This document shows, piece after piece, positions 1-64,000 of a stretch of DNA of 64,000 nucleotides. The stretch comes from Capitulum mitella (taxonomy: Eukaryota; Arthropoda; Thecostraca; Pollicipedomorpha; Pollicipedidae), in contig CP099854.1 of the NCBI GenBank assembly GCA_030062745.1, forward strand, positions 12,782,153 through 12,846,152, read 5' to 3'. The notes beneath the pieces were generated by a model that saw nothing but the letters and a program-made list of their open reading frames with translations, was not told the DNA's origin and searched no databases. How positions within the stretch are numbered: the first letter of the stretch is position 1; every line of letters begins with the position of its first letter. Position numbers and translations under genes: made by a program.

Positions 1-7
1 GCAGGTC

Positions 8-121
8 TGACGTGCGGACCGGGGCCCTCCAGTGGACTCTCTCCCCTGACGGACGGACAGGGCCTCCCGTGCACTCTCCCCCCTGATGGACGGATCGGAG
101 CCCTCCCATGGTCTCTCTCCC
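8..121. repeat. short minisatellite, about 38-bp unit x3
   Basis: Three consecutive units start near 8, 47 and 84. Each reads GGACGG-like, then GGGCCCTCC-like, then CTCTCTCCCC. The array lies 3' of the last visible kinase exon on the minus strand, so it is probably intronic to that gene. Confidence 0.6.
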
Positions 122-945
122 CGCCGACTCTAAACAAGAAGGACCGCCAGCGCCCGGAATGCCTGAGGCTGTGACTGGCGCGCCGCCGACTCCACCGTCA
201 GCTGTAACGGCTTACCGACGTCAGTGACTGACGCGAAGTCCCTTGCCGCCACATCTGGCCGATGACGCCACGGAGTGGACTTACGTCACCAACTGCAGTG
301 GCCACTGACGCATCTTTCTGGGTCGAGCCGAAGTTGCAACTGATTTCACTGACTCCAGACTGACTCGTGACGTCACTAACTACTGGCCAACGGCGTCACG
401 AACCTGACTAGACGCTGATATCATCGGGACCAGATGCCAACTGCCACTCACCATTGTTGTCGGCGCCACGGGGGATTATGACATCAGCGAACTTCTTGGT
501 CTGCGAACAAAGTGACGGGCGTCAGGTGCGGTGAGCTCAAGGTTCGCCACAGGACGTCCCTAGCCCACTGGCCGGATGGCCGCAGCATGGTGCACTGCAG
601 GCCGCCGGCAGTGGACGACGCAGAACAAAACACTCCATCGTTGTCAACAGAGCACGTCAGCGTGGCAGGACGGACGGGGCACTGACCTCACGGCCGACCG
701 CGCCAATCCCGCAGTTCGTCACCGGAACTGGGGCATCTGCTCCACCCCAGAGCGCCACGGTATCCGGGGGCCATCTGGCGCGGAGTGCAGTTTATCCCGC
801 CGTCCCGGCTCCCAGCCCCGACACAGAAGACCGCCTCGGGCCCCGACAATCGATCGCCTGATGGTGACCGCGGCTGCCTCAAGCCCGGGCGACATCGTCA
901 GCCCGCCCAGAAAACACTCCGCCGCCGAGCGGGCCGGCCACTGAC
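122..945. other. no gene seen; probable intron of the kinase gene
   Basis: GC-rich, CpG-rich sequence. Between about 160 and 450 there is degenerate repetition of GTGACTGACG / CGTCACTGAC motifs. The next kinase exon, expected to begin with a TKKYADVI-type peptide, is not found here, so the gene continues beyond the left edge of the window. Confidence 0.5.
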
Positions 946-3641
946 CGGCAGACAGAACTCCTCGAAGGCCGGCTTCACCAGGTTGGTGTACTGGTCCAGC
1001 ACGGTGTCCAGGTCTCGGCCGCGCTCGCGCGTGTCGCGCCGCACGCGCCGGCTCAGCCGCGTGTCGGCGTCCGTGTCCACAAAGAGCTTCATGTCGAACA
1101 TCCGGCGCACATCGGGCTGGTAGAACACCAGGATGCCCTCGCAGAGAACCACGTCCGCCGGGTAAATCTTACGGCACTCCGGCAGCCTGGGGACGTGCGA
1201 GGACGTCGGTCACACGGCGGCCACTCCATCGGAGCAGCGTCACACCTGAGACGGCTAGGTGACAGAGGCCAGTCATACAGCGGCTACTCCGTCGGAGCAG
1301 CGTCACACCTGAGACGGCCAGGTGACAGAGGCCAGTCATACAGTGGCCACTCCATCGGAGCAGCGTCACACCTGAGACGGCCAGGTGACAGAGGCCAGTC
1401 ATACAGTGGCCACTCCATCGGAGCAGCGTCACACCTGAGACGGCCAGGTGACAGAGGCCAGTCATACAGTGGCTACTCCGTCGGAGCAGCGTCACACCTG
1501 AGACGGCCAGGTGACGGCGGACACAGCCACACAACGGCTCCTCCATCGGAACCGCGTCACACCCAACACAGCCTGATGACGATGGATACCCAAGAATGGC
1601 CACACGGCGGCTCCTCCACCGACATACTACCAGCCAGTGAAACGGACGTGCAGTCGGATGAAACGTTTGTGTTTTGCACGCCTTTTGTGTAACCTAGGTG
1701 GCAGTCAATTCCCGATAAGGCGATGAAAAATATAAAGCACATGCACAACTGTTTCCACTGTCATGCGTAACGCCATAAAGTCTCAGAATGGAAGTAAAGC
1801 TACTGAACATGTTCTTACACGAGTCAGTTTCACAATCAAGGTCCGCTGTGGCTCATTCCTAACCGCACCAGTGACGTAACACCCCTGCGGTAAAAGGGCC
1901 TGGACGGGGGAGGGGGGTGAACCGGTCGTGTGGCGCGGATGTCAACAGACCGGCCAAACAGCGCCGCACCGCAGCCACACACACACACACAGTATCCCCG
2001 TGCCCCTTGGACCGCCCGGCACACTGTTTCAGCGAGGTGAATACCGCCACAGAGAGCCGCCGATACGTTCCGCCCACACCAGGCCTCGTTCGTAACGGCT
2101 GTCCCGGGTAGCTGTACGCCGGCGTGACGCAGCTGTGCTATGCTGCCGGTCCGCGGCCGGGACGCGCCGCCCGGTGGAGGCTCACCTGGAGTTGGTCTTG
2201 TAGTCATAGATGGGCACCTGGCACTGGCGGCCGCTCCGGATGGCCTTCAGCGTCTCCAGCAGAAGGGCGTCATCAAACATGTCTGCAACAGACCGCATAC
2301 GCTGTACCGAGACGTGTCTGCCTGTCTGCAAGGCTGTCTGTCCGTGAAGTGTTAAGTGCCAAACACTGGCTTCCAAGTCTGGCCACGTCAAAAATAATGC
2401 ACAGAGAACTCCTGAAGTCCATATCGGGTCGACACGCCGCAGAGATGTCGACCCAGCCCCGGCGGAATGACTGGAGGGAGAGTGTACCGGCCGGAGGTGA
2501 TCACAGGGAGAGTGTACCAGCCGGAGGTGATCACAGGGGGAGAGTGTACCGGCCGGAGGTGATCACAGGGAGAGTGTACCGGCCGGAGGTGATCAAAGGG
2601 AGAGTATACCAGCTGGAGGTGATCACAGGGAGAGTATACCGGCCGGAGGTGATCACAGGGAGAGTGTACCGGCCGGAGGTGATCACAGGGAGAGTATACC
2701 GGCCGGAGGTGATCACAGGGAGAGTGTACCAGCCGGAGGTGATCACAGGGAGAGTGTACCGGCCGGAGGTGATCACAGGGAGAGTGTACCGGCCGGAGGT
2801 GATCACAGGGAGAGTGTACCGGCCGGAGGTGATCACAGGGAGAGTGTACCGGCCGGAGGTGATCACAGGGAGAGTGTACCAGCCGGAGGTGATCACAGGG
2901 AGAGTGTACCGGCCGGAGGTGATCACAGGGAGAGTGTACCGGCCGGAGGTGATCACAGGGAGAGTGTACCGGCCGGAGGTGATCACAGGGAGAGTGTACC
3001 AGCCGGAGGTGATCACAGGGAGAGTGTACCAGCCGGAGGTGATCACAGGGAGAGTGTACCGGCCGGAGGTGATCACAGGGAGAGTGTACCGGCCGGAGGT
3101 GATCACAGGGAGAGTGTACCAGCCGGAGGTGATCACAGGGAGAGTGTACCGGCCGGAGGTGATCACAGGGAGAGTGTACCGGCCGGAGGTGATCACAGGG
3201 AGAGTGTACCGGCTGGAGGTGATCACAGGGAGAGTGTACCGGCCGGAGGTGATCACAGGGAGAGTGTACCAGCCGGAGGTGATCACAGGGAGAGTGTACC
3301 GGCCGGAGGTGATCACAGGGAGAGTGTACCGGCCGGAGGTGATCACAGGGAGAGTGTACCGGCCGGAGGTGATCACAGGGAGAGTGTACCGGCCGGAGGT
3401 GATCACAGGGAGAGTGTACCGGCCGGAGGTGATCACAGGGAGAGTGTACCGGCCGGAGGGAATGAGCGAGCCGTTCCCTACCTGGGTGGTCGAAGTTGAC
3501 CTGGCCCTTGAGCGCCTTGGCCGACTCCTCGCAGGAGAGGTCCCGGTAGAAGCTGTCCTGGCTGATACAGGCCACGCGGCGGTGCTCGTGATCAATGTCC
3601 TCCTGGCCGAGCTTTTCCATGATCCGTTTGCAGACGGTCGA
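946..3641 (-). CDS. Uck: uridine-cytidine kinase, partial (three internal exons)
   Basis: Phosphorylates uridine and cytidine to UMP and CMP in pyrimidine salvage; cytosolic P-loop kinase. Exons on the minus strand are 3641-3482, 2282-2186 and 1186-946 (160, 97, 241 bp). All have AG acceptors and GT donors, and the phases join exactly: 53 codons+1, then 32+2, then 81. The first exon starts in the Walker A loop after GK ([12 protein letters not shown]) and carries SQDSFYR with the family's catalytic Asp, then NFDHP. The second carries [11 protein letters not shown]. The third carries [27 protein letters not shown] and [14 protein letters not shown], ending at EEFCLP. The N-terminal exon with GGTASG and the C-terminal exon lie outside the recognised region. 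Odd points: the His that follows the conserved YDF in human UCK2 (His117, nucleobase contact) is Asn here, and both introns are filled by minisatellites. The family call is secure; the paralogue is not. Confidence 0.93.
1205..1562. repeat. 63-bp minisatellite, about 5.7 units, in a kinase intron
   Basis: The anchor CACACCTGAGACGG recurs at 1241, 1304, 1367, 1430 and 1493, an exact 63-bp period with one or two differences per unit and a degenerate sixth unit. The array fills the intron's 3' part and ends about 20 bases from the AG acceptor at 1187. Because 63 is a multiple of three, long reading frames appear on both strands; they are not genes. Confidence 0.92.
1563..2185. other. remainder of the same kinase intron
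   Basis: No coding signal. Contains a short CA run near 1977-1991 and otherwise unique sequence up to the donor GTGAG complement at 2181-2185. Confidence 0.5.
2473..3460. repeat. 30-bp minisatellite, about 33 units, in a kinase intron
   Basis: The unit is GGAGGTGATCACAGGGAGAG followed by TGTACCGGCC. From 2581 to 3460 the period is exactly 30 bp and units are nearly identical; the main polymorphism is CCGGCCGG versus CCAGCCGG. Each unit holds the palindromes GTGATCAC and CCGGCCGG. The array starts about 20 bases inside the intron from the donor at 3481 and makes up most of it. The 10-residue periodic reading frames on both strands are by-products. Confidence 0.97.
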
Positions 3642-3884
3642 CTGCGCGCCGGCAGGCAAACAGGCATCAGGCTTGAGGCTGGCCAAACAACGGGGGCGAC
3701 CGCGCACGCAGCAGCGTTCGGGGGATGGTGTCGCAGCCCGAAACAGTCAAGCCAAGCATTTACCAAATAGAGGTCAGGGTGATGGCACCAGGAATCACAG
3801 GGATTTCACCATACCTGAGCAAACTGTCATCATCTTCCTCCATTTGTATTCATTCTTGCCTTGTCACTGACCCATCCCTACTAC
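3642..3884. other. intron 5' of the first visible kinase exon
   Basis: Sequence upstream (minus strand) of the P-loop exon. The AG acceptor is at 3642-3643. CpG content falls abruptly after about 3760. No upstream exon is seen. Confidence 0.5.
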
Positions 3885-5888
3885 GCACACATCAGAATCC
3901 AGTTCCTTGTTACCTCCTAACCTCACCTTTCCAGATGCTGTGCCACCAGCTACCCCAATGATGAAGGGCAAATTGGGCTGGTGCCCATTGAACTGCTTCA
4001 ATGAATTCTGCATATCAGATCCCCTTCTTGGTCCTCCTGACATGTCTGATGTCTGGGAAATGTCACAGAATTTCAGACACCATCAAAGTGCTACAACTAA
4101 CAAAAATAAGTTTTCAAGCCCAGGCCTTCCAAAGAGACCTGAAAATCCATGAGAAAACCACACTGAAAAGTGTAATGTTCCCCTCCACAGATAAACATTC
4201 CTGAGAGCTGCAATTTCCTGCCCAATGGAACAAACTGTTCAAAATACAACAAAAACTACCCTAACAGCCCAGGGTTCCATTCATGCATTTTACAGGTCAC
4301 AAAGGAACCATCATGCCAGTGCCAACAATGCAAACCAGGGAAACATTGTTGCATGACAGCTTCTCAATGTATTAGACTTCCCTTGTTCTGGCAAATGTCC
4401 ATTATGTCCACTGACAGAACAAATCTGGATCCAGTGCTGTACAGCCTTGCTGCTTAGCTTACTGAACTGCCTGTGCAAGTTTCCATGATCCATGCTCTTA
4501 CTTGTCCTTGTCTATGCCTGATATTAAGCACATTCCTTGCTTCTGCATATCAGGCCTGATCCTCAGCATGGTATTAAAATCCCTTTACCTTCTTCTGATG
4601 TTGGTAGAACAGATATGCTGCTGAATGTCTGGTGTTTATCTTGGTGTGCAGTATCAATGATCTAGATGCAAAAGACAAGTGCATGCATCTGATCATTTAT
4701 AAATTGCTGCTCAAACAGAATGTTTAGTATAAGCTAAATATCTGGTTCAATTTTCCTAGCTTTTTGCAGCCAAGAACTACACATTTCCAGCATTTGTTCT
4801 GCAAAGAGTCAGAAAAATTAAAACATCAGTACTCCAAAGAATGTATAAGCTTCAAATGACAAGGTACTGGCATTACTGCAGAGGCATGCTTTCCTTTCTG
4901 TAATGACCAGTGAGATGTTGATGACAGCATTTCCACAGATGATGCCAGCCCACATGTTAACATGATAATGCTGCAGGAGATGATATATTGCACAGAATGG
5001 CCCATCAGCATTCATGGAAGACCCTGTCACATGGGATAAGAAACCATTCCATTTGTTATGCTGCCTCCATTGCATGTATTTCTTTTGAGACACATCAACC
5101 ATGAAACCTGAGAATACTGCTGACTTACAACATAATGGATCTGTGTGAATTTCAAGCCAAAGCAAAGACAAGACACAAGACTATGCACACTTCCCTCAAT
5201 AACATCCAATGCATTTTTTCAAGGTATGGCAATAGCTAAAGGCTCTGTGCCCAATGCATGCCACACAAGATTAATATCTGGAAAAAAATGGAGATCCCAG
5301 TAATTTTAAGACCTCAAGTAGCAATATCTACAGCAAAGTTTTGTTACATTCACCCATCTTAAATTATGTCAATTTTCCCAATAGCCATGGAACAAACTAC
5401 ATCTGCTGTTTTTTTAATCCTTCCAGGAAAATTTACATTATCTTTGAATATTCATCATATCAGAGATGAACAGGTCAAAGAAGCAAATTGTTTAATTGCT
5501 CCTAATAGTGACAACCCTAGCAACTACTACAAAGGGAATCAGTGCACTATATACCAGCATGGAAGAACAATCTCTGCATGACAAAAACAGCATATTATAT
5601 CACCACATTTCAACAATACACAGCTCAATACAAATGACACATGTGCATTTGCCTATTACTCATTTCTTGTCCTAAAACCTGACAGAGCATCCATAGGCAT
5701 AAGCTGCAAAATAGACAGATGCCTGGCCTCAACTTCATTTAGTTTTTCCATACAATGACATCCTACTGTGTCACATGGAAACAAAATTAACTGGCTGCCC
5801 AGGACCCATCATGTTTCCAATTTACCTAGTGCCTACCCTCTGACCAAGTGACACAGGAAGTGTATTTCTTTTTCTTCTACACAATGAC
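3885..5888. other. CpG desert, about 2.0 kb with no CpG
   Basis: Line-by-line reading finds no CG dinucleotide between 3885 and 5888; only isolated ones flank it (about 3884, 5889, 6105). GC content is ordinary (about 40%) and CA/TG dinucleotides are conspicuously common (many GCATGC and TGCAT words), as expected from decay of methylated CpG. The rest of the window is rich in CpG. No gene or repeat family is recognised; it may be the 5' intron of the kinase gene, or foreign or misassembled sequence. Confidence 0.9.
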
Positions 5889-8800
5889 CGCACAGCTAAA
5901 AATCAATGGCACATGGTGACTGAAATGGAAAACAGGCATGCTTTTACACCAATTTAAAGATGGGAGACTTAGTTCCAGCTGAGACTATTTTTCCCCATGC
6001 AACATCAAATGAGTTATGTTCACTTGGGTGGAATACATTCCAGCAAGAGGGGCACCCCCTTCTTTTTGAGCAACTTCTTTTCATGCAATGCCATAGGGTT
6101 AATGCGAAATTTCACCAGTTGAGGAGGGCACGAGGTCCCGTGCACCCCCAGTTCCACTGTCTCGTCATGCTAAAATCCTCCAAAGCTGGTAGGACTGACA
6201 TCCAACCTGTTCTCTGGTCTTCGGGCTTGACTGGTTTTGATTATGGCTCACAGACACGTGGGCTCAGGGGGCCGATGCGCAAGTGGGCGTCGTCGAAATT
6301 CGGATCTAAGACCTTGCGATTAATCGATTACGAGTCCAAATTCCTTCTCACTAAGGAAGGACACGAGGACAGCCCTAAACCCATGTGTAAACAGATGACA
6401 CGCATGCATTGTGAAGACTAACCTACACCAGTCTGATCTCGTGCACGGAGCACCGGCCCACGCGCACTGAATGTCGAAGAGGCTCGCCTCAGAGTGAACC
6501 AGGGATAAACGGTAGTAAACCACGTAGAATGGCCACAAAAGAAACGGTGGTGACTGCAGCTTTAGTTCGTGGAACCGCCACCAGGGCGTCCCTTACGTAC
6601 GGTCCAGTGGGTGTATATTAGGCCGGGTCGTGAAAAAAATTAGATTAATAGTGGAATTATCTTGCGCTATATCACTGCAGACTTGGGCGAACTTTTGTAC
6701 TTCCGTCATTTAAATCTTGAGGTTACCGTCGGTCTTTTTAGAGGGCGCTTTTGGGTATTTTTCGTCAAAATGTAAAATTTGAGCATAAAGAAAACTTTTA
6801 AGCTACTCAAAGGTATCACTTCCGGATTTTTGTATGCTGTTTGATGACGGATGCGAGTTTTGCAATGTTATCATAAATGATGAAGCTATTTCTCTATATC
6901 GTCCGTAAGGATTTCACGGTACCCGTTCGCATCGCCATCTATTGAGTGCAAGAGTAACCTATCCACCAAATACGGTCTGCCGGCTGCTGAAGCCTGCAGA
7001 GCAGCTCCACACAGGGGTGTCGATTTGTATTCTTTTGAGAGGGCACTGGCCCACCCAATGCTGACTTGGGCCCACCCAATGTTGGTTTGGGCCCACCCAA
7101 TATTTTCTGCCAGTTTTAAAGGTAATGAGTCATAGCAAGGAAAAGAGCGGCCGCAATAGACAAGAGATGGTTGAAAAGTAAAGAATAAAGTCCAAAACCA
7201 TGAGTCCATCTATATCTATATCTGCTTTCTATATATACATGTATGCATAACAATAAATGCGATTTTTTACTCGGTAAATGGTGACAAAAAACTTGTAAAT
7301 ATCCGTTGCTCAAAACAAGGTGGGCTAAATCTCCTCCATATCTGGGAGGTCAGGTTGTCCGGCCCTCGCCTCGGCCCCCCATCATTTCCAGGATGCATTG
7401 CTCCTTCTCTTTGGGAAAATTTCTAGAGTGTGTCACGTGTGATAAACCGTTCCGTCACGTTTCATCCGTTGTATGCCCTGAGCAACACGATTTTGTTCCT
7501 AGGCGGTTCCGTAACACGAACTAAACAATGTAACTTCATTCGATGAAGGTGATTGCTGGCATGTGGTACTGGCATGTCCCGTCCGATGTGAGCCGCGTTT
7601 CAGGTATTCGTGGATAACTGAAATATGTCATTCACACGGACTATTCGTCGGCGATGCAGAGTGCAAACAATACGCTCATCATTTGCGGACTAAAGCACTG
7701 CTGTCAGTTATAGGGGTTTGACTAAAATGGCTACTCTCGTGTCTGTACGACACACGTCAGATAGTCATCGTCGATGGAAAAACGTACGACTGTCGGTTGA
7801 ACCATGCCACGTGTATGTTCTTTAAAAACAGGATGCCTTTGTATCCACGGGCAACATTCGTCCGTGAATAGCTCCTACCCCTGTTCGGCAGCTAAAGGTT
7901 CCGCATGCCCTTACCCGCCTACGGCGGGTAGAAGCACCAAAATACTAAGGACGGAGGGGGAGAAGACACTTCGTCATCCCCTGGAGAGCGGGGGAAGGGG
8001 TCGCCCCGCTCGTCTCAGAGGCCGGACTATGAGGCGACAGACCTGACTGTTTGTCGGAGGCATAGGTGCACTCAAGAGAAGGCAATATATTCCAGCTCCT
8101 CCCTTAGGCCATCGGTCAGAATTATGGAACCGCACGCCTTGGTGTAGATTATAGCGGAAATTACAAACGCCCATGTTAGTTGCATTACAACCAATCTAAC
8201 ATCTAATTTGCACACATGGTACGCCACTGAACAAGAAGCGCAGTAGAACGGGTCAGCGAGCAATCGTGCTCGTATCTGAATGCTCTGGCGGCGAATGTTT
8301 TTGGGTCATTTATGTCTTCGCGTTTGAATTACATGCCTGAGGGGAATTCAGATCAAGTACATTACACAGGATGACATCAGCAGCTTACATGTCAGCAGGC
8401 GAGGATACGGTCGGGGATCAGTTAGACATACTCCTTTCGTTGTCTTTCATGTAATCCCAGTTTTACGGAAAATGTCGGGTTCAGGACTATTTGTGCTGGT
8501 GTTTTACAATTGCACCTTGTTTCCGAATATTCAAGATTGATACCTGCTCAATGCCATCAACTAGTACTGTTGGCCCGAGACCAAACACGAGACAGATTAA
8601 TGAGACAGCTATGCGGCGTTACGGCTCCCTACCATCCTACCATCCGTATGGGAAGTCTGCGTCTTCTTCCATGCCATAATCGTCTACAACGTTACATCCT
8701 GAATAAAACTTCCACAACCATTGCTGTGTCGTGAAAATTTTAGGGTTACTTTAAATAATGCGTAACGTTAGAAAATAGTCTTACCTTCACTGTCAGGCAG

Positions 8801-9130
8801 CATTGGTAGGAATGATCTGACGTAATGATCTGGCGCCTCCGGTAGCAGGGAGGCCCAGCGCTAAATGGATGGCGTCGTGCTACTGTAGCCTGTATCCGAG
8901 GTTTTCAGTCACCATGAAGATCTGTAGCAATGAGAGTCTGTAGAAACAACCCTTGAGTTGCCCTTTTTCGACCAAACCTTTTCCAGAAATCGGTGCTTGG
9001 ACTGAAATGGTGACATGCGAAGTTTCATAAGCGTCAGGACATAATTGTGGAAAAAATCGAGAGATTACGATATGCACATTTTACGCCGACAGTGATTTGT
9101 TTGTAATCATTGTTGACAATGACATTATTT
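5889..9130. other. no gene recognised
   Basis: Open frames here are short and show no family signature. A perfect 8-bp-stem hairpin (TACCCGCC / GGCGGGTA) sits at 7912-7930, and a diverged dispersed repeat lies at 7020-7210. CpG frequency returns to the background level from about 6105. Confidence 0.45.
7020..7210. repeat. dispersed repeat, copy 1
   Basis: Matches 30515-30690 in the same orientation. Both carry GAGAGGGC.CTG, a tandem CCCAATG / CCCAATATTTTCTGCC section, then TTAAAGG.AATGAGT. Copy 1 has three CCCACCCAAT-type units within it. Confidence 0.6.
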
Positions 9131-9860
9131 TTTAGTCATGCAGACGCATCAAGGAGGTGGCCCCAGCAGCTGTGCATGTGTTCTGCGCTGCCCACTGCCT
9201 TAACTTGGCTGTACAGGATACATTCGATGGAATACGGCCTCTGTGTGATGACATGCACGAGCTCAACTCGTTCAACTTCCACCGCGGCTGGCTGCTGCGT
9301 TCCACGTGATGGCCGTGCCATGGGGGGTGTCTCCTGTCCATCGCGTACAGCTTCGCGGTCCTGTGGGATAACCTCGGGAACCTCGTGGCCGATTTGGGCT
9401 CGAGGTGCGAAGTGTCGGCAAAGGCAAGTGGCTTCGCACGGCAGATGGAGGACTTCAGTTTCTTGTACGGTCTCCACCTCGGTCTGCGTATGGTGGGGCC
9501 ATCGTAAGAGCAAGGAGTAAACAGACGGCCACAGCAAACCTGTGTACACTGTTCATAATGGCTTCCCTGAGTTTCACCTTGCACGTGCAGAGGGGGAAAT
9601 TTAATGCCGCGTGTGAGGAGTTACAGTTGACCCGCGAGCAGCGGGGCGCAGCACAGGCGGTAGATGAGCCCGCCGCGTCGTTTTGATGACGGCAGTATCC
9701 CGTATCGCGCCAAGATGTCCAAGGACGTGTACGCCACCTCTATGGACCGCCTGTCGCAGCAGCCCGACAGCCGCCTGCGGGGTGGTGACGCGGTGCGTGC
9801 CGATACGCGGCGTGCGCTGATCATCGACAAGAAGTCAGCGGACAGGGTTGAAAAGCTGCC
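9130..9860 (+). pseudogene. hAT-family transposase relic (ZMYM1-like), C-terminal part
   Basis: Plus-strand pieces in shifted frames fit the C-terminal half of hAT transposases of the zinc-finger MYM-type/DUF4371 kind. HVFCAAHCLNLAVQDT (about 9172-9220) matches the usual CxAHxLNLxxxD block. FLYGLHLGLRM (about 9460-9495), LQLTREQRGA (about 9620-9650) and RRFDDGSIPYRAKM (about 9672-9715) follow in family order. Stops and frameshifts separate the pieces, the N-terminal half is missing, and no terminal inverted repeats were found. Confidence 0.65.
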
Positions 9861-12800
9861 AAATTCCCGGCCAGATTGGCCAGGGTGCAACTCTCTGGTC
9901 AGTTCAAGCATTCGCGAGGTTCTAGCTTTCCTTCACGTCCCCTTCACTTGTTGTTAGGCATGACAGTTTGAACTCCACTGCGACTTATGCTGATCCGCAT
10001 CAAATTACAGCTAACTAAATCCATATACCAACCCACTTCCCTTCTTTAGGTTTCGAAAATCACACATCGCTTCAAACACAAACGCCACGATTTTAAACAA
10101 GGACCACATATACAATAAGTAAAGGATTTTTTCGCTCCCTTGCCACTCTTCCTGCGCTTTCAGCTTATCAGTCTTCAACCAACCAGCGCCTTCGTTGCAA
10201 AATCTTTCAGCCTTGTCAAGGTACATAGCCTCTGATGCCAATGCCTTTGGTCAGCGACCGCACTGGCGAGACGCGGCCAGGCTGGCCAGAAGCTACCATA
10301 TGAATCGCAGAACACGCGAAGAAATTGCCCGGTTGGTGACGCTAGTAATGCAATGGCCGCGCCTGACGGGTATCGTGTCACGTAAACAAGCAAGCAGAAA
10401 CGTTAAAAATCCCTATACGAGCGTCTGGCGGCTGGTGGCTGTCGCAGCAGTGACGACGCAGTTTGTTCTGGGCGAAAAATGTGCGTTTCAGGTTTTTTCG
10501 TCCGAAGTCGTAAGTAGTACAAATCAACCTTGCATTGCAAACACCATACAACCACTATTACGACTGTTTTCCGTCAGTGTGAACGCTGTGTCAAAATCTT
10601 ACTGTTGACCCGAATATGATTAACTACGATGGTTCTGGGGCTGAATAAAAATATTCAGGTTATTCACATAGGTCTGATGTCTCTCGATATATCCCTAACG
10701 GGGTAATTTAAGTAACACAACGTGGTGTCAGGAATTTGTAGATAAGGATGAATATTCCATCGTCTGATGCGTGTAAAGGGGTGGAGCTTTTGTCAGGTGA
10801 ATCAAAAACCTCGATTATTATCTCAAGGCTATGTACATCACGACTGCGCCAAGGAAGAAAGTTGTGTGGTTGCGGGCGCCGCCCTCTTCCCTAGGCTGGT
10901 CTCTGTGAAACTATAAGTTATAGGAGCGATGACAGAGGGCAGTAGCAGCAGCGCGTGGTTCGAGTGCGGTTTCATTGTAAAAACTGGCTGGTAAACTTCA
11001 TTATGACACGTTATAGGTGACAACCATAGAGAATACTTGGTGTAAACGGATATTCTATATATGAACCTCATGTCAGCTTTCAACAAGGCAGGCTGAGATC
11101 AATATGAACGATCTCACGCTGGTGGCCGCCCACACCATCTGGAGCCCACACCATCAGGGGCCACCAACAACGATTCTGAGCTGTAAAACAATGACTTATT
11201 TGGTGTATATTTTGGGCTGTATTGCATGCTAAATGAATGACGTAAAGGTCCGTTTTACATAGCTTTTCAGTCAACTTACAAATGTTAGGTGATTTTATAG
11301 AGCCTCATAACATGGAACAATGTTTTTTCTTCTGAATCCCGTTGTTAAATCTAACACTAGACTGTTTGGTTTTCAATGTTTTGCCATTTTATCCAGATAG
11401 ATTGCGACGATGGTAGCGACATCTAGGAATAGGCGTAAAAACGATAGAATGGTTTCCCTGCTACTTTGGGTATAGTCTGAAATGACGGCCTACCTTTCTG
11501 CTTGAATATTACATAAACAGAAAACCACCGACATACGAAATATTAGCTTCCATATCGATGTGAAGAACCCGCGAACCCGCAGCAACACCGGAGCTTTTGC
11601 TCTTCGCAAGCATGGCACCAGCATTTTTCCTCGGAAACCTAATGTGCACAACCATGGCTACTTATTTGTTCACGGGAATGCAGTATAAATCTCAACATTT
11701 GTGATGGAAAAGTCTTCACGAATTTGTGACATTTTAAGCACAATGTATTCCCTAAACGTGAAGGCGAAATAGAATTAGCAGGGCTTACCTCATGACAGGA
11801 AAGATTTAGAAGATTAAATGGGACTTTTTGCAAAAAAAATCAAAATATGCCCTTGGCTGCTAAATTTTAGCAAAACTGCGGTATTTCTAACCACAGTTCG
11901 GTATTACCACATGTTAAAAACGATTGTAAGACTACATGAGAAGATTTTTCTAGGAAATAAATCCCAATTTTTTCTTGGTCATTACATTTCAGAAAAAACT
12001 GCGGCATTTATGACTACAGTTTGGTATATATGGGAAAATTCAACACAGATGTTTGGGATATTTTATTTCAACAGTTCTACGTCATTAGTTTCCATATCCA
12101 TTTCACCTTGTCTTCAACACTACCGTGCTGAGCATAACTGATGGTTTCTGGAAGTTTCCCAAGTTTTCACCCCATATTGAGATAAAACCGATTCTGTCAC
12201 AAGTGATCAGTCTGGAGAACTGATCAGCATTCAAATCTGAAGTCGCTGCCAGCTATACAACCGCGGTTCATGTTGTCCATGATGAGATGCCCGCGTACGA
12301 AATACCGTTACCGTGACTCGAATATCAGTTGGCATTCGTTTTGTTCTCGGTTGTTCCGATTTGATACGATCTGGCGTGAAACACGACACTTCCTATCTAT
12401 GCAGTGTTCTATGTTTAGAACAGCTAAATATAATTTTGTATGCGGCAACAAGTATCTTTACACCGGGAGCTGCTGTTCTTACGCAGTGGGAATGTGGCAG
12501 CTGTTGGTTAAGGCGAAACCTCTCGGAATTTCCACCAAAAAGTGGAGCTTTAAACAGAATCAGACTTTGATGGCAACCGTAAAAAACGCGCATTAATCGA
12601 TTCGATTGCCTAGGCACTAATGGGTTAATGTAACATATGTACAAGCTGTGCAGTTCTATACCAATAACGTCCAAGGCCTAGCTTGTACGAAAGTACTGAT
12701 CAGGACAGTCGTAAGTAAGAAGTACGAATGCTAAGGAAAGACATCCTTACTACCTAGATTCTCCAGCCGCCCAGATGTCGAATTTGGGACAGCGTACTTT

Positions 12801-13783
12801 TGCTTGATGTCCCAAGCCGAAATACGCTTGCATTTCAAATAAACTGCTTACGAAGCTTAATAAATGGAGTGGTAACCAAGAAATTAATGGCCAGGGCATG
12901 CGCACTCGGCAAACATTATGGTGATAAGTTTCCTACTTGGAATATTATATTCTATGCCCTTTTCCAAGCCTTTCCGAAACACAAACATGAGCACAAGGAG
13001 GCAAAGATGTACACAGTGAATGGCGCACGTCATATCTGTATGTACGTATGTAATGCCATTAAACGAAGGGAAGGCACTACGGTTTTTTAACCCATATCAG
13101 CATTCGCGTTCCTTTATTGGACAGTGAATTAAAAGATAAGACCAGACACATGACTTGATATGGTCAACAAAGTGCACCCAATTTCATTTGTATAGCAAAT
13201 CTGCTCCTGGTCTGTTACAAAACAAAACAAAAATTTACCCGGAGGTTTATCTCACTTCTCCCGGACCGGGTTCCCTCTGCTACAGGCCGCTTGCAACCGT
13301 CAGGTCCTGCGTCCTGACACGAGGTTGCACTTCGGGGTCACGGGTTTGTGAGAAGACTCCAGTAGGGTGTTAATATCTTGCCAGCGGCGAAAAAGCGATG
13401 TGATGTTACCAATGAAGATTTTTGGAACTGAAAGAAATGTTGATGGATTTTACGAACAGTTCATAAATGACAGTGAACAGTATCATGGACGCATGGCTGG
13501 CAAGGTTGCAATTCTTGAGATGCACAGTACTGAGGGATATCGACCGACATCCCTTTACAATGTACAAGGCACAAGGAAAAAGTAATGGTGCCAGGAGTAA
13601 CGACGTAGTTTCAACGTCATGCATCGCACAAGAAGACTTCTGTTTTCACCCAGACATGTCAGAAATGAAGAGAGAACGACAAGGAAAAACCTGGATTTGT
13701 GAAGGAAGCAATAAGAAATACTGGCAATAACTCCGCCTTTGATGTGTATATAAATACACATCGTTAACATCGAACATTCCCAT
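9861..13783. other. no gene recognised
   Basis: AT-richer sequence with only short frames and no motifs I recognise. No tandem array or transposon end stands out before the TTAA element at 13784. Confidence 0.4.
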
Positions 13784-15004
13784 TTAACCCTATTCCCGGA
13801 GGGCTAGACGGTATGGCCGATTCCCGGCAGGGGGGGCGGATTCGGCCCCCCCCCTGAGATCTCGAGAACTACTTATCTGATTTCATCGCAACAAACGGCA
13901 ATCGATTTGCCGTGACGTGAACTACATTTTGATAAAAAGAAATTTTCAAAATTTTGAAATTTGTGGATACAGGGGGGCAAAAATGTCAAAATGGGGGGTA
14001 CTTTTGGACTTCTTATAACTCCGTTGTTTATGGACCGATTTCGATGAAACTGGCATGAATCAAGAGATTATGGATAGGGCTTTTACCATGGGTATGCAAA
14101 TTTAAAATTTTGAGAAAATTCATGGGCGTTCACAGGGTTTCAAAAATAGGGGGATTAGTTTTCTAATAACGGAATGAACAAAAGAGGCCAAAACACTTTT
14201 TTAGCTTCTGCTAGTCATGTTATGCTAAAGAAGTACAAATCGCATTACAACGTTTGTATAATGTTAGCATAGGCGGTGCCAGGGACATAAAAAAGGGGGA
14301 ACTGTCATGGTCACACATTCTTCAGATCAACTTGTGACCTTTGACCTTAAATAACCTCCAGTGACCTTGGGGTCACCTGGAATGATGTCGTGTGCATTCA
14401 ATATTATCTGTTAACGTTTTTAATTTATTAAATTCACTCTATTCCAAAAAATTCATTTTTTGGCTTTTGCGATATAGGGTACGCGCACTGACATTTTAGG
14501 TCATAGCTCCGTGACCCGACCTGATATCAAGCTGAAACTTGGTACACTAGTAGAGGGCACCTTTCTACGTCATACGTATTCCGGGTTTGGCATTTGAAAA
14601 AAACGGCGCCGAAATTATTGCAAAAAAACAAAGTTTGACTTTTGACCTTGACTTGACCTTGCAAAGTGACCTCAGATAAACAAATTTAAATACGCACATT
14701 GCCCAACTATTTAGCTATACATTCATATAAAGTTTTAAGTTCTAGCTCTAAAACTCTGTTTTTGGTAGACATTTTCCTTTTACCCTCAACATGGCCAAAA
14801 ATGACCTGAGGTGCCTCCCAAAAACGTTGCCTGGCTCCGCCCCTGAGCAAAATAGAATTTCGAAATTTTGTCACGGCGCGTAGAAGGAATAGCTAGGAAA
14901 AGTCACCAAGTTTCGTGAAGCTGCGTCAAAAAGCCTGGAATTGGCAAGCAAAAAACCCGAGGGGGGGCGGATTCCGCCCCCCCCCCTGCCGGGAATAGGG
15001 TTAA
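13784..15004. mobile_element. TTAA-target (piggyBac-type) non-autonomous transposon, copy 1
   Basis: The element body 13788-15000 (1213 bp) is flanked by TTAA at 13784-13787 and 15001-15004. It starts CCCTATTCCCGG and ends CCGGGAATAGGG, so it has terminal inverted repeats, extended inside by G-rich/C-rich runs (GGGGGGGCGGATTC and complement). It has no transposase frame. The TTAA duplication and CCC terminus fit the piggyBac superfamily; Kolobok-type elements also use TTAA. Two further copies are in this window. Confidence 0.88.
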
Positions 15005-15812
15005 AGAGGTTATTGTGCTGCAGGGGCACCGAGCTATAGTACGAAGCCACGGCCTTCAGGGAGGCTCGGATTCCGAGGAGTTCAAGTTAACCCCGTCACC
15101 GTGCAACAGCGCGGGGTTCTCCCGGAAAATTTTGTCCACCTCTTCAAAAACTAACCTCCCAGGGTGGCCCGGGCAAGCTCCACCACACTGGCATGCAAGT
15201 GCCCTTAACCCAGCCCAACAGAAGAATGTGATGGGGGGTTCGCCGGGGTGTGATGAAAACCACCGCGGAGGTTGGGTTTGCATACGAGAAGCTGCTATAG
15301 CAGCTTCTTGTGTGCTCCCAACTCCCGAGTGACGTCTTCGTTGAACCCGATTCCCTCCCAGCAGAAGATCGCGTTCCGGCAATGGTTCCACATATGTCTC
15401 CAAGCCTAGCCATTATTCATCCTACACCTGCGAGCTGCAGCTCCTCCCCGGGAAGGCTATGACCTCATGTGGCACAAAATGAGCATTTTTGGTCGGGCCG
15501 AACTTCCTCCTGACGGTGCTGTCTCAAACAGGGAGGTGGGACCTAACCGCACTCTCTATATTTGCTACGCCCCACAAGCACTACTGGCACTGTCTCCACC
15601 CTGTCCCTCGCCCTCCCGCCTGTTGAGAGTGCCGGCCGACGCGCCCCTTCGTCCAGATGCGCTCTCCGATTGGTCGCCATCGGCTACCTGGAAGAAGAAA
15701 AAGAGGCAGTGTTGTTGGTAGTGCGGCCTTTTTCATGACGTTACACTCAACACAGAGATGGAGGTCCCTCATCATGAAACCATATTTCACGAGTCCAGGC
15801 GCAGATGATCAA
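15005..15812. other. no gene recognised
   Basis: Overlapping frames of about 90-115 codons on both strands at 15015-15413 show no family motif. Nothing further is supported. Confidence 0.4.
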
Positions 15813-15857
15813 GGTTAGGTTAGGTCAGGCTAAGCTAGGTGAAGCTAGTTTAGGTAT
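15813..15857. repeat. degenerate TTAGG-like (arthropod telomere-type) tract
   Basis: Nine pentamers in register: GGTTA GGTTA GGTCA GGCTA, then AGCTA GGTGA AGCTA GTTTA GGTAT. The first two are exact. (TTAGG)n is the ancestral arthropod telomere repeat; an interstitial degenerate relic is the plain reading, but chance is possible at this length. Confidence 0.5.
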
Positions 15858-16129
15858 GCAGCCCTTAGAGAACCGGCATTCCTCCTATTGAGGAGAGGTA
15901 TGCGGCCCACAGAGAGCTGGAGTGGCGCTCACAGAGACCTGGTAGGATCCCCAGAGAGACCTGTTATTCTGCCAAGGATCCTGTTATGACGGATCGCAGG
16001 CAGGTCTTGCCCTCATGGAGCGCATGCTCCCACTGCCGCTCTTTTCCGGGTGTCGCCCCTAGCAGAAATCTAAACCTTTTTTAGAAGTATTGATAGCTGT
16101 GCCCCAAACAGTTGGAATCAGTGATTTGC

Positions 16130-16345
16130 GACGTCGATATTTTCCGTCAATGTTTTGAGTGTGAATATTTTTGTGAAATCGATGTTTTGCGTGTCGATAT
16201 TTTGCAGTGTCGATGCCTCATTCGCTGAGTCGATATTCTGCGTGTCGATATTTCGCTTGCCAACATTTCGCTTGCCGATAGTTTGCGGTCGGCATTTTGT
16301 CTAATGATATGTAGCTTACTGATACTTTGTCTTGTAATCGTTCCG
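16130..16345. repeat. degenerate short tandem repeat, GTCGATATTTTGCGT-like
   Basis: About twelve variants of a 15-20-bp word (GTCGATATTTTGCGT, GTCGATATTTCGCTT, GCCGATAGTTTGCGG) follow each other. The tract lies just before a GC-rich block and upstream of the PhnZ-like gene. Confidence 0.65.
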
Positions 16346-16974
16346 CAATGGAGCGCGAAATCTGCTCTCCGCGGAGCGCTACCCGATCCCGTCGTTCGTC
16401 TGACGCGCCGTGGCTCACTCGAGACGGGCTCTGCTCGACGCTGCGGCGGACTAACCGCTGGCGTAGGGCGCACAGTGGGCGCTGCTGGGGCTACAGGCGG
16501 CGCGGCTGGCGACCGCGGGTGGTGGACAGCGGCGCCGCGGACGGGCCGGCATGGAACGGCGCACCCACCCATCCGAGGGAGAGTGCATAATGCCATACTT
16601 TTAGGTACATGCACGTTTGCACCCACGTGTATTTCCGATACGATGCGTTACCAATCCGATATGCGCTCGCCAATATGGGCGCACACACGCATCTGCCGCA
16701 CATCTGCTACAGCCGCCCTCTCGGCATCAATTCAGCTTGGAAGCAGCGCACGGTTGACGTGTGGAGACCAGGCTACTCGGCGTCCGAGCAGCTAGGAGAC
16801 GGCAGGCCGGTAGCACGTGGCGCCCCCTGGCTGCGCCTGTGTCAGTGCTGAGTAGCCCGGCGCCGGCTAATGTCAACAGACAGACCCAAGGACGCGGACC
16901 GTCTGTCAGTACTTCGGAAACAGCCCCCGAACGCGCCCACTGACCTTCGGAAGCCGCGGTCGGGTTCACCTGTT
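16346..16974. other. GC- and CpG-rich block upstream of the PhnZ-like gene
   Basis: Dense in CG (for example CTCCGCGGAGCG near 16366-16377). No protein family is recognised. It could hold a promoter or 5' untranslated exon of the gene at 18049, but no TATA box or confident donor was seen. Confidence 0.35.
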
Positions 16975-17481
16975 CTGGAGGCCCTGACTGTGTCTCTCGC
17001 CGGCCGCCATGTTCTGGACGCCCTGAACGTGTCTCTGGGCCGTCTCCATATTCTGGAGACCCTGACTGTGTCTCTGGCCGGTCTCTATGTTCTGCCCGCC
17101 CTGGCTGCGCCACTGGTCGGCTCTCATGTTGTGAAGGTCCTGACTGCGCCCCTGGCCGGCCTCCATGTTCTGCCGGCCCTGACTGCACCCCTGGTCAGTC
17201 CCCATGTTCTGCCGGTCCTGGCTGCGCCCCTGGCCGGTCTCCATGTTCTGCCGGCCCTGACTGCACCCCTGGTCAGTCCCCATGTTCTGCCGGTCCTGGC
17301 TGCGCCCCTGGCCGGCCTCCATGTTCTGCCGGCCCTGGCTGCGCCCCTGGCCGGCCTCCATGTTCTACTGGCGCTGGCTGCGCCGTTGGTCGGCTCCACG
17401 TTTTGCCGACCCTGGCGGCGCCCCTGGTTGGATTTCCGTGTTTTGGAGACCCTGACGGCGCCCCTGACCGGTTCGCCCTTG
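16975..17481. repeat. 39-bp minisatellite, 13 units
   Basis: The unit reads CTGGCTGCGCCCCTGGCCGG then TCTCCATGTTCTGCCGGCC. Thirteen units with 70-100% similarity run without a break; two alternating variants in the middle (with or without GTCAGTCCC) give a 78-bp higher-order period. A multiple-of-three unit keeps frames open on both strands, so the 230-codon frame across it is not counted as a gene. Confidence 0.93.
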
Positions 17482-17811
17482 TTTGACTGCGCCTCGGGTG
17501 CCGAGGCCGGAGATCGGGCGGGCTCCAGCGACGTGCCGACGGTGTCCGTTGCCGCCGTCTGAGCGGGAGTGCGGCGCGGGACCAGCCGGGCTGCCGACGG
17601 ACGGTCGGCCGAGCCACGGGACCAGCCGGGACCCCGCTTGGTGAGAGTCCACGGCCGCCAGCATGTCGCCGCTGTCCGGCCGCCATCGTGTGTGAAATAG
17701 CTGCACCAATGATCGCGTCTGGCGGTGTCCCAGAGGCGATCAGTCAGGTATGTGACTACTCAAGACTTAATCACGATCGTCACGGCTCTCCAGCTGTGAT
17801 GCCGTTTGCGT

Positions 17812-18048
17812 GCTCCAGAGATGTAACGTTTGCGACTGTTCCAGAGGCGATACGATTTCGACTGCTCCAGGAACGGCTGAGTTTGTAGCTGCTCCAGAGG
17901 TTTGGCTGCTCTGGAGGTGCCGATGTTTTTGACGTTTTAGAGGTGACGACGTTTTTGGCTGCTCTAGAGGCGACGACGTTTGTTACAGTTCCAGAGATGG
18001 TTCCAGTCGTGGCCGTTCCGGAAGTGATGACGTTCGTGACTTCCACAG
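17812..18048. repeat. about 27-bp degenerate tandem repeat ending at a splice acceptor
   Basis: Units begin TCCAGAGGCGATACG-like (TCCAGAGATGTAACG, TCTAGAGGCGACGACG, TCCGGAAGTGATGACG) and recur about every 26-27 bp. The last copy, TCCACAGGCGACACG, contains the AG acceptor of the PhnZ-like exon and its first coding bases. The repeat therefore overlaps the splice junction. Confidence 0.75.
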
Positions 18049-19520
18049 GCGACACGCGCCCGCAGATGACGCCCGAGGAGGCAGAAGCGGCCGTGGACGC
18101 CGTGTTCGGGCTGTTCGTCAGCCTGGGCAGCGGCGATTACATCGGCGAGGCCGTGTCGCAGCAGCAGCACGCCCTGCAGGCGGCCGACGCCGCCCGCCGA
18201 GAGGGTTGTCCCGATGAGGTACAGCGCTTTGTCCAGAGAGGTACAATTAACTGTCCAGAGGTACACTACACTGTCCAAAGGTACAATGCACTGTCCAGAG
18301 GTACACCACACTGTCCAAAGGTACAGTGCACCGTCCAGAGGAACACTACACTGTCCATAGATACACTTCACTGTCCGGAGGCACAGTATACTCTGGAGGT
18401 ACAGGACACTGGAGGTTCACGTGTATCGTACAGTGTCAAACATGCCATACAATGGCATGTATGGAGTGTAAGTCGTCCATGCGTCCGCTAATGTCCAGAG
18501 GAGTTGAAACACTGTCCACCGGAGGCTTAGCAAATTGATGTACATTGCACTGCATGGAGAATGTGCAGCACACCGAAGGTACGCTGTACAGAGAAAGCAC
18601 ATCGCATTGTCTAACTGTACAGCATACTACGCTGAAGAGGTGCATTGCACTGTCCACAGGAGGTATATTACGTTGTTGATTGTTGTTACATTACATTACA
18701 TTGTAGGTCCCACCCTGATGATCTGCTCCTGTCCTGCTCAGGTTGTGCTGGCGGCGCTTCTGCATGACATCGGCCACCTCGTCGGCCAATCGGAGAACGC
18801 CGAACGAATGATCACCGATGACGTCACGCTCGGCGTGGCCAATCACGAGCGGCTCGGGGCGGAGTTTCTGCGCGGTCTCGGGTTTCCGGAAGTCGTGGCG
18901 CATCTCGTGGAAAACCATGTCGAAGCCAAGCGTTATCTGACATTTAAGGACAAAAACTACTTCAATAGTAAGTTGGATCGGGGCCGAGTTTCTTGATCCA
19001 CTTTGGAGATGAGCAAGTTCCCCTACTGTCCGCTAGGATGGTCAATGACACTCCAGTCATGTTTGCTCTCGTGAGCAGTGACGCTCACGCCTCTGGTGAG
19101 CAATGGCGTTGTTTCTGAGTGCGCTCTGGTGACCAGTGACATCATCTCTGACGGCTGACCATCTCTGAGTATGCTCTGTTGACTGGCGACATCCTCTCGG
19201 AGTCACCTCTGTTGACCGGTGACGCCCTCGCGAAGTCATATCTGGTGACCGGTGACGCCCTCGCGGAGTCCGTCTGGTGATTGGTGACACTGGTGCTGTC
19301 TGCAGACCTGTCGGCCGCCAGCCGCGGCACGCTGGTGCACCAGGGAGGTCCCATGAGCCCAGAGCAGGCGCGCCGCTTTGAGAGTTCGCCGCACTTCACC
19401 ACTATCCTGCGCATGCGCGCCTGGGACGAGGCGGCCAAGGAGCCGACTGTGGCCGGCGGCCCCCTCAGCCTGTACCGCCACATGTGCCGCGATCTCCTGG
19501 TGCGCCACAGCGCCAGCTAA
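18049..19520 (+). CDS. PhnZ-like HD-domain diiron oxygenase (2-amino-1-hydroxyethylphosphonate dioxygenase-like), three exons
   Basis: Exons 18049-18218, 18742-18967 and 19306-19520 have AG/GT borders and matching phases (second exon 75 codons+1, third completes Asn and ends TAA). From the ATG at 18066 the protein is 197 residues, near the family size. All six metal ligands known for bacterial PhnZ have counterparts: His35, His59-Asp60 (LLHDIGHL), His86 (NHERLG), His110 (ENHVEAKRYL) and Asp167 (RAWDEAAK). The GDYIGEAVSQ segment holds Tyr25 and Glu28, equivalent to PhnZ's Tyr24 and Glu27. The bacterial enzyme cleaves a C-P bond of a hydroxylated phosphonate to glycine and phosphate with O2; the animal substrate is inferred, not shown. 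The frame stays open upstream of the acceptor, so an earlier coding exon is possible. Minisatellites occupy both introns and the upstream flank. Confidence 0.9.
18226..18660. repeat. 20-bp tandem repeat filling intron 1 of the PhnZ-like gene
   Basis: About ten units of CACTGTCCAGAGGTACAATG at 18226-18430, decaying into scattered variants to about 18660. The array begins within about 10 bases of the donor at 18219. Its core CAGAGGTACA resembles the real exon-intron junction GATGAG|GTACAG, so nearly every unit carries a donor-like sequence. Confidence 0.85.
19055..19305. repeat. about 38-bp degenerate repeat filling intron 2 of the PhnZ-like gene
   Basis: Variants of TCTGGTGACCGGTGACGCC plus TCGCGGAGT recur about six times and run to within about 25 bases of the AG acceptor at 19304-19305. 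Confidence 0.75.
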
Positions 19521-20112
19521 CGTCGCCAGAGAGCCAGGACCGCCGCTGGAAGCCGCCGGAATGCCAGACAACGGGGATAGTTATATGGACATGGGCGACA
19601 TTCCGGGCTACCAGAGCCTGTTTCGGGCTAGGTGTGGGGAACTTGGTATGGGACGAAAGGTTTTTGCCCTATCGGTCTGGCAGTCTCATTAAACTGTTAA
19701 AGGGTGTATATGGCCTATGGCGAATTAGAAAAAAATAGTCGTTGTTTTATGACAGTGCTTGATCGTGATAGGCAACTTGCAATGATTTTTTTTACTCGGA
19801 GTTAAATGCATCTCTTCTGAAATGTCCGTTGCTCTAGTTCTACTTTCGGTACCTTATGTCAGTTGCTGACAACAGCTCCGTACCATCACTTCATCCTTGT
19901 TGCGAAAATGGCAAGGCAGTGGCAATAAAAAAGTAAGCAAGAGTCGTTATTGTGTCGGCATTTGTATTTTGCACTGCACAACGAGCGATGTGTTCATTTG
20001 GTCGTCGGGTGTTATCAGCAATTTTTGTAATATTTACTTCATTTGGACATTGTTGCATGTCCAGCCAATGATGTCAGTCACCCCATCGTTTGGAGCGCTG
20101 CCACTTGCCTTC
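19521..20112. other. 3' flank of the PhnZ-like gene; no gene
   Basis: Possible poly(A) signals are ATTAAA near 19687 and AATAAA near 19924. No coding signal. Confidence 0.4.
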
Positions 20113-20252
20113 TCATTGGTGTTCCGTGGTGTGCGTGTGTAGCGCCGCTTCAGGTGCCCGTGGCACGGATTTTCGCATTTTTGTGGCATTGCCCTTCATT
20201 TTTGAACCGTACCCCTTCCTCCCACAAACTCTTCGTCCGTACAGGGCGCACG
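20113..20252. repeat. duplicated 5' flank of tRNA-Phe copy 1
   Basis: Matches the reverse complement of 28208-28345, next to the tRNA-Phe pseudogene. Shared words include CTTCTCATTGG, TTCCGTGGTG, CGTGTGTAG, CTTCAGGTG and GTGGCAT in the same order. The tRNA and its flank were therefore copied together, in inverted orientation. Confidence 0.75.
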
Positions 20253-20325
20253 GCCGAAATAGCTCAGTTGGGAGAGCGTTAGACTGAAGATCTAAAGGTC
20301 CCCGGTTCGATCCCGGGTTTCGGCA
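20253..20325 (+). tRNA. tRNA-Phe: tRNA-Phe(GAA), copy 1
   Basis: A 73-base tRNA with discriminator A. Acceptor GCCGAAA pairs with TTTCGGC, the anticodon arm is TTAGA-CTGAAGA-TCTAA (anticodon GAA), and the T arm is CCCGG-TTCGATC-CCGGG. The A box (TAGCTCAGTTGG) and B box (GGTTCGATCCC) are intact and a TTTT Pol III terminator follows at 20327. No intron; CCA is not encoded, as expected for a nuclear tRNA. Confidence 0.97.
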
Positions 20326-20659
20326 GTTTTCAAATAAGCATGAAATCCTTAGCCTCGTATTGTCAGGCGGTAAGATACGAATTTTCGATTTCAATGGCAA
20401 TTTTAGATTTGATATGGACGGAAATATTTCGCCGCTTTCCACCTAACTGGGCTGGCGAGGGAGATGACTCCTCCCATTTGTCTATCCCGAGAACCAACTG
20501 ATGCAACTGTCACTGTTCAGCGTAAGGATTTCAATATTCCGTGCCTTTTGTCCTCAGTCCTTCACATTTGGGAGTTGATTGAATCATTTCTTTACATGTA
20601 ATGAATTTCTGAAACATGCTCCCTCGCGCCTCACTTTCTTGTAGACGAAGTTTGACATG
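20326..20659. repeat. spacer between tRNA-Phe 1 and 2, inverted at 25453-25773
   Basis: The spacer matches the reverse complement of the spacer between the two minus-strand tRNA-Phe genes. Examples are GTTTTCAAATAAGCATGAAA, TGGGCTGG.GAGGGA, GAGAACCAA.TGAT, AAGGATTTCA and GAAACATGCTCCCTC in order. The whole tRNA pair is thus an inverted duplication. Confidence 0.85.
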
Positions 20660-20732
20660 GCCGAAATAGCTCAGTTGGGAGAGCGTTAGACTGAAGATCT
20701 AAAGGTCCCCGGTTCGATCCCGGGTTTCGGCA
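20660..20732 (+). tRNA. tRNA-Phe: tRNA-Phe(GAA), copy 2
   Basis: Identical to copy 1 over all 73 bases, with all stems paired and a TTTT terminator immediately downstream. It sits 334 bases after copy 1 on the same strand. Confidence 0.97.
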
Positions 20733-20939
20733 GTTTTCAAAATATAATACTCGGAAGAGTTGATTCTTCACGTTAACAATGGGGCAAAAAATGTCAATTC
20801 GGTATTAAATAGCGTATTACGCCACGTTCTAGGTAACGATGGTCTGACAGTTCTGACGCCCATCCCCTCCATCTCGACAAGTAAGACGAACGGTCAGCTT
20901 TCGATGGTTCTGCTCGCAATCACTAGTCATTAAACCTTT

Positions 20940-21190
20940 TCTCATTCAATTTTAGAAATAGCGCACTCATTTCAACAATAAGCGAGATGGATTCCGGCCA
21001 TTCGGCGTAGTGCAGCCTAGTTAAAATAATCAGTACGCAATTTAGCACAGGAGCACACAATGCAGCAACAAGGGCAACCGATTTCGGCGGAACCGCATTT
21101 GAGGCTGAAATCAACCAATTTAGGCATAGTCCAACGAATTCAAGTATTGTGATAACGACACGCCTGGGTGCTGATTTCAATTTAAGTTGC
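20940..21190 (-). repeat. dispersed repeat X, inverted copy
   Basis: The reverse complement matches 24355-24620; shared blocks are GCCTAAATTGGTTGATTTC, GCGGTTCCGCCGAAATCGGTTGCC (in parts) and TGTGCTGATTATTT. Both copies contain degenerate GCCGAAATC-like repetition. They lie symmetrically between the two tRNA pairs. Confidence 0.75.
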
Positions 21191-21244
21191 TGCAACAGCA
21201 GCGGAGTTCTAGTGATCACATAGTCAGAAGAGCTTAAACGGAGC

Positions 21245-21590
21245 TCAGATATGACCCAATATCATTTACAGGTCAATCTTAGCGTTTTCACTCCAACATC
21301 ATCCGCTGTCATGCCGCGAGGTCAATGATAACAGTCATCAGTTTAGGTACACTTAGTGTCGAGCAAGCCCAGTTATTCTCACCGTTTCTAAGGTTGCAGG
21401 TGACGGATTTGACGCACGTAAATTACATCTACCAGCGCGGTAAACGCGTAGGTAACTACCTACGTATTTACCGCGCTACGCTTACCGCTTACCTTCTACA
21501 TATGTGACAACGTGTGTGGGAATATTTCGCTTAGCTGTTCACATAACTTAATAATGTGAACAATGGGGACATACGCGTGTAACTTAAAAC
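21245..21590 (+). repeat. dispersed repeat A/B/C, copy A, with internal palindrome
   Basis: Shares CGTTTTCACTC, TGCCGCGAGGTCAA, GTCATCAG.TTAGGTACA, GAGCAA.CCCAGT and GTTCACATAA with copies B and C. A 42-base near-perfect hairpin at 21435-21476 (GCGCGGTAAA / TTTACCGCGC outer stem) suggests a foldback or MITE-like element. Confidence 0.65.
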
Positions 21591-21609
21591 AATGGAGCTC
21601 AGATATCAG

Positions 21610-21935
21610 AATATCAGTTGCAAGTCGGACAATGTTACCGTTTTCACTCGAACAAGTCCTCTGTCCTGCCGCGAGGCCAAAGACGACTGTCATCAGTTAG
21701 GTACATTCGGTGCCGAGCAAACCCAGTCAATCGTACCGTTTCTGTAGCTGGTGGATTCCCCCCCCCCCACGCCACTTGCTCTACTACACGCGTAAGTTAA
21801 ATTCTTAATACATGAAAAAATTCCAGTTAGGAAATCACTCGACGGAGATAGCTACCTGCAACATTTCTAGGAATATTTAATTTCGCTTTTCACATAATTC
21901 AGTTACGTTTACATCCTCTAGGACTAACAACTTAT
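21610..21935 (+). repeat. dispersed repeat A/B/C, copy B
   Basis: Direct copy of the same family just after copy A: CGTTTTCACTCGAACAAG, CTGCCGCGAGGCCAA, GACTGTCATCAGTTAGGTAC, GTGCCGAGCAAACCCAGTC. Its 3' part is shared more weakly. Confidence 0.65.
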
Positions 21936-23388
21936 TTATGGGAACATTTGGGACATCGCAAAAAATATAGTAAATAAACGAATAATTATCCTCACTATGC
22001 AACCACGATGTATGTGTTGCTGAGGCACACGTACAGCAACGGGACAAGATTTGTCCGATCACGGCTGGCGTTTACATAATGATATAAACGCAAAACGAAG
22101 CAGGAAAAAACAACATTGCTTGGGGCAAGTTTTGCACAAAGCACACTCCCGTGCTCCTTCACTCTGTGGGCTTCTAGCCGGTGATGTCCTCCCGGGCGGC
22201 ACAGGCTGACAAGGAGTGCCGGTACTCCAGTTGAACTTTCTCCCTCGTCACGGACTGCAACGACGTCGCGATCCCATCTGTCAAGATACCACACCGCCAG
22301 CCGGCGAGCGTTCCTTCAGATCGAGCTACCGCTTGCGTCATCCATGTGGTGTTAGTTGACAACTGGGTGTTGTCTGATGGTGGACTTCATCACGGTTCTG
22401 TTACACTAATTACACGTTCTACATGAGGCTCAGAAACGGTGAATACGGTGGCAGTCTCCTGAGTTGATGTGATGCCGGTAACACCACGTCTTCAATGGTC
22501 CCATGAGGAGTGCGTTAAGGAAGAGAAAAGTGGTCTCTTCGTCTTCTCCGATTATTGCGCTGAGGCTGTGTGTAACGTCAGGGGACTGCTCCCAGTTTAC
22601 GCTTCTGCCAACCAGCTCATGGTAGATTAGCCCATCTGCGTAGCGGTCACTGATGGCTTTGATGAAAGGTCAGGCTCCTCCCTCGTAAACCGCAGACAGT
22701 GCAGAGAGCCCGCTCTTAAGCTGCAGTCCTGGTCCTCATGAGATGGATACTGAAACGTTCTCGTCAATGTACGTACCTCGGTGCCGTGCCAGTTCAGTCA
22801 CCATCATCCAGTTGGAGTAGCTGACGCGTTCGTCCTTCATACTCTGAGCTTCTCTCCGCCGGTCGGGATAACACCTTCTTCACAGTGATCGGCAAGCCGT
22901 GCTGCGTTTTGGATAGGGTGGATGTGCTGACCGCTGGTTTGTTCGGCCCTGTTTCCATCAGGATCACGTTCAGTCGGTCAAGGTCAGTTGGGGATTATCC
23001 TCAATACATAGCACCAGAGGATCCCGGCACCCCTGGTCGAGCTTGTCGACCACTCGCCCTCCCCTTGGTCTCGTTCCTCCTCCTCTGCCCGCAGTTATTT
23101 GGCAATGACGAACCATGCTGTGCCGTGTTTGATGTCCAGTCACCTGGCGTCATCAGCGTAATCCTCTTCTCATGTGTGAGCCGAGATCAGCGCCCAACGA
23201 TTTTCATCAGACAGTCGCCTGAATTTCCTTCGTGGTCGTCTTTGACCTCGGGGCATGAAGCTAGATGACGTCTATCACGCTGGATGACATGACGCTCCAA
23301 TGACATCTATCAGATCGACTGGCCTCTGTGGAATGATTCCGATCACATTTATGCTCCACAGGTTTCGGCTTTTTTGAGTGGTTGTTTA
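21936..23388. other. no gene recognised; faint minus-strand coding-like stretch
   Basis: Minus-strand frames at about 22170-22900 read through two-codon-scale interruptions (for example SDRYADGLIYHEL and IIGEDEETTFLFLNALLMG), which could be a decayed unknown protein. I recognise no family. The CpG-rich plus-strand frame at 22885-23268 is not supported either. Confidence 0.3.
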
Positions 23389-23570
23389 CTGGACTTCAGG
23401 GGCACAGCCAGGATTTTCTTAAGGGGGAGCTCAATCTGACCTGAAATCATACGAAAACCGCCGCTGGAAAAACGAAACGCAATGGTATTCACAAAAAATG
23501 CGGACCTAAGGGGAGCCGGGCCCCGCGGCCCCCCCGCCCCCCGCCCTTTGGCTGCGCCGGTGCTGGACTT
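23389..23570. mobile_element. hAT-type MITE with perfect 8-bp target duplication
   Basis: The 166-bp body 23397-23562 starts CAGGGGCACAGCC and ends GGCTGCGCCGGTG (short terminal inverted repeats). It is flanked on both sides by CTGGACTT (23389-23396, 23563-23570). An 8-bp duplication and CAGGG termini are hAT hallmarks. The same family occurs inverted at 32681-32842. Confidence 0.9.
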
Positions 23571-23925
23571 AACCTGCCATGGCAACGCGCCCGCATAACA
23601 ACACTTCACCTCACAGCCGCCTGCTGACCTTTGACCTTTAGGGCTGACATGGCCCCGGGCACTCACACCGATGCCGTACACTCTACAAGCGAGTGTCAGC
23701 GCTAACCAGGCTAGAATTGTAACCACAAAAACCAAATTAACATCCAGGCTCGTTGCCATCACAGTGCCTGAATTGGCTGACAGATGCCTTATCGATTGCA
23801 GTGTGTCGAAATGATGTTCACAAGGCAAAGTCCACCGCTCTAATCTGACATTGCCGCTGAAAATGCACCATGACATGATTACAGAATTAAATCTTCGGAA
23901 GAATTATTCGTTTATTTATTATATC
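23571..23925. other. no gene recognised
   Basis: Unique-looking sequence between the MITE and repeat copy C; nothing supported. Confidence 0.4.
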
Positions 23926-23929
23926 ATTC

Positions 23930-24240
23930 GCGTATGCCCCCAATGTTCACATAATTCAGTTACGTGAACAGCAAAACGAAATATTCCCGCACACGACGTA
24001 GGCAACTTCCTACGCATTTACCGCACTGGAAGAAGAGATAACATGCGCAGTGGAGCGCGCAGCTTGGGGCGGAGGCGGGGGGGGGGGGCAAGGAGAAGGG
24101 CGAAAGCTATCACGTACCTCAGAAACCGTGAGACTGATTGGACTTGCTCGGTACCGAGCGTACCTAGATTGACGACAGTCGACCTTGACCTCTCGGCATG
24201 CCAGCTGACGATGTTGTTTGAGTGAAAACGGTAAGATCGT
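23930..24240 (-). repeat. dispersed repeat A/B/C, copy C, inverted
   Basis: The reverse complement carries the same ordered blocks as copies A and B (CCGTTTTCACTC, ATGCCGAGAGGTCAA, CGAGCAAGTCCAATCAGTC, GCGGTAAATGCGTAGG, GGGAATATTTCG, GTTCACGTAACTGAATTATG). Confidence 0.65.
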
Positions 24241-24354
24241 CTGCCTTATAAACGATGTTCGGTTATAAATGTGCTCCATAGTATTAATTTTTTCTAACTG
24301 GTTGATGACTGAAACTCCGCTGTCATTGGAGTACATTGAATGAAAATCTGTACC

Positions 24355-24620
24355 GCAGCATGTGTTACCACCATGTTGGTTTGGTTGAGTTATGCCTAAA
24401 TTGGTTGATTTCCGCCAAAATCAATTGCACTATTCCGAAATCACGCGCCTATGCCGAAATCAATCATCCTAATCTGAAACTGAATGCGGTTCCGCCGAAA
24501 TCGGTTGCCCTGCTCCCGAACTGTGTCTCCTGTGCTGAAATGTGTGCTGATTATTTAAACTAGGCTGAACTTTGCCGAAAGGCCGAAGTCGACTTATTAA
24601 TGAAATGCGTGAGTTGTTTC
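24355..24620 (+). repeat. dispersed repeat X, direct copy
   Basis: Partner of the inverted copy at 20940-21190. Contains seven to eight degenerate GCCGAAATC-like words. Confidence 0.7.
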
Positions 24621-25379
24621 TAAAACTGAGTGAGAAAATGTGTGGAAGTGCCGCTTTTAAGCCCGCAAGTTCACCGTTTGCTGTTCTTTCTCTTTTCTGA
24701 ATCTTCAAATCTTGTTGCGGATTTTACCAGCTGGCCTTTGTGTGTTGTGAAGGAGCCAGATCCTAAACTTTATTATTTTCCAGTTGTAAAACTTCCGAAA
24801 GTTCCTTTGTAGATTGGAGAAAATGGCTCACATTAAAAGGATAATGTGCACGCCGAAATGACTTCACTGGCAGAACTTCATAATAGAGAGCTTGTCCGGC
24901 AAGTGATATAGGTTTCAGGCATCTCCAGGGTCCAGTTTCATAAGACTGGGTAGGTCCGCAAAATTTCGGTACGTACATTTTGTGGAAGTACCCACTCGTA
25001 CATCGCGGCAAACCATCCCTGGGTCTGCCTTCCTAAAAGCAAATGTGCGAACCCACAAACCTTCAAGAACACGTCTTGCAAAAGTACGAAGGATCACTAA
25101 GTCAGTTCACCGGGAGAACCAGGGGCGGGGGAGGCACGGTCCCGTGTCGTCGGAAAAGGCCAGCGTGTCTCTTGGTCTGCTCTTTTCGGAAGGGAAATGA
25201 CTGTTTTCGAAGCTTTTTTTATCGAGGGCTATCCAAATACAAAGGGTGAAGGGGGGGGGGTGAAAATTCCCAACCATCACGATCTGAAAAGTGGCCAAGT
25301 ATGCTTCATGCCGGACTAACCATCTTTGATGGATTCTTGCCGTGCTGAATCATCACGTCCGTGTGTCATATTTCAAAAC
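24621..25379. other. no gene recognised
   Basis: Short frames only. A G-run lies at about 25250-25260. Confidence 0.4.
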
Positions 25380-25452
25380 TGCCGAAACCCGGGATCGAAC
25401 CGGGGACCTTTAGATCTTCAGTCTAACGCTCTCCCAACTGAGCTATTTCGGC
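25380..25452 (-). tRNA. tRNA-Phe: tRNA-Phe(GAA), copy 3
   Basis: Reverse complement identical to copies 1 and 2 across the mature tRNA, with anticodon GAA and a TTTT terminator downstream on the minus strand. Its 5' flank corresponds to that of copy 2. Confidence 0.97.
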
Positions 25453-25773
25453 CATGACTGTCACTGGCTACAAGAAAATGAGGCGGGAGGGAGCATGTTT
25501 CAGAAATTCATTACTTATGACGAAATGGTTCCGTTAACTCCCAGATGTAATGGTGTGGGGACAACATGCATGAAATACTGAAATCCTTCCGCGGAACAAT
25601 GACAGTCGAATCATTTGGTTCTCAAAGAGGACGAAAGGGACGAGTAATGTCCCTCACCAGCCCAGTAGTTGGGAAGCGGCTAAATATTCCAATCCATGCA
25701 TCTTGTCCGTGCGTCAGTCCGCATCTTGCCTACTGATGGAGCCAAATTACGGGTTTCATGCTTATTTGAAAAC
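25453..25773. repeat. spacer between tRNA-Phe 3 and 4, inverted copy of 20326-20659
   Basis: Reverse-complement homologue of the spacer between copies 1 and 2, with moderate divergence. It has drifted while the tRNA genes stayed identical. Confidence 0.85.
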
Positions 25774-25846
25774 TGCCGAAACCCGGGATCGAACCGGGGA
25801 CCTTTAGATCTTCAGTCTAACGCTCTCCCAACTGAGCTATTTCGGC
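25774..25846 (-). tRNA. tRNA-Phe: tRNA-Phe(GAA), copy 4
   Basis: All 73 bases match copies 1-3; TTTT follows downstream on the minus strand. It pairs with copy 1 in the inverted duplication. Confidence 0.97.
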
Positions 25847-27294
25847 CACAGTCACTCCGTCTACAAAGCGAAGCGGGGGATAGGGGGCCAAAGCTTGGTC
25901 TGGAAATCAATTACATATGTTTTATAGGTGACATACATCGTCAAGGGAAACGTAAAGAAGAATATAGTCACAATCTGCTCTTTTGGTAGAAATCTGTTTT
26001 TATACAGAGCTGACAAAACAAACATTATTGCGTATGTACACATACATACCGGCCACCACCGAAGTTAGTTGGCAGCAGAGGCGGCCCATGGCGTACTTTT
26101 CCCTCTAGCCCATAGAGTTTGCATGTTAAATTCCTCATTGTCACCGAACTATGTCTCAGCTGCCCTTCGGCAGGTTGCAGTTATTGTCGCACCGTGTGAT
26201 AGTTCGTTTCATTGCCTTCTGGCGATCTCAGTAGCTTTTTTCGCCACGTGGACCAAACTACTATGGCTACCGGGTGAAAACATGCCCGTACCAGATTCCC
26301 CGGTTTTCTGAGGTTTGCATGACCATTAACTGATCGGCCGCGTTAGTGCAGACGTTTAGTACCTCGACTGCGGAGCGTAAGGTCACGGGATCGAATCGCA
26401 GCCGAGGTGTCGCTTCCAGGTCCTGCATGGCGCGCTTTTCACGGATATCGGTAGTTAACAGCCCAACTGTGCATTCCATTCTACATTCCCTTGAGAGTGT
26501 AATACAATTGCAACTACGTGGGATGTTGCCAGGATTACGCTTGGGATGCTCCGCACGAAGTTTTCGGATGATGAGCATCGTTAGGCCTGACACTGATATA
26601 CAACGCTCTTCCGTGCTATTCAGAATGAGCTTATTCAAACACAATCTTCTACCATGTTCGACACTTCTCATGATGTAACTTCTGTTTCCTAGTTTGAGCG
26701 CATAATAATGCATGGATGAATGTTTGTATTCGTTATACGCAGTCATGTGTTTTTTACGGGTATTACTTAAAAGAACTGTCAAGTGAAAGTGACTGACGTT
26801 TATTGTTCAACCTTTTTTTTGTCTGCCTTTTGTCCCCTTAGGGCCAAAAGGTTGCCATGTCCCCCCCCCACTTTTTGGGGAAATTTAATATAAATTTAAT
26901 AATAACATTAGCCCTAAGAACAAAAACGTCTCTTCCCCTCCCCCCAGGCACCCACTTTTCTGGATACTTCTTTGCTCCTGCCAACAACAATATATTATAA
27001 ACAGAGACATGTTTGTGATCAACATTTATTGAAAATTATGATTTAGGAGGCATATATATCATAGCATTAACTTCTGATTTATCATGATCAAAGGTCACAG
27101 CGCTCGTCATAGACGAGAGATGAAATATATTAACGTAGGAAACATCTGGGGCGACAAAAAATAGGAAGTAAGAAAAATGTGAAAAATAGTAGCAATGGTG
27201 ATAAAATGGACGAAATAATGCTAACAATTTATGCTATTCATCGGAACAAGTTTAAACCTAGTAAAAAAACATGTGTAAGATAGCACATTAATCG
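25847..27294. other. no protein gene recognised; weak tRNA-like segment
   Basis: At 26335-26410 a segment has an A-box-like GTTAGTGCAGACG and a B-box-like GGGATCGAATCGC, suggesting a decayed tRNA-derived SINE head; it does not fold into a clean tRNA. C/G homopolymer runs occur near 26862. Nothing else is supported. Confidence 0.35.
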
Positions 27295-27335
27295 TGTATA
27301 TATATATATATACGTCTATATAAATTTATATGCAT

Positions 27336-27405
<70 letters not shown>

Positions 27406-27406
27406 C
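27295..27406. repeat. (TA)n(TG)n microsatellite
   Basis: Broken TA repeats from 27295, a pure TA run at about 27338-27383, then TG to 27405. Confidence 0.97.
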
Positions 27407-28134
27407 AGGCACTCATAAAAATAATGTCAGACATTGATAAAAAAGGCACACATAAAAATATTGCTGGAACAGTAATACTAAGACCAAAACACAGCAAAAA
27501 AGCAAATAAATGGCAAAAACTAGAGTACAGTATCCTGTATACGTGGTACTCACTGTAAAACTGTTCCGTCACAAGTAACGAGACCACAACACGGTAGGCA
27601 CAGAAGCAAAACCAAAAAATGTCCTGTATATAAGGTGCCCACTACAACACTGCTGCAGGACAACAAGTCTAGAACGCGGTAAAAAATATATAGCAAAAAC
27701 TAAGCAGATCCTTACATGAAATCAAACAAACAGGCGTGTTGTAAGAAATCGGCCAAGGGCTTTGGCACGCATAACATTAATGTCGCCAAGACCAAAAGAA
27801 CATATAGGGATTGACACTATGTGGTCTTTTTGTCACTCAGTGAATCAGTCAGTCGCTGTACCAAATATACCGCTACTAAAATATCCTTCATAATCGAAAC
27901 ATCTGCGTCATCTTCCTTTGAAAGCAGAGATACCAAATTCAACATGAAACTATGAGGTGTGCCAGCAAAGCGGCGACCTGGTACAAATCTTGTATTATAC
28001 CGAAATATTAGGACTTAACTTTGTTCTCCCGTTTGTCTAGTACCCTGCATGCATACAGCGCGTGTGTGAATCTATTGACTTCCAACAGCTGGCAAGGCGG
28101 CAAACAAGTGCCGTTGCGTTACGCAGTTGGAAAC
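27407..28134. other. no gene recognised
   Basis: AT-rich sequence with only short frames; nothing supported. Confidence 0.4.
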
Positions 28135-28207
28135 TACCGAAACCCCGGATCGAACCGGGAACATTTTGATCTTCAGTCCAACGTTCTCCCAACTGAGCTA
28201 TTTCTGC
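28135..28207 (-). pseudogene. tRNA-Phe pseudogene, copy 5
   Basis: Aligns over 73 bases to the other tRNA-Phe genes with about ten differences. The acceptor (GCAGAAA against TTTCGGT) has a mismatch, the anticodon stem (TTGGA against TCAAA) is broken, and only TTT instead of TTTT follows. The anticodon loop still reads CTGAAGA. The 5' flank is a copy of that of copy 1. Confidence 0.9.
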
Positions 28208-28345
28208 CGTGAAAACGCGAATTTGTGAGACAAATGGGTGCAGCTCGAAAATGAAGCGCCATGCCACGAAAATGTGGAAATGCGTGTCACGGGACACCTG
28301 AAGTGGCACTACACACGCGCACCACGGAACTCCAATGAGAAGGCG
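28208..28345. repeat. duplicated flank of the tRNA pseudogene
   Basis: Inverted match to 20113-20252 (see that entry), about 75-80% similar by eye. Confidence 0.75.
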
Positions 28346-28877
28346 CCACGTGGCAGCACGCCGAACAATGGGGAGGGGGCTCGACGTTGTCGGTGAGGAG
28401 CGCTTGTGCGTGCCGAGTTTGTCGTGGCTTAATTGGCATGTTTTGTGCAGAAATAAGCAACACGGGAAGTTTCACTGAAAGACTATCAAGTACGCCAAAT
28501 TTTGTAATGTGCGAATTAAGCGCAACTGATACAGAATGCATAGCATCAAACCATAACCGTTGGTTGCACTAACGGATGTAACTGCATCGTTCAGAGCTAG
28601 TTCTCTCTGAATTTCGGGTCCTTTCGTCCTATACGCTCCGTATTGCTCATGCTGGATAACCGTAGCGGTTGACATGTGCTTGTTGAGCGTCGCGTGAAAC
28701 CCTGAAGTCCGACCGTGTCTGGTTCTCGAAATAGTCTTGACTGCATTATGACAAAATATTCCAGTCCACGCCGTTAAAATGCAAACCGAAAACTAAGCAA
28801 AGCATTCTGGGGGTACGCATCCTAACCTTCACCAGAGCTTATGAGAAACTTTTGGAATGTCACGTGCACGTCAAAAT
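28346..28877. other. no gene recognised
   Basis: Unique-looking sequence between the pseudogene and tRNA-Phe copy 6; nothing supported. Confidence 0.4.
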
Positions 28878-28950
28878 TGCCGAAACCCGGGATCGAACCG
28901 GGGACCTTTAGATCTTCAGTCTAACGCTCTCCCAACTGAGCTATTTCGGC
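28878..28950 (-). tRNA. tRNA-Phe: tRNA-Phe(GAA), copy 6 (fifth intact gene)
   Basis: Identical mature sequence to copies 1-4 with a TTTT run downstream on the minus strand. Its flanks do not obviously match the paired spacers. Confidence 0.97.
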
Positions 28951-29310
28951 TGTGCAGGGCTCGGTGACCAAAAATTTCGGAGGGGAGGATTGATCCGAAA
29001 ACGAAATTTCAAAGTGTGATGAAATCATAATTCCAGATCAATGAAAAGACACGAGAAGTTCAGGGACTGTTTGCCAGAAATATCAGGCTTATATGAAGAT
29101 ACAATGCCGAAAGCCCCAACTATTATCATGTCATTTATGAACTTTGAAAGGGAATCATACTTTTCGGTAAATGCCAGCATAATGGAAAAGAACCTTGTAA
29201 AGCCTCTGGCTGTGTAGCACTATTGTTTACTGCTTTTGCTTTTCTACTTTATCCGTTTCAGATGTTTTCATTCCGCGCCGCCGAGATCTTCAGCCGTCGC
29301 TTGTGTAGCC
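28951..29310. other. no gene recognised
   Basis: Nothing supported. Confidence 0.4.
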
Positions 29311-29412
29311 AGACTGACTCAAATTGCCAGTGGCCAGTACTGTTGGGCCTGACTGGCTCCAACTGCCAGTACTGTTGGGCAGGACTGGCTCCAGTTGGCG
29401 GTGCTGTTGGGC
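29311..29412. repeat. about 33-bp tandem repeat x3
   Basis: Three units built on GACTGGCTCCAACTGCCAG and TACTGTTGGGC; the first and last are degenerate. Confidence 0.75.
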
Positions 29413-29609
29413 CGCGATGCAGCGTCGTTGATATTAACATGTTGCATAATTTACCTGCTCCCTGTGATATTCCTCATCAGCGACCTCGCCTGTGTCAAAG
29501 CTCTTTCAGTCTTCAGTCACAAGTTATCGCAACTTTATTCGGCACTCTGCACTAGTCGCACGACATTCGCCAGTCTTCGGCTGTGGAGATGTCAGCCAAG
29601 GCCAACGCT

Positions 29610-29885
29610 TTTGGAGAAAAGCTTATTTTCTGATCGCTCCTGCTGGCGACGGCGCCCGCGTTATTTCGCACGCGGGCGCCGCATCGTGGGATAAGAACCA
29701 CGAATAGCTCGAACTGTATTGGAGGCAGCGTCTTCATATGTATATCTTAGTTCTTTCGGGAACAAGGTCATTCTCCGATCGCTGCTCGCGAAGGCACCAG
29801 ACTCATTCCGTACATGGTTACTACATTGTGGAGTAGGGACCATCGGTAACTAACTGATGGCAGCCTCTTCACATTTATAAGTGGT
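29610..29885. repeat. two diverged tandem copies of an about 140-bp segment
   Basis: Copies at about 29612-29740 and 29752-29885 share TTTCTGATCGCT / TTCTCCGATCGCTGCT, GCGAAGGC / GCGACGGC, ATTCCGTAC / ATTTCGCAC, GGGA..A and GGCAGC.TCTTCA. On the minus strand both read as similar peptides (RVRNNAGAVAS.. and HVRNESGAFAS..), but each is broken. Confidence 0.55.
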
Positions 29886-31480
29886 GGTCGTTTCGGCAGT
29901 CAGCGATTGCGGAGGATCTTCGTTTGATTCTAACTGAAGCATTTCATTTGAGATCGACCAGGTACGAACTGACTGACATCGACATACCCTAGTCTCAAAT
30001 TGCAATGAAATTTTGTCGGGGGGGGGGGGTAATCTGTCGCTGGGGTATCAGATTTCCACTTTTCAGCTCCGCCTGACAATCAGTTGTTTGTGCTAGACCA
30101 ACCTGAGATTTTTTAAAATTTGACGGTTTTTGGCGAAATCCTTGGTGAGACAACGTGTATTATTTCAGTAACTGATGTTCACATTTTCCGAAAACCGGAT
30201 ATCGTGATCAGTACGAGATACTGCAATGTTCCGTTTTTCGCATTTTTTATTTTCTGGTTTTTATTTGACCTTCAAGTCCACTTTTAAGGCCAAATTTTGA
30301 CGGTGTGGACAGTGATTCCGATTGAAACTATGAGCAAATAAAATGTTCTCCAAAGGTTTTGATTCGTTTTAAATCGAGAAAACTTCCCCATTTTATGTTC
30401 AACACTATACATACAACTTTAATTTACGGCATATTGGCTGAAAATATCCTTGCTGGGCATTTCCTCGTCCGTTACCGGTGGAAAATGACATAACTATAAC
30501 AGGTATAAATCAGGGTGTCGCTCTGTATGCTTCTGAGAGGGCCCTGACCCAACCAATGCTGAGCTGGATCCCAATGTTAGTTTGGGTCCCAATATTTTCT
30601 GCCGGTCTTAAAGGGAAATGAGTAACAATAACAAAAAAAGAACGTACACAACGGATAAGAGATAAGCTGAAGATAATAAATTCTAAAGCGATGCATCTGT
30701 ATCATTGCCGCTCGTGTACACTGAGCTTAAACGTTTTACCGCCCCCCCCCGCCACGCACTTTCCTGTGACGTGAAATGTGGGCCAATGCCGTGCGGTTCG
30801 GCCATGTATCGTATCGCGTGGAGAAAACTATGACCACATCTTCACAGCGGGTGATAGATGACAATAAGTACGAGATTACGGAATTTGTAGCATGTACATG
30901 AAAGAATTCAATGACCTGAGGGTGTTCAGAACTAATCGGCCGGTCGTTCATGGTACTTCTTGCCGGTCCATGTCGGATATTACCGACAAGAACGTTTTCG
31001 GTTAAAGCATCGCAAATTTGAAGTATCATACGTGGCATTGAAAGCCACAACGGAGAGCCCTTCTCGACTTAAAACAAATGAGAATTTCTTTGGAGGACAT
31101 TTTACCTGTCAAAGATTTCAATCGGAATCACTGGTCACACCCTCAAAATTTGACCTTGAAAACGTTTTAAGACCAAATAACAGCAAAAGATATTTTGAAA
31201 AATGCGAATAGCAAAAAGATGCAGCATGTCGTCAACACAACGATATCCAGTTTTATGAAAATATTTCTTGGTTACTTAAATAATGCACATTATTTCACCA
31301 AGCGCTTGGCCAAAAATCATTTAGTCTCAAGATTTAAAATTGCTCTAGCACAAAAACCGCTTGTCCGACCAAGCTGAGAACAGAAAATGTGAAGTCTCAG
31401 CCACAAGTTATCCGTTAGACGAAATTTTATCAAAGTTCGAGACTATGGTGTGTTAATTTTGGTATGTGCCTAGTCGATTT
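29886..31480. other. no gene recognised; dispersed repeat copy 2 inside
   Basis: The copy of the 7020-7210 repeat is at 30515-30690. A G-run is at about 30020-30030. No coding signal. Confidence 0.45.
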
Positions 31481-31545
31481 ATATGTATATATAATTAAAA
31501 TATATATTATATTGTATATATAATTATATTGCTTATATAATTAAA
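31481..31545. repeat. imperfect TA-rich microsatellite
   Basis: Interrupted ATAT/TATAATTA repeats. Confidence 0.8.
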
Positions 31546-31969
31546 AGGCGGCTCCTTTGCAGAGGGGCATTCTTTCCCGTTCTCGCATGTGCCTTTTAGC
31601 AGGATACGTTTCAGACTGCAGACGACCTAACCGCATTGGCGTATGCGGGGTAGAGCGTGCTACTTAACTGAGAACGTGAAATGCTTTGTAAAAAGAACGG
31701 AAAAACAGACTGGCTTAAAGCGAGAAATTGACAGCCTTTTGTGGAGCGATGTGAACAGAATTTCAAAAGAATTAAGATACGCTTCCTGTAACAAAATGCA
31801 GTAACAGAAACTATTCAATGCCCTTCAATCCAAGCTGCTTATTCAATGCCCATGGCGGACGCCGACGGAGTCACTCCTAGTGCCGTCACGTCACACAGCG
31901 GCTTGCGCAGAGTGTAAACAAATCGCTTGGAGAACATACCTCCTATGGAGGGCCTTGGATCCGTCCACT
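31546..31969. other. no gene recognised
   Basis: Nothing supported up to the end of the hAT relic. Confidence 0.4.
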
Positions 31970-32920
31970 AGTCTGCACTGGCGTCAGAATCAGATTCCAG
32001 CGATATTCCCCGCCTTTTGCGTTTCAGCTGAACGTACAAACTGGGGACATATTCCTCGAACTGGGCTTGCACACCCTGCCTGAGACCCGTCATGACAGAG
32101 GCATTATCGGGATCAAGGCCAATCATGTTCTTGATCGGGAATGCATGTTTCTCAAGCAAACCCTTCACGACAGCAGAGATCCAAGCAGCTGTCACATCTT
32201 TAGCCTCTTCCAGATCAAAGAACAGGTCCCTGGCGGCCTTCCACTCGATCATCGTACATTCTGACCACTATTGTCAGGCACCTCGTTGTAGACTTGTCTG
32301 TTGTTTCACCTAAGATGAGGGAGAACTTGCCTGCTCCTTTCATGCTAGCTACAATCTCCTGCTCCTCTTCCACAATGACTTCTTTTGTACGCAGTTGTTT
32401 TTGTCCTCCCTGACTGCAGGCTCGCAGCCACCTTTGAGTCAGGACAAACTGCCTTTATGAGTGGCACCAGGCGGCCACTGACGCGCATTGGTGGTTATGC
32501 TGTGCAATGAATGCAGCCAGTAGCAGCTCACTCTCTGTGCCCTGATTCTTCTGTTGTACGGCATTCTTAGCTTCACTCAACTCTTGCATGACGTCTACAA
32601 TGTTTCTACTACTTCTTGCATTTCCTGCTTTCCTGATGTGCTATTCACATTTGGTATGTCTTCAGATGGGCCAGCCTGGGCACCGGCGCAGCCAAAAAGG
32701 GGCCCAGGGGGCACGCCCCCACGCCCCCCCCCATTTCTTGTGAAAACCATTGCACATCGTCTTCCCAGCAGACAGTTTTCGTATTATTTCAGTTCACTGA
32801 GCTCCGGGCCCCCTCCTTAGGAAAATCCTGGCTGCGCCCCTGAGCTTGAGAGTAAGTTCCTTCATACAGACCATGCAAAAGGGCTTGGAATTTTCCTTGG
32901 GGGATCGTCTGAGTCAAGGT
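31970..32920 (-). pseudogene. hAT-family transposase relic, N-terminal and middle part, split by a MITE
   Basis: On the minus strand, in order: KPFCMVCMKELTLK (zinc-binding Cys pair, about 32860-32905), the MITE, ELLLAAFIAQHN and VCPDSKVAASL (about 32430-32510), FSLILGETTDKSTT (about 32300-32345), and WKAARDLFFDLEEAKDVTAA through IGLDPDNASVMTG to QFEEYVPSLY (about 31995-32240). This is the order in hAT transposases with an N-terminal BED-like finger and the D-x-S/T-D block. Several frameshifts and stops make it inactive; the C-terminal half is absent. Confidence 0.8.
32673..32850. mobile_element. hAT-type MITE nested in a hAT transposase relic
   Basis: The body 32681-32842 (162 bp) starts CACCGGCGCAGCC and ends GGCTGCGCCCCTG, the same family as 23397-23562 in opposite orientation. 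Flanks AGCCTGGG and AGCTTGAG agree at six of eight positions, a decayed target duplication. It splits the zinc-finger part of the surrounding relic. Confidence 0.85.
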
Positions 32921-33069
32921 TTTAGTTCCGGCACTTCTAGCCAGGCGCGGAATGTCATTGTCAGACTGTAACATGAGTGTCATCACATAAATAAAATGTG
33001 GCCCTGTATTAGGAACAGGGGAATATCCGCCACTAAGATACATAAGCGAAACAGCTGAGTGCATAAATC

Positions 33070-33199
33070 CAGGGGCGCCATCAGACTTTGGCGGGAGGGG
33101 GGAGGGGCAGAAGGCCAGTCACGAGGACCAAATGAAAGTTGGTGCATTTGGGCTTTCTGTACAGCTTACTGCCTCCCCCCCCCATTGGTGACACCCTTG
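33070..33199. mobile_element. possible second hAT-type MITE
   Basis: Starts CAGGGGCGCCATCA and ends TGGTGACACCCTTG, whose reverse complement agrees at about 10 of 14 positions; the interior has G-run/C-run ends like the other MITEs. No convincing 8-bp flanking duplication. Confidence 0.4.
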
Positions 33200-36100
33200 C
33201 AGTTAACGAAATTCCACTTTTCAATCTTTATGACCCCAGTCTAAATAAGACCCATCTTTTGAATTTTACTTGACTTATGTCGGGAACAAACCCACTTATC
33301 CTACACCGAGTAATCAGAGGCCGACAACAACACTGCCTGAATAATTTCCACTGAACATCGCAAAACCTTTGACGTCGGGCCCTTGAATATCTGCCTTTGT
33401 AAGCCGCACAAGGCCCCCGTCTAACCCTAGTCACAAACTGAAAACTGAAGGAATAGCCCAACCCAAATAGCCCTCTTGGAACTTCGTACTCCGTGGCCTA
33501 TGGCGTCAGACAGTTTATTACATCGGCGGTCCAGCCCTCGCAGATTAAGCTGTCATATTGGGCGGGAATATGGCTATGCGTCATAAGTAAAGGAAGCAGT
33601 CACAGTAACAAAACAACAAAAGGTAATAACCAGATAATAAGCGAGAAAACAGGCCACTCAAAACCATGAGGACAATTCCAGTCTCGATCAAGAATAATCA
33701 GCTCTACTCCAGACGCCTGTTAGTCCACACCGTCAGCGGCGGTCAGCAACACGTATAGTTTTTCGACTGCCCTCGCTAGTAGACTCCGCTGTCAGATATG
33801 CGGCTGCAGCCTGACGCCACCCGCACGGCGGTCTGCAGCGCCCCCGCCCCGTGCACTTGCGGCGTCACGCCTGATCCAGCGGCTCACCGTCCGTGCCGAC
33901 CGCCGGGGGCCACGGCTATACACCACTGAGATTTCACAGAGATGGGACGACTTATTGTCGCCACATGGATCTTATTTCCGAAATCTGTGCAAAAACGCAA
34001 CATCAAACAAGAATGCATAACTCGGCGGACAGTTCTTTGTACAATGGAGGATGCAGAATATCGTCATAGGGCTCTTAAAGCTGACGCCGCCAAAGATGGC
34101 CCCCATGACCCCAAGGGGAGGGACGTAGTCCACGACTCTTCCACGCGGGTCATTGCTCTCGAGGCTGCACTACGAGGGTCATAAACCCACATCTCCCTCA
34201 ATCCGCCACGGTTGATAATGCTCGCACTGTAAAGACAAAACGCCATTCTGTGCTACCAAACAAAATTTTAACGCACCTCTTTGCGACGAGACGGTGTGAT
34301 CTGAATGACAACACCGGCGTGTTTGTGCAGGAATTCCTAGCATTCGTCTTCACCCACACCTTTAACTTGAGTTTACATAGGAAAACAAATGCAGTACAAA
34401 GCCCTCACTAGACGAACACCATTTGATAACGCAGCACATCAAAAAATACACACTAACACATTTGGAAACCGTGATTCTCACGCAGCGTGAAGAACAAGGC
34501 GCGCAGCCAAAGGCAGAACGCAGAAATACGTGCCAGCCTCATCGTGTTGTTTTCACATCCTCCGCTACCATACTTTAAAGGTTTTTATCCAAGATGTTAT
34601 CTGTGCCTGTAATTTTAACCAACAAAAAGCAATTTGAGGACCTGGGAACATTTTGTGATGTGAGTAATATAACATCAAAGTAATCATTAGCGTTTTACAT
34701 TTACCTTAAATTCATGCCAGTTCTGAGGAAAACTGCAGTTCGCCACCGCTAGAAAAAGATGGAAATTCGTACCCTACGGCCACGCGGAAAATATACCCTA
34801 AACGGCGAAACCGAGCGTACGGACCCTGTAGCTTTGAAGCCGTTTTTATACCCTTCAGGGTATAATTGTATCGTTGTGGCAACCCTACTCACGCACCAAT
34901 GCTGGCTCGAATGTGTGCGAATGAAGAGCACCAGTACGACGAAACTGACCAAAGCTACGGATCACGGACAGGAGCAAAGTCGTGTTGTCTAAGGGAGACG
35001 ACACCGAGCCACTTTGTGGCACTTTACAAGAAGCCTGACTGTACGAATGCGTCTTCGTTCAGTGTAGACGATCGACTGGGGAGCGATCCACTGCCGCAGA
35101 CGCCCGGCCGCGATCGCCCGAGACTTGTGACGATCAAATACACTGCTATCCAGGGTGACGCCAACCGATATATGACTGGGCTGGCGCAAACGTGAGATAA
35201 CGGTCTGGCCGATCATCGATACTGCCCACGCGTCCGGAAACCGACGCACGGCCTGGCAGAGGACTGACTGGGAGTGTGTAAAGAATCTGACATCAGGTTT
35301 ATGTTGGTGTCGAAACAATCCACGGGGCGGTCAGAGCTTTGTACCGGCCGCGCATCAGGTTCACGTATCGTCAAGTTTATCATTTTTCAGTAGTCCCTCA
35401 CCTCAGTGGCCAATAGTCCGCTAAGGAAGTCTACAAATGTGTAAAAATGCGCTGACGCGACGTCTACCAAGCTGCAACGCGCGATTTTTGTCGCCTGTTT
35501 TCTTAGATTAATCATCAGCCGAAGACGGTCTAAGATCTCAGGTAATTGTCAGCTGCCCTATGAAAACCGCACTGACCAGTCACACGCGGGGAACCCAACT
35601 GGTAAAATGGGCAAAAATGCCGGGTCTCGAATTGGGCGCGTGCATGTCAGACGCTGATCCTTTCACGGGCATAATCCAACCTCTGTACCGTCTGAGCCAC
35701 GCCGGGCGTCTCAGTGTAGCGAAGCGTCTGAAATCCCCACTTATACGTTGGAAACGGGTTCACTAGCAGTGGTGTTACGAATTGGCTACGGAGCACGTGT
35801 TTTAAGTACAACCACGAAATCCGAGTGCACTGAACCAGTTTCATCCTTCGATTTTAGAAGATCTCACGCCTATCAAATTTGCTCTAAAAAAAAAGCAACA
35901 TTACCCCCAGAAAACAAATTACAAGCAAATTTCGGCTCAGTTCAATTTTTAATGCCAATTAATGACATTTCCCACCATTTTGATCCTTAGAAAGTAATTC
36001 ATATACTTACCCTGACTGCAATTGCGCATATTAGTTTGCAAGGTACCAGGCAACACAGCCGACACGGGCGGCACAGGTGCCGAGAAGTTGCCGACGCCTT

Positions 36101-39100
36101 CAGTGGCGAGGCATGGAGACACGATACGTTCGTAGCCGCTTGTGTCAGTTGCATCACTATTTACCATGTACGCATCTGTTGACGCTGATTCCAGTAAAGG
36201 CCGCTAAAAGCCAATGACGTGCACACCAGTAAGATGAAAACCAGGAGACACCTGGCGTGCGGTATGTCCGATGTGATATAATGGTAATACCCGAAATAAA
36301 AGAGATGCAAAGCCGCAGCAAGAGCTTGTCGCTCACCTTTGCGTGAATTTGTCCGCCTTGGTAGCTGGAAGGCGAGAATTTCCTGCCTGTGTGATGGACA
36401 CGTCAGAACCGGCAGGACGGGTCGGTGGACCGACTGGATACTTCGGGTTCTTCCTAAAGACGGCACAAATAACGATTAGGGTCTAGGAGCGGTCGTTAAT
36501 AAGGGGAACCTATGATACGACAGCGAAATGACAAAGCAGGTGAAGGTGGATGACATAGTTTGGAATGTTGACCAGCATAAAACAACATTTTTGTGAAGAA
36601 AACTTGGACTAGTAAAACGGAACGACGGCGGGGTACAAATAGAGGATGTGGGCTAGAGGCGACATTGTTGAACCGGAGAACTGTGTGTTTGGACTTGGGC
36701 TGAGGATTCGTATTCGCATGATTCAAATATATTCGAATAGATTCAGATCTTGCGAATCTTCAAATCCTGAAAACGAGGATTTGAACCCGCAAAGTCAGGA
36801 TTCGAGTCCTATCTACCATAGTCGAATCCTGAAAGCCATCCGATACGCAAATAAATGCACTGAAATGTGCTCTAGGCTCAAATGTTCCCTTAAGCTAACT
36901 AAATTTAACCCGTACATGTATGTGCTGTATTGGCCTGAATCGCCTGTCCTGTGCTTTATTGTATTGTTTTAGTTATTGCCGGACCCAAATGTTCCTGGTT
37001 TGCCGTGGGCGCGAAATAAAGATTACCTTTGTAGTAACACGAGCAGTAACCTTTTGGTTGGCGCGGCACTATGCCAGGGCCGCGGTACCATGCCCACTTT
37101 GTCATATACTTTGCCCTCACCATGAAAATTCAAAACTTCTGACACCTACCCAGACTTGTACCAATGCTGTCCTCTATTTTTGGTTTTGGAAGGGCGTCCA
37201 TGATGTTTGAAAAATACGCACATCCTACCTTACATGACATTCAAGTTTCAAGTTTTTAAGGACGACTGCAACTTTCCTGGACGATTTATTTTCCACACGC
37301 AAATGTTTTTGTTTGATATTTTTGCGGCAGCAGTTAACCTAGTTCAGTGGTGTAATTGGATAACCGATGAGTAATGGTGACCGTGGACCACTTATATCTT
37401 TTTTAAATGTGGAATGTTAAATGTGTGGAATTAGGGAACTGTAGTGCCTGGTATAGCAAAGGGAATCGAATGCATGGAAGGCTGAAACTCCCATCTGTGT
37501 GCTAAGCACCGTGGCGAACCGCACGCCTACAATGATTCGCTTCAGTATGTCATGCTCAGTCCTGCATTCCCTAGCTCGGTGGTAGAGGTCCTGTCCCACC
37601 ACCGCTGCATCGGGTGCGCTGGGTACTAAAATGGCACGTAAGGCATCGTGAAATGACAGAAAGTGCCCGGCTACCAGCCAGCCCACGTACGGCGACCATC
37701 TGTCCGCACATTTACACGCCAAAATAAAAAAAATGCACCACATTTTTTTAGAACTACTTCACTGCCGCCCCCACCATAAGTACTAGCACCCCCAAAACTG
37801 GTGGTGGTCCCCTGAAGTATGATGGCATCCCCCCTTGGTCCATTTCTAAACATGCCCCTGGTCGCCTCGCATAAACCCTCGCCAGACAAAGGGTGGATGC
37901 CATCCCTCCCGCAGTGTTTCTGGGACCGCAGCAATACGACGCCCGACAGCGCCGTGAAATCCGAAAAATCTGACGTTATATTCATTGCGCATATTTTGAA
38001 AACAATGATCCCAGGTCACCGAGCTAAGACGTCATTACTGATGGCTTGCAGAGGGATTTTTGTGCCGAACATCGTTTTTTATTACTGTTTTGGGGCAATA
38101 GGTATGCATAAACGGCATACGCGGGTGACAAAAATCGAATAAAAATTGTAGCTCACATGAGAACAGGTTACTATAGGTAGGTTGGTTACCTTTTCAACGT
38201 CGAACGAGATCAAGGATCTAAAATGAACTTTATGACCTTAGAACGTTCTGTACTAACTTTCGGCACTGGATAAGGTAAAGGAAACGATTCCAGGTCTTTT
38301 TGGGCCCGAAATGTGTCGTTTTCAACCCCAGAAAATCGACTTGCGGTTCCAAGGCATAAAATTTGACCTGACCTACGTCAATAGTTGACCCAACGGGATC
38401 GAACCAGGTAACGTTGGATTCCTCGAGCACGAAGCTTACGACTGCTTTTTGTCCCGCGGCTCAAGTAAGGGCCATATGGCTAGGGGAGTGCCTACTCCCC
38501 CATCAGTGCGAATGAAAACCTTTCGCGATTGGCGAGGGTTAAAGGAAAGCGAAAAAATGTATATCGTTCTTTTAAAAATGAAAACTGAGTGTTTAATCAT
38601 GGCAACGGATATAAATAGCAATGTAATGACAATAATTTGCGGCCTCAGTATGCCACGGGTCCTGAATACTGTTTCCTATCTTAACTTTAGCGCAGAAAGG
38701 CGTCACGAATGTTACTAAAACAATGACAATCCGGCTAAAACCCAATATACAGTTCACGGGCCGGCGGCGGACGAGCCACACCAGCAAAGCAGACTCGTGA
38801 CAGAAATTTCCACGCGCCACTGCCACCTAGCGGACGGGTAAGAACTTCTAGTTTCCTGTTTGAAACACATGACCGGCCTGAGTAAAATGTTAGCTGCCCA
38901 TGCCCGACTGGCTTCGTTGAGGATCTGCTGTAGTCCCCTTCAAACATCTGTTATCGAAATGACATGAACTCAGGCACATGTCGTCCTTGTTAAATGATCT
39001 GCGTGAAAGCTGAACGCCAAGGTTGCAGTACAAAGTTGGAATTATTCAAGTTAGTATATTCCACGATGCGATCCCCGCGTACGAAACACGGTCAAACGGT

Positions 39101-39603
39101 TTCCAAGCGCCCTTGACGCACTGGTTACCTCCGAGGTGACTGACTGCTGCCCTCGACTTCGCATCGGGTCAACCGCTCTCCTTGGTCATCTCATCAGGAA
39201 TCAGCGTCGTTATTAGTGGACAAAATTTTGCCACTGTTGCCCGTGAAGCCATGTACGAGAGTCATATGGAACGTTTTTGACCTTTGATTACAGCTCTTTT
39301 CTGAGGTAACAAAGCAGAATTTCTGTTGTGCGCTTGTACATGCTTTTCATCTCTTTTTTCTGAAAGCTTGATTAGGATATCTCGAATGGGAGCTGAGATA
39401 AGGCCGTTATCATTGAGCGCGTTTTGCCACTAAGTCCACGATTTCGATCGAAGACCAACGTGCCAACGTAAACATGGAGGTAACGAGGGAACCAATCCGC
39501 CGCGGATATTGACCTCGCTCTGAACGAAGCATGCGGGAACGATGGCCTGTTTCGTCGGCTGTCAAAAAGTGGACCAGGCGTTTCCGCGAAGGCAGAGCCG
39601 TCA
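33200..39603. other. long stretch with no gene recognised
   Basis: Only short frames without family motifs. Features seen: a GC-rich block at 33720-33910; a TATACCCT/AGGGTATA hairpin at 34847-34864; degenerate GATTCGAATC-like words at 36700-36845; and a B-box-like GGTTCGATCCC (minus strand, about 38397-38407) suggesting a decayed tRNA-derived SINE head. A 108-codon minus-strand frame at 37417-37743 has no recognised family. Confidence 0.4.
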
Positions 39604-40100
39604 TTAACCCTCGCCCGGCCGGGAGGGGTGGCGGAAATCCGCCCCTCCAAGGTTTTCCAAGCGTAGCGAAAATACGGCGGCGCGCAGCGCCGCGAATTTT
39701 GCAGTACTTCTCCTCTGAGCTACCTCTCACCTTGTGTGAAAATTTGAAGTCCCAAGGTCAGGTCACTGATTTAGGTCAGGTCCGAGGTCAGCCTCCAGGA
39801 ATATTGTAACCCTTTTTAGGACTGGACAGATTTCTACGATACTCGCAGGATTAACCGAATGTAATAAACGTAACACCTTGCATATTTCGGGTTTTTCGGA
39901 AAATCGAGGTTTAATGTTTTGAGGTCATGTCCCCTTGGGGCACTTTTGATATTTGGCCTCATTTTCAGCGAATTTTTGCGGGGTTTTCATGCTCAGATGT
40001 TGTCAGAAACATGACCAGTACCATATGATATGGGTGTCCGTCGCCCGCAACATACGACTTCCATAAAACTAAACTGCCTGTCTAGAAACAATGATTTATC
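39604..40100. mobile_element. TTAA-target element, second family, one end only
   Basis: TTAA at 39604 is followed by CCCTCGCCCGGCCGGG and G-rich/C-rich stems. The next about 200 bases share ACCTTGTGTGAAAA, CAAGGTCAGGTCA and TAGGTCAGGT with the reverse complement of 50290-50482. I found no matching right end before 40940, so the copy is probably truncated; the right coordinate is nominal. Confidence 0.5.
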
Positions 40101-41154
40101 GTTTTCTAGGGTGGAACTAGACGATGAAATCAAATTCAGCGTAAAAATAAGCCCATCTAAGGCCACTGGAGGTCAGAAAAGTCCCGTGGTCTCTAATGAA
40201 CCCATTTGACCCAGACTGACCTTCAGGGCAGTGACGAATGCTTATCAAGTGTTTGACTATGCTGCAGGTATCATCTACAATCCTACTTGTTACCAAAACC
40301 GCTGGATAAATCGAAGCGCGATATATCATAATAACGCCACAAATATTCATGAAATTAGGCCGTGGCTTGACCTGACCCGATTGATTAATTGGGTCATTTG
40401 CGCTATGAATGTGTTCGGCATGGCAATAATCATTTTACTATTCCACCGAAATAAAAATCACGACGTCAGTCTCCTCTTTTGTCTCATTTCTTCTCTAGCT
40501 CTATCTGGCCCATCACGACCTCCGATGACCTCAATATTGACCCAAGTTTAAAAATTGTGATGTGCCCAGAAGAAAGCCGTCAGCTAAGCACATGGATGTG
40601 GAACTGTGTTGAAAGATGAAGGGGCAAAGGTCAGCCCGGTCAGTTCCATATACCCGTATGGGACTTCCGCCGGCCCCCATTATTTTCTCATCGGATTTCA
40701 GCCGCTTTATTTTCGACTGATGGAAAAGACTGAGCAAAGAACTTTTTCCTCTAGTTACAGGTGAACACCGCAACACCGCTTAACCCAGCAATGAAGAGTG
40801 CAGCGAACTTCACGGTACACACTGCACACCCAGTGGACTAAAGTGCTCTGTGATGACATTGTTCCGCAGTCTGCATATTTGTGCTGTGCGATTTATTTTT
40901 CATTTTGTACTTCATAATTTTATGGAAAAGTAAAACTGTGGTGTGAATGGTACCATGCCACAACCAGGTTTGGAAATACTGTTAAAAGTTGGTGCGAGAT
41001 ATGCCACACCAAATTTAGAGGGTACTGTGACGGAGGCCACACCTGTCACACTGCGTTCTTCATTCATGGCTTTGCGTGCAGAATCTGAACATTGTCGGGA
41101 AAACCTGGCCAGCGAGGTTGTCGAAACGGTTTCCAGATCGCTGCGCAGTGCGCT
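40101..41154. other. no gene recognised
   Basis: The plus-strand frame 40943-41290 may include the upstream part of the transposase relic that follows, but its N-terminal half has no recognised motif. Confidence 0.35.
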
Positions 41155-42010
41155 GGTAAGTATCAAAAAGTCATACCACAGCTGCGTGGAGAATTCTCCC
41201 ACTGCGAAAGATGTAAGTAGAATGCATGCCGATTGGAAAATGCAGCATGGTTACCGAACCAGTCATCTACGTGAGCGGGACCGGGTTTAATCTCCATCTG
41301 GTGCGGACCAGAAGAGGCGCTGCGATTGGAGTAAACGCAGTTTGAAATTTGTGCTGATCCAACGCGTCCAACATACGTGTTGCAGCGACCGTCTCCGATC
41401 AGACCGTCTCCGATCAGACTGTCTCCGATCCGTCTCCGATCAGACCGTCTCCGATCCGTCTCCGATCAGACCGTCTCCGATCCGTCTCCGATCGGACCGT
41501 CTCCGATCAAACTGTCTCCGATCCGTCTCCGATCAGACCGTCCCCGATCGGTCTCCGATCAGACCGTCTCCGATCCGTCTCCGATCGGACCGTCTCCGAT
41601 CAAACTGTCTCCGATCCGTCTCCGATCAGACCGTCTCCGATCCGTCTCCGATCAGACCGTCTCCGATCAGACCGTCTCCGATCCGTCTCCGATCAGACCG
41701 TCTCCGATCAGACCGTCTCCAATCCGCCTCCGATCCGTCTCCGATCAGCAAGAGGACGGTGGACTGCATCTTGAGATGATGCAAGGTCGAGTATATTGGC
41801 AGAAATTTGCAGACTTAACAAAGCCTGTCCGCAATCGTTGGCGAGGACGAGGTCATCAGGATCATCACTGATAACGCTTTGTACCATCGTGACATCGAGC
41901 ACGTGGTGCAGATTCTCCAGAAACAAGAGGTGTTGAAACTCCCGCCACGGTCACCGTTCCTCAGTCCAACTGAAAACCGCGTCACTGTGATGAGTACTTC
42001 CACCAAGTAG
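41155..42010 (+). pseudogene. DDE_3-type (Tc1/IS630-like) transposase relic interrupted by a VNTR
   Basis: Pieces in order: HADWKMQHG (about 41226-41252); VIYVSGTGFNLHLVRTRRG (about 41259-41315, the first catalytic Asp position is altered); then the VNTR; then EDGGLHLEMMQGRVYWQKFAD (in parts, about 41752-41815); IIRIITDNALYHRD-like block (second Asp, about 41856-41898); and KLPPRSPFLSPTEN (final Glu, about 41937-41978). This is the D...DN.YHR...PPYSP.LNP.E architecture of DDE_3 transposases. Stops and frameshifts make it inactive. Confidence 0.75.
41387..41748. repeat. mixed 15/11-bp VNTR, CCGTCTCCGATCAGA
   Basis: Two unit lengths intermix: CCGTCTCCGATCAGA (15 bp) and CCGTCTCCGAT (11 bp), making a common 26-bp super-unit. 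It starts exactly where the transposase relic reads GCGACCGTCTCCGATCAG. The 15-bp unit keeps frame and translates as TVSDQ; the 11-bp unit breaks frame. Confidence 0.93.
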
Positions 42011-43994
42011 ACAATGGCTCAGATACAGTACAGTCTGAACAACAGAGAGGGAGCAGCGGCTGCTGGGATGACAATGAAAGTGTGGCATAAGAAGTTTTTG
42101 CTACAAGCCGCATCGTCATCGATGGCCATGATCACCAAGGAGAAGGTAGCAAACGAACACCGGTTTGCGAACCAGCACCTCCCAGACTGTCCGCATGGAG
42201 CAGATACCGCGGCGTAGATGCCAGAAGACGGGTGTGATCCCATGTGTGGACTGAAACATCAGCTGTTAGGTATTAACTATGATGGTTTTGTTCCCATTTG
42301 TGTGTTGTGCCATATTTCGAGCTTTACATATAATAATGATGCCAATGGTATGAATACTGATTGGATTGAAAAATAACCTGACATGTAACATTTACACACT
42401 GAACTCATAATCATACCTGACAATTGTTTATTCCGTATGTACATCAACATACCTTCATGCAAAACCGCAAAATTTCAGTTGCAAAAGAAGCACGTACGGA
42501 GTTATATGAGGATTATCAGCTATTACGCAGCCGTGTTATATTCCCATTCCCAGGCGGCAGTTATTTTCATGGTCTGTATCAGTAGTATCAAACACCTTTG
42601 ACCCTCTGACCAAACGCACGGTGGACGCGCGGTTCGCTTCCGCTTATTGCAATTACATTCTCGTACTAAGGTGCTTTTAAGGAAGAGAGTCTAATTCTAT
42701 AAAAGTAGTTCAATGGAGTGCAATACATACGTGTCATGCGATATATTGTTTCCATATACGTAAATTGGGACGATTTAAGAACGACTGAAATAAATGTGCA
42801 TCACAGTTATTCGTGAACATTTGTCTATGTAGGTATTCCTATTTAAAGTGACCAACAAACCATGTTGAAATCGGGTAGTCGATAGGTTGTAGTCTTTGCT
42901 CGCGGCTCAGTAACAGTCTACGCTTTCCCGCGCTAGTTTTGGCTCTATTTAGGTAGCCGTAGCTGACCCTCCTGGCAGGTGTTATGGCTATGTTCATTAA
43001 AAGCAAACATGTGTCGCAAATCGGGTGGTGTATCTGTTTCCAGGATGGACTTACAAGCAATGCATAATTGGTGGGACAGTGCCAGTTCGCTTGCAGTGGT
43101 ATGACATTACGATATTATTAGATGGCAGTCTTAGCCTTTGCACGTCACGCGATATGCGGTAATGCTTTCTCTTCCTTGTCAATACGCGAGCACAAGTTGG
43201 TAAGATTTGAACACGGTAAAGCTGCCTGGTGATGCATGTTTCGTAATGGAAATGCATTATCTAATCGGGGACATCACAAGAGCGTCAGTTAATACGTAGT
43301 GCAAGTGCGTTGCGTAGTAGAACGCTACTCTGCATCATCAGTCACGAGACAGTTGAATGCTTTAATGCTTTAAAGCTTTAATGGGGGAGGGGGAGGGTGG
43401 AAACATTGGAAAGTGCGTTACGTAAATCACAAAGGCTCAACGCAGTCTACTCATGTAAAAGCCGGATTTCTCCCTTTTACGACCCTTTCCATCGCTTCGC
43501 GACAGAGTTCCAGTATACTGGTTTGGGTTTCCCGAAGCTGGTTCTGTACCTCTTGCGTCAAGACCCTGTGTGTTGCTGTGTTCCTGTGAAAGCTGTCTTC
43601 GTGTTGGTGGGTTAAGATTTGCGCGTGGGGATTTGTGCTTTTGGAGGCGTTGCTGAGTCTGTGTCTGCTGTTTTGGGATGAAGCAAGTGCCAGTGTTTTT
43701 CGTCATGGTTGCGTGCAGTTGGAAAGTGACAGTGTGAGTGCACGAGGTTCAGGGGCCGCTCGCTGGATACGGGTGCTCCTTGGTGGGTTCAGCGGAGGGG
43801 ACCAGAAGACAGGCTGTAGAAGTGATAGATAATCGGTTATTTCATTTTATGATCGACACTTGATTTTGCTCCGTGTATGCATGATCCGGAAACAAAGCAA
43901 GTTATTCAGTAGGTGGGAATATATGAAAGAAGTGCTTCAAGGCGAAAAACGCTTTGATTTTTGACAAATTCTACATAAAAACAATTTATCCCTT
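42011..43994. other. no gene recognised
   Basis: A short plus-strand frame to 42217 may be the tail of the transposase relic. A GTGGGGGAGGG-type purine run lies near 43383-43398. Otherwise nothing supported. Confidence 0.4.
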
Positions 43995-44139
<145 letters not shown>

Positions 44140-47045
44140 GAAACAACCACACCTCGGAGTCACGAATTATGTATTAAAAACTAACTGTTCCGAGCCATCT
44201 CGGTTCCTTATCAAAGTTTCACAAATACACAGCATCAGTTCTGTCACACACATTCACCGGCCATGTTTTTTATTAACAAACGCACATGAAACAATTCAAA
44301 CGGAGCCTTCACTGTAGTGTTTCGCTTTAACCATGCCCGCTACTACTTTATTGGAAGAAAACTGACCTGGTGATGTATTTTATATTTTCTGTTGTGCTCA
44401 TCAATGCTGACTGCACGATGCACCTTTTACTATAGTCGTTCGAACTGAACACGTTTTGGCCTGGTGAAAATCTCGTGAATGACTAAAATCCCTAGCATGA
44501 TAAAAAGTGGTGCTTTTTTCGTTTCCAACCCGTATATCCCTCAGGTGTTCGTTTCTCCTTTTTGACAAATCCCTCTCTGTCTCCCCGTGATAGGCTCTTT
44601 TGGGGTACTGTTTACGTGGGATAGCATAAACACCAATGTTTTTGTCACTTTTTCTCTAATTTCTTATCAAATTTTCCTAGCGGTGATGGGGTGCGTAAAT
44701 ACCACACGCACACTTTCCTCGTGGCACACTTGTTTGAAGCCCTTTGGCCTTCGTTATACGGTAGTTTTTCTAGCTGACAAATGGGATTCATGAATAAACC
44801 ATTCCGGATATCGCAGTCCTACGAATACTCTTTTAATGTTTTCTATTCCATTCGCAAGTTTTTCTGAGTTACAAATCCTATACGCCCTGAGGAATAATCC
44901 CGAAATCACTGTTCTTTCGTCTGTTTATCATGAAAAGAATAATAATGCAAGGAAGTGTTTGAGTTAGCCGGCTTTCTAGAAACCGAAAAATGTAGCCCTG
45001 TGGGTCCTTTGTACACCAAATTATCCAAAAAACGGATATGGTTCTCCGTTTTTCACTCAGTTTAGAAGTTGACCCATGAATGAAGATTATGCAGCTGAGT
45101 GCAAAAACTATCACAGTGGCTATCTTCAGGCCAAATTAAAAAAAAAACATCATCTACGTACCTAAGCCAAACCAAGTTGGGTGGAGCTATATCTTTAACC
45201 CTATTCCCGGCAGGGGGGGCGGAATCGGCCCCCCTCGGGTTTTTTGCTTGTCAATTTCAGGTTTTTTAACGCAGCTTCACAAAACTTGGTGACTTTTCCT
45301 AGCTATTCTTTCTACGTGCTGTGACAAAATTTCACAATTCTATTTTGCTCAGGGGCGGAGCCAGGCAACGTTTTTGGGAGGCACCTCATGCCATTTTTGG
45401 CCATGTTGAGGGTAAAATAAAAATGTCTGCCAAAAACAGAGTTTTGAAGATAGAACATAAAACTTTAGATGGATGTATAGTTAAATGGTTGGGCAATGTG
45501 CAGATATAATTTTGTTTATCTGAGGTCATTTTACAAGGTCGGATCAAGGTCAAAAGTCAAAGTTTGTTTTTTTGCAATAATTTCGGTGCCGTTTTTCTTT
45601 TAATGCCAAACTCGGAATATATATGACGTAGAAGGGTGCCTTCTACTTGTGTACGAAGTTTCAGCTTGATATCAGGTCGGGTCACGGAGCTATGACCTAA
45701 AATGTCAGTGCGCGTACCCTATATCGCAATAGCCGTAAAATGAAATTTTTGAAATAGAGTGAATTCCAATGATTGAAAACGTTTACAGATAATATTAAAT
45801 GCACACGAGATCATTCCAAGTGACCCCAAGGTCACTGGAGGTCATTTAAGGTCAAAGGTCACAAGTTGATCTGAGAAACGTGTGACCATGACAGTTCCCC
45901 CTTTTTCATGTCCCTGGCACCGCCTATGCTAACATTATACAAACATTGTAATGCGATTTGTACTTCTTTAGTATAACATGACTATCAGAAGCCAAAAAAG
46001 GGTGTTTGCCTCTTTTGTTCATTCAGTTGCTAGAAAACTAATCCTCCTATTTTTGAAACCCTGTGAACGCCCATGAATTTCCCAAAAATTTCAGATTTGC
46101 GGACCCATGGTAAAAGCCCTATTCATATTCTATCGATTCATGCCAGTTTCATCGAAATCGGTCGATAAACAACGGAGTTATAAGAAGTCCAAAAGTACCC
46201 CCCATTTTGACATTTTTGCCCCCCTGTATCTACAAATTTCAAAATGTTGAAAATTTATTTTTATAAAAATGTAGTTCACGTCACGGCAAATCGATTGCCG
46301 TTTGTTGCGATGAAATCGGACAAGTAGTTCTCGAGATCTCGGGGGGGGGGGCCGAATCCGCCCCCTGCCGGGAATCGGCCATACCGTCTAGCCCTCCGGG
46401 AATAGGGTTAAGATACTTGCTTTCAGAGTACTCTATGAAATGGTTGGACAAAATAGGTAAAAGGGTATTTCCTATGGCTGAGCCCTCCTGCTTATAAAAC
46501 GTTGGCTGCGAATACATTGTAGTCTACGACAACTTTAATGAGATCTATAAATTTCCCGTTTGTTACCGGCATGTCTACGTTAAACCTCGGAAGGATTTCT
46601 TTTAGATACTTAATCGTTTCCTTGACGGGTGCCATTGTGAATAACGATTCCACGTGAAAAAATGACTAAGCGACTATCCGGAGGTAATATCAGTCCCTTG
46701 GTTTTCTCACAGAAATTCTGACTATTTTTCGGATGGGAATCAGAGCTCTGACCTACGGTGGGAGCGAGACGATCGGCAAACTATTTTGACAGTTTATGTC
46801 ATTGAACCAACGTTTGATGTGATGGACCTGATGGGCATGCCTACCTTGTGGGTTTTAGGAAGACCGTCCATATAAGGCAGAAATGGATTCATGCTTTGGA
46901 ACTGCTTATATAAGCCCGTCTTCCCCAACCCTTTCTTGAAAAGTTTGGCCCTGTCTTCTAGCGGGTTTTTTGTCAGCTTTTCGTATGTTCCCGTGTCCGT
47001 CAGTAGTTCAACCAGCTTCGCATTGTAGTTAGTGATCGAAAATTA
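44140..47045 (-). mobile_element. Penelope-like retroelement copy, minus strand, 5'-truncated and split by a TTAA element
   Basis: Read from 47040 downward. The N-terminal RT region gives LVELLTDTGTYEKLTKNP and GLPKTHKVGMPIRSI. Then FYKQEGSAIGNTLLPILSNH (about 46425-46500, the usual MGxPLSP position) is cut by the TTAA element at 45199-46407. The RT continues below 45197, and a GIY-YIG-type C-terminal segment (KRINEHRRDIRVG-like with HARD and SNDY blocks) lies at about 44290-44600. RT followed by GIY-YIG is the Penelope-like signature. Frameshifts and stops are frequent, so it is dead. Confidence 0.85.
45195..46411. mobile_element. TTAA-target (piggyBac-type) non-autonomous transposon, copy 2
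   Basis: The body 45199-46407 (1209 bp) is bordered by TTAA on both sides, in opposite orientation to copy 1 but alignable end to end. It splits the minus-strand Penelope-like RT. The other Penelope copy keeps the intact site (TTAA near 47580), so the four-base duplication is directly visible. Confidence 0.9.
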
Positions 47046-48690
47046 CTAAAAATCAAGAAACTTTTGGGGAAGACGGCTTATATAAGCAGTTCCAAAACCA
47101 TCAATCCATTTCTGCCCTATATGTACGGTCTTCCTAAAACTCACAAGTTAGGCATTTCCCTCAGGTCCATCACATCAAACGTTGGTTCAATGACATAAAC
47201 TCTCAAATCAGTTTGCCGATCGTCTCGCTCCCACCGTAGGCCAGAGCTCTGATTCCCATCTAAAAAACAGTCAGGATTTCCGTGAGAAAGCCAAGGGACT
47301 GGCATTACCTCCAGGTAGTCGCTTAGTCATTTTTCATGTGGAATCGTTACTCACAATGGCACCCGTCAAGGAAACGATTAAGTATCTAAAAGAAATCCTT
47401 CCGAGATTTAACTTAGATATGCCGATAACAAACAGGAAATTTATAGATCTCATTAAAGTTGTCATAGACTACAATGTATTCGCAGCCAACGTTTTAAAAG
47501 CAGGAGGGCTTAGCCATCAGAAAACCCCTTTCACCTATTCTGTCCAACCATCTCATGGAGTACTCTGAAAGCAAGCTTCTTAAAGATATAGCTCCACCCA
47601 ACTTGGTTTGGCTTAGGTGCGTAGATGATGTCTTTTTTTCAATTTGGCCTGAAAATAGCGACTTTTATAGTTTTTTTGACTCGGCTGCATAACCTTCATT
47701 CATGCATCAACTTCTTAGTTGAGTGGGAAACGGAGAACCATGTCCGTTTTTTGGATATTTTGGTGCACAAAGGACCCACGGGACTACATTTTTCGGTTTC
47801 TAGAAAGCCAACTAACCCAAACGTTTACTTGCATTATTATTCTTTTCATGATAAACAGACGAAAAGGCAGTGATTTCGGGATTATTCCTCAAGGCGTATA
47901 GGATTTGTATCTCAGAGAAACTTGCCAATGAAATAGAAAATATTAAAAGAGTATTCGTAGAACTACGATATCCGAAATGGTTTATTCACCAAATTCCATT
48001 TGTCAGCTAAAAGAACATTTCTCTTAAAAAATAGGAAGAAACGACGTTTCAAAAAATGTTTAGTTCTACCGTATCACGAAGGCCAAAAGGCTTCAAACAA
48101 GTGTGTCACGAGGAAGGTGTGCGTTTACGCACCCCAACACCGCTAGGAAAATTTGATAAGAAATTAACCAAAAAGTGACAAAAGCATTGGTGTTTATGCT
48201 ATCCCTTGTAAACAGTACCCCAAAAGAGCCTATCACGGGGAGACAGAGAGGGATTTGTCAAAAAGGATAAACGAACACCGGAGAGATATACGGGTTGGAA
48301 ACGAAAAAAACGACTTTTTTGTCATGCTAGGGATTATAGTCATTCACGAGATTTTCACCAGGCCAAAACCGTGTTCAGTTCGAATGACTATATTAAAAGG
48401 TGCATCGTGCAGTCAGCATTGATCAGCACAACAGAAAGCATAAAATATGATCACCAGGTCAGTTTTCGTCCAATAAAGTAGTAGCGGGCATGATTAAAAC
48501 GAAACACTACAGTGAAGGCTCCGTTTGAATTGTTTCATGTGCGTTTGTTAATAAAAAACATGGTCGGTGAATGTGTGTGACAGAACTGATGCTGTGTATT
48601 TGTGAAACTTTGATAAGGAACCGAGATGGCTCGGAACAGTTAGTTTTTAATACATAATTCGTGACTCCGAAGTGTGGGTCTTTTCAATAA
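47046..48690 (+). mobile_element. Penelope-like retroelement copy, plus strand, 5'-truncated
   Basis: Mirror image of the minus-strand copy, about 90% similar by eye, starting with GLYKQFQ-like sequence at about 47076. The stretch 47338-47568 reads PVKETIKYLKEILPRFNLD to LIKVVIDYNVFAAN. Then LVWLRCVDDVFF (about 47603-47640, the RT DD motif) and FLDILVHKGPTGLHFSVSRK follow, and ISEKLANEIENIKRVFVEL (about 47905-47960). The GIY-YIG segment is at about 48225-48520. The 3' end meets an (AT)n run at 48719. Stops and frameshifts are present. Confidence 0.87.
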
Positions 48691-48718
48691 TCAATGTGAA
48701 ACTAGGCGCATTCGTTTT

Positions 48719-48791
<73 letters not shown>
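48719..48791. repeat. (AT)n microsatellite
   Basis: Uninterrupted AT run of about 72 bases next to the 3' end of the plus-strand Penelope-like copy. Confidence 0.97.
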
Positions 48792-48795
<4 letters not shown>

Positions 48796-49268
48796 TCGCA
48801 TCGTGATCGAAATAGAATAACCTTCATCAAAGTAACAAATCGCCATTTATTCATTTAACTATACGTAGCACGAGATGATGTCTTTTCTGATTTTCGCAAA
48901 ATCCATGGGTGACGTCATCCTGAAAAGTTTTGAAGTTTTAAAACCGAGGAGTTTTCTGTTCATATGCCCAAGAATGAGAGCTTACGTACATGATTCTGAC
49001 CTCTGTATGGTTTTGAAGTGATTCTGGACTGCCATTCTACAACCGTGCCAACGTTATTGTGTATTCGATCCAAATGCATTTGTCGTTTTTTCTGCTTATC
49101 CGCATTTCCCCTTATTTTTAGGGCGTTTCGTCCTCTTCTGGGTGTTTATCAATTGTTTGTTTTATGGCGAACATGCCAGAAAAGGTGATTTTGATCAATA
49201 GTGTATTCTGGTAAGACCTCATTCCTCTGCATGTACACGAACAAGGACATATTTCAAAATTTAAGGCA
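48792..49268. other. no gene recognised
   Basis: Nothing supported between the microsatellite and the TTAA element. Confidence 0.4.
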
Positions 49269-50486
49269 TTAACCCGCGCACGACCGTGGGTCGGCGACGA
49301 TCACGCCCGACTGGGGGGGGGCTTTTGACCGCCCTCCTCTTACTCACGAATGGTTGGTCGCGCGATAAAAAGTAAGCCCACCGTTGGAAAGCTTGTGACG
49401 AGTAGAGCTTGAAACTGGTCTCATTTTTAGTTAGATAATATGTGAGTAATTTACGTCCTATATATGTTTTCTCATAGACGACTGCATGAGACCGAGAAAC
49501 GGCCTGAATCTCAAGGGCTGTGACTAACAACGCATAGGTAAAGGCACCAATGTACCGCAGATCCCGATACACATACCGATGCCGATACCGATGCCGTCTA
49601 ATTTCTGCGATTTCTTCAATATATACGCCGAAACGTTGAGTTAACGACACCGCAATCTTCACGCCATCATTGTCGGCGGGCGCTACAGCCGTACGCAGTG
49701 GGAAATTAACGGGAACGAATTTTTGGCGTTCTTTTATTTTCGCGACATAAGCCTATCCACGTCAATTTTATTAATCTTAGTGGTTCTTGTGACAGTTTCT
49801 CATGCTTAAATTTTAGAAAAATTCATTAGTTACCAGTCTACGCAACTGGAACAGATTTATTGGCGAGAGCCTGTTTATTTCCAAAATATGCAGTTTTTTT
49901 AATTTTTTGAGGTTCTTGGTATCACTTACGTCTGTGCAAATCAGTTCTCCAATTTTCTACCCGTTTTGAGTAATTCATCGCTGATTTTGACGGTGGTACA
50001 TTTTGGCTCAGAATACTTATTCGTGGCCTGACCTCAGGTCAATGGCTGGAAGTCATTGATACTTTGCCCATCGACGGCAACTAGATCTGCTTCACTCCAA
50101 AATTCCGCCAGTTTCCGAGCAACGACGACATTTCTTTAAAATGCCCTTGACCTTAGGTGAATGACCAAGAAAATTCCGAAAAATCTGAGATAACAGATTT
50201 GTTGCATCCATCAAGATCACTAATCTTTGAAAGTATTACTGTGATATCTGGTCCTGCGAAAAAGTTCCAGGGCGCTAAACTTTTTTGGACATAGGTCCGT
50301 TTGACCTGACCTAGGCCAGACACCTGACTTGGCCTGAGGTCAAAACCTTGACACAAGGTGTAAAAATGATCAAGCAAAAGGTACACGACGTTTCGTGGCG
50401 CCGTGTTTGTTCGTTCTCTCGCAGTCCTAGAAAAGCCTCAGGGAGGTGCGGTCAACCGCCCTCTCCCCCGGTCGGGGCCGGGTTAA
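49269..50486. mobile_element. TTAA-target non-autonomous transposon, second family, complete copy
   Basis: The body 49273-50482 (1210 bp) lies between TTAA at 49269 and at 50483. Ends are CCCGCGCACGACCG and CGGTCGGGGCCGGG (imperfect inverted repeats), followed inside by a GGCGGTTGACCGC / GCTTTTGACCGCC stem. No transposase frame. Related to the truncated copy at 39604 by its CCTGACCT/AGGTCAGG-rich interior. Confidence 0.75.
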
Positions 50487-51120
50487 ATATGATTCAGAGC
50501 TAATTCTGAACATTAAGATCGGGACGGCGAGGTCTGGAAGAGTGAAACGCGGGGCTTGCTGCCTCCAGCGATATGCTTGAGAAAGAGGGACATCACGCAT
50601 TCAACTCAAAGCAAGAACTTTACTTAAGCTTAGTGACTCTCAAACTGGTTTTGTGGTAAAAGGTGTCGCATAATTTGCTTTACTCTCTTGAACTCTGGGT
50701 ATTGAATGCAAATGCACTGGGCAGTACACAACGAAATGGTCACTTCAGATACTTTAATTAAAAGGTACCACTAAATCAACAAACACTAGTGTCGACGGAA
50801 AGACAACTGTTCTCTGACGAGGAGTGGTTCACACGGATGATAGAGACAAAGCGACCGGAGAAGAGGGACCGAGGTAATTCGGTTGGAGCTTGTCTTTTTG
50901 GCACCTAGTGTCATGTTTCTCACGTACACCGATAGCAGCAATGGCCCTCTCGATAACTTTTCCAGTATCCAACCAAGCTTCTTTTGTATGAGTGCGCATC
51001 TCCAACTTCCGGAAAGGCATACCAAGAACGTCTGGTAACGTCCAGGATGAACTCGTGTGTCGCATGGTACCATGTATCCCGGGAGTAAGTGTCAATAAAT
51101 TACTTTCATTTCTCGTCACC
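50487..51120. other. no gene recognised
   Basis: Left flank of the cuticle palindrome. Minus-strand frames of about 95 codons here have no recognised motif. Confidence 0.4.
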
Positions 51121-51230
51121 GCCAGGCCTTACGTGATGTCACGTGACCGGTAGGCCGGTCCTGAACCTGTAACCGCCCCGGGCCATGGCTGAGCACACCT
51201 CGTCCGGCCGACGTAACCTTCCTAGACCGG

Positions 51231-51238
51231 TATAAAAG
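51231..51238 (+). promoter_or_regulatory. TATA box of cuticle-protein gene 1
   Basis: TATAAAAG, with a TCAG initiator-like word about 25 bases downstream (A at about 51256) and the chosen start codon 60 bases after that. Conserved in the other copy. Confidence 0.85.
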
Positions 51239-51315
51239 GGAGAGTGGCCCGTTTCAGGACATTCGTGCCACTGCTGCCGCTCTACACTCACGCAGGCCCC
51301 CAATCCGGCAGCAGG

Positions 51316-51798
51316 ATGAAGCTCTTCGTCGTCGCCGCTGTCCTGGCCGTCACCGCCGCCAACGACGCGCCGTCTGCATACCACGCGCCGTCTGTGTATC
51401 ACGCCCCTGCGGCTCACAACGCTCCCGCTGCTTACAAGGAGCCCGAGTACGAGCCTTCCCCGTATGCGTTTGACTACTCGGTCAACGACCATGAGTCGGG
51501 CTCGACGTTCGCCGCCAACGAGAACAGCGACGGTCAGCAGACGTCTGGCTACTACACGGTGGCCCTGCCCGACGGTCGCGTGCAGACCGTCAGGTACACC
51601 GTCGACGACTACAACGGCTACAACGCCGAAGTCAAGTACGAGGGCGAGGCCCAGTACCCCGAGGAGCCCAAGTACAAGCCGGCTCCCGTGTACGAGGCTG
51701 AGCCCAAGTACGAGCCGGCTCCCGTGTACAAGGCTGAGCCCGAACAGGAGCCCATATACGCCTACCGTCCCGTCCAGAACTACGGCTACAGGAACTAG
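51316..51798 (+). CDS. chitin-binding cuticle protein (Rebers-Riddiford), copy 1
   Basis: A 160-residue secreted structural protein of the exoskeleton. Residues 1-15 (MKLFVVAAVLAVTAA) form a signal peptide. A short Ala/Pro/Tyr/His-rich segment with APSxYHAP repeats follows. The R&R chitin-binding domain (chitin_bind_4) spans about residues 48-112, from YAFDYSVNDHESG through DGQQTSGYYTVALPDGRVQT to VRYTVDDYNGYNAEV. The C-terminal tail repeats KYEPAPVYEAEP-type units and ends QNYGYRN. An in-frame ATG at 51244 is only 13 bases from the TATA box, upstream of the inferred start site, so 51316 is chosen. No intron. It differs from copy 2 by one inserted Arg and one Lys/Thr change. RR-2-like by the long DG-rich consensus; the subclass is less certain. 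Confidence 0.95.
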   Translation: MKLFVVAAVLAVTAANDAPSAYHAPSVYHAPAAHNAPAAYKEPEYEPSPYAFDYSVNDHESGSTFAANENSDGQQTSGYYTVALPDGRVQTVRYTVDDYNGYNAEVKYEGEAQYPEEPKYKPAPVYEAEPKYEPAPVYKAEPEQEPIYAYRPVQNYGYRN

Positions 51799-51886
51799 AC
51801 GACGTAATTACGAGCATTGTTCGTGCCGTTACGTGTGATATTTAAGCTTCAATGTTGTGCATGTCGTGCCATTACTTCGTGTGACT

Positions 51887-51892
51887 ATTAAA
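51887..51892 (+). terminator. poly(A) signal of cuticle-protein gene 1
   Basis: ATTAAA about 90 bases after the stop codon; the same hexamer lies at the same place in copy 2. Confidence 0.65.
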
Positions 51893-52413
51893 CTAGCACG
51901 CAGTTTTGTGGTCTCCAGTGGTTACTGTCAGAGATGTAAAGAGGTTCTCTTTAAGCAGCTTTGAGCTGAAAGTAACTGAAGGTTGGGAAGAACTCAATAA
52001 GGAAAGCGGATTATTGAGAGAGCGTGAGATCGAGCCCGAGAAGTGACGTGACTGGATTAACAGTGCGGTAAATACTGTCAGTGCGAAATGAAATGAGACG
52101 CTTCGCCCTGGTCGGGCGGCTGAAGAGAGTGCCGCTCCGCCCTCACCAGCATCCTCGCCGACACCGAATGAAACTGCTTCAAACTGAGACCGTAAGCTTT
52201 CATCTGAGGTCGTAGAAGTCACCACTTATTGACCTCTGTCACTGCGACGTCGGACTTCGCTCTCCCAGAATGGACAGAACTGCGTCGATTACTTCAGTAG
52301 CACAACGGCGGGCGAAATCCATGGCCAAGAGAATGGTTGTCTTCTTGCTTCGTCGCTGATGGTTGATGATATCCGATGTAAGTGTGGCGTTTTGGCTTAT
52401 GACGCCTTAGAGT

Positions 52414-52630
52414 GTCCCCCCAAAAATGCCAACCATCGAACAATTATGTTAATCAAGCGGTTACCTGTTGCTTTTGGGTTCAAAGGAAGGCATACAAAAA
52501 ATTGGCTCATTAAATTAATATTTGACCCTACACAAACTCCTCGAAGTTGCTCCCATTGTACTCAGTGGAGACTTTAATATCACAACACGACCGATTTCGC
52601 GTTTTTTGCTGGAAATGCCGCATGTGTAGT
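52414..52630 (+). repeat. left terminal inverted repeat of the 3.66-kb element
   Basis: Blocks shared with the right end in order: CCAACC, AATTAT, CAAGCGGTT, CCTGTTGCTT, AAAGGAAGGCAT, CAAAAAATTG, TTAAATTAATATTTGACCCT, CAGTGGAGACT, ACACGACCG, TCGCGTTT and GCCGCATG. About 75% similar by eye. Confidence 0.85.
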
Positions 52631-53009
52631 CTTCACAGTATTAAACGACGGTTTTGGGGACATAATCTGATAATGATAATAATCTGATAATGATAACACC
52701 AGACCCTTCCCCCCACACACTCCTCCGCTCCCCCACTCCATCACGCCTAATGGCAGCTCATGAAGACGAAACAGTCCATTGATCATCCGCCCATGCTGAT
52801 TACTTGTATGTTATAGTTCCAGGCAAATTTCACACCTATGTAAGGGACATTTTCTGGTCGTCAGTATAAAGACCAGTGTCTGATGATCCACGGTAACCCA
52901 AGGATTATCCGAGGGATAAGGAGCATTGCCAGGTGTTGGTATTTCGAATGAGGTCCACGAGGAATGCCTGGAAGTAAAAGTTGTGTATACAGCAGTCACA
53001 ACTGTTTGT

Positions 53010-54700
53010 TCAAAGGACTGAACAACATTTATACTCGCAACAGGGTAATGGCAACCAGGCATGAAACGGATATGGGCTTCCACAGCATAACACACCACTT
53101 TTTGATGCTTGCATCCATCTGAACCAACGGCCCTTAGCGAGAACGGATTTCTCTCTGTCTGAAAACCGTCTGCGGTGTTTTTCTGCGACTTGAAGATTGT
53201 GCTGTCTTTCCTCGTCATCCCTGGTGACGCGGCCGATGTACTCCGTTATCATCCTGACCCCTTGCTCAGCTGTGTCGTTGGTCACTCGGACGGCGGTTAC
53301 GAAGGTTGACGGCCTCTCGTACTCGGCCACGCTGTCCCATGGCGGGTTCTTGTCCATGAACGACGCATCGATGGACAAACTGTCGAAGATGAGACGAGAC
53401 TGACCATCCACGAATCCATCCAAGACCACGTCCTCTGTGCTGTCATCCTGCGGCAGTACAGGAAGTCTTGGCCTGCCGGGGGTAAGCGACGCACTGTCCA
53501 TGCTCCGGATACCTCCATCTATGCTCTTTTTAGTGACAGCGTGAACGTTTTCGCTGACAAGCGCCATAGGTATCAACTCAGCTGTGAAACGCCATGTGTG
53601 CCTGCAACATGGTGCCATGACGGCCTCGGCAACCTCTTCAGTCGGTCCTGCTGTATGCCACTAGATTTCTAAACATTTTGAGGTCATTATGGGCGGCATC
53701 GGCAGCAAATGTCCAGGACAACCACGCATCCACAAAGAAGAAACTAGCAAGGATTGGAAGTCTTCCTAGCTTCTCGGACGTGTCAAGTTGGGTCATTTTC
53801 TGAGCCAGGAGCCGTGATCTAAAAAGGAACAGCTTCAGACCGCATATGACGTGCGCCATTCACCTCGCTCTATGACAGGCGCCGGGCTTTCGTAATTTTG
53901 GATTCTTGCTCCGATCGAGACTATCCGTCGTGCCACCGAGGGCGAGCAGGGTGCGCTCTCTGTAGTGTTCCTTGAGGTTGAATGAGTGTGTCTGTAGTGT
54001 TCGTTTCAGAACTTCTAGAATTGCTTCTTTCGTTGTTTTCAACTCCTCGTGTAGCATCGGTTGTTCGAATTCACTTTGGTCGATATCTTGTGTGGTGTTT
54101 GATCGTGACCAAACTGTTCTGTCCAGGCAGCTTCCGCCGGAAGCTCGTGAGTATGGTGCCGACATGGTAAGTAGAGCAGTTTCCTGATGAGCGTTTGCTC
54201 CAGCTTTATAGCAGCACCCTTTTACCATTTCGGTTTTGACGACGTCGTGTCAAATGAAATGGTCCGAACAATATTTTCCACACTCCGCTCACGAACACAC
54301 TGAATTTTTTTAAAAACTTCTACTTATCGTGGAGTTTAACCAGTTTCTGAGTCACTTTTTGAACCCGAATTGCCGGAAGGGGGACCGCTTGATATAAATA
54401 TATCATGTTGTGTGCGACCTGGCCAGTACGAGCTCTGACCGAATGCGCACCATTTCTGTAGCATTGCTCAAGGCAGTACAGAAGTCTGAGACAATTCACC
54501 TCCTGTGGGCAGCTGCGTTCGGGACAGCACATTCAGCGGCTTTCCCACGAGCCATAAAGCATCCTGTCGAAGGCTGACTATCAGTGGCAGCCCCGATGAT
54601 TCCTTTTTTTCTTTCCAGGAGCTGTATAACTCTCTTCCTGGCCGCATTTTCAGCATATTCACTTAAAACAAACCATCTCTTCAAAGAAACCAACGATGTA
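53010..54700 (-). pseudogene. uncharacterised multi-copy animal protein, decayed, inside the TIR element
   Basis: Minus-strand pieces in order: LIVSLRQDALWLVGKPL (about 54535-54590); MLHEELKTTKEAILEVLKR then LKEHYRERTLLALGG (about 53935-54065); KPGACHRAR, a TGA where Trp is expected, then MAHVICGLKLFLFRSRLL (about 53810-53885); HNDLKMFRNLVAYS (about 53640-53690); and an open 202-codon stretch 53010-53618 with DGFVDGQSRLIFDSLSIDAS, TAVRVTNDTAEQGVRMITEY and QHNLQVAEKHRRRFSDREKS. I recall this block order (HxARWMA..I..LK...FR, then VxNDxAERGV..I.EY, then VVxxHR) from many anonymous multi-copy animal proteins; that recollection could not be searched. Its role is unknown. Frameshifts and stops show decay. 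Confidence 0.6.
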
Positions 54701-55857
54701 GAAACGAAACAGTGATCAGATGAAGTTTCGGTAAACCAAACGAGACACACTGCAGGCTCCTGCCTCTGGGAGGATATCTGTGTTTGGAGGCAAGGCCCTA
54801 GAAGTCCAGGTAAAACCGTCCGGCCAGAGGAGCGTCTGGCGTGACGTCACAGGCAACATGCCGCCGTTCACCCAACATGTAGGTAGTGTTAAGTCGAGCA
54901 CTTTTACGTTATTTCAACAGTAACCATGATAAATACAACAGAAGCCAAATATATGAAACAATAGCCTAGTCTAAAACTGACAGCTACTTACGGTCTACAC
55001 CAAACCAGTCCTGTTCAACGTCGAATAAAGGATCCTGCCAAGACTTGATCGCCTGGCAAGGTCCCCACTCCTGCAACATGCCTGCAACTGTCCCAGCCCT
55101 CAAAGGTCTGCCAACTTTTAACCCCACGCCGAAGCCAACCTAAAAGGATCTACAAAAATATAAAGCTGTCTCTACTGATATAATCAAACATGAAATACAA
55201 CCAGATAATTCCTGATCCCTGTCCCCTTCAGAGCGCATCGTACGCAAGCTGCCGGCATAACCGAGTAGCCAGATGACGGCCGTCCCACGCCGGCCTCCCA
55301 TTGGTCAAAGACCGTGACGTCACAGGCGACACCCGAATACGTTATTTTGATAGGGTCGGTTACGGGCTTGTTCGGAGGTACCTCAGCAATGAACAGCTGG
55401 GGTTGCTTTCGAAACAGCTGTATCGCTTGCGGAGAGCCAGCCGAGAATGTGGTGTTCGCAATTTACTGCCAACGCTGACGTGCTCTCCAACTGAAAGGCT
55501 ATCCGCTGAAGCTAACGATATGTTCGCGGTGCTATCGGTATAAGTTAATACTGAAAAAGGTAGGGGTATTTGAAATATCAAACCATCGGAGGCGAATTGG
55601 CCAACATGGATTATACAGTTCGATTCAGGCCAGTTTCCCCTTCAATCTTGCGTGTAAGTTAAAATTCTAGATTGGGCTACGCCCACTTCCTTTAACGATA
55701 TCAGTCGATTGTATTGTCATTGTGATTCCCTCCTCCAGGTCGTGTGTGTGTGGCGGTGCGGTGGGAGGGTACGGTGGCGGCGCAGTGCACAGGTATTCAA
55801 AACGCTGCTATGAACATCACATAAATGCCTGTCATAACAGCTTCGTTAAATGGATGT
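54701..55857. other. interior of the TIR element; no further gene recognised
   Basis: Short frames only (for example 55301-55543, plus strand). If the element encoded an N-terminal transposase domain here it is no longer legible. Confidence 0.4.
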
Positions 55858-56071
55858 CATGCCGTCTCTTCGGATGAAACGCGACAAACGGTCGTGTTCT
55901 TGCGTTGCAGTCTCCACTGAAGCATATGGAGAAAGTTTATAGTATTTTTGCTAGGGTCAAATATTAATTTAAGAAGTCAATTTTTTGCATGCCTCGCTTT
56001 GAGTCTCCAAGCAACGGGAAACCGCTTGGTAAATAATTTTCCTTTTAAAAGTTGGTAGATTTGGGATACCC
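55858..56071 (-). repeat. right terminal inverted repeat of the 3.66-kb element
   Basis: Inverted partner of 52414-52630; its outer end reads, on the minus strand, GGGTATCCCAAATCTACCAAC. Confidence 0.85.
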
Positions 56072-56079
56072 TAATGACA

Positions 56080-57635
56080 TCCTATAACCTTGCTTCCATG
56101 CTGAGGATTTCGCTTAAAATCCATACAAGGGAAGGGACCGATTCCCCCTTTCCCAACATCTGCTGATTCACTGGACCGATTTCAACGAAACAGGGCTTAA
56201 CCCTATTCCCGGAAGACTAGGCGGTATGGTCGATTCCCGGCAAGGGGGCGGATTCGGCCCCCCCCCGAGATCTCGAGAACTACACACCCGATTTTATTGC
56301 GACAAACGGCAATCAATTGGCCATAACGTAGAGTACATATTTATTAAAAAAAAATCTTCAAAATTTTGAAAAGTGTGGATACAGGGGGGCATCCATGTCA
56401 AAATGTGGGGTGTTTTTGGACTTCTTATAACTCCGTTGTTTATCGACCGATTTCGATGAAACTGGCATCAATCGAGCGATTATGGATAGGACTTTTACCA
56501 TTGGTACACACATCTGAGATTTTTGGAAAATTCATGGGCGTTCACAGGGTTTCAAAAATAGGATTAGTTTTTTAACAACTGAATGAACAAAAAAGGCAAA
56601 AACACTTTTTTGGCTTCTGCTAGTCATGTTATACTAAAGAAGTACAAATCGCGTTACAATATTCGTATAATGTTAGCATAGGCGGTGCCAGGGACATGAA
56701 AAAGGGGGAACAGTCATGGTCACACGTTCTTCGGATCAACTTGTAACCTTTGACCTTAAATGACCCCCAGTGACCTTGAAGTAACTTGGAATGATCTCGT
56801 GTGCATTTAATATTATCTGTAAACGTTTTCAATCGTTTTGATTCACTCTATTTCAAAAATTTCATTTTATGGCTATTGCGATATAGGGCACGCGCACTGA
56901 CATTTTAGGTCATAGCTCCGTGACCCGACCTGATATCAAGCTGAAACTTGATACATAAGTAGAGGGCTCCTTTTTACGTCATATATATTCCGTGTTTGGC
57001 ATTTAAAAAAAAACAGCGCAAAAGTAATTGAAAAAAAAAATTGACTTTTAACCTTGACCTCACCTTGTAAAGTGACCTCAGACGAACAAAATTATATCTG
57101 CACATTGCCCAGCTATTTAGCTATTCATCCGTATAAAGTTCTAGTTCTATCTTAAAAATGCCGTTTTTGGCAGACATTTTCCTTTTCCCTCAACATGGCC
57201 GAAATGGCCTGAGATACCTCCCAAACACGTTGCCTGGCTCCGCCCCTGAGCAAAATAGGATTTTGAAATTTTGTTGCGGCACGTAAAAAGCATAGCTAAG
57301 AAAAGCCACCAAGTTTCGTGAACCTGCGTCAAAAAGCCTGGAATTGGCAAGCAAAAACCCGAGGGGGGAGGGCGAATTCAGCCCCCCCGCCGGGAATAAG
57401 GTTAAACCGGAGCTTGTGATCTTGACTAACTTGTCAAGCATGGACAAGTACCAAGAAATGTGAGTGGCGCCTTCAGGACAGTAAAAATGGGTTAACGGCC
57501 TATTTTCTTCCTGAGACATACGATGTTTCTGGTACTTACTTCGACTTTGAAATCATTGTTTTGGCTGGAAAGTTAGTCCTGAAGTATGTTGGTAAATATT
57601 TTTTCAGCAGTGACAGATTTAGTTATTGTATTTAA
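56080..57635. repeat. inner left arm of the cuticle-gene palindrome, split by a TTAA element
   Basis: 56080-56200 and 57406-57635 together match the reverse complement of about 58098-58440, about 80-85% by eye: ATGCTGAGGATTTCG, GCTGATTCACTGGACCGATT, AAACAGGGCTTAA, then ACCGGAGCTTG, GTGAGTGGCGCCTTCAGGAC and AAAAATGGGTTAACGG. Confidence 0.88.
56197..57405. mobile_element. TTAA-target (piggyBac-type) non-autonomous transposon, copy 3
   Basis: The body 56201-57401 (1201 bp) lies between TTAA at 56197-56200 and 57402-57405, in the same orientation as copy 1. The opposite palindrome arm has the empty site GGGCTTAAACCGGAGC (about 58322-58337 complement), proving a four-base duplication. Confidence 0.92.
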
Positions 57636-58097
57636 GGTTCTATTTAGATTTTTAGATTTTTTAGTCTTAGTTTTTCAGTTCACTTAGCTTAGTTTAGTTT
57701 TTAATTTAATTTATTTAGATTTAGGGCCCTGAACGTGGCATCACGAACAAATGCATGCTGGGTCCAGAAAAAATAAAAGATAAAAATAAGACTATCAGAA
57801 TGATCATTGGATCAGTGAATGCACCATCGCCACATCCAGCAGATGACTAGAGTAGACTTCAGTAGACTCAGTAGACTTCAGTAGACTACTGACTGACTGA
57901 CTTCAGACTAGACTACTAGACTTCAGTGGACTCAGTAAGCATTCAGCGAACTTGGAACGCAGCGTTTTTTTCCGGATCCGTCTCTGATGTTTCTGAAACA
58001 TCGTAAAGGCCACCTCTTGTAAGACCATTAAAACTGTTCTGCTCCGTAAGGCAAAAGCAGAAAAGAAATAACCCCAAAATTTTGTTCATACTGCGTA
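57636..58097. repeat. central loop of the cuticle-gene palindrome, with short repeats
   Basis: Unpaired centre. Holds a T-rich TTTAGATTT / TTTAGTTT tract (57640-57722) and an AGTAGACTTC / CAGTAGACT simple repeat (57850-57940). Confidence 0.65.
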
Positions 58098-58440
58098 AGT
58101 TCAGAGCCTTGAAACTGTCATTGCTGAAAAAAAAATGTTTGCCAACATACCTCTGGACTAATTTGCGAGTCAAAACAGTCGTTTTAAAGTCGACATAAGT
58201 ACTAGGATTATCGTATGCCGGAGGAAGAAAATTGCCCGTTAACCCATTTTTACCGTCCTGAAGGCGCCACTCACATTTCTTGCTACTTGTGCATGCTTGG
58301 CAAGTTAGCCAAGATCGCAAGCTCCGGTTTAAGCCCTGTTTCGTTGAAATCGGTCCAGTGAATCAGCAGATATCAGGGGGAGGGAATCGGCCCATTACTT
58401 TGTATGGATTTCAGTCGAAATCCTCAGCATGTAAGTCAGG
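58098..58440. repeat. inner right arm of the cuticle-gene palindrome
   Basis: Uninterrupted partner of the inner left arm. A minus-strand frame (57943-58320, 125 codons) crosses it, and the left arm stays open in the same frame (KKCEWRLQD, YVGK.FF), but differences between arms are mostly amino-acid changing, so it is not called a gene. Confidence 0.85.
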
Positions 58441-58962
58441 CTACAGGACGTGTCATAAGTGAAAGCACCACATTAACATCCGATATCACCAATCATCAGC
58501 TGCGAAACAAGAAGGCAGCCATTCTCTTGTCCATGGATTTCGCCCGCCGTTGTGCTACTAAAGTAATCGACGCAGTTCTGTCCATTCTGGGAGAGCGAAG
58601 TCCGACGTCGCAGTGAGAGAGGTCAATAAGTGGTGACTTCTTCGACCTCAGATGAACGCTTACGGTCTCAGTTTGAAGCAGTTTCATTCGGTGTCGGCGA
58701 GGATGCTGGTGAGGGCGGAGCGGCACTCTCTTCAGCCGCCCGGCCAGGGCGAAGCGTCTCATTTCACTTCGCACTGACAGTATTTACCGCACTGTTAATC
58801 CAGTCACGTCACTTCTCGGGCTCGATCTTACGCTCTCTCAATAATCCGCTTTCCTTATTGAGTTCTTCCCAACCTTCAGTTACTTTCAGCTCAAAGTTGC
58901 TTAAAGAGAACCTCTTTACATCTCTGACAGTAACCACTGGAGACCACAAAACTGCGTGCTAG

Positions 58963-58968
58963 TTTAAT
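58963..58968 (-). terminator. poly(A) signal of cuticle-protein gene 2
   Basis: ATTAAA on the minus strand, mirroring gene 1. Confidence 0.65.
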
Positions 58969-59056
58969 AGTCACACGAAGTAATGGCACGACATGCACAA
59001 CATTGAAGCTTAAATATCACACGTAACGGCACGAACAATGCTCGTAATTACGTCGT

Positions 59057-59542
59057 CTAGTTCCTGTAGCCGTAGTTCTGGACGGGACGGTAGGCGTAGA
59101 TGGGCTCCTGTTCGGGCTCAGCCTTGTACACGGGAGCCGGCTCGTACTTGGGCTCAGCCTCGTACACCGGAGCCGGCTTGTACTTGGGCTCCTCGGGGTA
59201 CTGGGCCTCGCCCTCGTACGTGACTTCGGCGTTGTAGCCGTTGTAGTCGTCGACGGTGTATCTGACGGTCTGCACGCGACCGTCGGGCAGGGCCACGGTG
59301 TAGTAGCCAGACGTCTGCTGACCGTCGCTGTTCTCGTTGGCGGCGAACGTCGAGCCCGACTCATGGTCGTTGACCGAGTAGTCGAACGCATACGGGGAAG
59401 GCTCGTACTCGGGCTCCTTGTAAGCAGCGGGAGCGTTGTGAGCCGCAGGGGCGTGGCGATACACAGACGGCGCGTGGTATGCAGACGGCGCGTCGTTGGC
59501 GGCGGTGACGGCCAGGACGGCGGCGACGACGAAGAGCTTCAT
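59057..59542 (-). CDS. chitin-binding cuticle protein (Rebers-Riddiford), copy 2
   Basis: A 161-residue secreted cuticle protein with the same signal peptide, APSxYHAP segment, R&R domain and KYEPAPVY tail as copy 1. Two differences: an extra Arg (SVYRHAPAAH against SVYHAPAAH) and Thr for Lys in AEVTYEGEAQ. The start is chosen by the same TATA-box argument; the in-frame ATG at 59614 lies upstream of the inferred start site. The two genes are transcribed toward each other from opposite ends of the palindrome. Near identity including untranslated regions means recent duplication or ongoing gene conversion. It probably binds chitin in the same cuticle layer as copy 1. Confidence 0.95.
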   Translation of the reverse strand: MKLFVVAAVLAVTAANDAPSAYHAPSVYRHAPAAHNAPAAYKEPEYEPSPYAFDYSVNDHESGSTFAANENSDGQQTSGYYTVALPDGRVQTVRYTVDDYNGYNAEVTYEGEAQYPEEPKYKPAPVYEAEPKYEPAPVYKAEPEQEPIYAYRPVQNYGYRN

Positions 59543-59620
59543 CCTGCTGCCGGATTGGGAGCCTGCGTGAGTCGAGAGCGGCAGCAGTGGCACGAATGCC
59601 CTGAAACGGGCCACTCTCCC

Positions 59621-59627
59621 TTTTATA
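59621..59627 (-). promoter_or_regulatory. TATA box of cuticle-protein gene 2
   Basis: TATAAAA on the minus strand, with TCAG about 25 bases downstream, as in gene 1. Confidence 0.85.
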
Positions 59628-59737
59628 CCGGTCTAGGAAGGTTACGTCGGCCGGACGAGGTGTGTTCAGCCATGGCCCGGGGCGGTTACAGGTTCAGGAC
59701 CGGCCTACCGGTCACGTGACGTCACGTAAGGCCAGGC

Positions 59738-59962
59738 GGGGCGCCAGCAGTGACGGGATTTTAGTGACGCTTAATCCCGGAGTACACGATGACCCCTGCA
59801 TCTTCTCAAAATTGAAGCAATCCAGACGTGAAGAAAAAGCTATACGTCCAATTCGTTGGGACTTGTGGGTGAAAGATAAAACGTTTGAGCTCAAAGAAGG
59901 AAACGAGCGAAAAAGTATGCTTTACTCGGCTGCAAAAAGAAAGCAGTGAGAGAACAGCAGAT
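59738..59962. other. right flank of the palindrome; no gene
   Basis: No longer similar to the left flank; nothing supported. Confidence 0.4.
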
Positions 59963-59963
59963 G

Positions 59964-60024
<61 letters not shown>

Positions 60025-60042
60025 TGTGTGTGTGTGTGTGTA
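59963..60042. repeat. (TA)n(TG)n microsatellite
   Basis: TA run 59967-60020 followed by TTTTTG and TG repeats to about 60041. Confidence 0.97.
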
Positions 60043-60879
60043 AAGTGGTACAAAAAAGGCAAGAGGATTTTTACGCCTCATCACTGTGACCAGCATGGTT
60101 GAGCCACTGATCGAGACGATATGAGGTAGGCAGCAACCGGAAATAGTCCCACAATATGTCTTCTGGGCGTTTGCTTTCGAAATACGTAAACAAAATTCTC
60201 GCCAGTTATTTCCTGATGCCTATAGCAAACCAAACTGATCAACGGCGTTTTAACACACTAACAAAAGCAACAGATGATCAACAAATGCCGCCGCAAAATG
60301 TGGAATAATCTTGCATGAAAAGTATGAAAAAGCCGCTCACGTCAAGATGGGGACAAAAAAAACGCGACTAGGTTACCTGTCTAATTATGATTGCATTGAA
60401 CTGCGAGGATCACGAGAGAACAGGAATATTCACGACAGATATGGTGATATGGTGAAGGCATTTCGAAACCTGCAAGTTGGACTCCCGTGAGTTATTCATG
60501 CTGTCATACATTTTACCAGGTTGATATACCGGACGCAAGGGAATCCCAAATAAGCAGCCATCGCAACCGTGAGATGTGTAGATGCGAATAGTCCGCGCAG
60601 CCCGTGGTTATTGGCCGTGCCACCGCCGTGGCTGCTTGAGTCCTAGAATGTGACTGGGGTATCGGATGATGTCGCTAAGAAGGCAGCGCATATTGTCTGC
60701 AAGACTGCTCGCAGGACCACCAGTTAACGGACTGCTCATAGCAGCACAGCTGACTGTCGAAATGTGGTGTTCTAAAAGCGCTGTGAGCTGGAACGACACA
60801 CAGGACGTGATTAAGAAACGTCCGGACTGCAGCTGCAATTCTTGGGATTGTAAAGCTTACTGCCATGGTGGACGAATTC
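60043..60879. other. no gene recognised
   Basis: Nothing supported up to the mariner relic. Confidence 0.4.
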
Positions 60880-61180
60880 CTCTTGGAATTAGCCCCTTTC
60901 TGATTCGGTGCACGTATTCCATGTTCCCCATGGTTCAGAACATCTCTGGAAATCTTGCTTCAGTAATACGATACGTTGCTGCGTTGCCTTACTTTTTACG
61001 GCTTCCACATATTTTTCCTTTCAGATTGATTTCTATTTTGGGGATGGGAAAAGTTCATACGGAGCCAAGTCAGGAGAATACGGAAGTTGAAGCATGTGGG
61101 GCCTTTCTGTGTTGTCCGATTTTGACCGAACTTTGTCCAGAAACCGGCGATTAAGTTGAGAGGACGACATGTCATAGCTT
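60880..61180 (-). pseudogene. mariner-like transposase relic, C-terminal end
   Basis: Minus-strand blocks are YSPDLAPYELFPSPK (about 61036-61080, the PPYSPDLAPxDYxLFPxL block holding the third catalytic residue region), then NAATYRITEARFPEMF and VHRIRKG, which fit the last about 60 residues of mariner transposases. Stops and shifts are present; the N-terminal two thirds are missing. Confidence 0.7.
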
Positions 61181-61689
61181 GAGGACATGCGTGAGCCAAA
61201 GCTATCGAAACTATCGAAAAAAAAACTGGGATCCAAAGGATGTGACGAAAAAACTCACTACTAGAGCACTTAGGAAGCACCAGCGTCCATGGGCTAATCA
61301 CTATGGTATAACTCAAGGAACAAAAATCCAGACAAAACCCCAGGGAAGAAGTTAAGCCCAGAACGAACAAATAATTAATGGATTGAACCCTGAAGTTGTG
61401 AAACTGCGCGTTAGCTTGCTCTGATACAGACGGCATCCATACACATGTCTTCAGTCGATATCTCTACAACCTGTTTCCACCATTTGGCCTCGGAGTGCCG
61501 TGGCACTATCATTCAATCAGCTGTGTGAAAGTATGGAAGTCACAGCTGGATCATTTCTCCAGCTATGGACTGGGGGCAGGTTTAGAATGTTGGGCTTTTG
61601 TAAACGTTTCAGACGCTTTGCTGGTGGACCTCTGGGTGAAGGCTGGACCAGTTCCATGTGCGCAGCTGTGTCGGAGGCGCACCAGGCTG
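61181..61689. other. no gene recognised
   Basis: Nothing supported. Confidence 0.4.
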
Positions 61690-61895
61690 TTCATGCGGTC
61701 AGATGGGACTCCGGTTCAGACTGGAATGCCTGGTACACAATACGGCCCGATAGCAGGACCACAGCAATATTCGGTAGCCAAGTTGCTGTGATCCGAGGTG
61801 TTTGCTGGCGAAACATTGTTATCCTGTATGAGAGACGGGCGAGGTCATGGTTTGCAAGGTTCTTAGTCCGCTGTTGCAAACCATTCAAACACACC
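61690..61895. repeat. inverted repeat pair, left member
   Basis: The reverse complement matches 62461-62660 at about 75% by eye. Shared words: GCAAACCATG / GCAAATCATG, GTCTCTC, CAGGA.AACGA.GTTTCG, AAAC.CCTC..ATCACAGCA, TGCTGT, and TCCTGCTAT. Confidence 0.7.
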
Positions 61896-62460
61896 TAAAG
61901 TCATCAGCGAATTTGGCAAATTAATGTGGATTCCCGTGCAATTTCATCACAGCACTTGAGAATTTTCCACTTTTCGATTCTCCATGTAACCCGTTATTTT
62001 TACGAACTACTCCATTTTCTACATTTGCAGATATGCAATGTGTGCTGTAATTTATCTTTTGATTACTTGAAACACATTTGTCATTTTCCACATCAATGTC
62101 GGAGTCAAAAGTTCAAAGTGCCCATTTCCACATTAAGTATGATCGTTTGCGAGATACTGGCCATTTAATGTTTTCAATGCTTTGCCTACATGCTTCCCAT
62201 AATTGTTTTTCAATCCCTTGTATATTTCCTGAGCGAGTAGGACTTATGAAGAGCTATGACAAGGTTCATAGCCAAGAGGGGTTAAGGGGCTATGACTACG
62301 TATAAGGATTTACATTAAACAAACAAACATTGTCGATGAACATTTAGTAAAAATATAGTGAAAACTGGCGGCACGAATAACGAAAAAGGGGAAAATCCAC
62401 AAATGCAGTTATCAAATGCAATAAAATACATATTAATATGCCTAATTTGCTGATGACCAA
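61896..62460. other. spacer of the inverted repeat; no gene
   Basis: AT-rich loop between the two repeat members; nothing supported. Confidence 0.4.
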
Positions 62461-62660
62461 GTGTGCTCGAATTGCGTAAAGCAGTGGACTAAAGAGCTTG
62501 CAAATCATGGTCTCGCTTGTCTCTCTTACCTACAGGACAACGACGTTTCGTTTGCAAACGCCTCAAATCACAGCATTTTAGGAACCGACTGCTGCTGTCG
62601 TCCTGCTATTAGCCCCCATTGTGCGCTGATCTTGTCTGTCAGCGTTCGTTGACATGCACC
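62461..62660. repeat. inverted repeat pair, right member
   Basis: Partner of 61690-61895; the spacer is about 565 bp. Confidence 0.7.
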
Positions 62661-62879
62661 AATTCGTGTCGTGTCAAAGCAGAACGAAAACATTTTCAGA
62701 CAAAGCCGTAGGAAATTGCTTTCAGGCTCCGAAAGTATAGAGTTTTGAGACATAACGTTGGTTAGAAATAGACTCGTCTTGTTTCTAGCTACAAATTGGC
62801 TATTTCATTCCAAAAACGCGTGTAAAGGCGAAGTATTTCCTTGAACACTAGTCCGACGCCGTTTGCCTCAAATTCCGTG

Positions 62880-63140
62880 GCCGGCTGGGCTGTTCTTCGC
62901 TCCCAGCCGCTGGACTGGCGAGGACGCAATAACGGTCGGTGCTGACCCGGCCCGGCCCTCAGACCCAGGGGACGGCGGTCACCGGCGGCGGCCGGTCAGT
63001 TGCGACAGACACGTCAGGACGGTCCTGCGGCGCCAGGCGAGGGGCGTGGTAGACCCGATGCATCGTGCCCTCCCCGCCGCGGCGAGCCGCTGGATCGAGT
63101 CTGGCTACACCTGCTGGACTCACCGCTCCGTGAAAGTGAG
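62880..63140 (+). promoter_or_regulatory. CpG-rich block with candidate first exon
   Basis: A GC- and CpG-rich block ends at CTCCGTGAAA|GTGAGT, a near-perfect donor (GT at about 63137). An ATG at 63059 would give a 26-residue start (MHRALPAAASRWIES...). This could be the first exon of a gene running off the right edge, but no family is recognised and no TATA box is seen. Confidence 0.3.
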
Positions 63141-64000
63141 TGGTGGCGGTCACGGAGTACAGGCACAGACCATGTCGGGCCGCTGCGACCTGACTGGAAA
63201 AGAGACAAGATTTTGTAACGCAGTTGTATTTCCTGGCATTAGGCTCAATGTACGGAGACTTTTCGTGCTGTAATAGGTTAACGCCTTCCCCGTATTACGA
63301 AAGAGCAAAAGTAAACAATCGTCAATATCTAACCTGGCTCCGCACCACATAACTTGCACCAAGAAAGCCAACACCGTGTAAAACTTTTCCGCCACAGGCT
63401 ACAATGAAATTCGCAAATAGATGAGACTTTTGAATTCGTGATATGAATTATTGTTTGCCAATGAAGCCTACTTAAACGGAACCGTTCGCCTTTACAAGGG
63501 GTTTTGAACTGAGATAACACGATTATGGTTTGGATGTAGAAATCATATGATCCAAAGTTCGTTTGTCGCTACACTTGTCCTTTACGGTGCTAGAACAGAT
63601 GTGAACGATTTTGAAGGGGAGTGCCAGATGCACGGCGACGTCATAGCGCTAGTGGCCATGCTTTGTTGATAACGTCGGCCGACCTTGGCTAACCTGGGAC
63701 AAAAGCGTTGACTTCGCTGCGGTCGCCAGCGGTTGTCACTCGTGGAAATAATGGCGCAAGGAGTCCCGAGTCATGCGGTAGAAATGTAACCTGTGTGGTG
63801 CCACGGGGACCGTTTTCTCGTAAATATTTGTCAGTCTGATGTTGCACATGTCAGTGCAGTGCGGATATAGTTGTCAAAGTGATATTGCACGACTTGTGAT
63901 TCCTGGGCATCGTTTGTGTATATTTGGTTCATTACAAATCCTGGAAGTATGACGTCATACCACTGCGTATCTGACGCCACTCTTAAAAACGATGTTATAG
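63141..64000. other. no gene recognised
   Basis: Only short frames; no transposon ends recognised. Confidence 0.4.

Follow-up and report, generated by a model that had tools for sequence, protein, structure and literature searches.

A dead transposon of Capitulum mitella and its sister families carry a probable transposase that may work like hAT enzymes

We found that a degenerate element in the genome of Capitulum mitella, in a stretch of 64,000 nucleotides of contig CP099854.1 (the window), is a real transposon. We consider it rather likely that the lineage to which this dead copy belongs is autonomous, moves by cut-and-paste in the manner of hAT elements and is most closely related to hAT, either as a very divergent branch of that group or as its sister group. 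The anonymous animal protein family whose remnants it contains is probably a transposase that works like the hAT enzymes. The elements of the lineage have imperfect terminal inverted repeats (TIRs) starting with TAGGG and one protein of about 743-757 aa. Their past mobility, their ends, the length of their target duplications, their target bias and the joint transmission of ends and protein can be read directly from the copies in the genome; judged by identity, the sister families of the window's family have also spread recently.

The initial annotation had placed a transposon with TIRs of about 215 bp at 52397..56079 of the window. The TIRs are real: the alignment of one with the other scores 189, and the maximum in 200 shuffles of one end was 45. 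Their similarity stands out most clearly between positions 31 and 197, counted from either end, where 132 of 160 aligned bases are identical, and extends more loosely to about 215-270 bp. The bounds, however, had to be moved. We put the termini at the TAGAG at 52408 and the CCCTA at 56073, because sister copies and copies of the same family start with TAGGG right beside their duplications (a single end has TAAGG, and other copies of the family start with TAGGGTGTCCC). The letters of the imperfect 8-bp duplication first described, TTATGACG/TAATGACA, are present in the window but straddle the ends of the element; the best pair is shifted by 2-3 bp (Table 1).

Table 1. Features of the transposon copy and its target site (positions within the window)
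Feature	Position	Strand	Remarks
Transposon copy, dead	52408..56073	- (coding strand)	3,666 bp; ends by comparison with family and sister copies
Left TIR, starts TAGAGTGTCCC	52408..52650	+	clearest at 52438-52604
Right TIR, starts TAGGGTATCCC reading inwards	55850..56073	-	clearest at 55877-56041
Left target duplication ATGACGCC, then one extra T	52399..52406		6/8 identical to right duplication
Right target duplication ATGACATC	56074..56081		
Uninterrupted matching site, opposite palindrome arm	58440..58465	-	
Remnant with SFDTT (second Asp) and CRHH	54093..54305	-	one internal stop; tblastn, residues 354-424 of intact sister protein
Remnant with GACHRAR and MAHVICGLKLFLFR	53653..54060	-	stop codon 53860-53862; tblastn, residues about 455-585
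C-terminal remnant with VTNDTAEQGVRMITEY	53142..53633	-	shifted frame; tblastn, residues 584-752

The element lies in a palindrome, the arms of which are 97% complementary between 51400-52403 and 58452-59455 and 81% complementary between 56077-56146 and 58382-58451. An empty site had been proposed in the opposite arm, and both flanks of the element indeed align through it with no insert. Because the empty arm is two bases longer here, a site that was never filled and an old excision are indistinguishable. The inverted duplication around the element (51119-52403 and 58452-59739, 97% complementary) contains two near-identical cuticle-protein-like frames of 184-185 aa, presumably of the RR-2 type, and its identity falls to 81% just past the insertion site. 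The window also contains nested inverted repeats at 45000-47779 and 56196-57368 (70-480 bp, 79-93% complementary); their spacing is 0.2-2.6 kb around 45-48 kb, and about 10-12 kb where 45-46 kb is paired with 56-57 kb. At 20253-28950 there are five tRNA-Phe genes that share one anticodon (two on the plus strand and three on the minus strand), and at 2475-3459 a 30-bp unit is repeated in tandem about 33 times (97% matching) and is open in several frames on both strands.

The protein blocks noted earlier inside the element do occur on the minus strand, although their frames are broken. By tblastn, they are collinear in three pieces with residues 354-737 of the intact sister protein (E 6.4e-32). 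A stop stands in place of the codon for the family's conserved Trp512, and ahead of the C-terminal part the frame is broken once more. The blocks HWDGK, SFDTT, CRHH and ND.AERGVALMQEF are ones that we take to be widespread among uncharacterised animal proteins.

The genome (477 Mb in 16 contigs) was searched for further copies. The left TIR of the window copy matched 18 places, which correspond to the window and 14 other loci of the same family (family A). At each of these 14 the window protein has a match as well, up to about 4 kb away; most of these matches are partial or contain stops. The copy at C9:1222948-1226940 is flanked by a perfect 8-bp duplication, TCTACCAT, and in the case of the copy at C9:9.36 Mb the duplication, read by eye, agrees at 7/8 positions when a single base is passed over. 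When the family-A end was sought with a looser pattern (at most two mismatches), the genome gave 11 matches, versus one for a control pattern; five of the 11 are at family-A loci, and six are away from any listed protein match.

The question of mobility is settled by two younger sister families, B and C. Three fetched copies of family B have 3.54-3.57 kb in common at 99.6-99.8% identity. The frame has 747 codons, or 743 aa counted from Met, and is intact, for example, at L039:2514-4742. Full-length copies with an intact frame between TIRs and with 8-bp duplications exist. Among the 62 matches listed, at least eight family-B copies can be read through all 743 residues without a break, with 99-100% identity; this is a lower bound, as 60 of 2,922 candidates were scored. 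The family-C protein is 52% identical to that of family B, and the family-C ends differ by one base (TAGGGTGG in place of TAGGGCGG). The TIRs can be aligned over 115 bp in family B, 241-265 bp in family C and 160 bp in the window copy.

The end sequence of the sister families, TAGGGYGGCACTTA, occurs exactly 97 times in the genome, versus four times for the reversed control pattern, and 93 of these ends have a listed protein match no more than 4 kb away. Whenever two exact TIRs of families B and C face each other, they enclose a protein match (37/37 pairs), and the pairs fall into two size classes of about 2.9-3.2 kb and 3.46-3.53 kb. Short non-autonomous derivatives were considered as the source of the ends and rejected, since no such copy was found among the 37 facing pairs, the shortest of which is 2,907 bp. 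The idea that the TIRs bound unrelated sequence disagrees with these pairs and with the 14 left-TIR loci of family A; the four remaining exact ends and the six loose family-A matches mentioned above lie away from any listed protein match. The same counts bear on whether the protein could be a passenger in elements moved by another transposase. We infer its catalytic role, which gives this explanation some room, but the protein is enclosed by every facing pair, no other frame in the three intact elements that were read exceeds 300 codons, and it is retained by each of the subfamilies that differ in their TIRs. We therefore regard a passenger as extremely improbable.

Target duplications were examined in 37 sister copies. 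Both ends were readable in 35 of them (32 of the 37 facing pairs and three copies with variant ends); two copies had no end in the fetched stretch, one stretch being mostly N and stopping five bases before the listed end, and four facing pairs were outside the sample. The 8-bp duplication is perfect in 33 of the 35, has one mismatch in one copy and is absent in another. ATATATAT accounts for seven of the 34 good duplications, and these carry little weight because they lie in AT repeats. In the remaining 27, the second position is T in 18 and the seventh is A in 19, versus flank frequencies of 0.31 and 0.34, respectively (binomial tails 1.5e-4 and 1.2e-4, with ATATATAT left out and the strands mixed in the count). 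The consensus target is a palindrome close to nTGTACAn. Tc1/mariner was ruled out, as the duplications are 8 bp long and not TA. The ends beginning with TAGGG fit the consensus of hAT ends, YARNG. Hermes, a hAT element, prefers the target nTnnnnAn, according to PMC10368747 and also to PMC8721813. Kolobok elements make 4-bp duplications of TTAA, as stated in PMC9587614, and the duplications found here, which are 8 bp long and of varied sequence, do not follow that rule.

At six loci, namely C15:2.62M, C3:0.46M, C3:5.53M, C14:2.70M, C15:14.20M and C3:17.44M, matches to the C-terminal part of the protein are paired close together on opposite strands. At the first of these (L024 and L025, C15:2617025-2621371), the inverted arms are about 750 bp long and 81% identical, and no TIR there could be recognised as one of family A, B or C. 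Such pairs could be a palindromic derivative lineage.

Searches of Pfam, NCBIfam and the PDB matched the protein to no known superfamily. With E values up to 10 allowed, the family-B protein matched nothing in Pfam, and the 11 members used for the conservation alignment, six of which are pieces of broken copies, matched only three stray Pfam families, one member each, the best being DUF6262, a domain of unknown function (E 0.0016). The hAT dimerisation domain PF05699 (Dimer_Tnp_hAT) was not matched by any of the 11 at E up to 10. Nor did the protein give a Pfam match to DUF4371, to the Mutator-like element (MULE) domain PF10551, to the P transposase domains PF21787, PF21788 and PF12017 or, as far as Pfam has models, to Dada, Novosib, Academ or Zisupton. 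This test works, because real hATs and a P element of the same genome were recognised in it, and PF10551 finds the MULEs of this genome. The fragments in the window gave two Pfam matches, both below the curated cut-offs. NCBIfam returned only matches at E 0.43 and 8.2, and the PDB returned none, either by single sequence or by profile. No relatives were found in plasmids, phages, viral contigs or prokaryote genome contigs, which says nothing on the spread of the family among animals; two degenerate-codon scans of viral contigs gave 10 stretches, none of which is a relative (best tblastn E 0.13).

Among the members that cover each column (family-B numbering), D308 is conserved in 9/9, D372 in 10/10, C401 in 11/11, W512 in 10/10 and E706 in 10/10. 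H404 is not kept in all members and falls below the cut of at most one exception. As D567 and E611 are also invariant, and thus as conserved as E706, the third catalytic residue of the triad is uncertain. There is no N-terminal BED finger, since the first cysteine is at residue 114 in family B and at residue 148 in family C. We suggest that the protein is a transposase with an RNase H-like core, in which D308, D372 and probably E706 would form the metal triad, while C401xxH404 and W512 would act on the flanks where the ends are cut, as in enzymes of the hAT and MULE groups. Such a transposase would bring the two TIRs together, cut the element out and insert it across a target staggered by 8 bp.

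The core of the protein was compared with those of known transposases of the same genome by a shuffled-sequence test. Against three hATs, the family-B core reached z of 3.3, 4.1 and 3.1, and the family-C core reached 2.5, 3.3 and 1.3, the first two of these out of register. A fourth and a fifth hAT gave 0.6 and 3.9 for family B and 1.8 and 3.2 for family C. Over all hAT cores compared, z ranged from 0.6 to 4.8, and full-length comparisons gave -1.0 to 2.6. As yardsticks in the same test, two hATs of different lineages gave z of 6.6, and a hAT against a MULE gave 2.4. In all three alignments of the family-B core with hATs, the second Asp and CxxH stand in register; just one core alignment extends over both Asp and CxxH, and its partner is a hAT. 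In a profile comparison, P was 0.04-0.09 against hATs of the DUF4371 type, where one of 40 shuffles did equally well. Against the other hAT type it was 0.07 (out of register) and 0.71, and against the P element it was 0.37. These core comparisons are a hint of kinship to hAT and not a proof of it.

A divergent MULE was considered as well. In PMC5225508, the Mutator-like elements MuDR and Muta1 have TIRs longer than 100 bp, duplications of 8-10 bp, and a CH motif and W, all of which are shared by the present elements, but Muta1 is described there as having no target preference, whereas the present elements have one. In addition, the protein does not match PF10551, and its core similarity to two MULEs is not above chance (z 1.0 and -1.2 for family B, 1.3 and 0.5 for family C). 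A MULE is thus very unlikely. P elements belong, together with hAT, MuDR, Kolobok and Dada, to the five superfamilies with a common C/DxxH motif, as listed in PMC9587614, and the present protein, whose CRHH fits, shares the membership of that group. It differs from P elements in lacking a P Pfam domain and in its core z against the P element of the same genome (0.7 for family B and 1.3 for family C). P elements also make 8-bp duplications.

The initial annotation had suggested that the protein family belongs to an undescribed superfamily of TIR transposons. The family is carried by TIR transposons with 8-bp duplications, and its role as their transposase is the one proposed above; as to a separate superfamily, the ends, the duplications, the target bias, the order of the motifs and the weak core alignment point instead to hAT. 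We still regard it as possible, though doubtful, that the elements form a separate superfamily within the C/DxxH group, with the same cut-and-paste chemistry, 8-bp duplications, a palindromic nTGTACAn-like target, no BED finger and recent movement in this genome. The silence of the three libraries, the missing BED finger, the long TIRs and a kinship to hAT below the usual significance are consistent with this explanation. TAGGG ends, 8-bp duplications and the T2/A7 bias are together the behaviour of hAT elements, and these, like the one alignment over both Asp and CxxH, argue against it.

The hAT reading is the one we prefer. With hAT elements (Hermes and the hATs of the same genome), the lineage shares the duplication length, the bias at T2 and A7 and the order D, D, CxxH, W, E, and with the same-genome hATs a weak in-register core alignment. 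It differs in having no match to Dimer_Tnp_hAT or DUF4371 and no BED finger, whereas a BED finger is predicted in all hATs according to PMC10368747, and in its TIRs of 115-265 bp, whereas 10-25 bp are usual for hAT according to PMC3942097. Because the hAT domain and the BED finger are missing and the TIRs align over 115-265 bp, we describe the element as working like hAT and do not file it as one; membership is not established.

We found no description of the protein family as a transposase in the open literature, where its blocks were not found either, although a listing in Repbase is possible; among reports on hAT clades, new superfamilies, KDZ and TAGGG ends, no title or abstract describes it. 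If our interpretation is correct, a protein family outside the coverage of Pfam, NCBIfam and the PDB would be recognised as one of transposases, and multi-copy genes that are anonymous in animal annotations could be classified as transposons. The mechanism is open to experiment, since there are near-identical copies in which the frame is uninterrupted and the duplications are perfect. An enzyme that resembles those of hAT but lacks a BED finger would also be informative on the divergence of the hAT, MULE and P transposases.
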